Of a stretch of DNA of 64,000 nt, positions 1 through 64,000 are shown piece by piece; position 1 is the stretch's first letter; each line of letters opens with the position of its first letter. Position numbers and translations under genes: made by a program. The stretch lies in assembly GCF_947623445.1 (NCBI RefSeq), contig NC_135243.1, forward strand, positions 7,256,501-7,320,500. Reading direction: 5' to 3'. The notes beneath the pieces are model-generated. The model saw nothing but the letters and a program-made list of their open reading frames with translations. It was not told the origin of the DNA and did no database searches. This DNA is from Clavelina lepadiformis. Taxonomy: Eukaryota; Chordata; Ascidiacea; Aplousobranchia; Clavelinidae.

Positions 1-2187
1 TTGAACAAAACCTTTCTAAACGAAACGCAGAAATATTACCATATTGACAATGATTTAAAAAAAAAATTTAACTTCGCATGGTGCAGCCTTATCTAATATG
101 CAGTTGACGCTCAGGTTGACAAACTTGTGTTACCAAAAAGCAATGCTATGAATTCACTAACGTGTGAGCGGCACTCTTTAACTTTGGATTTAATAATATC
201 AAGTTGAGCACATAACAGCAAACAACGGAATTGGTTTACTTTCTCGATATATTCTGCAAGTCAAAAACCCTTTCTTTCAATAGTAAGCACTACAGGAATT
301 ATGATTTTAGCTCTGATCCACAACGATTTGTTCTCTCAAAATAAATCTATGTACACCTATAGTAACGAAATAAAAATATGTCGAGTAAAGATTCGGGTAC
401 GTCATCACACATAAAAAGTAGAATTTTTGAAACTAATTAATTATTTGCCTAAATTAAAAACAAAAGCACTTTTCATTGGTGACAATAGGCCTATCTCGCA
501 AATTTAGATGAGCTTTCACAGCTCGAAGTTCTGCTTGGATGGTAACCCACAGTTCGCAGTTGTTAATAACTTGATAAATTTCCGACCAATTGAGTGAACA
601 TAAGAAGTCTAAGCAATTTCTTTGATATTTTGTTGGAAAATTTTTCCTTATTCAAGACAATGAATATATGCCAAATTATTAGTCTAGCCTTCTTTAACAA
701 TTTTTCGTTGAATGATTCTTGGTGGTTTATGGATGGGTGTTTCCCGGAGATTCGAACTGAATCCAATTCGTTTGGAAAGGCCGCAGATGCCCGAAATTAG
801 TTTAGTGCAGCCTATTTTATGAATGTTTTGTTGTCGGTTGGTAAATTAAATTCTAAAGAAATTTTGTCGAAAAAGCGGTTCGAGAGAGCCTGCTGGTTCA
901 ACTCAGTGATCACAATTGTCTGTAGTTTGTAACGTCAATAACGGCCCACGCTTTCCTTTTGCCTTTGCAAAAGCTTCTAAAGCCATAACGGTTGACTAAA
1001 TATTCGTACTGGTTTTGTGTTTAAGGCTGATTTAGAGTTTTTAGACGTATGGTAAAGATTTTGAAGCTTTTTAAGTGGAGCAAAAACAAAACTACTTTTG
1101 ACAGAAAAATATAGGTTCGGGCTGAGCAAGGATGTTAAGACCATTCGTCCAATGATCGATTTGTCCAGACCATTCCCAAAATCCAACAAAGAATAGGAGC
1201 CATAGTTTTGATGACCTAACTCTATAGCGTTTAGATTTGGCTTAATAATATCGGACGCTCTATATACTGTACTCAAAGCTCTACTCTATGTCAATCGAGT
1301 TAATAAATCGTAAAGTTATAGTTTCAGTAAAATCTTGTTGACTGAAACATATAACATTTCAGACATACCGAGGTTACCACAAAAGCCTTTCGTCTGTATA
1401 CAAACTATACAGTGACTAATGTGATGTTCATATATTAACATGAGACACCTTCTCCACTGATTGAAGCTATCGTTTTATTGATATTGCAGAGTTAATGTTT
1501 GACTTGTACAGGAATTGGATGAACGATGAAGTCTGCATGAAGGCCAAAAGACAACGCACCACAAAAGACAATTCACCTACAAACCTTAACCGTACTAAAT
1601 ATATGTACACCAGGTCTAACCCCACAGATATTTCTCAGCATGAAAGTTGTTAACGTAGCCAGCTTGCACGCTCTCACCGTCTCACGTTCGGCAAAGTAAA
1701 TCAAATGCTTTTTTTGTTTGCTAGAGAAAAATCTCAGCGTGAACCTAATCTAATTAAGCCGTTGTTAAGCAGCATGACTTTGCCGGAATTGATTACGAAA
1801 ACCGAGTTACAAATAACGTGAGTGACAAAGCAAATGTTCTGTTAATACAACAATTGCATACGCGTTCACAAATTACGAACTTGTCCACAAATTACAGTAG
1901 CGTATAATAATGACCCGTTCGACCAACACAGCCATGTTTTTACACGATAGATTAGCGTGCATACAATTTTTGAACGCGTTGGCAATTTACGAATGCGCTG
2001 AATAAAGCGAATTACGTTAAATTCTGACACATATGGTTAACCATACAAAATGTGCATAGCCTATCACTAAACACCTATCGCGCATAAAGCATGCACTTAC
2101 TTTGTTTCTGGTGGCAAAAGTAGAGGCAAAGTAGAAAAGGATTGAAAAGGTTGTCGAGAAAAAGTGTGGAGCTTTATAGGTGTAGAT
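1..2187. other. Left intergenic region, no gene recognised
   Basis: I see no supportable gene here. Short open frames occur on both strands, the longest being 99 codons at 977-1276 on the minus strand, but none shows a domain, splice structure or family resemblance I recognise. The base composition is AT-rich like the rest of the non-coding DNA. It may hold the far flank of a gene outside the window. Confidence 0.5.
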
Positions 2188-2453
2188 GTATGTAGACAGA
2201 TGACAAAATTTTTGTAATTAATTGCATCTTGTTTGCAAGACAGATAATAATAGTTAACGCCGTTTGAAAAAGAAACGTGTCATGTGGAATATGGCGCCAA
2301 TTTCCGTTCAATATTTGATCGTTTATTTCCTTTTTCTGGTTAAATGCTCATCCAGAAAGGCTGAACCGTTTATTAAACTCACCGTTTCTTAATGTAGCAC
2401 ACTAGAAATGTTTGCTTCGCCGCAATACAATTAATCCTTTTAGGGATAAGAAA
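2188..2453 (-). repeat. Left arm of a large inverted repeat upstream of the oxygenase cluster
   Basis: This stretch is the reverse complement, with scattered mismatches and a small indel, of 3064-3340. It includes a mirrored block around TTTATTTCCTTTTTCTGG and a shared end near TCCTTTTAGGGATA. About 610 bp separate the arms. A third copy lies at about 19440-19705 in the orientation of this arm. The sequence is the upstream flank of an oxygenase gene, so the arm looks like an inverted partial duplication of that flank rather than a classical transposon. No target duplication was found. Confidence 0.75.
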
Positions 2454-3063
2454 TTTTCACTATTTATTCGGAACTAACAGTTTCATTTTCTCCTTTGTAC
2501 TTTTTATAACAAAAGTTCAGAATTTACATTTACTTTAAACAGTACCGTCATTAAACAACGTTATAACCTTTTACATTTTACATTTGTATCCGTTTATTTT
2601 TGTTCCTTCATAGGCTGCAGACCGTTTTGTGTGTTGTGATAGATGGATACAACCCATAAACTTATTTTAGTATTGCATATACGGCTCCTGGTTAAAGTAG
2701 TGTACAATATACTTTACATACAGATGAAAAAGTTGGGAACATTTTCATTAAAAATAAACATGAACATTTCAGTTTGAAGAAGTTAGTTATTGTTTCATTT
2801 TCGGCAGCATAATTTGCACCTTTTCGGATTATTCTCGGATTTTTGTTTTTGTGAAAATATTTAGAAAAAAATCTCCGAATCGCCGACATGTACAGTATAA
2901 CGTTTTACATAGTAAACTGTATATGAGGCAGCGTGTAGCCGTGCATAAGGGCATTACAGCGGTAGCGCTACTCAATATCAAACATTACTTTATTAAATTA
3001 CAATTTTACAGTATCAAACATTACACTGTATATTATTGTGTGAGTTTGATCTGAATGAAAAAA
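2454..3063. other. Spacer between the inverted-repeat arms
   Basis: AT-rich, about 610 bp. Two short overlapping open frames (2692-2889 minus, 2851-3054 plus) have no recognisable content. Nothing else is supportable. Confidence 0.4.
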
Positions 3064-3340
3064 GTTGTATCCCTAAAAGGATCAATTGCATTTTGGCGGA
3101 GCTAACATTTCTAGTGTGCTACATCAAGAAACGGTGGGTACAAACGGTTCAGTCTTTCTGAAGGAGCATTTAACCAGAAAAAGGAAATAAATGATCAAAT
3201 ATTGAACGGAAATTGGTGCCATATTTCATGTGTCACGTGATATATTCCACATGTCACTTTTCTTTTTCAAACGTCGTTAACTATAATCTGTCTTGCAAAC
3301 AAGATGCAATTAATTACAAAAATTTTGTCATCTGTCTACA
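3064..3340 (+). repeat. Right arm of the inverted repeat, part of an oxygenase 5' flank
   Basis: Inverted copy of 2188-2453. It forms part of a longer upstream block (about 3064-3652) that recurs inverted at 19158-19705, including the first codons of the oxygenase gene. Since the longer copy is continuous with a start codon, this arm is probably the ancestral location and the left arm the derived one (inference). Confidence 0.7.
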
Positions 3341-4005
3341 TGTTTCCTTATCGAAAAGCGTTAGCAAGTTTGTTTTGTAACACAGACCAAATTAGGAAAT
3401 TGTTACTAAACTATTTATGGCACTTGCAATCGAATGTTGATTGGAAGCAGAAATGTTTCATACGGACTTGAAAAAAAGGTTTGAAAAAACATTAGTAAAT
3501 TTCAGTTTAGGAAATTGAGGTTGATTTCAAATTTTCAAAGCAAAGATTTGACTCTTGATCAAAATGCAATGTTTTTCCTTTAGGAATATCAAACTACGCT
3601 AACTAGACTTGTAAAGGTATGCCAAGTGACAAGAAATTTGCAGGGATAATCCCTATAGTTGATTATAGTTTATGTGGTTTGCTTACAAGCGATAAACTAC
3701 TTAAACAAGAAGATCTTTACAATGCTGGGAAAGAATTGCTAGATGCGTTTTCTACTCGTGGATTTGTGTACTTGACAAACAGTGGAATTAATCCCAAACA
3801 TCTTCAAGAAGCGCGTTTGATCACTAACAAATTTTTCAATTTAGAAAAATCCAAAAAGCAGTTATACAGCATGGAGAAAAGCATAGAATTTGGATATGTT
3901 GGTTTGGGCAGGGAAGAAGTTGATTGGGACCACCCATGTGATGTTAAGGAGGCGTTCAGTTTTGATGGAAACTCTGTTTTCAATCATCCTGAAAAGCTTC
4001 CTGAA

Positions 4006-6673
4006 CACTAAAAAAACTTGAGTCAGTTTTTCCACTCGTTTGAAAGAGAGAACGGATTCTGACTCTTTCAAGAGTCGATTCTACTTTTTCTGCCTTCTCT
4101 CGTATTTTTTTGCTTGTGCGACTCTTTATTTGAGTGGTGTCGTCACGGATGGCTTGCAGCGTATTACGCAATGGAAATTTTTACCAAATTGTTACATCTA
4201 GGACCTAGGTTGTCTGTCTGTTGCACGTGGCCTGGTATGGTATGGTATACCGTTGGGCCTGTGCAAGTTAACGTGTGGTGAACGAATAGGCGAACCGCAA
4301 ATAGGTTTAACCTCTGGGCATAATGATTTCAGTAGACTGAGCTAGGTCATTTAACTTTGAAGATAAATTAAAGCTAACAGCAAGCGTTGATGAAAACCTA
4401 GCTTATATAGCTATTTGAAAAATAGGTAGCCCTATTTGTGTGTAGCCTAAAAATGAAGTATAGGCCTACCAACCAGACAGGAAACTACCGTAACTTTTCA
4501 CCAGAAATCGTGCTGCAAAGGCCTCAAGCTAAACAGAGTTTTTTGTTGTTTTGGAAGCTAGGCCCATAAAGTTTTAAAAGAAAATCTTTATCTGTACTTT
4601 ATTGCTAGATGGAGTTTGACGGTTTTGACATACAATTTTCAGTTGTGCAACTAGGCTATGTGAGTATTTAACGAAAAATTTAAACATATCTGAAGAAACT
4701 GAACATTTGCTGCAAGGTAGGCAAATTTGTATTAAGTCTATTTTGGTCTGTTTATAGGTTTTAACTACTTATAGTCTTACAGGCTCATTGCTTGCAATAT
4801 AAAATGTTGTATCTTTTTGTACTAAATTTGGTAGTAATGTGGAAAAAGTGACTAGCTGACGTTAGCAGATTTTACTTTGGCTGCCACTATTTCACCAGAA
4901 AAAATTAATAGTTCAAAGTTAATTATCGCAGCTTCTTGTTAACATAGCGTTAATGTTTCGCTGCAGGTTGCCGAGTTTTGAAAAAGCCATATTGGTGAAT
5001 AGCTAGCCGGTTACGCAATTGGTGTTTTCCTACTTAGTAAATGGCAGCCTGTGCAGTAGAGATGTATTTTACCGGCCGCCGTTTACCGAAGTTAAAAAAG
5101 ACGAACATGGTTAACTGGAATTTCGCTATTCAGTAAATTGAAATATACGCTAATTTTCAACTTAAAACAACGCACTAATTTGTCCGTAAATTAACCTAAA
5201 ACTAATCCCTTCTCACCCAAAGTCTTACTTTTCATGATTAAATTACTAAGCTAGGCCGCCAATTGAAATGAAACGCTATTTTTCAATTCAAAATTACAAT
5301 TTAATGATCATTAATTTTTCAATTTTTCACAGCATCATTTTAGCTCCTGCATTTGTTGGATTTATATTATAGCTATTTGATATGTTTTCCTGTTCTTTTG
5401 ACTGTAACTGGAAAAGCAATGATCTCAACAACGTCTGAAGAATATAACATCAAGCAACATAACTGAGAGTAAGCAAGCAACTTTCTACTTTGGCGTAAGG
5501 TTAACGTGCTAGGATTTTGAAACTGACTCTCAACAAAAAGATGACAGTTCTGGAGTCATGGCTTTCTATACGTCATGTACTGTTGTTGCAAATTGCTTAC
5601 ATCTGGTTTTTTGGTTACATTATATTCCATATGGTCAATTAATTATATATTGATTAATTCACGAAGCTATACAACCTTGATAATTTTATTGTGCTCATGT
5701 TCTTCTGCACTAAACACGATTTCCTTTTCTGATTGTTGTGTAAGTAAGTCGTTTGCTTTTTCACTGGCTTCAGTTTTTATTTTCTATGCAGACAAACTTC
5801 ACACAATTCACATGCTGGAAAAGTTGCTTCCGCCATTAAACTTCCGCAGAAAGGGTTGTCAGTCACAATCGCATGCTATTTTTCAATTTGCTGGGGTAAG
5901 TGATAGTGGCGGTTTGTGTTCGCATGACAACGTGTAATTTTTAACACCTTGCTGTATTGAAATAATTTTTGAACTTTAAATTTTAGGCCGGCACGGACCC
6001 AACAAACTTTGCCGTCCACAAAGATTCTGGACTGACTCGACCATTCCTTTTAGCCGTGGGCAACAGCACCCAACCTGATCAATATTACATTGTTGCCGAT
6101 TTTTCTGTCATTTATGTTGGAAATGACGTGGTGCGTGCTTTGTACCGCTTGTTCTCTTCGTTTTGGGTATGTAATATCTCCTACTACCCCAGACTTGCAC
6201 CATTCTACAATCTTCTTGAAGTGCTGGTTATAAACAAAACCCCAGTGTGCTCAGTTAAAACTGTTCTTGCTGCCATCAATGGTGTGCAAAACACTGCATG
6301 TATTGGTGATACTGTAGATTGAGTTTTCAAAGTGCATTTTTAAGTGAAGTGAAATTAAAATTCGCTGAAGTCATGTGAGTAATAAATTCCACTGCATAAA
6401 ATTTGGAAGCTGGCTGCTATTCTACCTTTTATATAGAGTGAACGTCAGTGAAGTTTTGTTACTTTGAAAAGAGTCAGATGTCGTTCACTCTTTCAAAGAG
6501 AGGGTGGATCTTTGAGTCACCAAAGAGTCAGTTGTGTGTCACTTGTTATAAGAGTGACCGTCACTCTTATCACGAGTGAGCAAGTGTTACTTTCAAAAGA
6601 GTCAGATACGTCGACTCTTTCAAAGTAAGGGAGGATCTTTGAGTCACCAAAGAGTCAGTTTTTTTTTAGAGTG
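4006..6673. mobile_element. CACTA-like DNA transposon inserted in oxygenase copy 1
   Basis: Both borders are defined by comparison with the intact paralogue, which reads straight through CTTCCTGAAGATATATG. The insert begins CACTAAAAAAACTTGAGTCA and its other end, read inward, begins CACTCTAAAAAAAAACTGAC, so the termini are CACT...AGTG inverted repeats. The duplicated target is AA (or GAA if the last G is counted as flank). Both ends are rich in GACTCTTT/AAAGAGTC subterminal motifs, and the right end carries a roughly 70-bp block twice (6463-6533 and 6590-6661). CACT ends, a 2-3 bp duplication and subterminal repeats fit the CACTA/Mirage/Chapaev group. No DDE transposase domain is recognisable, so the copy is probably non-autonomous. 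It holds one degenerate or captured reading frame (5575-6322). Confidence 0.8.
5575..6322 (+). CDS. Two-exon reading frame inside the CACTA-like element, unknown protein
   Basis: A frame open from 5575 reaches a good donor (GGG|GTAAGT) after 5895. A polypyrimidine acceptor ends at 5986, and the frame continues in phase from 5987 to a stop at 6320-6322. Joining gives a C-terminal segment of about 112 residues after the junction, rich in aromatic residues, with stretches such as PFLLAVGNSTQPDQYYIV and APFYNLLEVLVINKTPV. The pattern (a short 'QYYIV' strand, then a hydrophobic helix, then a buried F/Y-rich region) reminds me of the C-terminal part of uncharacterised proteins common in fish and cnidarian genomes. 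That is recollection, not a search result. The start is uncertain and the frame may be a fragment of a larger captured gene. Confidence 0.35.
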
Positions 6674-7296
6674 AAGATATATGTCCTGGCATAGTAGAGT
6701 TCACGAAAAAGTTTATGACCGACTGCAGACAATTGTCTGAAAGGATCATGGATTCACTTTCGATAGGAATGGAATTGAAAGAGGAAAGTGATCTAAGGAA
6801 ATGTCATCAACGCATCCACAACCAAGGAAACATCTCTTATCTGCGTCTAAATTATTATGGTTCGGCAGACAAATTTTGTTTACGGCCCGGACAAATTCGT
6901 CTTGGAGAACATACTGATTTTTCAACATTTACACTGTTGTTTCAAGACAATGTTGGAGGATTGCAATTAGAACGTCATGGGATTTTTTTCGACGCATTCC
7001 CTCTTCAAGATGCTATTCTCATCATGGCAGGAGACAGCTTGAATTTTCTGTCGTGTGGTCAGTTGAAAGCGGCAATACACAGAGTCATTGTACCTGAAGA
7101 TGAAGTACGACAGAATTTGACACGTCACTCTTTCGCTTATTTGGTAGATCCTGACAACGATGCTGTAATAAATCGTCCATTGCTTTAAAAAGATGAAAAG
7201 GAAAATGAAGCACGTTTCAAATGTTTACCACCTCCACTCACTTTCGGAGAGTACATACGTGAAAGATATTCTAAAATCCGTGTTCCAATTAAATAG

Positions 7297-7587
7297 ATTA
7301 ACAATACGAAATATCGCAGAACACTTTAGGAACAATTTAACCTCCTACAATCAGTTAAAGCCATATGAAATGTAAAAGTAAATTTGTAGACTGTGTAAGA
7401 AAATCATTTTGTGAGTTTTTTAGTACATCTTATAAGCTTCACTGAATTGTGGAAATTAGAAAATGGGATTTAAAATCCAAGCTACAAGTTTGTACAAGCT
7501 ACTGTACTGTAATAGTTAACGCAATAGCTACTGTAATAATAATGTAAATAGCTATCTCAGTTTTTTCTGCTGCTTATTTTTTCTGCA
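7297..7587. repeat. Oxygenase 3' flank, paralogous to 16695-16945
   Basis: The 3' flanks of copies 1 and 4 align closely, including a shared GTACTGTAATAGTTAA tract and the run CTCAGTTTTTTCTGCTGC. In copy 4 the flank continues into unique DNA. Here it is joined directly at about 7587 to codon 106 or so of oxygenase copy 2. That junction is a deletion scar. Confidence 0.75.
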
Positions 7588-8275
7588 ACCCATGTGACGT
7601 TAAACAAGATTTCAGTGTTGATGGAAACTCTGTTTTCAATCATCCTGAAAAGCTTCCTGAAGATATATGTCCTGGAATGTTAGAGTTCACTAAAAGGTTT
7701 ATGACCGACTGCAGAAAATTGTCTGAAAGGATCATGGGTTCACTTTCAATGGGAATGGAACTGACAAAAGAGATTTATTTGAATACTTATCATCATATTG
7801 ACAACAAGGGAAGCAAAACGTATTTACGACTAAACTATTATGGATCGGCAGACAAAAATCGTTTGCAACCGTGACAAATTCGTCTTGGAGAACATACAGA
7901 TTGGGGATCATTTACGTTATTGTTTCAAGACAATGTTGGAGGATTGCAGTTGGAACACGAAGGCCATTACGTTGACGCTGTTCCTCTGCAAGATGCTATT
8001 ATCATTAATATAGGAGACAGCTTGAATCTTTTATCTGGTGGTCTGTTAAAATCTAGAAAGCACAGAGTAATGGTACCGGAAGATGAATTGAAGCATAAGT
8101 TGACACGTCATTCTTATGTCTATGTCGTTGATCCCGATGACGATGTTGTAATAAATCGCCCGTTGTTTCACCAAGATGAAAACAAAAATAAAGCTAACAT
8201 CCAGAAGCTTTTTACCCCGTGCACATTTAAGCAACTTTGTGTAAAGATATATCCAAAAATTTATGCACCATTATA
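7588..8275 (+). pseudogene. IPNS-like oxygenase, copy 2, 5'-truncated and with a nonsense codon
   Basis: The homology begins abruptly at NPCDVKQDF, equivalent to about residue 105 of the intact 335-residue paralogue, so the N-terminal third and the start are missing. The frame then runs to a normal C-terminus at 8275, broken once by TGA at 7872-7874 where the paralogue has GGA. The catalytic region is otherwise preserved: GEHTDW for the first His and Asp, KHRVMV for the distal His and RHS for the 2-oxoglutarate-binding Arg/Ser. The upstream DNA is copy 1's 3' flank, so a deletion removed the intergenic region and the 5' part together. Retention of all catalytic residues suggests recent death. 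Confidence 0.88.
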
Positions 8276-9181
8276 GATATCACGCTTTCAAATTAAGCTA
8301 TCAACAGATTCTGGTATATATTCAGTATTAACTCAGATTTGTGTAAACGGTGTATAATATACATAAATTACATTACTGATCTGCGACTAAACGTAAAAGT
8401 ATCGTAAAACGTTCATTACCCTTTGTCTTTTAAACTCAGCCGTTATAGAAGAAGAAATTCAAGCAATTTTCCACTAGTAAAGAAAGTATTTTGCAAACAA
8501 ACAGCGGCGATAAATATTTTATCGTGTTTCATCATTATTATCAACACTATCGTGAAATGTTGCGTCATTGGTTATTTTCGTTTCTATATGTTTCACTGAA
8601 CGAAAGGTTAATCATAGCTGTCTTACACTGTGCAAAAATATGATAATGGACAATAAGCATTGAGCCGCACGACAAATTGGCTCATTAAAGTTGTTTTGGT
8701 TTGACAGGCCTTCTATAAGATTTTGCAGATAATGTATACATATGTATAACGCAGGCCTATGTAGGCCGTAGGAATTGATGTTTTTAATTTCCGGCTTTCG
8801 CGATCACTTATAACACAAACCGCACGTAGCTGTCAGTGAATTTCGCGCTATCAAATAACGACATGCTAGCTTGCTAGTAAACAACTGTTAGTTCTGCAGC
8901 CTCTTATCAGTTTTCGCGAAAGCTTGACCAGAAAACTCCCGATATTGGTGGATTATTATAATAAGCTATAAGCGTGATAGGTCTATATAGATTACAGCAA
9001 CAAATATAAAGAGATAACCTGCGTGGAGCTGGTTATTGGTCGCTCAGCATGTGGTTTTTGTTTAGTTACTCGTTTGCAGACATAGTTGGTTTTCGATTAC
9101 ACGCTACGGGCTACATAGTCACTAACTCATCTGATTATTCGTAAATAACGTTTTAAGCTTATACCGATATTGAATGTGTAA
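8276..9181. other. Intergenic DNA between oxygenase copy 2 and a hAT element
   Basis: No gene, RNA gene or clear element is visible. The sequence is AT-rich, with scattered short frames only. Confidence 0.5.
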
Positions 9182-9690
9182 CCAGGGAACAAGGCTGCCA
9201 CTCGTAGGGATTTTACCCTACGGTAGGTTTTTTTGGCCCCTTGTAGGGTGTAGGGTGACCCTACGGGTTTTTCACCTTTATTCATAGATTTCCTTTTGTT
9301 TAAAGTAAAATAAAAATAAATTCAAATAATAAATTTACTGAATAATGACAAAAACATAGTCTAAGCCAGTGGTGGCCAAACTGCGGCTCTTTAATGAATT
9401 AGCATTGTTGAATTAGACATGCATTTTCCCGGTCTAGACGAGTTGTTTGATCAAATTATGAAACAATGCGTTCTATCTCATGTAGTAACAATGGACTCAT
9501 CGTTGTAACATTGGACACTTTAGTTAAGTAAATTGTCAGATTGAAGCTGTACGTCAGGGCTGACCTAGTTTTAAGTCTTGGTTATGGTTATACTAATAAT
9601 TGTAAATTGCAAAAAGAGTTGGAGAAGCCCAGCAGGTGGAGACTGGAGAGTGAGACAGCAGATGAGCAGAATCAGCAGATTGAACAGACA

Positions 9691-10429
9691 TAGGCTTACC
9701 ATATTTTTGTGATTGAAAACCGGGACACTTCAGAACAACGAGCCCTATCAGATAAATGTGGTTCATATTTTACTAGAAGTAGGCCTATGAGACTATTTTG
9801 GATTCCCATCGTCAGGGACAACTGAAGTAGTAAGACACCAAGAAAAGCTAAAATAATGGATTTTACTAGGAAACAAAACAATGTTCAAGCATTTGTAAAT
9901 TTAGATAATCGTCCAATCATACTTTTCTGTAGACAATACTTTCTTCCAGAAGTCTATATTCGACTTCATTTTCTCATAAAAATCAAAGCAGGAAAAGTCA
10001 GTTTTAATTTTGCAGGTGATAAGGGCTTTCACATTCAAATGGTGTTTGCAGAAGGAAATGCAAACAAGTACCGGTACCGTATACGAAATAAGTTCTTTCA
10101 ATAACGTAACTGCAAAAAGATCATCTCCTCCTAGCCTACTATTACTGAACAAGCGAATGCGCTAACAATCAACTCACTACTGGACCAATTACCCGCTACA
10201 ATGACGTAACCAATACTTTCACATTTAATACAATGAAACAAGAACACGCATCACTCTTCAGCAAGTTAGCTAAACAGACCAATCACAACATGCTAATATT
10301 CGTGTAGTGTGGGGCAATGATGGCTGACTAAATGCCAAAACGGGACTTTCGGTTGACTGACCGGGACACCGGGACAAAGCCTTTAAAAGCGGGACTGTCC
10401 CGGCTAAAACGGGACGTATGGTAAGCCTA
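9691..10429. mobile_element. Nested non-autonomous hAT element inside the larger hAT
   Basis: An exact 8-bp duplication AACAGACA (9683-9690 and 10430-10437) flanks a 739-bp insert. Its ends are perfect 13-bp inverted repeats, TAGGCTTACCATA. Repeated CCGGGAC / GTCCCGG motifs lie next to both termini. Open frames inside (9856-10104 plus, 9901-10152 minus) do not resemble a transposase I can identify, so I call it non-autonomous. Being nested, it inserted later than the 2966-bp host element. Confidence 0.92.
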
Positions 10430-10547
10430 AACAGACAGGATCACAGGAATCAAGTGATCTTGTTTTGATCAAGTCAAGTGATCTTGAATACGATACTTTT
10501 ATCATTAAATTACAATAATTCTGGTTGTTGACAAGTTGACAACGGTA

Positions 10548-11341
10548 ATGCCCAAAGAGGTGAGATCCAAAAATTCTAAGTTTCGATCGCAAAGCTACAG
10601 AAAAGAATGGGAAAAGGAAAACTGGGCACAAGGATGGTTAAAAGTTTCGTCTCAGGGAGCATCAAAAGGCTTGATGGCAAGTGACACAATGAAACAATTG
10701 CTACCTCATCAGAAAGAAAGTTTCTTGGAAAGATGTAGGGAAAGGTATAGGGAGGCAGTGAAGCAATTATATCGAAGGATCAATTTAGATGACCCTGTAC
10801 TCCAATCTCTTTCGCATTTGAAACCATCTGCTATTGTTAACGAAACTTCTTCAATCACTGGTGCAGCCACGATTGCTAGTGGACTTCCTTGCATTACAAC
10901 TATGCTCAATGTTAATGCACAGCAGATTGACCGACAATGGAGATCACTTTTAGCAGATGAAAATATCATCTCTGGACAATGGAAAGGCAAGTTATTTGAA
11001 AATTTTTGGCTTGCTATGAGCAAAATTGATTCTTATAGAACTCTGGCAACATTTGTGCTGCAGGTAGCTGCTCTTCCACAGAGTACTGCAGTGGTGGAAA
11101 GAACATTCTCCAAGCTGAACTTAAACAAAACCAAACTGCGAAACAATCTTGGTGTAAATACTCTTTAGGCAATTATAAAAGTGAGTGAGAAATTTTCTGA
11201 TAATTTTGACGTCACACCAAGACTAGCTCGGCTGCATGCAAATGCTAGACGATCATATATGAATAAATATTCTGCTGATGATCGTGTTGCTGCGGAAGAG
11301 GTGGAATTTATGGACAATGATGATTTTCCTTTTTGTTTTTG
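10548..11341 (+). pseudogene. Internally deleted hAT transposase
   Basis: The frame from the first ATG at 10548 starts with a short basic segment like the N-terminus of BED-type hAT transposases (FRSQSYRKEWEKEN...GWLK). It then passes to C-terminal sequence ending in the hATC dimerisation motif (TAVVERTFSKLNLNKTK). The zinc finger and most of the catalytic core are missing: about 260 residues remain of the 600 or more usual for the family. A TAG at 11166-11168 interrupts the frame, which stays open after it to 11341. It lies within the hAT element at 9190-12155 and was presumably its own transposase. Non-functional with good confidence. Confidence 0.8.
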
Positions 11342-12163
11342 ATCTCAGAAGATCACTGCCTAATTAGTTTCTTAAACAACTTTGTGATTTATATTCATAA
11401 ATGTTTGTCATTTGATAATGGTACAGTAACTGTGGGTATGAGACACTGTGTTAACACTGCCTATTTGCAGGTATGATACGGTAACTAGTTTATTTGTTGT
11501 AATTTATCATTTCCGTGATTTTAACACTATGAGTCTATGACAAGTGCTTCAATGTTTTGCAGACAGTATTCCACTAACTGTAAAATTAATATTGAAATTG
11601 TTTAATGTTTTTGTGATGTTAGTTATGACATTTGGCAGTCTGATGTACTTGTAAAGGAATGTTTCGTACTGTGAGTTGTTTACTGTGATGCTGTATCGTA
11701 CTGTGAGTTGTTTTATTTTTTTTTAAATATTTTTTGGGTTAGAAGATGTCTTATGATGGGCTTGCTTTAGTTTGATAGAGTTTGCTTGGTGTATATAGGG
11801 TATGATAAGTAACATGTATGGCTCAGCTTCACCACTAAAATTCAGAAAATTGAGGTAAGATAACCCTGGTGGTTTATATTCTGAATTAGTTGTTGAGTAC
11901 AAGCACCAACGAATGTTATCTGCTATTGCTCTTGTTATAAATTAAACATTACTGATATATTCAATTAGTGGAAACACAAACGTCAGTAAATGTTGAACTA
12001 CTTTAGTTCTGGTGCTTTTGAACTGAAACTAAAGTAGTTATAAAGTGCCATAAAACTGCCAAAATTTCTTTTTTTTGTTCAAACTGCGTAGGGAGATGTA
12101 GGGTTTTTTTAGGTGTGTTGGTAGGGTTAATTTCTTTTTTTGAGTGGCAACACTGCCAGGGAA

Positions 12164-12614
12164 TCAGTAACTAGTGTCACGTCGGCAACGAGATACAATT
12201 TCTGTAGCTAACTTGTCACATTATTATAAGATGTTTGAGCATTTTACATAAACCGTTTGGATGTGCGCACACTGCATAGACTTCATTGGCGTTATCACAG
12301 TAACTATAGATTCGCTATAAAAATGCTACAAGCGCTTTAAGAATCACACACAAGTCAAGTACGATAAATCCAAAATTTGCAAAAATGCCTGCGTGACTCC
12401 AAAGTAAATTAAAGTAAGTTTGTGATATTTTTGACTGTGTTTGCACTTACAGACCAAAGTTAGTTGTTAAGCTTAATGAAATCTGACCGAGACACCGAGA
12501 GCTGAACAATGAAACAAATGTAAACAAAAAAAATTGATATTTTTGTTTTTGATGTAGTCAGTGATGAGTAAAGATCTACCTTTTCTTAACAGATACTTCT
12601 ACATTGATTACATA
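12164..12614 (+). promoter_or_regulatory. 5' flank of oxygenase copy 3 with a splice-acceptor-like site
   Basis: Parts of this flank recur upstream of copy 5. The block GCTTTAAGAATCA near 12333 matches 20280, and TTTGACTGTGTTTGCA near 12431 matches about 20378. The conserved blocks are candidate promoter sequence. A strong polypyrimidine tract ending in TAG lies at 12541-12557, just before the first ATG candidate. That suggests either a 5'-UTR intron or a spliced-leader acceptor (inference). Confidence 0.4.
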
Positions 12615-13613
12615 ATGTTTAAGTCCAAACAATTTGCTGGAATAATACCAGTGGTTGATTACAATTTATGTGGATTAGATGTAAGCGACCAACAAGTTAA
12701 ACGAGAAGATCTTTACAATGCTGGCAAAGAGTTAATCGATGCCTTTTCCGCTGTTGGATTTGTGTACTTGACAAACAATGGCGTTGATTCATCACTTTGG
12801 CAAGAAATCCGAGATGTTACAGATAGATTTTTCAATCTCGAAGTTGCACTAAAAGAGCGTTACACGAGCAAAGAAAGTATATTTGGATACATTGGTTTGA
12901 ACAAAGAAAACCTGGAAAAAGCCAAACCTGATGATTTTAAAGAAGCCTTTAGAATCGATGGTACTGTCTTCAAACATCCCGAGAGACTGCCTGAAGATAT
13001 TTGCCCAGGGTTCAGAAATTTGAGTTTAAAGTTCATGACCATCTGCAGCAGGTTGACGGAAAGAATTCTGGATTCACTTTCTATGGCAATGAATTTCAAA
13101 GAAGAAGACAGTTTAAACAAGTGTCATAATCTTCTTCAAACCGAAATAAATTCATCGTTGTTGCGTTTGAATTATTACGCACCAGTTGATCAGAGTATCC
13201 TTAAACCTGGATCTGTACGTCTCGGCGCACACAGAGATTTAGGAACGGTCACTTTGTTGTTTCAAGATAATGTTGGAGGGTTGCAAGTGGAACACAATGG
13301 AAAATACGTTGACGTCCCTCCTCTACAAAATGCCATTCTTTTAAATGCAGGAGATGCCTTGCACTCGATATCTGGTGGTTTAATCATGTCCAAGAAGCAC
13401 AGGGTTGTAGTCCCACAGGAAGAAGTGAAGCAGACATTGACACGTCATTCTTACGCATTCTTTGCAGATCCTGATGATGACGTAATGATAAATCCACCAT
13501 CAATCCAGAATGAAGAAACAACTAACGAAGCAAGCTTGAAAGAATTGCCCAATTCAATGACATTTAAGCAGCTGTGTACCAATTGGTATTCCAAAACACG
13601 CGCACCAAAATGA
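12615..13613 (+). CDS. IPNS-like Fe(II)/2-oxoglutarate oxygenase, copy 3, intact
   Basis: A 332-residue protein with the layout of plant ACC-oxidase/IPNS-type dioxygenases. The N-terminal DIOX_N-like segment begins at GIIPVVDYNLCGL, and the catalytic double-stranded beta helix is in the C-terminal half. The Fe(II) ligands are visible: H and D in GAHRDLG, and the distal H in KKHRVVV. RHS, about fifteen residues later, is the Arg-x-Ser motif that binds the 2-oxoglutarate carboxylate in this family. I chose the ATG at 12615 because the paralogue at 20557 starts at the same codon; an upstream in-frame ATG at 12564 would add 17 residues. A single coding exon. Known family members are soluble and couple substrate oxidation to 2-oxoglutarate decarboxylation. 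The substrate here cannot be told. AATAAA at 14041-14046 is a distant poly(A) candidate. Confidence 0.93.
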   Translation: MFKSKQFAGIIPVVDYNLCGLDVSDQQVKREDLYNAGKELIDAFSAVGFVYLTNNGVDSSLWQEIRDVTDRFFNLEVALKERYTSKESIFGYIGLNKENLEKAKPDDFKEAFRIDGTVFKHPERLPEDICPGFRNLSLKFMTICSRLTERILDSLSMAMNFKEEDSLNKCHNLLQTEINSSLLRLNYYAPVDQSILKPGSVRLGAHRDLGTVTLLFQDNVGGLQVEHNGKYVDVPPLQNAILLNAGDALHSISGGLIMSKKHRVVVPQEEVKQTLTRHSYAFFADPDDDVMINPPSIQNEETTNEASLKELPNSMTFKQLCTNWYSKTRAPK

Positions 13614-15686
13614 AACTGACCAGTAACGTAACCTGAGGTCTTGCAGGATCAGTGTAACGTGTGAATGTGTATATTATTTTGTTTGTAACAAGCGTCTTAG
13701 TCTGTACCCTTCACTACGTCTATTTTACAGAATGCAAACTTTCAAACTGTGGACGAAACTATTTCAGATGTGAAGTTAAACTTTTTTTATCTGCGGTACA
13801 GCAAAATGATTGCAAACCAAAAGTGTACTCTTACCCTTAAAAATTAATCTTTCTTTACAGAATACAACCTTATGTAGAAATTGTTCAAAATATTAACTTT
13901 AACTAAAATAGTAAGTATTATTTTGTTGCATTTAAACAGCATTTATAGAATCCAGACTAAGTTGTTCTTGTTTGTTTGTTTGTTTGTTTTTAACCAGCTT
14001 ATAATAACGTCAGATACGAATTGTAACCAATGTATGAAATAATAAATTTCAGCCCATATGCTGGTTTCGTACTATGTCACATTACATTTACTGTTAATCG
14101 TTATTACTAACAGTTGATGACCAATTCTATACTGTAAGTATCACAGTTCAAGCTACAGAGATATAACATTGTCACAGGAGACATTTGAGAAAGATATTTA
14201 ATAGACAGTTAAGAGCGCTAATTATTATTTCAGCAAAGTTATAGATCTTGTCGAGCTTTTCGGGTTGCGTTCGGGCTTAAGTTTGAAAAACAATTCGGGT
14301 CAGGTTCGGACCCCAGTTCACACTCTGCCACATATGCGTCGTAATTTCACTTTCTTTATAAAATTGTACATGCGCGCGTGATACAAAGATCCGGAAGAAA
14401 GCAAAGCGCAATTTCGAAAAAGTTGACAGCCAACAAAATGACAACAGAAGATAAGTCTGTTTTTCAGTAAATTAAACTTTCGGGTCTTTATCATGCTTCA
14501 AAAAAGTGGTCGTGTTTGGGTTTGTATTTTCGGATTCGGCTTAAAGATAATTCAATGCATATGCCCAATTATACTGCAACTTCGCATTACAGTAGCTATT
14601 ATAACAACACTTACAATCTGGTCGCAACAACGCCCTCATATTTTAACAATTACGTTTTTCTCAAACTAATGCATTTTATTTTCCTCATCCACATCTGTTA
14701 CGTTGTTTTCTGCTTGGTTTGTGGTGCCTTCGGCCAGAAGCACTAATGAATGTGACTACGACTTGCCCGTTGCCGAACGAGTGACCATTCTACCGATACC
14801 AGTACTGCTGGTAGACGTGCCTTGTGTTTTACCTAATGTAATACAATCTGATATATAGTCAACTGCAGGTCTTTTCGAACCAGCAATAAGAAAAGGCCGG
14901 TAACGCATAGGAGTCCTGTGGGATTAAATTAAATTTATCACCGCATGAGCATTAATGTGGAACCGTGACGAACTGTCATAGGATGGGAAATGGACAAATG
15001 TAGTGTACTAATGGTCAACTCTAGACACCCTTTTTTCTTTGGGCATGCCGAAATTTTGCCGATAAATCGTAACATTTACTGTAAGAATAATGGCCACAGT
15101 AAATGTCGAAGACTCAAAGCTAGGTGACGATGATATATTATTTTCAACTAGATACAAAAAATGAATTTTAAGAAAATGAGAATAGATAACATTACTATAT
15201 CCGTTGTAAAAAAAATTAGGCATAATGTTTCAGTTCACTTTCAAGCATACTGTATATACCGTTTGATTCTAAATCCTATCTACTGCGTTTAGGCGCAGCC
15301 CAAACTTATACCTATAGTAGTTTTATAAAGTAGAGGTTTCTTGACATTTACAAGAAAACGCATGCTCTTTTTACAAAAATATGTACAAATGGCAACGGAA
15401 ATTACAAACAGCTCGCATCAGTAAATCGTTAACATATTTCTGCACGTTTCTTGGCCGAGATTCGGATTTATTTATTAACTCTGCTGCTGGAAATGTAACA
15501 ATAGTGAGTACAGCCGATTATTAGCATGTTATAGTTTCGTCTTGGAACGACAGTGTTAATGATGTGCAACCATACGTTTTCTAGACTTTAGAAAAATTTC
15601 TAACCGATTAAAAATCGGCTGCAAATTTGGTTTATGCAAGCGTAATTGTTTACATAAAGTCAGCTTGTTAAATAAACCTTACAGCC
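13614..15686. other. Intergenic DNA between oxygenase copies 3 and 4
   Basis: About 2.1 kb without a supportable gene. A TTTG microsatellite lies near 13973-13994. Two CGGGTTCGG-like tracts (about 14268-14310 and 14478-14545) look like the remains of a short transposon, but no termini or target duplication could be fixed. An open frame of 76 codons at 14516-14746 has no recognisable content. An acceptor-like CCTTACAG ends at 15684, two bases before the next ATG. Confidence 0.45.
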
Positions 15687-16694
15687 ATGCCAGGTCACAA
15701 AACAATTTCTGAGGAAATTCCAATAGTTGATTATAGTTTATGTGGATTGCGTACAAGCGATCAGCATCTGAACCGAGAAGATCTTTATCACGCTGGAAAA
15801 GAAATGGTTAACGCCTTCTCCAATTACGGATTTTTGTATTTAATAAACAGCGGTGTTAACAAGGAACTTTTACAACAAGCTAAAATTATCACAGATAAAT
15901 TTTTCAATTTGGAAAAATCCAAAAAGCAGTTATACAGCATGGAGAAAAGCATAGAATTTGGATATGTTGGTTTGGGCAGGGAAGAAGTTGATTGGGACCA
16001 CCCATGTGATGTTAAGGAAGCTTTTAGTTTTGATGGAAACTCTGTTTTCAATCATCCTGAAAAGCTTCCTGAAGATATATGTCCTGGGATAGTAGAGTTC
16101 ACGAAAAAGTTTATGACCGACTGCAGACAATTGTCTGAAAGAATCATGGATTCACTTTCGATAGGAATGGAATTGAAAGAGGAAAGTGATCTAAAAAAAT
16201 GTCATCAACGCATCCACAAACAAGGAAACATCTCTTATCTGCGTCTAAATTATTATGGATCGGCAGACAAATTTTGTTTATCGCCGGGACAAATTCGTCT
16301 CGGAGAACATACTGATTTTTCAACATTTACACTGTTGTTTCAAGACAATGTTGGAGGATTGCAATTGGAACGTGATGGGATTTTTGTCGACGCATTCCCT
16401 CTTCAAGATGCTATTCTCATCATGGCAGGAGACAGCTTGAATTTTCTGTCGTGTGGTCAGTTGAAAGCGGCAATACACAGAGTCATTGTACCTGAAGATG
16501 AAGTACGACAGAATTTGACACGTTACTCTTTCGCTTATTTGGTAGATCCTGACAACGATGCTGTAATAAATCGTCCATTGCTTTGCAAAGGTGAAAAGGA
16601 AAATGAAGCACGTTTCAAATGTTTGCCACCTCCACTCACATTCGGAGAGTACATACGTGAAAGATATTCTAAAATCCGTGTTCCAATTGAATAG
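15687..16694 (+). CDS. IPNS-like Fe(II)/2-oxoglutarate oxygenase, copy 4, intact
   Basis: A 335-residue protein in one exon and the best reference copy of the cluster. The DIOX_N-like region starts at EIPIVDYSLCGL. The iron ligands are His208 and Asp210 (GEHTDF) and His264 (AIHRVIV). Arg279 and Ser281 (TRYS) form the 2-oxoglutarate-binding Arg-x-Ser. Length and motif spacing fit the IPNS/ACC-oxidase-like family. The middle of the gene is nearly identical in nucleotides to broken copy 1, while the first 73 residues are much more different, so this gene or copy 1 is a recombination mosaic. The ATG follows an acceptor-like AG at 15683-15684. AATAAA lies 64 bp past the stop (16758-16763). Substrate unknown; the neighbours are only paralogues. 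Confidence 0.93.
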   Translation: MPGHKTISEEIPIVDYSLCGLRTSDQHLNREDLYHAGKEMVNAFSNYGFLYLINSGVNKELLQQAKIITDKFFNLEKSKKQLYSMEKSIEFGYVGLGREEVDWDHPCDVKEAFSFDGNSVFNHPEKLPEDICPGIVEFTKKFMTDCRQLSERIMDSLSIGMELKEESDLKKCHQRIHKQGNISYLRLNYYGSADKFCLSPGQIRLGEHTDFSTFTLLFQDNVGGLQLERDGIFVDAFPLQDAILIMAGDSLNFLSCGQLKAAIHRVIVPEDEVRQNLTRYSFAYLVDPDNDAVINRPLLCKGEKENEARFKCLPPPLTFGEYIRERYSKIRVPIE

Positions 16695-16757
16695 ATTAGC
16701 AATACGAAATATAGCGGAACACTTTAGGAATAATTTAACCTCCTGCAATCAGATCCA

Positions 16758-16763
16758 AATAAA
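16758..16763 (+). terminator. Candidate poly(A) signal of oxygenase copy 4
   Basis: AATAAA 64 bp after the stop codon. The aligned place in the dead copy 1 reads ATATGAAATG, so the signal is lost there. Confidence 0.5.
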
Positions 16764-17169
16764 ATGTAAAGCAAATTTGTAAACTGTGTATGAAAATCAT
16801 GCTACACTGAATTGTGAAAATTAGAAAATGGGATTTAAAATCCAGACTATAAGTTTGTACGAGCTACTGTACTGTAATAGTTAATGCAATAGCTACTGTA
16901 ATAATAATGTAAATAGCTGTCTCAGTTTTTTCTGCTGCTTATTAGAAATTTCTGTTTGCTTTGTAAATATTTTGTTTCCGTTCATATGATGATGTTATTT
17001 CCTACTCGACGTTTACACTAATTAGCTTTATCATATTATCGCGTATCACATAGGTTCGAAAATAAGCGTGGACTTTCTTGTGTGTTGCATGATTTCACAT
17101 TATTACCATAATAAATATTAATTAGCGAAAACCAGGTCATAGTCATAGGTGAGTTTTTGGTCTGATTAG
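16764..17169. other. 3' flank of oxygenase copy 4
   Basis: The first 180 bp are paralogous to 7376-7587 (3' flank of copy 1), and part recurs inverted at 19735-19815. The remainder holds nothing recognisable. Confidence 0.6.
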
Positions 17170-18205
17170 TTGTTATGTGGGACTGATGACCATTATTAGT
17201 TCAGTTGTCAGCATTTGCAAAACATACCGCAATGACTGAAAACAACAGAACAAAAATTGAAAGCGACTGCAGAGTTTTTAACCCAGAATGGATCAATAAA
17301 TACTTATTTGCAGTAGTACACTCCAAAATACTCTGTCTTGTTTGCCGACAACTGGTTTCAGTTCCAAAAGAATACAATCTGAGACGCCATTTCGAAACTA
17401 ATCACCCAAACCTTGCTGAATTAGATACTAATGAAAAGAGCTTTGAAGCAAAGAGTATACGTAACAATCTTCGCTAAGAACAAAACGTTTTTTGGCTTTG
17501 GGGCAATGAAAGTGTTATAGCTACCAGAAATCGTTTCGACCTATCAAGGGAAATTGCTGCTGCTGGAAAAAGTTTTACTGAGGGAAAGTTCATTAAGCAA
17601 TGCATGTTACGTGCAGTTTCTTTCATTTACCCAAGAGAAATGGAAAATTTTAAAAACGTAGCCTTTAACGTGCAACTGCACAACGAAGAGTTGAAGATAT
17701 TGTAGAGAATTTAACAATTCAGCTACATCAAAAAGTAAAGTAATTTTTGTTTTATTCTTTGGCAGTCGATGAAAGTACAGATTGGACTGATACAGCACAG
17801 CTTTTGGTGTTCATAAGGGGCATTGATGATATTTATAACACATCTGAGGAGCTTGCTGGTATTCAATCTATGAAAGATCGGACAACTGGAAAAGGTATCT
17901 GCAGCGCAATTGTTGATTGCGTTACTACAAAATTATCCAGTGATTTCAGTAATTTAGTTGGACTATGCACTAACGGTACTCCAGCTATGCGCTGAAAAAG
18001 AAATGGAGCAGTGTGTTTGCTTTAGAAGTTTATTGGTAGAAAAGTAATCACACATCACTGCGGTATACATCAATAGGTTTTATGAAGCAAGGTGATGAAA
18101 TTTGACCATGTGATGTCTGTCGTTGTTTCGATTGTAAACTACATCAGGTCTAGGAAACTAAAGCATCGCCTATTTAAATCGTTTCTTGAAGAAGCTGGTG
18201 CATAA
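17170..18205 (+). pseudogene. Degraded hAT transposase of the GTF2IRD2/ZBED-like type
   Basis: From ATG 17232 the frame encodes a BED-like zinc finger: RVFNPEWINKY, then LCLVCRQL, then RRHFETNHPN. TAA at 17475-17477 interrupts it, and the same frame goes on to 17703 through a family-typical segment (ENFKNVAFNV). After a frameshift, 17747-17995 carries the catalytic-core signature LAVDESTDWTDTAQLL, then more stops, then HHCGIHQ-like and SFLEEAGA remnants to about 18205. The order matches hAT transposases related to vertebrate GTF2IRD2 C-terminal repeats, but the C-terminal dimerisation part is absent. Neither end of the element could be fixed. Confidence 0.8.
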
Positions 18206-18339
18206 TATTTGCCCTAGGTCCTAGGAAAAGTCGTAATTAAAAGTGGCTTTACAACTCTTTTGCTATTAACGCTATGACTTCGGTATTTATGAAGGTTCGT
18301 ATCTCTGTCTCGACACACCTAGTTTGTTCAACTGTTAAC

Positions 18340-19157
18340 TCAGGATGTAGTGTTCTTATTGACCACTTCTATTTTGCGATTTGCTCAGACGATTGAACTA
18401 ATAAAACAGGGGTGGGCAACATACGGCCCGCGACGGGATTTTGAGCGGCTCGCAGACAGTTTCCGGTCTTGCATGATAATGTGGCCTGCGGCCACATTCT
18501 GCCGCAATCCTTGTATTGCGTCACTGAATAAGTCCAAGTTTGCCAACCTGAGAAAGATGGCCATAAATCTACTTGTTCTGTTCGGGTCTACATACATTTA
18601 TGAGCAAACATTTTCGACCATGAACATTAATAAGACAAAGCTGCGTTCCAATCTATTCAGGAATCCGGCCCGCCAAGTACTTCATTTTCTCATATCAGGC
18701 CCGCCGACCGAAGAAGTTGCCCGCCCCTGTAATAAAACAACTGGAAACTTAATATGAGTTTATCTGACCATATGCAAGTCATTCCTAGAACAACTACTAA
18801 TTAGCAATAATCACGCTTTGAGATGAGATTCGTTGGTATTGAGGAATAGTTGTAAACTTCATCAAATTTACTGTTCATCTCTCCCGGACTGAAGGAATGA
18901 CAGAAAGGGCCAAGCCGGCATATGACAGAAAAGGATGTTACGGTAACACATCCAGTAGCGCAGTACACATCTCAATGTTACAGGTTCCCTAGTTAGCTTA
19001 CTTATTCAAAACATGAATTTGATTACTTATCATGTGGATTTGGCATTTGATTTGAATCATGGCACATAGACCTACTGTGCAGATTTGACGGTGATTATCA
19101 TGGCGAGACGAGCGTATAGTGCTACAGGCGCTTTAAGAATCATTCACAAGTCAGGTA
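18340..19157 (+). repeat. Duplicated oxygenase upstream block, copy A, carrying a hAT insertion
   Basis: Apart from a 323-bp hAT with one copy of its 8-bp duplication, this block is a near-identical direct copy of 19816-20305, which lies just upstream of oxygenase copy 5. The homology ends at TTCACAAGTCAGGTA (about 19155), where this copy is joined to an inverted segment rather than to a gene. It is a promoter-region duplicate without its gene. Confidence 0.9.
18407..18729 (+). mobile_element. Short hAT element with 8-bp duplication and hATC remnant
   Basis: The 323-bp element has CAGGGGTGGGCAAC at the left and its near inverse (CAGGGGCGGGCAAC read inward) at the right. It is flanked by an exact 8-bp duplication TAATAAAA (18399-18406 and 18730-18737). 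The paralogous block has a single TAATAAAA at 19879-19886, a true empty site. Internally, the plus strand encodes the end of a hAT transposase: LLVLFGSTYIYEQTFS followed by NINKTKLRSNL. It is therefore a deletion derivative of an autonomous hAT, probably related to the GTF2IRD2-like relic next door, and not a random MITE. Confidence 0.95.
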
Positions 19158-19191
19158 GGATTATCCCTGCAAATTTCTTGTTACTTTGCAT
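19158..19191 (-). pseudogene. Eleven-codon relic of an oxygenase gene start
   Basis: On the minus strand an ATG at 19191-19189 begins codons closely matching the N-terminus of copy 1 (MQSNKKFAGII against MPSDKKFAGII). The homology stops at about 19158, where the duplicated block A begins. It is a truncated fragment and cannot make a protein. Confidence 0.8.
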
Positions 19192-19815
19192 TCCTTTACA
19201 AGTCTAGTTAGCGTAGTTTGATATTTCTAAAGGAAAAACATTGCATTTTGATCAAGAGTCAAGTCTTTGCTTTGAACATTTGATATCAACCTCAATTTCC
19301 TAAACTTAACTTTGCTAATGTTTTTTCAAACCTTTTCCTCCTGATAGTTTAAAATATTTCTGCTTCCAATCAACATTCGATTGCAAGTGCAATAAATAGT
19401 TTAGTAACGATTTCCTAATTTGGTCTGCGTTACAAAACAAACTTGCTAACGCTTTTCGATAAGGAAACATGTAAACAGATGACAATTTTTTTGTAATTAA
19501 TTGCATCTTGTTTGCAAGACAGAGTATAGTTAACGCCGTTTGAATAAGAAACTTGGCATGTGGAATATGTTACGTGACACATGAAATATGGCACCAATTT
19601 CCGTTTAATATTTGATCGTTTATTTCCTTTTTCTGGTTAAATGCTTCTTCAGAAAGGCTGAACCGTTTGTACCCACTTTTTCTTGATGTAGCACACTAGA
19701 AATGGATTAGAATCAGCCTGGAAAAACTCACAAAATGATTTTCATACACAGTCTACAAATTAACTTTTACAATTCGTTTGGATTTAACTGATTGCAGGAG
19801 GTTAAATTTTTCTTC
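19158..19815 (-). repeat. Inverted segment: oxygenase 3' flank plus 5' flank and first codons
   Basis: Read on the minus strand, 19815-19735 matches the 3' flank of oxygenase copy 4 (near 16740-16801). Then 19705-19192 matches the 5' flank of copy 1 (3064-3618). Then 19191-19158 matches the first eleven codons of copy 1. This is the order expected for an intergenic spacer between two tandem oxygenase genes, so a piece of the array has been copied and flipped. Confidence 0.85.
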
Positions 19816-20305
19816 TCAGGATGTAGTGTTCTTATTGACCACTTCTACATGTCGAGCAATTAGCTCAGACCATTGAACTAATAAAACAACTGGAAACTTA
19901 ATATGAGTTTATCTGACCATATGCAAGTCATTCCTAGAACAACTACTAATTAGCAATAATCACGCTTTGAGATGAGATTCGTTGGTATTGAGGAATAGTT
20001 GTAAACTTCATCAAATTTACTGTTCATCTCTACCGGACTGAAGGAATGACATAAAGGGCCAAGCCGGCATATGACAGAAAAGGATGTTACGGTAACACAT
20101 CCAGTAGTGCAGTACACATCTCAATGTTACAGGTTCCCTAGTTAGCTTACTTATTCAAAACATGAATTTGATTACTTATCATGTGGATTTGGCGTTTGAT
20201 TTGGATCATGGCACATAGATCTACTGTGCAGATTTGACGGTGATTATCATGGCGAGACGAGCGTATAGTGTTACAGGCGCTTTAAGAATCATTCACAAGT
20301 CAGGT
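19816..20305 (+). repeat. Oxygenase upstream block, copy B, with the empty hAT site
   Basis: Near-identical to 18340-19157 without the hAT. It is continuous with the 5' flank of oxygenase copy 5, so this is likely the original location. The block around GCTTTAAGAATCA is also conserved upstream of copy 3 (12333). Confidence 0.9.
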
Positions 20306-20556
20306 ACTTCCATGTTTTCCTGATAAACCTAAAATCAGCATAAATTCCTGAGTGCAAAAGATCTATTATTGATAATTTTTGACTGTGTTTGCAATAAGAA
20401 ACCTCAGTTAATTGTTTAGCTTGATGATAAGTGTCTGAACGTTTAGGCTATTTTGGCAAAGCAAATAGAAACGTTTGTTTTTAATGACCTTATTGATATT
20501 TAAAGATCTATATTTCCTACACAGAAAATCCTAGAAATTGATTAGCCTGTGACATA

Positions 20557-21543
20557 ATGTTTAAGTCCAAACAATTTGCTGGAATAATACCAGTGGTTGA
20601 TTACAAGTTATGTGGATTAGATGTAAGCGACCAACAAGTTAAACGAGAAGATCTTTACAATGCTGGCAAAGAGTTAATCGATGCCTTTTCTGCTGTTGGA
20701 TTTGTGTACTTGACAAACAGTGGTGTTGATTCATCACTTTTGCAAGAAATCCGAGATGTTACAGATAGATTTTTCAATCTCGAAGTTGCACTAAAAGAGC
20801 GTTACACGAGCAAAGAAAGTATGTTAGGACACATTGGTTTGAACAGAGAAAACCTGGACAAGTCAAAACCCGAAGATTTTAAAGAAGCCTTTAGAATGGA
20901 TGGTACTGTCTTCAAACATCCCGAGAAACTGCCTGAAGATATTTGTCCAGGAATCAGAAATTTGATTTTGAAGTTTATGACCATCTGCAGGAGCATAGCT
21001 GAAAGAATTCTGGATTCACTTTCTATGGCAATGGATTTCAAAGAAGAAGACTGTTTAAAGAAGTGTCATAATCTTCTTCAAACCGAAATAAATTCATCGT
21101 TGTTGCGTTTGAATTACTACGCACCAGTTGATCAGAATACCCTTAAACCTGGATCTGTACGTCTCGGCGCACACAGAGATTTAGGAACGGTCACTTTGTT
21201 GTTTCAAGATAATGTTGGAGGATTGCAAGTGGAACACAATGGAAAATACGTTGACGTCCCTCCTCTGCAAAATGCTATTCTTTTAAATGCAGGAGATGCC
21301 TTGCACTCGATATCTGGTGGTTTAATAATGTCCAAGAAGCACAGGGTTGTAGTCCCACAGGAAGAAGTGAAACAGAGATTGACACGTCATTCATACGGGT
21401 TTTTTGCATATCCTGATGATGACGTAATGATAAATCCACCATCAATCCAGAATGATGAAACAAGCTTGAATGAATTGCCCCATTCAATGACATTTAAGCA
21501 GCTGTTTACCAATTGGTATTCCAAAACACGCGTACCAAACTGA
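20557..21543 (+). CDS. IPNS-like Fe(II)/2-oxoglutarate oxygenase, copy 5, intact
   Basis: A 328-residue single-exon protein, the closest relative of copy 3: both start MFKSKQFAGIIPVVDY and long stretches of nucleotides are identical. Fe(II) ligands are in GAHRDLG and KKHRVVV, and RHS carries the co-substrate-binding Arg and Ser. Differences from copy 3 cluster in two windows, around GHIGLNRENLDKSKP and in the last third (SYGFFAYPDDD), and four residues are missing near the C-terminus. A CTACACAG acceptor-like site ends at 20524, 32 bp before the ATG. AATAAA at 21919-21924 is a distant poly(A) candidate. The reaction type is predicted from the family; the substrate is not known. Confidence 0.93.
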   Translation: MFKSKQFAGIIPVVDYKLCGLDVSDQQVKREDLYNAGKELIDAFSAVGFVYLTNSGVDSSLLQEIRDVTDRFFNLEVALKERYTSKESMLGHIGLNRENLDKSKPEDFKEAFRMDGTVFKHPEKLPEDICPGIRNLILKFMTICRSIAERILDSLSMAMDFKEEDCLKKCHNLLQTEINSSLLRLNYYAPVDQNTLKPGSVRLGAHRDLGTVTLLFQDNVGGLQVEHNGKYVDVPPLQNAILLNAGDALHSISGGLIMSKKHRVVVPQEEVKQRLTRHSYGFFAYPDDDVMINPPSIQNDETSLNELPHSMTFKQLFTNWYSKTRVPN

Positions 21544-22667
21544 AACTGACCAGAAAAGAAAAACTGTGTTCCTGCAGGAACACTGTCATGTATAAATGTA
21601 TGTGTATACTCCATTTTGTAACAAGCGTATCAGTCTATAACCGACAGTACACATGTTCGACATAATGCGTTTCAAACGGTAGACCAAACCTTTTTAGATG
21701 TGAAGCTATAAATTCTTTTTTATCTGCGGCAAAAACCTGATTGCAAACCAAGAGTGTACTTTTAACCTTATCACTTTTTCATGTGCGATAATAATTAATC
21801 TATCACTAGCCTATTTGATTAAATTCAAATTCATCAATTTTCCGTTACATTTCAGGCTAACCTAACAAGCGACTCGGAAGTTTTTAACGCCCCATTTGCT
21901 ATATTTGTTCCCGCATGAAATAAAATTCCGACCATGATGACCTCTGGTTGTACTAACAGATATTTTAGCCATTACGTAGAACGTCCAACAAAATCACGAA
22001 AATTTAACACCTGCCGGCTCCTGAGGAACTCGGTAACGATTAAATATATAGGTTCACTCTTAGCATTCAGTTAGCTGCCACTCTTTAATCTCTTGCACAA
22101 TCATTGCCGGCATGATATGGATTCTCTTTCGATTTCGTTCCGGTTGTGCAATTAGACCAAAGGTAATAGGATATCTGGGTTTATTGCACGGTCCCGATTG
22201 GCTAAACTTTGGGCCAACCGCATAATGTAACTAGTGTATTTATTTCACCACAAACCACGCGTGGCCTACTAATCACACTCGGCACTTTTATAAGCGCCGT
22301 AACAGAAATTCTTGCGTGGCTTGCAAAAGTACCAGAAAATTTGAGTCCCAAAAACCTTTGTACGCTTTTTAGCCTGGGCTAATTCGATTAGGCATTTTCA
22401 AGCGTCATTTTAGTTTTAAGACATATTTACTACAACATTTTTTTATAAACTTTTGGTGCATTGTTTTCCATTAAACCTAAAAATAGATGTAAAATCGAAA
22501 AAAAGTTGCATAGAAAAGTAACATTTTATAGAAGACTTCTATATGTAGAGTGTAAATACAAATAAGAGTTAAAGGCCGTAACCATCAGGTATACGACGCA
22601 ACAATTCCACAAAACTGCGCAACGAAAAGCAAACATTTGCCTCAGGTAAAAGCAGTTGTGTAGAAGA
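21544..22667. other. Intergenic DNA between oxygenase copy 5 and the Mdc1 3' end
   Basis: No gene or element recognised. The two genes are convergent. The first 250 bp resemble the 3' flank of copy 3 (for instance TTTTTTATCTGCGG at about 13783 and 21714). Confidence 0.5.
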
Positions 22668-25600
22668 CTACGTCTTGCCAGACTGAAACAACCGAAAAGC
22701 ACTGACGTCCAGTTTCTGCTGAAGTATTCCAGTCAGAATATATTCGCTGTTAACAACGGGTACACCAGCCTGTAAATTATAAACATAATTAATCAAATCA
22801 AACATCAAAATAGAGAGTTTAAAAACGACGATGATTTATCATCGTCCTGACTTTAAATCATGTAATTTATCACCATGAAATGATCTACCGGTACAATCAT
22901 CACCTTGTGAAAAACTTTTTTTTCACACGAAAGTTTCATTTTCCGTAATTTTCCGTAAATGTTTATAGGGAAGTAATGTGATATTTCAGTTAGAATCGCT
23001 GCTTTCACGATCATACCGACGTTAAACAAGTTTTACAATAACAATTTTCAATGGTCGTAGTCAGGGCTTCCCAAACTGGGGGTCGCGACCCCGCAAGGGG
23101 TCGCGTAACGAACTTCAGGGGTCGCAGAGCGTATACCAATTTTACACGAAGTACAAAATACAATCAAAACAAAATATCGTTCCAGCATAATCAACATTGA
23201 AACCGCCTTGAGACCAGAATTAACAGATATTGAGCCACGGCTGGACTTGCTTTGTAGCAGAAAGCAGTCGCACCAATCACACTGAATAAATGTGCGTGCT
23301 TTTTTGTTTCCAGTAGCCTAGACGTGTGTAAAGTAGTAAGTAGGCTCTGAGTTCTGGTTGCTTGAATTCAGTCTTTGCATCTCAATAAATGTCACTAATG
23401 ACTAATGTATATTTCGCACTGCTAATCAATTTAAACGTGAAGGGTCGCGGAATACTTCAGAAGTTTGAAAGGGGTCGCGAGCAAAAAAGTTTGGGAAGCC
23501 CTGGTCGTAGTTATCATTTTGACGTGGATCGTGAGAACCAAAACATGTTTCGTTTTTATTTTAAGACAAGAATGAAAAAATATACTTACTTACCTTTAAG
23601 GTAGAGGTACAACATCTCTTGTCTGATTCCGACGCCACAATAACCACATCATCAAGATCCAAGCCCTTTGGCATCTTCCGGACACAGACTCCTCCACCAC
23701 ACTCGATGATCTGATACATTTGATGCGGGGGAGGAAGCACAGATTTCGTGACGTGGATCCGGTGACCTGAAAATAATTGTTGAGGTCGTGACCTCGCCAC
23801 AGCCATGGTCTCGGTGAAGTTAAATCCATATTGGGCTTCGATCGATTGAGCTGATGATGGGCTAAGGGTGGTGTTGAAAGACTCATTGAAATTCTCGTAA
23901 CTGTCTTCTGCCAAAAACCTAAGATGGGAAAAAGGGAAGCTTTCTTTTATGAGCTGTTCCAAAGTCGAATAAATTCAAAGGAAACCGAAAAATATAATAA
24001 CTAAAAATGAGTACATATTAAACCTGTGCGTGCAATTACTTTCATTTACGTGTCTCAGATGCTGAAAAATACTCACCTGGCAGAGTAAAGTAAAGATATT
24101 TCGCAGACGTTTAATACTATAAAAATGAACTATTGATCATAATTCATAACATAGTTACAACAAAATAGTTTAAAGATGAACTGCTACGTCTACCTGGATT
24201 GCTTCTTTGAATCACGTAACCATTCTTGATTTACGATACGCAAGCCTCGAACAATCGCACACAGAAATTTTACAGTGCGTCGAATCTTGTCAGTAACCAG
24301 GTGTGTGCATTCATGCATGTCATCAGTCAGGTGACCACCCAGCTCTTTAACGATATTTTCACCAACTTTATCAATCACACCTGTTAGAAGAAGTAATTCA
24401 CAAAATAAGTGGGTCCAAATTAGGGCAATAAGAATGCAGTGCCTATGTTAATGAAAATTGTATTAAGAATTGTATTTACATTGTGGTAGGTTATGAGTAA
24501 GATACCTGTAAACATCACTTTGGGCTTAAGCCGCCTCGGGCGAAGTGACAAAGCCGCAGCATGAAGTACCTCCTCTTTAATCTTCTTCACTATATCATAC
24601 AAACATGACATGTTTTTAGAAATTTTGTATGAAAATGGTGGTTCTAACTTAAACGTCTAAGGACATGAGAAACTAGATTGTACGCTTCATATTATTGCAG
24701 TGGTCGTGAGCACAAAGACTGGCGAAATTTTGCGAACTGAACTCAAACCTAATGTAAATTTGAAAAAATTACTTACGTGGTGCGTTTTTTGCTGTTGTGT
24801 CATCGTCGCTTTTTATCGTTTCTGTTTTTCTCTTTCTTCCAGCTCTTCTGCGCTCTCTGGTGACAACCTCTGTAGACTGCTGATTTTGTCTAACGAAATA
24901 CAAGCCAAACAACTCACTTTAAAGGCAAATTGGGAAATGGCACGAGGAAAATTATTGGGGTTTGTGCAAACACATATATCATGAAGGTCAAAACAAACAA
25001 ATCCCAACTCGATTCGAGTAACAACCGAATGATAAAATTTCATCAGCATGTTGCCCAATTTCAACTTAAACTTGAAGCAATCACTAACCAATTTGTTTTG
25101 TTTCAAAAAATGTATCAACCTATCTCTAATTTTAGACAAGCACACAAATAAAACTTTGAATAAAACTACTTACTCAGAAAGTTTTAGCTCTTCTTGTTGA
25201 GGTACGTTTGTGTCATTCTGTGCAAGAGAACCAGATCTCACTGCAGTAGAGTTTTCATCAGCCAAAAATTCTTGCTTAACAGAAGCCATTTGTTCAACAG
25301 TTTTTCTGTTGCACAAATAAATAGAAATCAATCTTGTGTGAAGTTATGTTGAAGTTCAAAACATCAACAACGTGCAATTATGAGTCACGGAAGTTCAAAA
25401 TGCAAAACGGGCGTGATTAATTAGTTTAGAACAAGATAAGGTCAAGTTATTATATTCAAGCTTACCCAAAATGCTCTTTGGATGTTTGTTTCTTTTTCAG
25501 TGTCTTAGAGCTTACTCTGGCCACAGAAGCACCATTTGGTTTATCTGCAACCTCCTCTGTGACGGTTTCATTCTGATTTTGAATAGTTTTTCTTGTTGAT

Positions 25601-28600
25601 CTTCTGACACCTACAATAGCGCTGCCCTTGTTCATTGAGCATGTTTCTTTGTTTTCACCGAGAGACTGAGATTCTTTGCTTTTACCTGTTCTCTTTTGCC
25701 GCCTTGTAATGGCTTTGCTGGTACACTCGAAGCCAGCTTTGCTTTCATGCACTTTGCTTCTTGTATTTCTAGTATTTTTTCTGCTCATACTTGTTGCTTT
25801 GCTGTCAAATAAAACCGTTGCTGCAGTCACAACTATATCATTAGCAGTAGTAGCACTTGATGATCCAGCAGAATTGCGTCCATTGCACATTTTATTGCTA
25901 ATGGTAGTATTTGCAACGCTTTGCAATCCTGAGGTTCTCCTTTTAACAGTCTTGGTCCACTCGTAAATGTCAGAATTTCTCTTATTTTGACCCCTACCAG
26001 GTCTCTGCCGTCGCTGACGTGTAGATACTTGCTCCTCGTTAATGGCAGCATCTTGCAGTGTCTTTGCGCCATAGTTCACATCTGCCTTCATAATGGGAGT
26101 GGTCTTCGGGATGCTTAACTCCATTTTAACATCTTCCCTATCCTCATTCTGCCCCTCGTAAAATGCCTGAGTGTGAGCGACAGTATAAGCATCATCAACA
26201 TCATCCACAGTGGTTCCGTTGCAAATCTCACTTTTATCAGCAAAGGCCATCTTCTGATTATCATCATCATATCCATCTTCGGATAAACTATCTTCTTTTA
26301 GTGAATCAGGCAGATGCTGGTTGTATTGTGATAGCGAAGTAATACAGTTGCTTGTTATGTGTTCTGCAACCAACCTTTTGTTTGCTGAAGAAGTTCTTGG
26401 CTCTTCAGTATCATAACCAGTTCCACTTTTCACAATACCATCCTGATAACTTTTGGTAGCCTGGTGTGAAGTCAAATGTTGTTCCCTATTATTAGTTGAA
26501 TTTGCAGTAGGGTTTAATTTCTGTACGCATACTGTTGGTTCAAAGTCGATGTCGATTTCATTATTGTCAATGCTATTTTTAGCACTACGAAAAGTGTCTT
26601 CAGTGTTCTTCGAGTATGTCTGTGTTGCCACCAAATCATTCTCAACTTCATCACAAAACTGAACTTCTTCAAAGCAATTGCCCTTCGCTTTGAGACCCGC
26701 AGGAGATGCTGCAGGTGTTGAACAAAGAAGTTGAACATCTCCTGTTTGCACAGCTGAATTGTTACTATCAGAAAATGTATCATTTGTGGTAATGTCTAAT
26801 GCCAAGTTAAAGTTATCTTCATTTGTACCGTTTAGTGTAGTCGTCATGCCTGATTCTTCAATATGACTTTTGGTTGATAGATTTGAGTAACAATCTAACT
26901 GATCATTATGTTTTAAGCTTTCCGTGTTGATATCATCAGGAGATTTCCTAATGTCAACTGTTTTTGTGTTGTCCTCAATTTTTGCAAAAATGTTTTCGTT
27001 AACAGTTGAGTCAATGTTACACGGTGAAGTTGAGCTATTACCATCTTGGTCATTAGATGGCATCTCCGTAGAAACATTAGATTCAAGCAGTTTTACAGTA
27101 TTGTCATCACAAGTTGGTGGTGATTTTATTTCTTTGCATGACTCATTCTCCATATCTATGTTGTCTTCAGAATGAGATGGTAATGGAGGACCTAATTCAC
27201 TCTCTCTTAGCACCTGGACATACGCTGTAAATAAATCTTGCGTCTCTGCCTCCTCTAAAGGTCTACTACTCTCTTTTGCATCCGAATTATCTTCCGGTGA
27301 TGCTTTATCCTGGGGTTTATGGTTTTCATCAAAGTTTGGTGAAGATGAGTTGTCCAAATCTTTATCAGAAGTACATTCCGCTTCTTCTTTGTGTCTTGAT
27401 CCTTGCTCTACATTCTCACAGAGTATATTCGAATAGGCAGTAGCAAAGTCAAGGGTTTCCATGGATTCTATCGTCACCTTTACATTTTCTGGTGTGGCAT
27501 GTTTACATGTTTCTTCTGTATCGTTAGAGCTTATAAGACTAGCTATCTTGGCATCGTAATCGCTGCATTTCAAGTCTTCGGCTGCAGAACTGTTCTTCTT
27601 GGAAATAGTTGCTTTTGAATCTTCTGCTTCAATATTTAGGTCTACATTGTTTAAGCAATCGATCACACAATCATTGTCGTTTTTAGGATTGAAGTTCTCG
27701 TAATCATCTTTGTCTTTTTTTATGTCAATATTAGCTTCCATCTCAGACTGCAATGACACAGTTTGAATTCCTGACAGCGTTTCATTTTGATGCTTTTGGT
27801 GATGTATGTCGTCATCCACAGGCAACGTGTCTGAGAGTGACCCCTCCATGCTGTCATCCAAGTCACTGATTCCAGTAACAAATGTTGCGTTTGAGCAAAC
27901 ATCTTTCTTCCTGTCAGGATCATGGTGGTGACTTTCTAGTTCCTCCTCGGGAGTAGGTGGCAGTGACTCATCCAAATCGCTGATGCCCGTAGTAAAAGAG
28001 TCATCACTGTTTTTGCGATTTTTCAAACGAGTGTGTTGTTTTGGAGGTTTCTTCTTTAGCTGAAAATTTTTCTTGACATCAACATTAAACTCTTTCTCTT
28101 CAAGGGTTGATAATCTTTTGGCTTCAGTGTCTTCTTTACTTTCTTTTAGTGTTTCTAGGTAGCTGGAGTAAAGATCTTGTGTTTCCAGTTCATCCATTAA
28201 TGCATGTTTATCATTGGTGGCAGCCACATGAAGAGGAACAATATGTCCCGCAGCTAAAAAATGATAGAATTTGTCAGAAAACTGAAAACATTTCAATACG
28301 CACCTTAGTTAATCGAACATTTCATAAACATTATGATAAATACTTTATCATAAGTCAAGTAGCTGAAATAAACTTTCATGAAAATTGAGATTAAAATGAA
28401 CCACTGGGTTAAAGTTAAAACAGTTAATAGTTAACAGTTAAAACAGTGAAGTTAAAGAGATATAGCTCCATGCTCCTAAGTATTAGCTGAAAGTGGGTAG
28501 TTTCTTTAAAAAATTCTTACATAGGTTTTCTTCTATACCTTGGGTTTCAGAAGTTGAAAATGAATCCTCAGCCGGACGACGTTCTTCTCCTCTTACGTCA

Positions 28601-31600
28601 TCGTATGATAGAGTCGCCATTTCAGCAAAAGGATCATCACATGCAGCAACAGCATCTGAAAGCTATTAAAGTCATACATCGTACATGAAAAGATAAACAA
28701 CAGTTTAAAATCTTTATTAACAACACAAGACATTGCAAGCAATTGTGGTCGGTGCAAATTTTTCGCAAAGTTTCCAAAACCTTACTTCATCTTTTGACTT
28801 GTCTTCATCTGCTATGGGTGATGAAGAGACAACATGATTTGTACGAGGTTTTGTGTCTTCTTCAACATCTGCATAATTGATAAAAGTAAATAAAGTATAC
28901 ATGAATTGGGATGCAACACTCTAGTAGATAATGCCTTCCTTATGTGGTGTGATAGTGTTTATTATTTCTAGATACAAACGTGAATTCACAGAACGAAAAC
29001 TATTATTCCACTTTCTTTTAAATAAAAAGCGCATATCAGCTAAAATCTGTAGGATAGTCTACTTTACCAGTTTCGCTGTCATAATGACAATTGTCTTCAA
29101 CTTCACACATTTCGAAAATTTCTTTTGTGTTCTTCTTTACGCTCTGAAGTTCATTGTCAGAGTTTTCTGAGTCCGAAAGCAAGAGCAACTGCAATAGTTT
29201 AATAAAGTAAACTTGAAGAGCTATAACCTTTGCCAGTATAACACAAAATACGTATTGACACGAGTGCCCAGATAAACAAAAAAAAATCGAAATACATACA
29301 GTACCACATTTACCGCTCCAGAAATAACATGTATACTTGTAATGAAGAAACATTTTTACCTGATTTAGTTTTGCTGGATTTTTGACAGAAACATCATTCA
29401 ACAAAGGCTCCTAAAACATTTTGCAAACTATAATTGACACAAAAACATAACACACTTCATACGTCAATAAAGTTAATGCTACTATACTTATTCAAATTAT
29501 TAGAAAACCGAAGGCTTTCAACTATTGGAAGCAAGCAATATCCATTATTTGGTTATTAACTAAAGTTGAGGGCAAAAAATGCGTCCAACATGTTTCTATG
29601 ACAAAACACAACAAAATCTTACACCCTCATCTATTTGCAAGTTCAAGCCATCATTGTTTGATTTGTCCCCATTAGAAATAACTGACTGATCACATGGCTG
29701 TGATTCTGGAATGACCTGAATATACAAAGATATAATTTTTAAAGGTGACACTACTAAAAACTAAACAGTGTTAAACTATCAAAACCATGAAAAGGAAACA
29801 GAAAAACGCAGACAACATATTTGCATGACGCAAACAAATATAATGAAAACTAAATAACAATCAGAGGAATACTGAAACTTTTATTTTATTAAAAGATAAC
29901 TTTAAATTAAGTCGCACATTGGAAAAATCACTTATATCAAATCCCTGATGTTGTTGGTCCAACATCGATTCTGGAGTATCAAGAGCAAGCAGTTGAGGAG
30001 GATGAACAATTTTTGGTGTAGACACTTGGTCAGGATGGACAGTCTATGATAATGCAAAAAAATAAGAAGTTCCTTAAACTTAAATTGCCTAATGAATGAC
30101 ACTGATGACAATTTCAAATGGAATACATACCCCAATCAATTACTAACATATACATATGTACAATAGGTATATAGGTTGCAAACAACCTTACAAATCATGC
30201 ATATATATTGGTTATACATAAACACCTCAGTTTTTGCAGGTGATTCTTTCTTGACAAGCTTCTTTTTTTCTGCCTAAAGTTAAAAACTTGATTAGCCTAC
30301 CAAAAATTTTTGTTCAAAGAAAAAAGTGGATACCTACGCCTATAAATATATATATCATTTTATACACATAAATGTTTGAACCTGTTTGAAAATACACTTG
30401 ATGTTAGCCAGTAAAAGCTGATCTCCATCCCTCAAGCAGTAGCGAATGTTAGGTTTTAATCTCATTTTCCCTAACCTTGTTTTATTTGAACTTCCGCAGT
30501 CATAAATATAAGCAGCATCATCCTCAGCCTAAAATTTTTATACAAGACAAGAAAAAACACTACTTTGCAAGCAGCATGAAACTATACCAAAATACAGTAG
30601 ATTAATTAAAGAGTCTGTAAAACAAGAGAAAACTGCAATTAACTGGTTGCCTAAGACTAGTGCAAATGAAAATTTAAGTCAATTACCTCAATACAAGCAT
30701 GTTTCTTGCTTAAGGCCATCCCTGAACAGATGGCAATGTCACAGTTTTCATGACGTCCTACAAAATTACATAATATTTTACTTCAAAGGAAAAACAACAT
30801 ATACACCAGTTCAGTGGCATGGTGCTGTTGCTTAAAGTGCACTCTTGGTGTAGGCTCCCTCAAGAAATATAGTCTAATAGGACACAAGTTAAAATAATGG
30901 GATCAAAACCAGATGGTAAAGATTTTGCGAAAGGCAGCAGCCGGTCTTACTTTTTACCAAAAGGACTTTGTTCAAAATAAATATAGTTGCTTATCTTTGG
31001 TTAACAGTGCATTTCACATCACTTGATTAGATTTTATGACATTGCAATCAGCAATTTGCACACCAACATATATATATTATATACATACAATATATAGCCT
31101 AAATATTAGGGATGGGCCGATACATACCCAAACCCAAAAGATTCGGGCGAACACAAATACCAACAATGGCGATCCCGAATACAATATTACTTATAAATTT
31201 ACTGACTTTCGTATAAAATGATGATCTAGTTTCCCGACAATGCTAAACTAGAGTCAGCAGTACTTACAATGAAGGTCGTTTTCTTAACAATTTTGTTTTT
31301 TCGATCGTTTTTTAAACACTATTTCTCGAAAGAAAGCGATTTGTTTATCGATTACGTCATTTTAGAAGCAAGACTTGACAACTTTTGGAGGAAATTTTAT
31401 TGTTTGGTTCTAATACGAATAGATTCGAGATTCGTTCGTGTCGACCTTCATGGTATTCGGGTTCGCACGAACTCGAATAATCTTCCTCGCGGCACATCCC
31501 TACTAAATATACGCTACATTTGTTGTGCTGTGATGTCATATTGAGAAATGAGAATCTGTCAAAGCCATTGAAATTTGAAGCTTTGTTTTGAACCGCTCTT

Positions 31601-34600
31601 TTCCACTAATTTTCACACCACCAATGCACTTAGCTACGCTGGCTAGTCTAAAGCATTGAGTATTTTTCAATTTTTGTGTAATTGTTATCAGCAGAGGTGG
31701 GCACAAGCACGTTCAAAATTGCACACTCCTTTTTTTGGAGCGATCTCGACAATGACGCTCTTCAATATGGGAATGGAACCATGAGCAAGCCTCTTTTTGA
31801 AGGTCATTCATTTGTCGCTCTTTTTGTTGCACAAACAACACTGTGAACACACAAAATGGATACAAATGGTTGGATTGAAATTTCTTTTTAGTTTTTGGAC
31901 TGCCGTAAGAATATGCGTTTATGTGCTGAATAAAAAAATGGCTTGAAACTAATTTCACGCACACGTTTTGCTCCACAAAGTTAATGGAAAACAACAGACA
32001 ATATAATACTCAACACTAGTATGTCAGAAACATGTTATGGCAGTTCGATACAAATGCTTGGTTTTTTTATGCTGACAACAATGAGCCGAGTTGTCATCAT
32101 GGTGTCGTAATTTGCTTCACATTGCCGTTGTTTTATAACCTACCGATATATGCCTTGAAAGTAGTTACACGCAACTCAAAATTTAATTGTAACATAATTT
32201 ACGTGTCACCCGGTTTCGAAAAACAGCAAGTGCAGAGTGAGCCGAGTGCATATATTGCACACATTTCAATTGCGTTTATACAGTGAATGCATACAGATAA
32301 AAAGCTAGTTTTCGATGTTTTGTGTGCATAAAATATACCAAAAAAGTAGGTTGCTTAATAGTTTAATTAGCACCAAACGTTCCAACAGCAGATGCATTAC
32401 GTAATTATTTAAGTTTTGTATAATTGTTGTCAATTACGTGCAACACTATTTCAAAGTGAAATTATTAAATTTTTGAACGTTGGCATCTACAATTCTAGAA
32501 GGTTCTTAATAATCTACTCGTCTTTTAATCATTTGTAGCAGGTGTGGCCAAAACAAAACTTTTCAGTATGGGATTTCAAGAAAGTTCCTATAGCATTTAT
32601 AAAAAATAATGATACACAATTACAGTTGCAGTTAGACACACGTTTTACAACGCAAATTTGCAACATACAAACGCGCCGGAGTGAAAACATTTTGTAATTG
32701 TTATTAAACAAAGCGGGATTGTGAATGACAAGTGAGTATGTTCTTCTATTTATAGAAGAACGAAAGCACAAGCGACGCTTGTTTTTTCATTGATGAGCAA
32801 GAGCGTGAGCGGCTTTTTTTTAGAGGAGCTCTTGTTAGAAGAGTGGTTGCTCAACTCTGATTATATTTAATCCCACTTAAGTAGATAGAAATGTAACTAA
32901 CTGTGAGTTAATAATAGGATATATATATATCATAATTAATAAGCCTGAGAGATGAAACTGGAATCAACCAGAAATCTTATAATAGAACAAAGCCAGGATT
33001 AAGCTGATAAATTAGGTAGAGATCATTCATCTCCAACCGGTATTCAACTAATTAAAACTAAGTAACTAACCAATTGTATTGTCGCCTTCGTAGATTGGGT
33101 GTTCAGAAGCAATTATTCCGACATGGCTGTCTTCTTGTACCTAAGAATAACAGACATTTCACATGCAAAAAATAGAAATATCACCAAATGGTATGGGCTA
33201 AAAAGATTTATATATAGGCCTACAAAACATGAGAGTTTGAGCCCTTTCACTTCCTAAAACTACAGAACTAGCCTACAGTCAGCCAAAAGTGTTGTAAATT
33301 GCCGTTAGATTTGTAGTGGTATTGCATTGTTCATATATTCTTGGTCATTGTTTGACGGGGAACAAAAAATTAAATGCTAACGATTATATCGTGATAGAAT
33401 AATTAATTCCACAAGCAAACAATGGGAAAAAGCAGCAAAGCCTAAGGGCTTAATACATGCAAAAATGATGAAACTAAATTTATACCATAATAAAAATGAA
33501 TAATGCTTAGCACAGTCTCTATAAAGGCAAAGTTTTTGGTTGCACTAAAGTTCAAATTTTTTCTGAATTTATTTTACATTGGAGCTCAAAAAACGTAACT
33601 TGTCATGTTTGTTTAGTCTACAAAAATTGGCATGAAAATGGCGATGATGCCGTGCCAAATGGTGATTTGTTAGAATCTTGCATGCTGGTGTCACGCCCTA
33701 ATATATCAGAGAGAGAGAGCAAGTTTATTTTCACCATTTAAAGTAAACTAAAAAGCATCATAATATAATGTTAACATAATTGATTGGTGTGGGGCAGCAA
33801 AAAGACCTGACGGTCATCTAGGTCAATTGACCCAGATTGTATTGCAAAAAAAAAACAATGGGAACGAATAGAAAAACTGAAACTCAATTAATTAAAATAA
33901 TACTATAAAAAAAAACAGAGACACACTACAGCACTAACAGCAGATTAAAATAAATTTTCAACCAAATCAAAAAACCAACAATAATATGATGTAAATAAAA
34001 TGATGCGAAAGAAATTAATTATGAATGTACATTCATTACCATATTCATAATTATCCGAACAGCACTTCCCCTGCACAAGACCACTTCTCAATTGATATGG
34101 AGAAATATTTATGAGACTTAATTTTATATTTATATTTTTATATTGTTTGGTAGTTTATTCCAAAAATTAGCTCCTCGAAATGTTAACTTTTTTTTACCTT
34201 TTACTGTTTTGGTTCGGGGCAAGAATAAGTTGTCCTGTGATGATCTAGTATTGTATTTGTGTACTGTTTAGATTTCGCTAAAATAGTCAAAAATACTTGG
34301 GGAAGAAGATGTGTAATAGTTATGCATGAATTTGCCTGTCTGTAATTGATAGATTTGAGATGTATTTAGAATATCGTTTATGCCATAAAGTGGAGTTAGT
34401 TTGGACTATTTGTTACTATTGGTAATTACTAAATAGTCTCACTATTTTATTGTGAATTATATTTAATGGTTATAAAAACACTATATGATGCAAATCCCCA
34501 AGCCAATATGCCATTTTGAAAAGCACTATAAGCTGGACAACAGTATAACATCAACAAAACCTTTTTATTGGTAAATTGTTTTACAATTTTTTCAATATTT

Positions 34601-35592
34601 AAATATGAATTGTATAATACTGTATCATCAGCAAATAGTTTTGTTCCAAGGTAAGTGCTGTTGGGTAGATCATTTACATACAGCAGAAAAGTAGTGGTCG
34701 TATTACTGACCCATGTGGCACACCTATTGAGATGTGCCTTTGTTCTGATAAATAATCACCACACTTAACATATTGTTGTCAGTTGTCAACATGTCAAATA
34801 TGACTTTATCAATTCGTTAGCTTTGTCACAAATGCCATAGCAATTAAATTTCATAAGTAATTTCCCATGAGGTACAGTATCAAAAGCTTTCTTAAGGTCA
34901 AGAAACACCACACGCATGTATCTAATTATTCTCTATTTGTTGGTTTGCATATTCATTGATATCTGTTACTACTAATACAGTGGAATGGAGTTTTCGAAAT
35001 CCAAATTGGTTATGGTGCAGAATTTTGTTACTATTAATAAAGTATTTAAGTCAACTATATAAAATTTTTTCAACTACTTTATTTAATTGACTTAAAAAAC
35101 TGATTGGTCGATGGTTATTAGGATCATTTTTGGTTCCTTTGTTGTACACAGGGATCACTTTGGCTATTTTAAATTCTGGTGGGTAGATATCAGTAGATAT
35201 CATCTTGGTTAAAAGTATGTGCTAGTGGTTCAGAGATTAGATATTTGCAATCTTTTAGTATCTTGGCTGGTATATCATCATATCCTGGTGATTTGTTACA
35301 TTTTAATTACCTTATTTGATACTCAATTTCCCACTTATCTGTTTCAAGAAAGTTCAATTCTTTCGAATAAATCTTTTTAACATAGTGAGTACAGTAGGCC
35401 TAATACAGCAAAATTAAAGACAAATTGAGCCAACATGCTCAATAAATGTCAACTTTTGATAAACCAATCATAACAAAAATTATGAAACCGTACAGAAAAC
35501 GTCCCAACTTGTTTTTTTTCTTTTTCGTCATCATGAGAATGATCTGAGAAGGAATCATCCAGTAACTCTTGTGTACACAGGCTATAATCCAT
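22668..35592 (-). CDS. mdc1: Mdc1-like DNA-damage checkpoint mediator (FHA, TQ-rich middle, tandem BRCT)
   Basis: Eighteen exons: 35592-35509, 33140-33071, 30757-30687, 30528-30382, 30273-30226, 30043-29918, 29715-29623, 29410-29360, 29188-29068, 28868-28786, 28662-28539, 28253-25466, 25305-25174, 24889-24777, 24643-24506, 24380-24194, 23918-23594, 22769-22668. They sum to 4803 nt, an open frame of 1600 residues. The FHA domain (about residues 36-125) has Arg53, Ser68, His71 and Asn90 at the phosphopeptide-binding places. BRCT1 (about 1391-1460) contains THLVTDKIRRTVKFLCAI, and BRCT2 (about 1490-1598) contains VNSEYILTGIL. FHA plus C-terminal tandem BRCT is the MDC1 layout. MDC1 is nuclear, reads phosphorylated H2AX through its BRCT pair and recruits repair factors. 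Supporting motifs: an N-terminal TQ at Thr7, SDLD acidic motifs near 432 and 469, and a TQAF at 1034, matching the RNF8-binding TQxF. Minor exon borders in the acidic region are less certain. Confidence 0.92.
23062..23503. mobile_element. Short hAT element in the last Mdc1 intron
   Basis: A 442-bp insert with inverted ends CAGGGCTTCCCAAACT and its inverse, followed by GGGTCGCGA-type subterminal motifs. An exact 8-bp duplication GTCGTAGT lies at 23054-23061 and 23504-23511. No coding capacity. It lies between the last two coding exons of Mdc1. Confidence 0.93.
31107..31502. mobile_element. Short hAT element in an Mdc1 intron
   Basis: A 396-bp insert with ends TAGGGATGGGCCG and, read inward from the right, TAGGGATGTGCCG. 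An exact 8-bp duplication CTAAATAT lies at 31099-31106 and 31503-31510. Subterminal ATTCGGG / CCCGAAT motifs occur on both sides. No transposase is seen. Confidence 0.93.
31693..32862. mobile_element. Possible third short DNA transposon in an Mdc1 intron
   Basis: The borders show weak inverted similarity (CAGAGGTGGGCACAAGC against CAGAGTTGAGCAACCAC), with GAGCG/CGCTC-rich subterminal DNA and long T/A runs at both sides. I could not find a target duplication, so this is a suspicion and not a defined element. The enclosed frames are not recognisable. Confidence 0.3.
33700..35390 (-). mobile_element. Degraded non-LTR retrotransposon (Jockey/CR1/L2 group) in Mdc1 intron 1
   Basis: Minus-strand translation in shifting frames recovers a reverse transcriptase in the right order. 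SPGYDDIPAKILKD is followed by PPEFKIAKVIPVYNKG, then DPNNHRPISFLSQLNK at about 35330-35060. Next come HNQFGFRK and VFLDLKKAFDTVPHGKLL (about 35010-34860). GVPHGS...LLF with an FADD-equivalent remnant lies near 34730-34640. The C-terminal SRSSQDNLF-like and FRGANFWNKLPN signature is at about 34260-34140. Many frameshifts and stops make it inactive. The 5' end is truncated (no endonuclease seen), and the 3' end is placed only roughly, near a GA-rich tract at 33709-33720. Confidence 0.82.
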
Positions 35593-38426
35593 CTGTGCAA
35601 AGTGCGCTAGGCTCTGACGCTCGCTTTTTGGAGTGCGTGCCAGTAACCTTATAACAACTAGGTTATTAATAACTAGCTTATTAGATATTTCATCAATTCC
35701 ACGCAAAGTATATTTATTTTTGCTTCATTCGCGCCAGTGAAAGTATGTCTATAGACATCTTAGTCATTTTTACAAAAAGCTGAAGATTAAAGAGTGGAGA
35801 TGTGAGGATCCGACGGAAAGGATCTTCAAATGGTTTTGGACCAAAAACTGACCTCCTTTGTGACGTCATAAATTTCATTTTGTTGCATATAAAGTTGATG
35901 TTGTCTGAACCGTGTTAACCAGATTTTAAAGTAAAATAAAAAAACAGGATATAGTTTGGCACTTTGAAGGTTATCTTTATATTTTTCGACACGAGCTTTC
36001 GCAAGCACAAGCATAAAAATGATTTTCGATGAAAATCAGTAGGTTACAACGTTTACTTTTACGCTTTAACTTATAACATTGGAAGAGGTTTGTAAGCCCT
36101 AAAACATAAGCTGCTATATGTGTTGGTGGCTATGTGTTAATATTCAGTTGCAAATGTGGATATTTATTCCAAGGCCAAATAAATATTTTGCTAAAAGTCA
36201 CATTTCGTGGTTATAAAACAAGACAATTCATGTTGGTTTCGTCTTCATCTTTATCATCTCCAGCGAGTAACAGTTTGTCCCATCAAATGATCCTCTCCAC
36301 TTAACAGCTTGTGATAAATATATCGATTAATGTAACATAAAATTGTGTACTACATAGAATTCTCATCTATGGAATCAGTGAAGCATAACACTGCGTGACG
36401 TAATCAACTGCTTCTCCTGTGCGTGCATTTTGATTTATTCAGTCTTTTTGGCTTTTACGTTCAACGCCGCAACATGTCTTTGTGCTGTTGCTGTCACAAT
36501 GTTTTATCTTGATGTACTCGTTCAAAGAAGCTTCAAATATAATCAGATTATACAGTAGTCATTCCTGTGTCATTATTGCTGAAGTCTATCAAAGTTCACT
36601 GTTAAGATATACACAAGTAAACAGACTTTGTAAGAAAGTGGGCAAACCTTACAGGTTAAGGTACCATACACCACTTTTCATTACAAGCTTAAAGGACGGA
36701 CCACTATAACAAGTGACATTTTCAAGAACTTTTTTAATTCAAATTAAATTTAACCCTGGCCTAACCCTCTAATCAGAAAATCGCCAAAACAACACACAAC
36801 CTTGCTTTCAGCAATAATTGATTTATATCAGTATTCCTGTGTCGATTTTAAAAAAAAAATGTCTTAAGATTATGGAAGAAGTTGGAAACTTAAGTCGTAA
36901 AATCGTTGAATTCAAAGCAAAGGATTTTTACAATATTTACATTCTTAGCGCGAAGAATTTTTTGTAATTTGTTCATTTAATCGTATTTTAGGGCCAATAA
37001 TCGCCAGTAACTCTGAGCAGCTCTGACACAAACTCAGCGGGACAAGTTCGCAATTTCAAATTTGTTCAATAAGGCAAGTACAAATTACAAAGAAAAGCAT
37101 TTATAAAAAAGAAATCGATATTATTTATAAAAGATTCGCCTTTTGGATGGCAATTAATAATTATACATCACTTTATAGTGATCTCATGTTCATCTCAACC
37201 ATCGTGAATAGCAGCATCCCCGACCCAATCCACTCCATCTTATTCCATTGCAGTTGTTCAAGTTGTTCACTCTTCCCCTGAGATACTGACCGTTCAAGTT
37301 TGAATAATGACAGCGTTCGTACCACCAAGGTCTTTGGTAGCCTACTCCACTGCACAGTTGCTACTATCTTCTAAGTCGTGTTATGTATGGATAAAACTTT
37401 GTTTATGACTTGGACCACACAATACAATTGGCTGGCAACATGTTTGGTGTGCTGAATGTTAATAGTTAGAAGACCAACAAAAACGTATGAGATCAGATTT
37501 TCTAACCAAAAGAAACAGTCCTAAAAGTCAACAAAACAACAAATATGAATGCTTTGAGGTGGAACGCTATACAAATAAAGTCAATTTACAGATATAGTAT
37601 AACAACAAGTCAAAGTAAAGTGTAGCGTTTAAGCATTTTTTGCTGTTTGATCTGTTGCAGCATCATGCAGTAACAGTTAGGCATATTTAAATTAGGAAGA
37701 AATTAAACTATAGACATAGGTTGCATAACAATTTCTTTAAACAGATAAATGCAAACTTCTCAATTGGAAAACGTATGAGCAAATGTTTAAATAAAAACAA
37801 ATGTCGTTTGCTTTTTCTTGTACTTTATGTCGTACGTATAGTATCTTCACCAAAAGTGTTTACTACAATAGCTTTGTGGGACCAGTTTTCATATTTTCTG
37901 GGTACGACTTGTAGGCACCAACTTTTTCACTGGCTTATTTGTGCAGCACTCAAACCACAAACTCAGCAGCTTGCCACTTGTTCTAGAAATTGCGAGAAAT
38001 TAACTGCGGTTATTAACGATTTTTCTCCTTCCTGGTCTGACCGTTGTTGATCCATGGTCCTATTTTTAGATGAACTGTGTACATTGCAGAACTAGATTCT
38101 CTCGTACATGACAAACGATATAACTTTCCAAACATTCTGGGAACGAAGTAAACAACTTGATCTTATGTTTCACCTAAGAACTCGGCAAACATTTCACGAG
38201 TTGCGAAATTTAAGACCGAGATGCGGTTTTAGTGTCATCACTTTACGACATGCTTTTTAATAAATTAACCAATAAGTCAACACTCACACAAATAATACTT
38301 AGAACTTTTCCTTAGGACTGCGAAATTTTATTTTATTACCTTACGTGAACAAGAAATGATCACGTAGTATCTTAGGCCAAATATTTGTTTAAAGAAAGTC
38401 ATGTTTATGTTACATCATAATTTGGC
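35593..38426. other. Intergenic DNA between the divergent Mdc1 and CLCA-like genes
   Basis: About 2.8 kb with the Mdc1 promoter at its left end and the CLCA-like promoter at its right. I recognise no gene. A 109-codon frame at 37721-38050 has no domain resemblance. Confidence 0.5.
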
Positions 38427-38436
38427 TATATATATA
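38427..38436 (+). promoter_or_regulatory. Candidate TATA box of the CLCA-like gene
   Basis: TATATATAAG, 230 bp before the start codon. An acceptor-like TTTCTGTAG ends near 38639, so a 5'-UTR intron or trans-splicing could account for the distance. Weak evidence. Confidence 0.25.
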
Positions 38437-38665
38437 AGACCAAGTAACGTAAAATATTGAGTCAAATGTACTTTATAGTTTTACTAGAAATAACTTTCGA
38501 AATATCGCCGAAGAAACTATATTGGCAACTTTTTTTGTAAATTTTGTAGGTTCGCTCCAGCAATCGCATTTAAACACTTTTATAAAATTTTTATTTAAAA
38601 CAAAATTTTATAAGATACACGATTAAATATTTTCTGTAGTCAGGTGCAATAAGTTTAAGACAAAG

Positions 38666-41600
38666 ATGTTGAATATTTTGTTGCTTCTAGTCCCTCTTTT
38701 AGTGTTTGCTGATGCTTCAATGATCACTCTGGCAAACAACAGATACGAGGGGTTGGTGATCGCGATTAACCCTGAAATCGCAGAAGACCCGAAAATAATT
38801 GACGGAATAAAGGTAAGTATTGATTTCACGATTATTTATATTAAAAGATATAACTTATCTATTTTATAAATTTCAAGCTATCTTGTTTCAACTTGTTTGG
38901 TGTGGACGTTGTGGTTTCCATCATAATTGCATTAGTTTATTTTCAGAGCATTATGACCGACGCTTCAAGCGTTCTGTTCAAAGCCACCGACAACCGGGCA
39001 TACTTTGGTGAAATTACTATTCTAGTGCCGGAGAAATGGACAACTGGAACCTACAAGGCTGCAAGAAACGAAAGTTACGGCAAAGTACGCATGATGTATG
39101 GTTTATGGCTTACGGTTTATTTATCCAACACATCATACACAGTATCTGGCAACATATGAAATTGATTGACATAATTGTTGACATTTTTTCTTACTGATGT
39201 TTCTAGGCTGGCATTCTAGTAGCATCTGCCAACCCGAAACATGGAGATGAACCATACACGATGCAATATGGAGAATGTGGAGAGCCAGGAGAATATATTC
39301 ACATTACTCCTGATTTTATCCTAAATGATGACGTCATTGAAAACTATGGCCCAAAAGGTAAAAAACGGAACGTTTTTAAACTTTCATTGGAGAATTTTTA
39401 GGCACAATTAAAAAAGCTTTCAAATATGAAAAACGTGATACATTTAAGGTAAAACTATGATCCATGAGTGGGCGCACTTCCGCTGGGGCGTCTTCGACGA
39501 AAGCGCCACTGAAGGTTACGATCCCTTCTATTATGCTTCGGAGAGTCAAAACCCTGAAGCTACCAGGTGATTTTCTATAAACTTTAATCCAAAGCTTTCT
39601 TAAGTGTTTTTTAATATTCTTAACATGTCTTGCGTCATATTTCAAGTTGTTCTACTGTTTAGCTCCTCTTCCTCCTTTTCCATATTTTAAGACCTTTTGC
39701 TGAAGCTGACTTTCCTTTTTACTTGCTTGTTATAATTATGCCACAGCACGTTTAGTTAAAGTTATTAACATATATTAAAAACTTATTGATATTTTGAAGA
39801 TGCCCTGTATCATTAAAAGGAACAAATGTGGTAATTCTAAACGACAATGGAACAAGAGATTGTCAGTACAACGGGGATACAAATTGGCTTCCTGAAGATG
39901 GCTGCGTTTTCATCGTTGATTCTGAACAACCTGAAAGTCTAAACGCCTCCCTTATGTCACATCAATATTTAGATCAAGTATATCTCACTTCCTTAAAACA
40001 AGCTCGTTATAGACAATTACTGTCTTATCAGTAGCGTGGAATTGAAAATTTAATAAAAAATGAAACCATGAAGAGCGTCTAGCCTTCAATGAAATTTTTC
40101 CATTCAAGGATATTTCTTAGATTTTGGCATATATGTTAGAAACTGTAGTTACACAAACGCGTTTGTATCTAACGATGGTTTGTCGTGTGCAGGTACTGGC
40201 GTTCTGTCATAGTGACGAAAGCGATCCGGTCAACTTGCACAACCATGAGGCACCGAACGAACACAACCGACTATGCAATCAACGAAGTGTTTGGGATGTC
40301 ATGCTGTCTTCTATTGATTTCAAGAACAAAGCCAATCTACCGCAGGTCGGATTTGTGAACCCACAACCCACTTTCAAAGTGATTCAACCAAAGACACCAC
40401 GCTACGTGCTAGTTCTGGACACTTCTGGAAGCATGAATGGTGTAAGTTACAACATATTGTTTTTAGGCCTCTTTAAGCACGAGCAGAAAATGAGATATTT
40501 ACATTACTGATTCCCGCTGGTTATGCAAGTTTTATTTTAATAGATCAATTACGATTCTATGATGACTGCTTCGTCATCTTTCATATCATACTACGTTCCC
40601 GACAAAAGCGCAGTTGGGATTGTTGAGTTCAATTACGAAGCACAAGAACTTTGTCCGTTGATTATGATAAATACTCAAACCGATCGCAATTATCTGCTAA
40701 ACCGTTTGCCATCTCCACCTGATGGCGGCACTGCAATTGGCCGTGGAATCTTAAAGGGGATTGAAGTAACGAATACATTGTTATAAAAATTTCGTTTTAT
40801 CTGTCTATATTATGTCTATCCATTTTAATTCATTTTACCTTGAAGAAAACGTTTGGGTATAAGAAGAAGTGGGTTTGTTTAGAAAGTGCATATCTACGAG
40901 TATTTGCAAAATTTTGAAACAGTTTTTGCCTTGTCGTTTACTTAGTAAAACAATCCACTTAAAATCTATGAAGTAAAGCTGCTCTTCAAACTATAACAAA
41001 ATTCTAACAAAATTCATGAAGTTAAATTTTTATTCAGACGCTTTTAATTATTTTTTCAGACCATGACCGATTTTGGAGATTCTTCAGGAGGTCACCTCAT
41101 TGTACTTACAGACGGTCAAGAAAATGTTGCTCCGTATATTAACGAAGTTCGAGAGGATCCGACATTTAAAAGCGCGGTATGAAAAATATAGCAATAAATA
41201 ATAATAAATAATATTATGTGATTGTTCAGCATAATCTACTTGAACTTTTTTATTAAAGCTTGTCCGTGATTTTTCAAACATCCCAGAAGGACCTTTCATA
41301 TAACTCAGACAAAACAATACACACAATATAGCATGTATTAACATCAATTAATCATTTACAGACATCATTCTTGGGTTAAACTTTAAAAAAATGTTTAGAA
41401 CGTAATTGTCGACTCCGTGTTTTTCGGAACGTCTGGTAGTGTTGATCTCCAGAAGTTAAGTGATGAGACAGGAGGTAGAACTACCTCACCTAATGATTTA
41501 AAGAGTCTTATTGAAGCATTTCAAACACTTTCTGAAAACAATGATGGAGATATTCAAGATAAACAGTTTCAGGTTGGCAAATAAATGTTTATTTTTGTTT

Positions 41601-44600
41601 ATTGTTGTCAAGATCCTTCCCCTTCAAACTAATAAACATTTACCGTATAGATGTAAAGATGAAATTGCCGTATTTATTGTAGATTTTTTCTGGATCTCAC
41701 TTCATGAATGCGCACGACTTCACTAGCGGAATGGTGGTGCTGGATTCGACTGTTGGAAAAAACACTCTGTTTGGTATATCGTGGTCTCAGTACCCTTATG
41801 CCCCAGACGTGGTAATTACCAACCCTACTGGAGAAAAATACTGTTCTACCCCACGTCCGCGTTGTGACAGCACAGGAGTCAGTGAGAACATCAACATAAA
41901 GACAATCAATTTTCAAATTCCTGGAGTTGCCAAGGCAAGAGCTCAATCCTTTAGGTCTACGCTGTGAAAAAAATTTGCAATAACAAAAAATGCAAAGCCG
42001 GAATCGTCTGCGATTACAACAGTATAGTCTAGTAAAACATTTCGCATTATGTTCTAACTATAGTTGAGGTTTTTCAACTTGTTTGTCTCAGGTTTATACA
42101 GTAATATACACTTCCCTGTTATGCAATATGCAGGCAGGTAACTGGATATACGAAATAAGAACCGACACTCACTCCATGACTGTCAACGTATTGGTAACTA
42201 GCCAGGCTGCGGATAAGGACGTTCCGCCAATCGTTGTAGAATCATCCATTTCTTCGTCAGATGTTTCCAGTGGTTCGCCGCTCGTTGTGAACGCAAAGGT
42301 GAAAAAAGTTGTTAAAATTGAGAGAAAGTTATCAAAAACTTTAGTTAAATAATTGATGAACTCCAGCAACTTCTTCTAAAAGTTTATGTTGCTTGATTTA
42401 GGTTTCTATGGGATATGAACCAATTTTGAAAGCGCTTGTTACGGCCAAAATCACATCCACAGACACTGGCGCAGTGCATATGCTTGACCTCTATGACGGT
42501 GGTTCAGGTCAAAATTGTTTCCTTTATAATATGATTCACTTACAAAAAATGAACGTGATTACACTATTTCGTAGGTGCACACGGAGCAGTATAATAAGTG
42601 TAGGCTTAATGATAAAACCTATATACATTTACAGCTCCCGATGTGCGAAAAAATGACGGTATATATTCCAGATATGTCACGGAGTTCTCAAATACAGGAC
42701 GATACTCTGTGCAGGTATATGCAAGAGTTGCGCATTTAAGTAGTTTACCTGTGCAAAAAAACTTTGAAAGAAAATTCTTTGTACACTATTTTAGGTTAGC
42801 GTTCAGGGATTTGGAAACAACATTTCAGCAGCCGGACCTGCGTTATCGCCAGGATCACCTGCAGCATTTAACTTCGGGCATGTTGACAGCAAAGGTTTGT
42901 AGCTTTTCAGGAATATATTGTTAAGCAATGGGAAACATTAAGAGAAAGTTTGCAACACCTCCTGCACTTGTATTATAGGAAATATTGTTTTAAACCCTGC
43001 CGCTCACGAACACGTAACATCGAGCAAGCAAAGCGGAACGACCACGACAGACATCGATCCGTTCACTCGTATTGATACTGCAGGAGCTTTTTTCTTTTCC
43101 GAGTAAACATTAAAGATATTTAATCTAACAACAAACTTATTTTTATTCAACAATTCAAGTTTGCGTGTGTGCTTCACGTACTGTACTTTTTTCTTGTGTT
43201 ATAGAACAGCAAGTGCAGACTCAAGCGATCTCTTCCCACCAAGCAGAGTAATCGACCTGACAGTTAAACAAGTTGATGCCCTCGACGTCAGTCAAGGAGT
43301 TCTGTTGACATTCACCTCACCAGGAGATGATTATGACGCTGGAACCGGTAATAAACTTATGTGTTATGCCTATTTTTCTTCCGAACATAAACAGTAGCCT
43401 AAGATAGGAATGTAGACGATTAAAATTTTATCTTGTTTGTACTTAGACAAGCAGGACAGCATGATCTGTATAAATCAATTAACTTGTGTAAATAAAGCAC
43501 AGATTAGTAAGCTTACCGACAATAACCTTAAATTCGATTGAAATGTAACTTGTCTGTTGTCCGCAACATTTTTTTCAGTTGCGCTATGTTTGACTGTTAT
43601 AAAAATATATCGTGGTACTTCTTGTGCTGTAAGTTGGTACTGTTATACTGTAGAGTAAAACATGAACCACATTTGAAATCTTTTTCAGTGTGAATTTACT
43701 TTATATTTTATTTAAAGCCAATTCCTACGAGATTCGTTACACTTACGGCAGTCCGAGTTCTCTTTCTAAATCGTTTACCGCCCAAAATCCTGTAAAAAGC
43801 GGAAACCTTATATCCGGCGATTTAACGCATCCCAGTGTTGCCAATAGCATAGAAAACTTTGTGGTCAACCTCACAGATATTCCAACAGATAAGGATTTAG
43901 TAACGTGAGTATAAATTTTCTTAAGAAACTTGGAAAATGACTTTTTTGGTTTGCTAAATCTGTGCTGTAGTCTGTACAGTTACTTAAGCAGCTCTCATAT
44001 ACGGTTAGCAATGGTTTAGTAACACTACTTCTTATTTGTTATTTTTTATCTGTCCTGTTTTTATTGCTTGTGGCTAGTTCTGTTTGCTAGTTTGTTTAAT
44101 CTTCGGCATCCGCTGTTCATTATTTTAACATTTTCCTTTCAGAGTCGCTTTTGCGCTTCGTGCTACTGATGATGATAACAAAGTTGCCGATGTCTCCAAC
44201 ATAGCGATGATGAATCTCTTCTTGAAACCTCCGGCTGTGTCTTGCTCTAATGGAGAGGGATCTCCAATAAGTTCGATTCCATTTGAAAAAAAAGGCGATT
44301 GCAAAAACTTTTATCAGGTTTGATGACAATAAACCTATCATCAGATTTCTTTGAGAAAGATAATTATCCTAAATCAACATCTGGTACATCTGATATCTCA
44401 GGGGGGCATTGATAAGATTTATTTAACACTAAAAAAATAAAATTTTCGTCTAAAATACTTAATTATACTGTTCAACTGCAACTTTCAGTTAAAGTTTCAA
44501 GTCCAAGTTTAATTAACTTATTGTTGGCAATATTCAATAACTGAAAGTGTAGGCTAGTTCATCTTTACTTTTCCAATTTGGCCTATATACTATAGCCTGA

Positions 44601-45824
44601 CTGTTAACACACTTCTAATTATTTAGTTGTTGACAAAAATTTTACTGCTATTCCAGTGTTCGAATGGAGACCTATATACTCTACCCTGCAAAGAAAATAC
44701 TGTTTTTAACCCAAGCATTGGCGTATGCGATCGTCCAGAAAACGTTCCAAGTTGCTCTGGGCAGACTCTTGCCACAATTGCACCACCAACTGGTTCATCA
44801 GAACCACGTAAGATCAGGCTGTCGAAGTATATAATTTTGACTGTTGATTTTTTGACTGTTGATAATTGAGGTTGTTGGTTTAGTGGCCTTGCTATAATCG
44901 TCATCAGCATGTAAACGAACCATCACCATTTTCAAGCTCATTTGAACTCTTTTATGGTTTGTCGCTTTTTCCCATGCATTAGCGCATTTTATTATCAACT
45001 AATATTGTTTTTCGTCTTCACTGTACCAAGGACGAAAAAATTTAAACAGATGAATACATGATAGTTTGTCAATTATGTTGATTGTAAGTGACCATTACTC
45101 TTTATCGTATTCTTTTAGCTCCGCCTTCTTGTAGCAGCACTGACGGCATGGACTTATTACTTCCTATTCCTGGAAAATGCAATAAGTATTACCAGTGCAA
45201 TGCAGGTAAATAATTTTTGTGATTTCAAAATAAACAAGGACTTAACCTTTTACGATTATCGTCAAATACTGCGGAAGTCAGCGGTAATTAGTGAAGATTA
45301 TACTTTGTCAAGTATTGATGTTATATAGAAAGTATATCACAAAACTGCTATATACTACGTTAAGCATATAGGCCTAATGCCAAATAAATCTCCTAAATTA
45401 ACTGCATCTTGAAAGTGTTATCAAAACTTTACAGCAATGTACACAACACATACAAAGATATTAATTATTAGCACTTCTGAGCTATAGCTTTTTATAAGCA
45501 ATGTGATAAAAACGTAAAATTTTTACTGTATACTGTGCACTAATTTTTACACAGCGTCCTGGTCGTCGTGACTAATTGATTACGTCAAACTAATTTATCC
45601 TGTACCTCAGTAAGTTGTAACAAAAATATTCTCAAAACAACGCTGGCTCATAGAAAAATCTCTTAGCATCAATACAACATATACTTGTGCCTATCAAGTG
45701 CAAGTTACCTTACACTTAAAACTTTTTTAAAGGTATATTAATTGAGAGAGACTGTCCTCCGGGGCTGGTTTTCAACCCTGATACTCTCTACTGCGACTGG
45801 ACCTACAACGTACCTGGCTGCTAA
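38666..45824 (+). CDS. clca: CLCA-like secreted metalloprotease/VWA protein with two C-terminal chitin-binding domains
   Basis: Twenty-one exons: 38666-38812, 38947-39084, 39207-39357, 39449-39566, 39800-39977, 40193-40441, 40544-40765, 41060-41176, 41399-41572, 41683-41934, 42134-42298, 42402-42507, 42635-42714, 42795-42894, 42979-43102, 43205-43347, 43718-43904, 44143-44317, 44657-44807, 45119-45205, 45733-45824. They total 3156 nt, 1051 residues. Signal peptide [17 protein letters not shown]. The CLCA N-terminal domain has the metalloprotease motif [13 protein letters not shown] (His151, Glu152, His155, Asp162). The VWA domain has a complete MIDAS (Asp320 in DTSGSM, Thr390, Asp419). A CLCA-type beta-sandwich region follows, then two peritrophin-type (CBM14) domains at about 917-975 and 997-1051, each with six Cys spaced for chitin binding. 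Family members are secreted, self-cleaving mucus proteins. The chitin-binding tail is unusual: typical CLCAs are 900-940 residues and lack it. The intron after exon 10 appears to be GC-AG. Confidence 0.93.
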
Positions 45825-46068
45825 ATGACCACGCAAGCTATAAACTGGTATTGGTTTGAAGCATATGATATTTTTCGAGCAATCACTTGAAGAAATATTA
45901 ATCAAAATTGTTGTTTATTTCTGTTTCTTTTTTTATCTAATCGTTTTCATTTTGTGGTTATTTAAGTTAATTAACTTTAAAATTATTTCAATTTTTGTAT
46001 CATTATAATGCGTAAAAATAATTTCGTAGCTGATTTCCATGTTGATACACTTACCGCATATTGTTTGC

Positions 46069-46074
46069 AATAAA
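46069..46074 (+). terminator. Candidate poly(A) signal of the CLCA-like gene
   Basis: AATAAA 244 bp past the stop codon, the first canonical hexamer downstream. Confidence 0.5.
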
Positions 46075-49000
46075 GTGAAATGTTAATTTCAAGTTAATTA
46101 TGATGGGATTGCCAGGTAGCCTACATCACTTTGAGGTTTTATAAAATTTATTCGACACGTACGTTTCTCGATTAATTATTATCACTGCTTACATAAATCG
46201 CTTTTTTCTGTTCAAATCTGCTCCTATAAGCAAAACAGACCAGAAAATTTTATCACCAAGATTAAACTCGAAAATGGACTTCTAACCAGATTGATTGACA
46301 TCATTACCATCTAATATTAATACCAGTGGCTGTCAAAAAATCCCTGGTTTCTGGACAGTTTTTTACAATGTCAACTTTGATTTGTTGATTGTATCGACAG
46401 CACAAAATAAGTCCAGGTATAAATTAAAGCTTTCAATACTTCTAATTTCTATTGAAATAATTTAAATTAAAAATTACACAGTGAAACCACAGTATTATCT
46501 GCTTCTCGACAGAACCCTATCTACATTATGTGTGGCCGACCCTGCACACAGTCACAGCAAAACAACGGTACAGTTGCACTGTTTGCTGTAGAAACTCGAA
46601 ATTTGGTAACTTTTCATAAAAAATGTTCAGCTATGTTCATGTTTGTATTATAAAGTTTCATTTTGTAATTTTTGAGGTATTGTCATATTTTCATAATTTT
46701 GCCCTCTGCTGTCACCATGAGAGCATTGAAACGTACCGTTATCGTTTAATCTTTCACACACAACTAACTCGATTAACCTGTTCTCTTATGTTTTCGTCCC
46801 GAGGTCAGCTGGTTTTACAGGCAATTAAGCACAGTGAAAGCTCGGCGTAACGAAAAAAAACTTCTAGAAATGTATCACTTGTAGAAATACTTAATTTACA
46901 CTAAATGCACTTTCTTTAGTTTTGCAATTATGCTGTATACAAGAAGCCAGATGGTTTTGCTACTAACTCGTACAAATCCGATCAGTTTACAACGTATAGT
47001 TTTCGAGTAATTAACGATTAAAAATTTGTGTGCAGTGTCGGGCACACATAGTCAAAATAGTAATGTCGCTCAACCGGTTTAGATAGGGTTATATTACAGA
47101 CTATATTCTAAAAATACGTCATATGATTTACACTTCATATAACACGTTACACACGATCCTTTAAAGATCGAAAAAACACAAAGTGTTTTATATACCACAA
47201 ACTGTACACTGTGCACAACACTACACACTATACCGAAAACGTAGTTATAGAGACACTCTTTAGGGACGTTCCATACTGGTTTTGCGTCTGTGATGACAAC
47301 GCGTTGTTAAACTGTTCCTGTGCAAGGTACAGGAACTACAGTCAACAAATTCATTAGGACCCAAACTACACGCTCTCACAGTGTAAGTTGCGTATAACGG
47401 AAATCGAAAAAATCTTTCGGGTGGTTGACGTTTTCGCAAAATTTGTCTGTGATAGTTTCAAAAGTGTTTCTTTGTTGAAACAAAGTTGTTGAACAACAAT
47501 TTAAGAACGCTAAGTGTCCCACATTTGAAAGCTATTAACAGAAAGCGATACATTTTCAATACTATTTTACACTATCCATATTAAGATTAACATATAATTA
47601 TAACTTATGTAGTTTTGAGGTATAGTATCAGGTGGAGGAAAAAATGTCGCTTATTCCCGCATTACATAGCACTGGTGTGCCAAATGGAAAAAGTCAAGTT
47701 TGTAGGAGTAAGAGACATTGATACTTGTACAAATCAGAATCTTGTGAATATTTCCTTGCTCTGGTCACTCCAATTAATCAAATTATCGGACCAGCAATGG
47801 TTGAGGACTGATATGAAATGATCTGATTTTCTTTCAATTTACGAAGGAAATTTTTCTAATTAATATATAAAGAGTTTTATCACTTTATAAGTTCTGGCTT
47901 AACGCTCTTAGTAAGCTACAATTAAATTAACAAAAAAAAAACAAATCTGGCTCCTGATAACTTGTAATAAGCCAACACAGCATTTTGTATATTGGAACTT
48001 AAATCATGAAATATAAGAAGAAAAACAAACATTAGAAAGTTTAAGTTTGATTTTCATATGCAAAACAAGTTTATATAACCGATGAAAATAACTTATTAAT
48101 AAAAATTTCACAACTTTCTTAAACAGTTCCTAATGCAGGATCAACAGGGTGTTTCAAGTCGAACGTCATCAAATTCTAACCAGCAACATGTCCCAGCGTT
48201 TGCTTTAACTGGACATATTTTTTGTACCGAATCATTACTTGGTAAGTACCTGTAAAAGCTCGAATAACCATGGTGAAAAATCCGGATCCTTAAAATGAAG
48301 AGTTGTCTTTAAAAAGTATTTTGCTATTAGTTAGATTGGTTAGAAATCGTCAGCTCACACGTGTCTATGTTCATGCACAATTGAAAATACCAGAGTCCTA
48401 ACGAAGTCATCAAACTCGTGTCGCAAGTCACGTCGAGCCACATAAGGCAAATGAGACTCGATTGAGTTCAAGTCAATTGATATGCGAAGCGAAGCTGAAG
48501 AAAAAACTAAAATATCGTTTCTGTTATGGTGGTTGGCACCATGTTACCACCAGGCTTGGACCTTTTGTTTCTACTTTATCGCTTTGCTGAAACATTTACG
48601 TTCTTTTTCGTTAAATAGCGTTGATTGTTTTGCTTTTTAAATCTGTTCGCTGATTGCCATTTTATCATTCACTTTTATGTTAGTTTAGTTTCTCAGCTAT
48701 TCCATAATGTTGACACCGTTTTCTATACCTGTCGGCCCATCTGTCTTTGCAAAGGTGCTGGTGAGAAAGTCACATGACCCTGTTAGAAATCAAGATGAGA
48801 TTTTGTCAGATTCAGAATGGGTGACTCTCACTTCTCAAAAGGGCCAGCAAAAGTCTATCAGCCGTCGTCCAAGTTGATATATAGGGAATTAACGGTAAAA
48901 TTTACAAAGCAGTATAAATCTTTAAGTAACGTTGAAAATAATTCTCTTGGAACAATATACTTCATGATTATCTGCACAAATTAAAATTCTAACGTTCGAG

Positions 49001-52000
49001 TAAATCTGGGAGTGACGCTCCGGTTCGTGAAAACACTTAAAATTGATGAAGCTCGTGCCGAGTTTTTAGGCTCGTGTTCTACTCATCTCTAACAAAAGCC
49101 ATAATTTCTATTTATGAGATTGTTCCATTATGTGGCGCTAAAGTGCAATACTTTGGTCTTGAGACAATCGTAACCTTTATTCGTAATCGATTACCAATTG
49201 TTCGCGTTTTCTTGATGATGATATCTTGTTCAAGTAAATTCAAAATTCGTATTTAGTAATCGGTTGACTTTTCAACATTTTACTTCTTCGTTATACCAAA
49301 GACGACAGCAATCGATTTATTCGTAATAGCCTTGCTGTTAACACAAAATGTAATCGATGTCATTAGTATTTGTAACGACTAACGTTTATCTAATGCAGTC
49401 GTCAATCCTATTCTACATAGAATTGTGTCGTATACTGGTCAGCAGTTATGCACGGCCAACAAATAATAAATCAACATGTATTAACAGACTGCAAGGACAA
49501 TCAAGCATCGTTTATTGTTGCAAACAAGACCATTGAAATATTATAACAGCATTAACGCAGAACGAAAATGTTACCAAACATCATATTTTTGGGTAGAGGG
49601 CTGAATTTGAAATTTATTTTCGGCGTCAAAATTTTGCTATTTGCGCAAACAAAAAGAAGTGCAACCAAACATTCTGTCGTCATGATTAAGTTTCTCTCGC
49701 TGTACGTTTTGTTCTAACTTCAATCTGAAAGGCAACGTGTTAATACTATAAGGCTATAGAGCCAATTCGACCATATGAACAACATCATCACTCATCAGCC
49801 TATATGACATGGGCATGGCTGTCGAGTAATCATGGCTAAGCCTATGTTCTGCTCAGCACCGTCTTCTAACGGCCGTTGTGTACGATTTTTCCTATTTACC
49901 TTCACGTCACTTTTTGACAGCAAATTTGCTTCCGCTAAACATTTATTCGCATTACTTCAAGAAAACATACTCAGTGGAATACATTCAATTAAACAATGCA
50001 AAATGTTAACTAAATAAAGAATGGTGTCATTTTTTTTATTCATAAATGATGACTACAGTGACAAAATGCAACGCCAACGTAGGAGGCGTACGCGACAAAG
50101 CTTAAGTTATATGAAGTCGGCTATGAGTGGCATCCCTTGCAAACAAGACAAAAACCAGAATTGAGCAAAACTACAAACTATGAGTCAATTAAGTATGTTG
50201 GCTAAATTCAGATGATAAAGTGCGTTGGCAAGTATTTCGGTTTTTCTAGATTTCCATTTTCGTAATAAGAATTAACTCCAATATTTTCTGAAGTATATAA
50301 TTTCTTGTCGAAATTGTGCGTTGACGTCTTTTGTAGAAAATCGGGCATTACTTCCGATCGGAAACGTGCCAGAACATTGGATTTACGTCCCAGACATCAT
50401 CACCGTGTTGTACTACGGAAATGAAATAATTATTTAAGGGGACCGGCGTCTAACCGGTGATTAAAAATAGTAAAAAGTGCCCAGTCAACTGACTGTCTAC
50501 GGATGCCCGATTCCTAACGATCGCAAACTGGCACGTGGAGAATTACGTGGACAGTTTACGTTATTATGAACACGATAGATTTCTAGGAAAATGTCAAACG
50601 GATTGAATTTCGTGCTTAGAGTGCGTCAATCGCAATTGACAGAAAAAATTTGTGTCTGGTTCCCTCTCTGATCTTGCATAAGTTGTAGTGACAAAATCTG
50701 TGCACGAGTTCTTGTTTCAGTTGTCAGTAGACTAAACATGGCATCCTTTGCGGCAACAAAATACTGTATTTACAAATGCAATTTTTTAATGCCACTTCAA
50801 CGAACCACCACGAAAAACTTTTAGTTGAAATGAGAGAAAAAGCACCGATCCCAAAATATTAGCCTAAAATTGACATCGCCGGTTTACACTACAGAACACA
50901 AGTGTTGCAATGCTAATGATTGCAATAGCAAGATTTGATACGTGATGCAAAGATAAAATCACCATATATCTCTGTGACAATGAAACGAAATTCGTGCCAT
51001 GATAAACCCCATTTCTTCGCCTAGGCATTAAAAATTTCTCGATATGCGTAAAGTTGTTTTACATGTTAATACGAAACGTTTTTGTCGATGCACGAAACGC
51101 AATAAATCATGTATTGCTTGACGTTAAGTCCAAGAAATCTAATGACGGTTTGGAACAAGATCAAAATTTTTTTAATCAACATACGCAAGCAACTATAGTA
51201 GAGTATTGGCTCATAACCATATTGGAAATTTCACTATGGCTGAAACTATAAGGCTACAGATAACTTGGAACACATTTGGCCTAAGTGGAGTTGAATTGAA
51301 AGTAGTTTGAGCTTTAACCAAAGCAAACCTCGCAATTTCGCTCAAGAGATTAGCTTAAAAGTTCAGAAGTCTACAACACTCTACTTATTGCAGAAAAACA
51401 GAGCAGCAAAACATATGTAATCCTGTCAAAAGTAGCTATGTTTAAACGTTTTCTGCTAAATGCAACTGTGCCGTGAGTGACATGATTAGCCATAAACCTT
51501 TACGTGCAAAAATATAAACAATACTTGATTGAGCCACATTTCTTGCAACATCAACCTTTCGAACCAAAGTTCAAGAAATATGAAAATCATCACTTCAATA
51601 ACTATAAAACTCACACCCACAGAACGCATATATTTAGCATAACAGTAAAATAAAAGCGACGAAATTAGTCATGATTTAGTCACAATGTATTTACTCTATC
51701 ATATCAGTAATTAATCATTCATATTGTACAACATATTGTAAATATTTGAGTGAAATTACATAATCTCAGTCTTGAATATTAGCACAAGGCTTTAAAACAA
51801 TGGTTCAAAACCAGTCCTAAAACATCCTTTCAGCTACCCAGACTTGTCCTTACAGGTAAAAATTTAGTGCATTTTATAAAATAATGCAACCAATATAAAT
51901 ATTACTTGTGAGAGACCTATCTTTAAAGGAAATCACAGTAAATTTGTCATTTACAAGACTGGCAAAATAATTGTTCACACTAATCTATTAAAAAAGCAGA

Positions 52001-52086
52001 GAACAATAAACAAGTAGTACTATCCTACTATCCTGTGGGTGTCAAGTTATACAGTCAATATGACAACCCACTAGTAAAAATGGCCA
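46075..52086. other. Gene-poor interval between the CLCA-like gene and glyoxalase II
   Basis: About 6 kb without a convincing gene. A possible exon is at 48133-48241 and a 57-codon open frame at 48707-48880. Around 48386-49090 the ends look faintly like a degraded hAT (TTAGAGATGAGTAGAACACG at the right end, read inward), but no matching left end or target duplication was found. Nothing else is recognisable. Confidence 0.45.
48133..48241 (+). other. Possible orphan first exon
   Basis: From ATG 48133 an open frame of 36 codons, rich in Ser, Asn and Gln (SSRTSSNSNQQH), runs into a perfect donor, TTG|GTAAGT, after 48241. A polypyrimidine tract precedes it. No in-frame downstream exon was found: the open frame at 48707-48880 needs a different phase. 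It could be a chance donor or part of a relic. Confidence 0.2.
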
Positions 52087-52092
52087 TTTATT
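52087..52092 (-). terminator. Candidate poly(A) signal of glyoxalase II
   Basis: AATAAA on the minus strand, 199 bp past the stop codon. Confidence 0.4.
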
Positions 52093-52291
52093 TGGAAGGC
52101 TTCCTAAAGAATGGGTGTTGAATTTGACTTGGTAGTAAAACAGTCTGAGAACCACTGTTTGAAGCAAGGTCTTCAGTATTTAAACTCAATTAAACACTTA
52201 AACATATGTTCAAAAAAGTCTGGCACCAATGAATTGCAAATGGTGGGTTTACGAAGTACTGAAAATGCTCAGACCAGAAATAAATAAATAC

Positions 52292-53143
52292 TTAAACCTT
52301 TGGCTTAAAATTATCCTTTTCATTTCGTAGAAATCCCATTGTTTTTATTCCATCCGAGGTATGGCACCTCCTTTGGACCACAGGATCATTAACTCTCATA
52401 AATGGATTATATTCTAACTCCTCACCAATGGTGGAAGGTATGGTTGGTAAATTTTCCATTCTCTGTTTCATTGCCCATTGAAGTTTATTTTGCACACTGG
52501 GGTTGTCTGGTTCAGCAAATTTAGCATACTTCAAGTTGCTTACGCTGTATTCATGGCCGCAGTAAACTTTGGTATTGCTTGGGAGCTTTGACAGGATGTT
52601 CACCAAAGCATGGTACATTTCGGAAGGCGTCCCCTCGAAAAATTTTCCACAACCAGCCAAAAAGAGAGTATCTCCAGTGAACACTGCAGCAGGCTCTTCA
52701 TTAGACTCAACGAAGTAACAAATATGACCAGATGTGTGACATGGTGTAAACAGGCTTCTCACAGAGAGCGAGCCAATTTTAAAGCAGAAGTCATGAGCCA
52801 AAGGTGTAGTAACTCCAGCAATTCTGGTGTCCCCTCCATACACGGTTAAACCTTTGACTTTCGCGATTATGTCCTCGTTTCCACCAGCGTGATCCCAGTG
52901 ATGGTGGGTTGTAAGCACCGTAGTCAACTTGACACCTTCGTCGGCTGCAGCTTTTATAATCTTATCAGGCTCAACAGGGTCCACTGCTGCTGCTTCATTA
53001 GTGGTTTCATCCACCAACAAATACATGTAATTATCCTCTAACGCCGGTACAATCTTAACCCTCATGTTTTTTAAATAACTATTAAACGGCTTCGAATGGT
53101 AAGTCAACAACCTTTTCGCAATATCGAACACAATCTTAACCAT
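52292..53143 (-). CDS. hagh: Hydroxyacylglutathione hydrolase (glyoxalase II)
   Basis: Hydrolyses S-D-lactoylglutathione to D-lactate and glutathione, the second step of methylglyoxal detoxification. The 283-residue single-exon protein has the metallo-beta-lactamase metal motif THHHWDH (residues 79-85), further ligands in TPCHTSGH, FTGDTLF and VYCGHEY, and the C-terminal glyoxalase II helical region with NPFMRV. The first ATG is at 53143; the frame is open further upstream but without an ATG. Residues 1-26 are basic and amphipathic, like a mitochondrial presequence. A second Met (residue 27, codon at 53065-53063) begins MRVKIVPALEDNYMYLL, where the cytosolic form starts in mammals. An acceptor-like TTTGTATTGCAG lies about 17 bp before the first ATG, suggesting a 5'-UTR intron or spliced leader. 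No introns in the coding region. Confidence 0.95.
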   Translation of the reverse strand: MVKIVFDIAKRLLTYHSKPFNSYLKNMRVKIVPALEDNYMYLLVDETTNEAAAVDPVEPDKIIKAAADEGVKLTTVLTTHHHWDHAGGNEDIIAKVKGLTVYGGDTRIAGVTTPLAHDFCFKIGSLSVRSLFTPCHTSGHICYFVESNEEPAAVFTGDTLFLAGCGKFFEGTPSEMYHALVNILSKLPSNTKVYCGHEYSVSNLKYAKFAEPDNPSVQNKLQWAMKQRMENLPTIPSTIGEELEYNPFMRVNDPVVQRRCHTSDGIKTMGFLRNEKDNFKPKV

Positions 53144-53221
53144 TCTTGGCAAGAACACTGCTGCAATACAAACGATTTTAGCATCACGAGCGAGCACACC
53201 TTCGATTTGTTTGCTTGGCAA

Positions 53222-54577
53222 ACAAAGTCAAACGCAGTCATGCGTATCAGTTTATGTTTCCAAAAAACTTTTTAAAAATATTATAAAATATTTAAAAATT
53301 TGTAAGCATGTGGCACTTTAAGTTAAGGGGCTGAAAGCCCATCTGAAGGCCTATCTTAAACAATACAAAATAACATTTTTCAACTTGCATTTGCTACTAA
53401 ACAAGTCCGGTCACCTAGCTGAGTTTTTGTATCCACCAAGAAGTAGAATAAACATACTTAATGCAGTATTTTGAGCAAATTCTCGTATCTGGAATTTTCA
53501 CACCAAATACTTAAACTTTGAAACAACTTTTTTCCTTACATTTTCCAAAAAAAGCAGCCAAAAAGCCTTAATTTTGAACCAACACAAAATGTCAACTTTA
53601 GCCTGGGCCTACACTCAGCATACGTCATAACAACAACAAACCAACACAAATTAACGTAACATGCGCACTGGACCGGAACTATTTATGCAACCTTCGTCAC
53701 AATCGCCAAGTCGCCGTTTCAAAACTGTTTAAAATGGTATTACAGCCCTTTAAGGATAATGTGTTTCATCATTCAGAATGATAATATATATAAAATAAAA
53801 ACTAACAATATACTAAAATAAAAACTAGCAAAACTACCGGTCCTGGTACCGGTTCAGTCCTGGTCTTGTATTGTCGTGGAAAGTGCACAATATTTATAAA
53901 ATAAACGTAGGTCTATTCTTGCATTTTTGCAGCTATAAACTACCATAGTCCTCATAAGATCATGAATAATTTCAATGAAATTATCAAGATATACAAAAAG
54001 TATTTTGATTTTTCAGATAAATTTCAAAAGATGTAAGTTATATATATAAGTTTTAGGCATTATACCAGAGATGATTCATAGCAGGCACTCTGCAAACTGA
54101 TAAGAGACATTCCTAGTTTTCTACAGTAAATTGAACAAGCAGTTTTTCTTTCTGAGTGGTGTATTTACGCAATGTGTGAAGCGCGCATGTCGAAATTAAA
54201 TAAGTGACACAAGATAAAAGGAACAAAGCAAAAAACATTATAAGATAAAACATGATTCATAAGTTATAGGATACGAACTACCCTTAGAACAACTTGACTA
54301 CGATGGGTTAGGTTAAGGGCGTCAAGATAAAACACCTTGAAAAAATATGCAATAACTGAAGAAACCGAGTACAACGGAAAAGGAAAAGCGCCATAATGCA
54401 GGGTTACACTTTAAGCGTTTTACTATGGCACAGTGTCGAGCACTCTGCGGTAACGACAAGCGAAATATAAGAAATAATGTTTCCAGAACATTATAAGCCT
54501 TGCGTGAAATATTTTGGCGAGAAAGCAAGGGATCGTTTTTCCCAGGAGGACGCAGCTAAAGTCAACTGGCACCAAAT
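53222..54577. other. Intergenic DNA upstream of glyoxalase II
   Basis: Contains the glyoxalase II promoter at its left end and the 3' flank of the sushi/VWA gene at its right. No gene is recognised. In particular, I saw no trypsin-like protease exon here. Confidence 0.5.
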
Positions 54578-57500
54578 TTAAGGGATGTGCAAGCGCACGA
54601 CTTCTTGAAAATCGTCTGTTTCCTCTCCACAGTTGGGAGTGTCGCAAAGATGCTTCATCACATGGTCCGCGATTTCCTTGGTCAGTCCTTCGTATCCTCT
54701 TCGGACGAACATCACGTTTTTGAAGGAGCCGGCCACTTCCCGAAGTTCGTCCAAATCGACGTAATCAAAGTTGGAATCCGGTTCGATACCCAGCGCGAAG
54801 ATCTAACAGGAAACGTGTATAGGGTTAAACCAAGTCTTAATATAAATACCACAGCAAACGCCTTGAAGGAATTTCCCGTTTAGTTTCAGTTCATTTAGAA
54901 AGAGCTAACGGCGGTTTCTGAGTATTACAATCTGTAGTTAATGGAAATGTGCGTTATTTATATAAATGACTCGTTGTTTCGAGGATGCATTAAACGTTGT
55001 CGGTCTAAACTTATATCTTTACCGTGGCTTTTTCTCGCAACTTCTTGGCTGGTCCCAAAACGTCATCAGTTGCCCGACCGTCGGTGATGACTAGAACAAC
55101 GTTCTTTGCTTTACGGCGTTCTCCATTTCTACGTTTAAAAATTTCGAAATTGACGTAATCGAGTGCTTTCCCTGTGTTGGTTGCTGAAAAGAGAAAAAGG
55201 ATGTTTTAAAAATATGCAAAGCAGAACTTCCTAGGATGTTATGTTCGGTACAGTGACGTTGTGGTCTCTATGGACATGTTATGTAGGTCAAGAGAGATTG
55301 TTTTTTGCAGTGCTAAGGTTGGTTGTTTTTGAAAATTTAAACTGATTTAGAATAACACAGTTTGAGAGATTTTTGTATCTTCTTAACTATTAACAGTTAA
55401 CAATCCATCGTCCATATAACCAGACCACAACATCCAGATGTTAATATTATCAACACATCATCACTCATTTGATAAGTTTTAACTTTCAATAAATTCAACG
55501 AATGAATAATTTCATTCATTCAGCTTACTTTCTGCTTGCCACTGGAACCGGACGTTGTTGATATTTTTGATCAATTGCTTTTGACGATTAAGGAATTTGT
55601 TGAATAATATTTTCGATTTTAGGTCGACATCTTTGCTGTAAGATATCACAGACACCCTTGCGGCTCCGTCACCAATTTCAACCTCTCTGTACAGTTCACA
55701 AAAAACTTAGCATTACAAACTATTTAATTTCTGCAAGCACTAGAAACAAACTATATGATTCAGAGAGAAACAAAACCATGTAAAAATAATAAACCGCATT
55801 AATAAGTTTATCTGCGATTTTGAATGCAAAGGAAAATTCACTGGAAACAGATTTACCTTAGAAAATCTCGGACAAATTTCAAAAGCCTGTCCCAGTTCGC
55901 GGCACCAATAGAACCAGAAGAATCAAGCACAATAGCGAGGTCCATGACTGTAACGGGACAATGACCTGCAAAAGAAAATCTCACATTTCAATCCATTTTT
56001 AAAACAAGCATAAAACTGGTTCCACGACAATTAACCGTGGGAAAATGACCGCGAACAAACTCACCGGGGACAACTGACCGGGGGACAACTGACCGTGACG
56101 CAAATTTACCTAGAACCAACTGACCTTAAATCATATTATCACTTAAATCATATAATTTGAATAAACAACAATGCTAATTTGCGTAAAAAATAAAAATAAA
56201 ATGCGTAGCGGTTGATTTGTGTCGCCGGCCAATTTGTTGCCGGTCAGTTGACCACGACCAATTGTCGCCGGTGAATTTGTTCACGGTCAATTGACGTGAT
56301 CCCCATAAAACTACCGTAAAATAGCCAAATAAAACTCGCAGTTCAACAGTCTTTTGAAAGTTGGCAAAATTACTTACGGACGCAACAAGCTGGCATCGAG
56401 TTCCACATTGTGTCTTCCATGCAAGTGATTTCGGTTCTGTTGTCGGGAAAAAGACGTCTGCCTTCGTCGCATTCAACCGTACACCGTGATCCGATTTCGT
56501 AATCGTTAGTACATGTCACCTCCCCGCCGTCTACCTTGCCAAAGTCGTCACAAAGGTTGTCGCCTGCAAGAAAAAATGTTTTGATATTTAGATAATACGC
56601 CCGTGTTAAAGTTTCCTTTAAGATTGTGCTGGGCGGTACCAGTTAACCACTATACGACGTTACAGCAGCTGAGCCAGGTATTTAACCTTAATCTTAACCG
56701 CGAAGTCTTAACAAATCACAAACAGCGCGGCTAGAATACTGCGATCTAGCAAAGTTTAACATATATAACCAGTTTAACTGGTAATACTGAGAGAGAATGT
56801 GCAAAATATCTAAGAACAGTGTCTTCTCTAGTTGAACTTACGGACACAAGTAGGTGGAGCTCTGTTGAACCTCGGGGCCTTAGCCAAGGAATCGTAAACA
56901 CACTCAGCATCTTCGTCTCCGTCAAGCAAGTAACCTATAAAAGTAAAAGTTGTGAGTCTACTGCACTGATATCCACTGCTACAATTACGCAATGAGAAGG
57001 TCATTGTGACGTAATCAAACCTACCTTCTTGACAGTCGTATCGGCATTGCGTTTCAACTTCGACTGCACCGTCAACCTCCGCTCCGTTGCAATGTCTCAA
57101 TCCAAAGTCCGAAAGAGGAGGAAGCGTGCAATACCTTGGGACACAAATGGGAGCTTCCTCATCGAATCTGGAAAATTTTACATCAGCATAGTGGACGCAG
57201 GTGGAGTCCTTTGATCCGTCCAACATATAACCTAGAAAATAATCAAATATATTAAATGAATGGATGATAATAAAGTTCAAAGTCGGGATGTTAACCGACA
57301 TGTTGCCTCAAATAACAGTTAATAGTTAACATAAGTTAATAGCATAACTAGTACAAGGTTATTATATAGAGCGATATTAACCTACAAACAATACCAACCT
57401 TCGTCGCAATCAAAGTAGCATCGAGTTCCAACCTCCACCGACTCCTCCAGAACTTCCGGATCACAAACTTGGGAGCCAAATTTAGGAGTTTCGAGAAGTT

Positions 57501-59249
57501 TGCATGGTGGGGGCGGTACGAAGATATCAGCGGGTCCTGATGAGGAGAAAAGATTAGATTGAGAACATCCGGAATAGCTTAATACTAAATACTGGGGATT
57601 TTGCCGCTGAAGTTAACTCACTTGGTAAGCAGAGTGGGGCAGGGTCGTTGAACGCAGCTGTGGTATCCGATGTGCTAACGCATTCACTGCTCGTTTCACC
57701 CAATAGATTGTAACCTGCGTATGACGAAGAAAACTTGCTAAACGCAAACACGGCGTATTTGGTCGGTTATTTACCTCCTAGTTTAAAAAACGCACAACTT
57801 TGCACAAACGTGGTCATTGCACGTTTTTTGAGCTTTCAAGTCCCGTTTAAGTACCTTCAACGCACGAAAACTCGCACACTGTTCCAATTTCGGACTCGGA
57901 GTCTGATTGCGGTTCCCCGTCCGCATTTGTGCATGCTTTGATACCATTTGTTGGCGTTGGAAGCGCTTCGCATGTAACTTCGTCTGGCTCCACAGCCTCA
58001 ACTGGAACTAAAATCGAAGATTAAAATTAGAAAAGCTTACACCATTCGTAATCGTGTTTTCTATTCTATTACGCCATAACAAAGCAGCGGTTGCGGTGTC
58101 GTAATCGTTTGCTTGTTTCCTTATTTACTTACGTCCATTGCTGCAGTCAGCGTTAGGCCAATTACAATTCGTTGTGTTGCAACAGCATCTGCACACTGAG
58201 CTTGGCATTTCAGTATTGCATTGGGTCGGATACCAAGCCGGTCGGTTGTTCTGTAGATGCAGTTTTTGTTAATAATTTACATAAATATTTACCTATTTAG
58301 CTGTATTTTTTCCCTTAAGTTTCGCACATTCGGTTGAAAACATAGAAGTGTGATACCAAGTTATAGAATAATCATAAATCTTTTTCTTTACCTAGACGTT
58401 AAGTTAAAACGAGTCAAAAAAATTACCTGTAAGAAATTATTCTGGCAAGCCAAGGCCTGTTTACAACGTTTTGTGATTCTGATGCCGTCGTCACCAGTCC
58501 TCACTTCATTCTGACAAGCGTTCTATAAAAAGAACTCCAAATTATCAACCGATAGATCACGCGAGATTATAAAGAACCAAACACAGCTGCACGTATTGCT
58601 ATTAATGTAATTTCTACGACAGCAGGTTGGTACGGCCGGCCCGGTTCCATGCCCGGCACTGGACTCGACCTCGCCCATCGGAAACTATTTTCAACCTACC
58701 TCGTTGGGCAGACATTCTTGTAATCGACCGAGTAATTGGCAAACGTCATTAGACGGGGCGTTCTCACAGACCCAGCAGCTCAAACCTGTAATTTAAAAAC
58801 ACTCAAGTTGGAATATTTTTGCGGATTATTTTCGAGTTTTAAGAGGATTTTCGTGTTTTTCAAGATACTCTTAAGCAATTATAAACGTTTTAGCTGAAGA
58901 TTAGTTGCGTCGGATTTAAATTAATGAATGCGATGAAATTTTTCATCTGAACGTCGTGGGAATGGTTGATTATGAAAGCGTTACATAACCTACTGTTAAT
59001 CAAACTTATTATTCTTAAAACAAAACTATTTATATGATATTAACATTTAGCCGTAAGTGAAATCCTCGCATTAAAAACTATAGTTTTAAAAATAACAAAT
59101 TGTTAATTTGCAAATAGTAGAACTATTTTTTAAAAATTAACAAAAACATTAATGTTACAATAGTTTGCACTAAGCCAAAGCATCAATCTCATACCGTCAA
59201 CTGAAGCTGCGAAGAGAGCAAAAATTGTAAAAATCGCTAAAATCTTCAT
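54578..59249 (-). CDS. Secreted protein with Ly6/uPAR-like, four sushi and one VWA domain
   Basis: Fourteen exons: 59249-59195, 58785-58700, 58522-58427, 58250-58133, 58007-57855, 57714-57622, 57536-57399, 57231-57025, 56934-56842, 56563-56378, 55965-55857, 55686-55529, 55183-55023, 54802-54578. They total 1878 nt, 625 residues. Signal peptide MKILAIFTIFALFAASVDG. Residues 20-115 form a Ly6/uPAR-like three-finger domain, from LSCWVCENAP to the CRCCCNTTNCN end. Four sushi (CCP) domains follow, at about 132-200, 208-278, 280-346 and 347-408. The VWA domain (about 411-600) has a full MIDAS: Asp423, Ser425 and Ser427 in DSSGS, Thr501, Asp532 in ITDGR. No membrane anchor or protease domain. Sushi plus VWA recalls complement factor B/C2 without its protease, but the Ly6 domain makes it a different design. 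A role in adhesion or immune recognition at a surface is inference. I know of no named orthologue. Confidence 0.9.
56018..56303. mobile_element. Short palindromic element with 9-bp duplication (Mutator-like)
   Basis: A 286-bp insert in the intron between exons 10 and 11 of the Ly6/sushi/VWA gene. The ends are GGTTCCACGACAATTAACCG and, read inward from the right, GGGATCACGTCAATTGACCG. It is flanked by an exact 9-bp duplication CATAAAACT (56009-56017 and 56304-56312). The body is filled with degenerate ACAA-TTGACCG and CCGGCGACAA units in both orientations. The 9-bp duplication and GG ends fit Mutator-like elements. No coding capacity. Confidence 0.82.
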
Positions 59250-59381
59250 CTTCTTCTCAAAAGTAAAGTCAATCTTCTGAAGATAATCTTCTTCAAGGAA
59301 AAGTAGTCAAACTGAGTGTTTTTTAAATCATGTAATCTTCGTTGCTTTAAAACTCTCTGAATTCTTGAACCCGATTTGGAG
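59250..59381 (-). promoter_or_regulatory. 5' UTR region of the Ly6/sushi/VWA gene
   Basis: Sequence between the candidate TATA box and the ATG, rich in GAAGAAGAT-like purine runs. Transcription would start about 30 bp inside it if the TATA box is used. Confidence 0.4.
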
Positions 59382-59389
59382 CTTTTATA
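59382..59389 (-). promoter_or_regulatory. Candidate TATA box of the Ly6/sushi/VWA gene
   Basis: TATAAAAG on the minus strand, 133 bp before the start codon, a sensible distance for a short 5' UTR. Confidence 0.45.
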
Positions 59390-62300
59390 AGCGAACAGGC
59401 AGCCCGGTGGCATTTTTTTCTCACGTAAATTTTTTCTTCCTAAGCTGCGCGTCACGTGCCTTTCGTGATTGTAGTTTCACATGAGCCGGATTGTGACGTC
59501 ATTACGTAGCACGTTTTAATCGCAGCAGGGAGTATGATAATTGGGAAAATGCAGGGACTTATGAGACCATAACTGGAGGGAGATTTTGCTTGTTTTTATT
59601 GTAGCGGTAATTATGAGTGATCAGGGTGTTGATTGCAAAATCAAGTCACGTATTTTCTATCAGACCGTTCGTCTCCGTTTGCACGAAGATTTCATTTTGA
59701 AAATGTCATCAATAGAAAGAAACAACCTATCCATTACCACCCTGTTTGCTTTTGGCACGTTTGCTTCATATTTAAACGCTGTGGTTGGTGATTGACGCTT
59801 TAGCTATTAACTCGATAACTTATTAATTTTCTTTGGCCGCAAATAAACATGCTTTTCGAGTTGGCATAATTTCGATGCCAAATTTACGGGGAAATGTCCA
59901 AGATAGTTTTGATCAGTTGTCACGCAACCCTATACAAAGGCCATATGTAACGAGTAGGTCGTACCTTTGCTTTACCAAGGGATTTTTACGTTTTAAATGT
60001 CTCAATGAAATGTCATAAATTATTACCGAGAATTGGTTACAGTAATGAAAATGCCACTTTTTCGATAAAGCGATTTTTGACAAATTAAAGTCAACAGTAA
60101 TCAGCGTAAAACTTCGTAAAACGCTGACCAGCACATTATCTGCGACCAAATAAGCGTGCCTCGAAGAGCCAGGCGGCAAAAACTGTGAACATCAAATCTG
60201 AGTTTATTTTGAAGATCAACTGTCAAAAATTAGCGCCAGTAACTTTTCACTCTGAAATGTAAATCAAACCAAAGAGAAAATGTTTTGAGTGCGACGTAGA
60301 ATTAAAATATCAAATGTGTAACAACACAGTCAACGAATAATTATTATAATTATAATTAACGCATAAAACTAGCGTACATAGCTAGCACTTAGAAATGACT
60401 ACACTTGATGCTAAGTGACGAAACAATCAAAAGTTTGAACAAATACGAATATGGACACCTACCCATTGCTTAATATGGTAATTGGCAACAGCTTGTCTTC
60501 ATACAAAGCAGCTTATTGGCAAAGTCACACCTACATGTCTCATTGTCACGGGCATTAGGCTATACTTGGTTACCAAATTAGTTTCCAGGACAGGATTAAA
60601 GACTACGTAATCGTCTATCGATTGGCGTGGCTTCGCACCCGATAAACATATTTGTGTACACCGCGTGGCTGTCGCCTCGCGCCACCAAAATATCTTATTC
60701 AGTGGTTGTGAAAGGTATTAACTTATTGTTTCTTAATCACGCGAAATTGACGTTTATAAATTCGTCATGGGCAATACAATGAGTCAGTAAGTGAGAAATG
60801 TTCTTTCGAATATGCCGGTCGATCCACATTTCGTTAGTTTTATTAAAAATTCTTTCTAAAATCATCATCAAAGATGATTAGACTGTCGTCGAGAAGCATG
60901 TTTTTTAAAAAGCAAGTCATTTCAATCGCGTGCTAACCATCCAAAACCGCAAAAGGTTTTTAACTTATTTACGGCTGTTAAAACCATCGTGTTTACACTC
61001 GGAGCAGCGAACTTCGAGCTGATGACTACACCGAAGCCTTATCTGCGGTATAAATCGAGGCATTGACATTATCTTCGGCTTACAAGTTACAACTGTTGAA
61101 ATACTTGCTAGTCAAAACTCGTAGAAATTAAGTCGACAATTAAATCACCGTGTTTGGGCAATATATAAGTATACGGCTAAATCACAAAATAACCGATATA
61201 ATTATAAGCGGTTTTCATTTAACATTCTTCATTGCCAAATTTAATTTCGGATTATGGCTGTGAACTACATACAGATGTCGCGAAACTTGTTACGAATTCT
61301 AAAAACCATATCCTTAGTTGGTTATTGAAACCGTATTAAGTTACTACAGATAACGCAAATAATAGCTGTTATTATCCTACAACAGGTCAATTTGAAACCT
61401 CATTGGTTATTTATCGTAGACCATAATTGGTGAATAACATGTCCATTTGCGTGTGGGTTTGAGAAAACAAGTTTGACGTAACAAAAGATTGGGAAAATTG
61501 TTACGTGACAACGTGCAGCAAACAAACGTGATAAGTGCCCCTGTCGTGTGTGATAAATTATTGTTTTGGCATCTGCGTCCCCACCGGATGCTCATAAAAG
61601 ACCATTAAAGCGACATGTTGTTTATGACATTTCACACCATTGTCCATTTCGAACGAAGTGGACACTTGACGTCACGGCTACAACATTTAACTCACACGCT
61701 TATTGGTGGGTATCGCGTGGACCGGAAATGGGGGCGCCGGAAATGCGTGCCCAGAAAGGTTTAGATTTAGAGGTGGCAAAAACAAAAGATAATCATTATT
61801 TTAAAATCTTGGCAAATATCTCGCCACATTCGGGCGTACAGCTGCAAGGCGCATGTTTTATTTATACTTTCTTGGTATTGATGTGCAACAACGAACGCAA
61901 AAGGCATACCCTAAGAAGAGTTACCGCGTGATTGTAGACACGAAAGCTGACCAGTGACCACACAAAAAAAGGTATACCGGATGCTAGAGACTTGGTTAAG
62001 GGCACGCGACGACGCAAGCACGCAACTTGCGTGTCAAGAATGGCAGAGACAATTATTTATCGGAGCAATAGGTTGCTAAGAATCCAAACAAGACTAATGT
62101 GTTGTATATTTTAGGAAGGGTATTTGCACAACAAATCACACATCCTATCATATAACAGTGATAAAATCTCACCTTATTAAGGTTTTCACAGCCCTAATTG
62201 CAGCATTGAACACATGCTGCAATAGTAATTTGAATCGCGTCATACGTACTGTCATCTCAGACTTTAGAGAAATTCTACATTTAACCAAATTTACATTATT

Positions 62301-64000
62301 ACTAATAGTAACACGCCCGAAAGTTCTTGAAACTGGAAGAAGTGGACTGGTAAACTTTGGCACGTAGACATAGATTACGGAACCGATTACATATTACAGG
62401 AAACATTCCATCATAAATATTGCTCGTATATGCCTGAAAAAATAAGCAAACAACCGGGTTTTAGATCAGTTTGGAATGTTGACCATGTGAGGGCATCCTC
62501 AAAATAGAACATTACTCAAACGGTCGGACAGTGTGGTTGAAATTACGAGTGACTTCAGCATTTGGAATGTCCAAAAATAACAGACTATACCTAGTAATAA
62601 TGTTAATAACAATTATCTGGAAATGTCATAGGTCATGTGGAGCCTAAAACCGATTTTGTAATCATCATAAGAGCTTATTAATGTTAACTTGGGAATTTAT
62701 TACTAGTTTTTTCTCTCTTTGGGATACGCCTACAAGCTGAAGCTTTGAAATTTTAAGTAGCGTTAAAAATACTTAATTTTCTCAAAACAACGCTCATGTA
62801 CATACACAAACAGAAAATACTGATCTAACTATTTCAAAACAAAACATAACTGTTGCAGCGTTAGACCGCATTTCACTCCAAAAACTCAAATCAGTTACAA
62901 GATGCAATAAATGGCAAGTCAGGATATTGTACCTGTTGTGGCCAGTCTCAAGAACAATGCTCGGATGTCAATCAAAGTGAAGGTAGCATTTAACGTCGAA
63001 ATATAATTGCGCTGTAACAAATGCAATCGCAGTCCATATCGTGCAGCATGAAAATCAGGAGACGGCGTTTTTGGAATATTGGATATAAGGAAACCATCGA
63101 AATAACAAAAATGTGATTTGAAATAAAATTGTAAATCTCAGTGATAAAACGCAGCTATTAAAAAGCGGACAGCAATTCACACAACGCAACCAACTGCAAA
63201 GGGACATTGGAATTCGTGTGAGTGCGCAATTGCGGTCGATATCCACTTCACAAACCGTCCGACAACATGACGTCATTTGTGGAAAATTGCAGCTTTCACG
63301 AATAATGAAGCGTTGTAAGCGATTTGCTAATTTTCTATACAAGTCGTGAACTCTAGAGACCAAGTGGCAAATTTTAGCGGCGGGTGTTGAATACACTTGA
63401 AGTTTTGTATTTTTTTTTCGTGAAATTTTAATGGAGCAAGTGAGAATGCAACGTTTCTTGAAATTGTGTCTTCTATCTAAAACCAAACCGGTCGCTTCGG
63501 TTTTCACAAACTGTCACGAGGTACGAACACCAGTCACGACATGTAGTAAGTTTTGAGCTGCAACCAACCTAAATCCAAGCCGTAGCACGCTTATGTAACA
63601 TATTCGTAGCAAAAATCTCTTAGATGGCATAAAATTCGTTACAATTTCATTAAAGAACTTGGTGGCTTCGGCCTAGTGATAAAGCCTAAAGCTCTAACCT
63701 TTAACACAAAACCACCAGATATGATTAGAAACATGTTCACTCGTTTATGATTAGATATCAAAATAAACTAACAAAACCGCTGCTTCATGAAAAACACGAT
63801 TACTGCTTTAGAGAGACATTTAAAATGTCAAAAACTAACCAAGACAGAGCACTAAGCCCAGGTCAAAAGTATGGAAATCTTGTTTGAATCCTATTACTAG
63901 CAGTACATTGAAATGACCGTAGAAACGAACGAAACAATACTAGCAATACTCGCACAAGGTGTGGAGTATTGCAAACCGAATGCAGCTTTTCGGCCTTTTC
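59390..64000. other. Right-end interval, no gene recognised
   Basis: Open frames of 121 codons (61566-61931 plus) and 150 codons (63055-63507 minus) show no domain, no paralogue in the window and no clear splice signals, so I do not annotate them as genes. No tRNA or transposon ends were recognised. It may hold the upstream part of a gene beyond the window. Confidence 0.45.

What the first reader, a model, noticed from the sequence alone, without database searches (positions are those of the whole stretch)
38666..45824. CLCA metalloprotease/VWA protein carrying two chitin-binding domains
The exons encode a complete CLCA (protease motif [13 protein letters not shown] and a full VWA MIDAS) and then continue in frame through four exons into two peritrophin-type chitin-binding modules before the stop. 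CLCAs are mucus-resident, self-cleaving secreted proteins. Attaching chitin-binding modules would tether one to a chitin-containing mucus or tunic layer. I know of no such architecture in vertebrates. Chitin-bearing gut mucus and chitin-binding immune proteins (VCBPs) are known in ascidians, which makes the fusion biologically sensible.
Basis: partly seen in the sequence, partly recalled or inferred. Interest (0 to 1): 0.82.

Follow-up and report, generated by a model that had tools for sequence, protein, structure and literature searches.

The report
CLCA mucus protease with chitin-binding tail
A sea squirt gene encodes a protease of the mucus-associated CLCA family whose tail end is two chitin-binding modules, which would fasten it to the animal's own chitin-containing mucus; the same design occurs in a second gene on another chromosome.

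Summary
The gene (38666-45824, +) has 21 exons and encodes 1051 residues: signal peptide, full-length CLCA region (TIGR00868 matches residues 4-905, E=1.1e-193), then two six-cysteine CBM14 modules (Pfam E=3.7e-25). Exon 18 holds both the end of the CLCA homology and the start of the first CBM14, so the two parts cannot be separated at an intron. A gene on chromosome 7 of the same genome has the same architecture, 21 of 21 exons matching in phase and 12 of 12 CBM cysteines kept. Other CLCA paralogs here lack a detected CBM14; five tandem ones end in a hydrophobic, GPI-signal-like tail, so the fusion exchanges one C-terminal anchor for another. Chromosome lengths point to Clavelina lepadiformis. 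Best explanation: a secreted CLCA protease held on endogenous chitin, probably acting on mucus proteins. Expression, chitin binding and substrate are inferred, not shown. A further lead: the canonical self-cleavage Arg is Pro in both chitin-binding copies. New variant of a known kind; the literature listings seen show no report of it, and protein domain databases could not be searched.

The parts
38666..45824 (+). whole coding region, 21 exons, 1051 aa plus stop
38666..38812 (+). exon 1: start codon, hydrophobic N-terminus like a signal peptide (mean Kyte-Doolittle 2.5 over 17 residues; no signal-peptide predictor run), start of the CLCA domain
38723..40336 (+). CLCA N-terminal domain (residues 20-292), spread over exons 1-6
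39463..39501 (+). [13 protein letters not shown], zinc metalloprotease motif (exon 4)
40406..41509 (+). VWA domain (residues 316-477), exons 6-9; DTSGSM of the MIDAS at 40418-40435
42852..42869 (+). GSPAAF (residues 719-724, exon 14): position that aligns with the canonical CLCA self-cleavage site; Arg replaced by Pro
   Evidence: R|ALY motif from PMC9007345 passages
44143..44317 (+). exon 18: end of the CLCA C-terminal (FN3-like) region and first half of CBM14 no. 1 in one exon
44243..44755 (+). CBM14 no. 1 (residues 918-975), exons 18-19, intron after FYQ, phase 0
45130..45821 (+). CBM14 no. 2 (residues 997-1051), exons 20-21, intron after YQCNA in the next codon, phase 1; stop at 45822-45824
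38427..38433 (+). TATA-like sequence upstream of the start codon (a consensus match only)
46069..46074 (+). AATAAA polyadenylation-like signal downstream of the stop (the same hexamer also occurs 4 times in the introns between exons 17 and 21)

Best explanation
This is a secreted CLCA-family zinc metalloprotease whose C-terminal anchor position, after the FN3-like region, is filled by two CBM14 modules. Shown: one gene with intact HExxH and MIDAS motifs, a full-length CLCA region and two six-cysteine CBM14s; a paralog with the same plan; constraint on the modules; tandem paralogs with a hydrophobic, GPI-like tail in the same position. Inferred: after secretion the two CBM14s bind endogenous chitin fibrils of the gut or pharyngeal mucus (less likely the tunic or foreign chitin). 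This holds the protease/VWA part there, where it trims or rearranges mucin-like proteins, as CLCA1 was reported to do with MUC2. The tail most likely came from the 3' end of a peritrophin-like CBM14 gene.
For: Gene model. Domains. Join inside exon 18. Chromosome 7 paralog with 21 of 21 exons matching in phase and 12 of 12 CBM cysteines kept. CBM1 pN 0.28 vs pS 0.75 (56 codons) and CBM2 pN 0.35 vs pS 0.94 (55 codons), against 0.53 vs 0.54 in the 22-codon linker. Hydrophobic tails in 5 of 5 long tandem paralog models. Highest 19-residue mean hydropathy of the window protein beyond residue 25 is only 1.0. Both CBM14s align with modules of solved chitin-related proteins: CBM1 with chitinase 5wus, E=2.2e-8; CBM2 with chitotriosidase 6so0, E=2.5e-6. 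Chitin-synthase-like exons on C8. CBM14 loci with the same two intron types and the same VPGC-stop ending. Literature passages: CLCA1 cleaves MUC2 (PMC6851300); Ciona VCBP-C and Ci-GFM1 carry a chitin-binding domain in the chitinous gut membrane (PMC6109156).
Against: No transcript, protein or binding data. 'CLCA' and 'chloride channel' have 0 occurrences in the main text of the Ciona gut-membrane paper (supplements not read) and of the ascidian tunic proteome paper. CBM1 lacks the Trp that CBM2 has after its CD, so the two modules may not bind equally. Pfam gives no FN3 hit in the C-terminal CLCA region; the FN3 name rests on TIGR00868 collinearity and the literature. The TIGR00868 match is below its curated cut-off. 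The chitin-synthase family search also matched in 4 of 14 control genomes, all bacteria, so weak hits to it are not specific.
Confidence: 0.62

Rival explanations
1. The tail binds foreign chitin (fungi, crustacean food, parasites) or tunic polysaccharide, and the protein is an immune effector rather than a mucus-processing enzyme.
For: VCBP-C can bind bacteria and fungi as well as host chitin (PMC7947342 passages); a VCBP was reported in the Ciona tunic proteome (PMC7401272 passages).
Against: CLCA1 is known from mucus and cleaves a mucin (PMC6851300 passages); the genome has chitin-synthase-like genes, so host chitin is a likely ligand.
Confidence: 0.2
2. The CBM14 modules are a structural or dimerising tail that no longer binds chitin.
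For: CBM1 has CDRPENV where CBM2 and the matched chitinase have a Trp after CD.
Against: 12 of 12 cysteines are kept in the chromosome 7 copy and pN is well below pS in both modules; the FYQC/YYQC stretches are kept too.
Confidence: 0.12
3. Two adjacent genes (a CLCA and a small chitin-binding protein) were joined wrongly by the reader.
For: An ATG-ATG pair (MMNLFL, residues 906-911) precedes CBM1 in exon 18, and AATAAA occurs in introns between exons 17 and 21.
Against: Exon 18 holds CLCA homology up to residue 905 and CBM1 from 918 with no intron between; MMNLFL aligns with the last CLCA residues of paralogs; the chromosome 7 copy has the same join.
Confidence: 0.03

Closest known systems
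CLCA family (calcium-activated chloride channel regulators; Pfam PF08434, TIGR00868)
   Same: Signal-peptide-like N-terminus, HExxH metalloprotease domain, VWA with intact MIDAS, following region collinear with the TIGR00868 profile
   Different: Two CBM14 modules at the C-terminus; Arg of the canonical self-cleavage site is Pro; no transmembrane or GPI-like tail
Mammalian CLCA1
   Same: Predicted secreted form without a membrane anchor; same domain order up to the FN3-like region
   Different: CLCA1 self-cleaves at a conserved site, and the domain list read for it ends with FnIII (PMC6851300 passages)
VCBP-C and Ci-GFM1 of Ciona
   Same: Secreted proteins with a chitin-binding domain, found in the chitinous gut membrane (PMC6109156 passages)
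   Different: Immunoglobulin V or mucin domains in place of a CLCA protease
CBM14 loci of the same genome (C8:174-223 kb, C2:26.22 Mb)
   Same: CBM14 with intron after FYQ phase 0, and a terminal CBM14 with intron in the YQCGAG stretch phase 1 and a VPGC-stop end; CBM1 69-74% identical to the best C8 units over 34-35 residues
   Different: No CLCA match is listed at either place

Membership tests
CLCA | N-terminal CLCA domain (PF08434) | tested here: met
   E=1.4e-85, residues 20-292
CLCA | HExxH metalloprotease motif | tested here: met
   [13 protein letters not shown], residues 151-163
CLCA | VWA domain with MIDAS (DxSxS, T, D) | tested here: met
   PF00092 E=6.2e-12; DTSGS, GGT, LTD present
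CLCA | beta-sheet-rich and FN3-like C-terminal region | tested here: met
   TIGR00868 covers residues 4-905, to profile position 862 of 863; Pfam fn3 itself not detected
CLCA | curated NCBIfam cut-off of TIGR00868 (calcium-activated chloride channel protein 1 subfamily) | tested here: not met
   645.4 bits against 900.85: a CLCA family member, but not assigned to that vertebrate-type subfamily
CLCA | canonical self-cleavage site (R|ALY type) before FN3 | tested here: inconclusive
   Aligned residue is Pro in window and C7A, Arg in the 5 tandem paralogs; cleavage itself not testable
CLCA | protease activity / self-cleavage | not testable with these tools
   needs expressed protein
CBM14 chitin-binding proteins | six-cysteine peritrophin-A module | tested here: met
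   two modules, 12 Cys in all, PF01607 E=3.7e-25
CBM14 chitin-binding proteins | binds chitin | not testable with these tools
   needs pull-down
Vertebrate CLCA2/4-type membrane CLCA | C-terminal transmembrane anchor | tested here: not met
   highest mean hydropathy over 19 residues beyond residue 25 is 1.0

The most novel reading that the evidence does not exclude
In this tunicate lineage the C-terminal anchor of a CLCA protease was exchanged from membrane to chitin by capture of the 3' end of a peritrophin-like gene. The exchange went together with loss of the canonical self-cleavage site, so the protease stays covalently tied to the chitin mesh and remodels mucins in place: an intermediate between the insect peritrophic matrix and vertebrate mucus. 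That the two kinds of tail occupy the same slot is shown; which came first is not. Loss of self-cleavage is a guess from one aligned residue in two genes.
Probability: 0.3. Interest if true: 0.75.

Novelty: new variant of a known kind. Interest (0 to 1): 0.58.

Why it matters
CLCA1 is one of the major non-mucin proteins of intestinal mucus and its role is unsettled (PMC6851300: abstract start, passages). A relative held on chitin by its own tail would tie CLCA function to the chitinous gut barrier of basal chordates, which has been proposed as the link between peritrophic membranes and mucus (PMC6109156 passages). It offers a concrete test: does a CLCA work on mucins when fixed to the matrix, and is self-release needed? 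It also suggests that the position after FN3 is a swappable anchor (transmembrane, GPI-like, chitin-binding, none).

Tried and rejected
Split-gene reading: rejected (join inside exon 18, same join in the chromosome 7 paralog). One-off or assembly artefact: rejected (second complete gene on another chromosome). Dead protease: rejected for this gene, HExxH intact; it may apply to the chromosome 1 paralog, REWAK. Pfam search for FN3 in the C-terminal region alone: nothing. dS between the two CBM-bearing genes is saturated, so their duplication could not be dated. The paralog tree, rooted at the midpoint for drawing only, groups window and C7A (97/98) but cannot show whether the fused or unfused form is ancestral; the C1 row is long and unsure. 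Structure prediction was not run: the tool takes proteins that the DNA gives letter for letter, and a spliced product is not one. Five literature searches bore on CLCA with chitin binding or with ascidians. Searches found 0 papers and one search found 1 (a shrimp paper, not opened). One search found 206 and one search found 551, of which I saw the first 20 each. One listed silkworm midgut paper (PMC10899340) holds both 'clca' (once) and 'chitin-binding' and was not opened. Over the whole session I saw passages of eight papers and no whole text. UniProt, InterPro and other tunicate genomes were not available, so an automatically annotated equivalent may exist elsewhere.

Full report
WHAT THE WINDOW IS. 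The window is G000:C4:7256501-7320500 of a 209,060,895-base genome in 95 contigs. Contig lengths C4 25,070,715 and C7 20,448,514 and C8 19,509,797 round to chromosomes 4, 7 and 8 (25.07, 20.45, 19.51 Mb) of Clavelina lepadiformis kaClaLepa1.1 in PMC10884593 (passages). C1 (28.78 against 28.79) and C2 (26.53 against 26.54) differ by about 0.01 Mb, and the whole by 1 Mb (210.1 Mb, 102 scaffolds in the paper). The species is inferred from these lengths, not from a label.

THE GENE. Splice sites were set by hand and gave an open 1051-residue product in 21 exons, 38666-45824. A spliced aligner of my own returned the same exons, but it had this product as query, so this tests the aligner rather than the gene. 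Of 20 introns 19 begin with GT and one with GC; all 20 end in AG. Pfam finds CLCA (residues 20-292), VWA (316-477) and two CBM_14 stretches. TIGR00868, a full-length CLCA model, matches residues 4-905 over profile positions 8-862 of 863 with 645 bits; its curated subfamily cut-off of 901 bits is not reached. The VWA part matches 6pyo, E=1.2e-16, deposited as a calcium-activated chloride channel family protein (that it is the CLCA1 VWA is recalled).

THE JOIN. CLCA homology ends at about residue 905 (44206) and CBM14 no. 1 begins at residue 918 (44243); both lie in exon 18 (44143-44317). Reading on past exon 17 gives a stop at once, and an end there would cut the C-terminal CLCA region.

THE PARALOGS. 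Of 46 CLCA matches in the genome at E up to 0.001 (control 0 of 14 genomes), 5 are this gene, 4 lie on C7, 1 on C1, 6 at C4:20.33-20.37 Mb and 30 at C4:22.94-22.99 Mb. Of 80 CBM_14 matches at E up to 0.01 (control 1 of 14 genomes) two lie on C4, both in this gene; five lie on C7, in two pairs plus one elsewhere. The tool calls such counts lower bounds. Spliced models and a corrected first exon show that the C7 gene (C7A, 18639225-18630809, minus) has the same plan: 1061 residues, 21 exons, 14 of equal length and 7 differing by multiples of three, TAA after the last Cys. Window and C7A share 616 of 1047 aligned residues, and 12 of 12 CBM cysteines are kept. By region: CLCA domain 193/273, VWA 78/178, CBM1 33/56, linker 6/22, CBM2 29/55. 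Synonymous sites are largely saturated. pN/pS is 0.28/0.75 in CBM1 and 0.35/0.94 in CBM2 but 0.53/0.54 in the linker, so the modules appear constrained and the linker does not; the regions are short. The second C7 pair (C7B) is a recent partial copy of the 3' end of C7A, exons 17-21, with 19 base differences over 232 codons; one search lists no CLCA N-terminal match there.

THE ANCHOR SLOT. Five long tandem C4 models (C4a, b, d, f, g; they begin at query residues 3, 17, 20, 47 and 17, so their first exons are partly unresolved) read on from the FN3-like region into a small-residue stretch and a hydrophobic tail. In the four that were measured the best 17-residue stretch (mean hydropathy 1.9-2.5) lies 3-4 residues before the stop. 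C4f has a Thr-rich insert and then a similar tail, judged by eye. This looks like a GPI-anchor signal; no predictor was run. C4c and C4e are partial. The ends of C4h, C4i and C1p were not resolved. PMC9007345 passages say that mammalian CLCA clusters 2/4 have a C-terminal transmembrane domain and clusters 1/3 are secreted. So two CBM14 modules sit in this gene and in C7A where other family members carry a membrane anchor or nothing.

THE SELF-CLEAVAGE SITE. PMC9007345 gives the chicken and Xenopus sites as QNR/ALY and RSR-ALY. In my alignment the matching stretch is GSRAP in four and GSRSP in one of the five tandem paralogs, GSPAAF in the window and GSPATF in C7A. C4h and C4i contain SRLAYFPG nearby, which the program did not align in register; matching it is my reading. 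The C1 paralog has SENVW and also a broken HExxH (REWAK). Against a strong conclusion: the CLCA1 cleavage sites in MUC2 are IRL|IGQ, TAL|ATS and VIQ|RDE (PMC6851300), so Arg before the cut is not a general need of CLCA1; and only two CBM-bearing genes are compared.

WHERE THE TAIL CAME FROM. The exon-19 peptide of CBM1 is closest to CBM14 units at C8:174-223 kb (74% over 34 residues for one, 69% over 35 for most; weaker units there go down to 56%), closer than to C7A's CBM1 (62%). Units in the two C8 stretches read have the same intron position (FYQ|C, phase 0), although the donor read there is GC. CBM2 has another intron position (phase 1, after YQCNA), matched by the last CBM14 at C8:177058-177294 and at C2:26224909-26225155. 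Both of these end in VPGC-stop, as C7A does in VPDC-stop and the window in VPGC-stop. Several pairings join exons across distant units and are not gene models; I took only those with adjacent exons as evidence of intron position, together with the repeated unit. The simplest inference is capture of the 3' end of such a gene; direction and time are not shown.

IS THERE CHITIN TO BIND? Six matches to Chitin_synth_2 lie at four places in C8:5.11-5.175 Mb, weak singly (25.7-32.5 bits; 4 of 6 over the cut-off alone, a fifth with its neighbours). The same search also matched in 4 of 14 control genomes, so such hits are not specific by themselves. In the first place a 70-residue stretch is assigned to Chitin_synth_2 at 3.5e-9, over its cut-off, and a 39-residue stretch to glycosyl transferase 2 at 0.013, under its cut-off; that they resemble animal chitin synthases is recalled. 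In Ciona the gut envelope membrane is framed with chitin, and VCBP-C and the mucin Ci-GFM1, both with a chitin-binding domain, rank second and third in abundance there (PMC6109156 passages). CLCA is not named in that main text.

MECHANISM. Shown: one gene, intact protease and MIDAS motifs, two CBM14s with all cysteines, same plan in a second gene. Inferred: expression; secretion; binding to endogenous chitin; holding of the protease/VWA part in the chitinous mucus; processing of mucin-like proteins there, by analogy with CLCA1 and MUC2 (PMC6851300). Guess: no release by self-cleavage.

NOVELTY. Five searches of the open literature showed no report of this architecture in the listings seen (0, 20 of 206, 20 of 551, 1 and 0 papers). 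That library lacks most subscription papers, and domain databases could not be searched. I rate it a new variant of a known kind.

Noticed in passing
G000:C8:190819-222618 (L030 = C8:190001-194000): 33 CBM14 exon matches at a period near 990 bases, with further ones on either side. In the four units read, each is followed by a Thr-rich stretch: probably one giant chitin-binding, mucin-like gene.
   Followed up: partly
G000:C8:5110568-5175460 (L026, L027): Four chitin-synthase-like places in a row; only the first was read.
   Followed up: partly
G000:C1:18898181-18908215: Divergent CLCA paralog with the HExxH motif changed to REWAK, likely without protease activity.
   Followed up: no
G000:C7:18579992-18578549: Recent partial duplicate of the 3' end (exons 17-21) of the chromosome 7 CLCA-CBM14 gene; no CLCA N-terminal match listed there.
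   Followed up: partly
window 6670-21543 (+): Tandem open frames of a 2OG-Fe(II) oxygenase type (12558, 15672, 20542, a part at 6670; the one at 12558 scanned with Pfam), apparently in single exons, with a hAT transposase-like frame at 10509. Origin not tested.
   Followed up: no
window 25462-28308 (-): 948-residue open frame rich in acidic residues and Ser, without a Pfam match at E up to 0.01.
   Followed up: no
G000:C1:11729103-11739573 (-): VWD exons with a CBM14 match on the same strand about 2.5 kb upstream: candidate mucin-like gene with a chitin-binding domain, like Ci-GFM1.
   Followed up: no
window 52292-53227 (-): Hydroxyacylglutathione hydrolase-like open frame in one exon.
   Followed up: no
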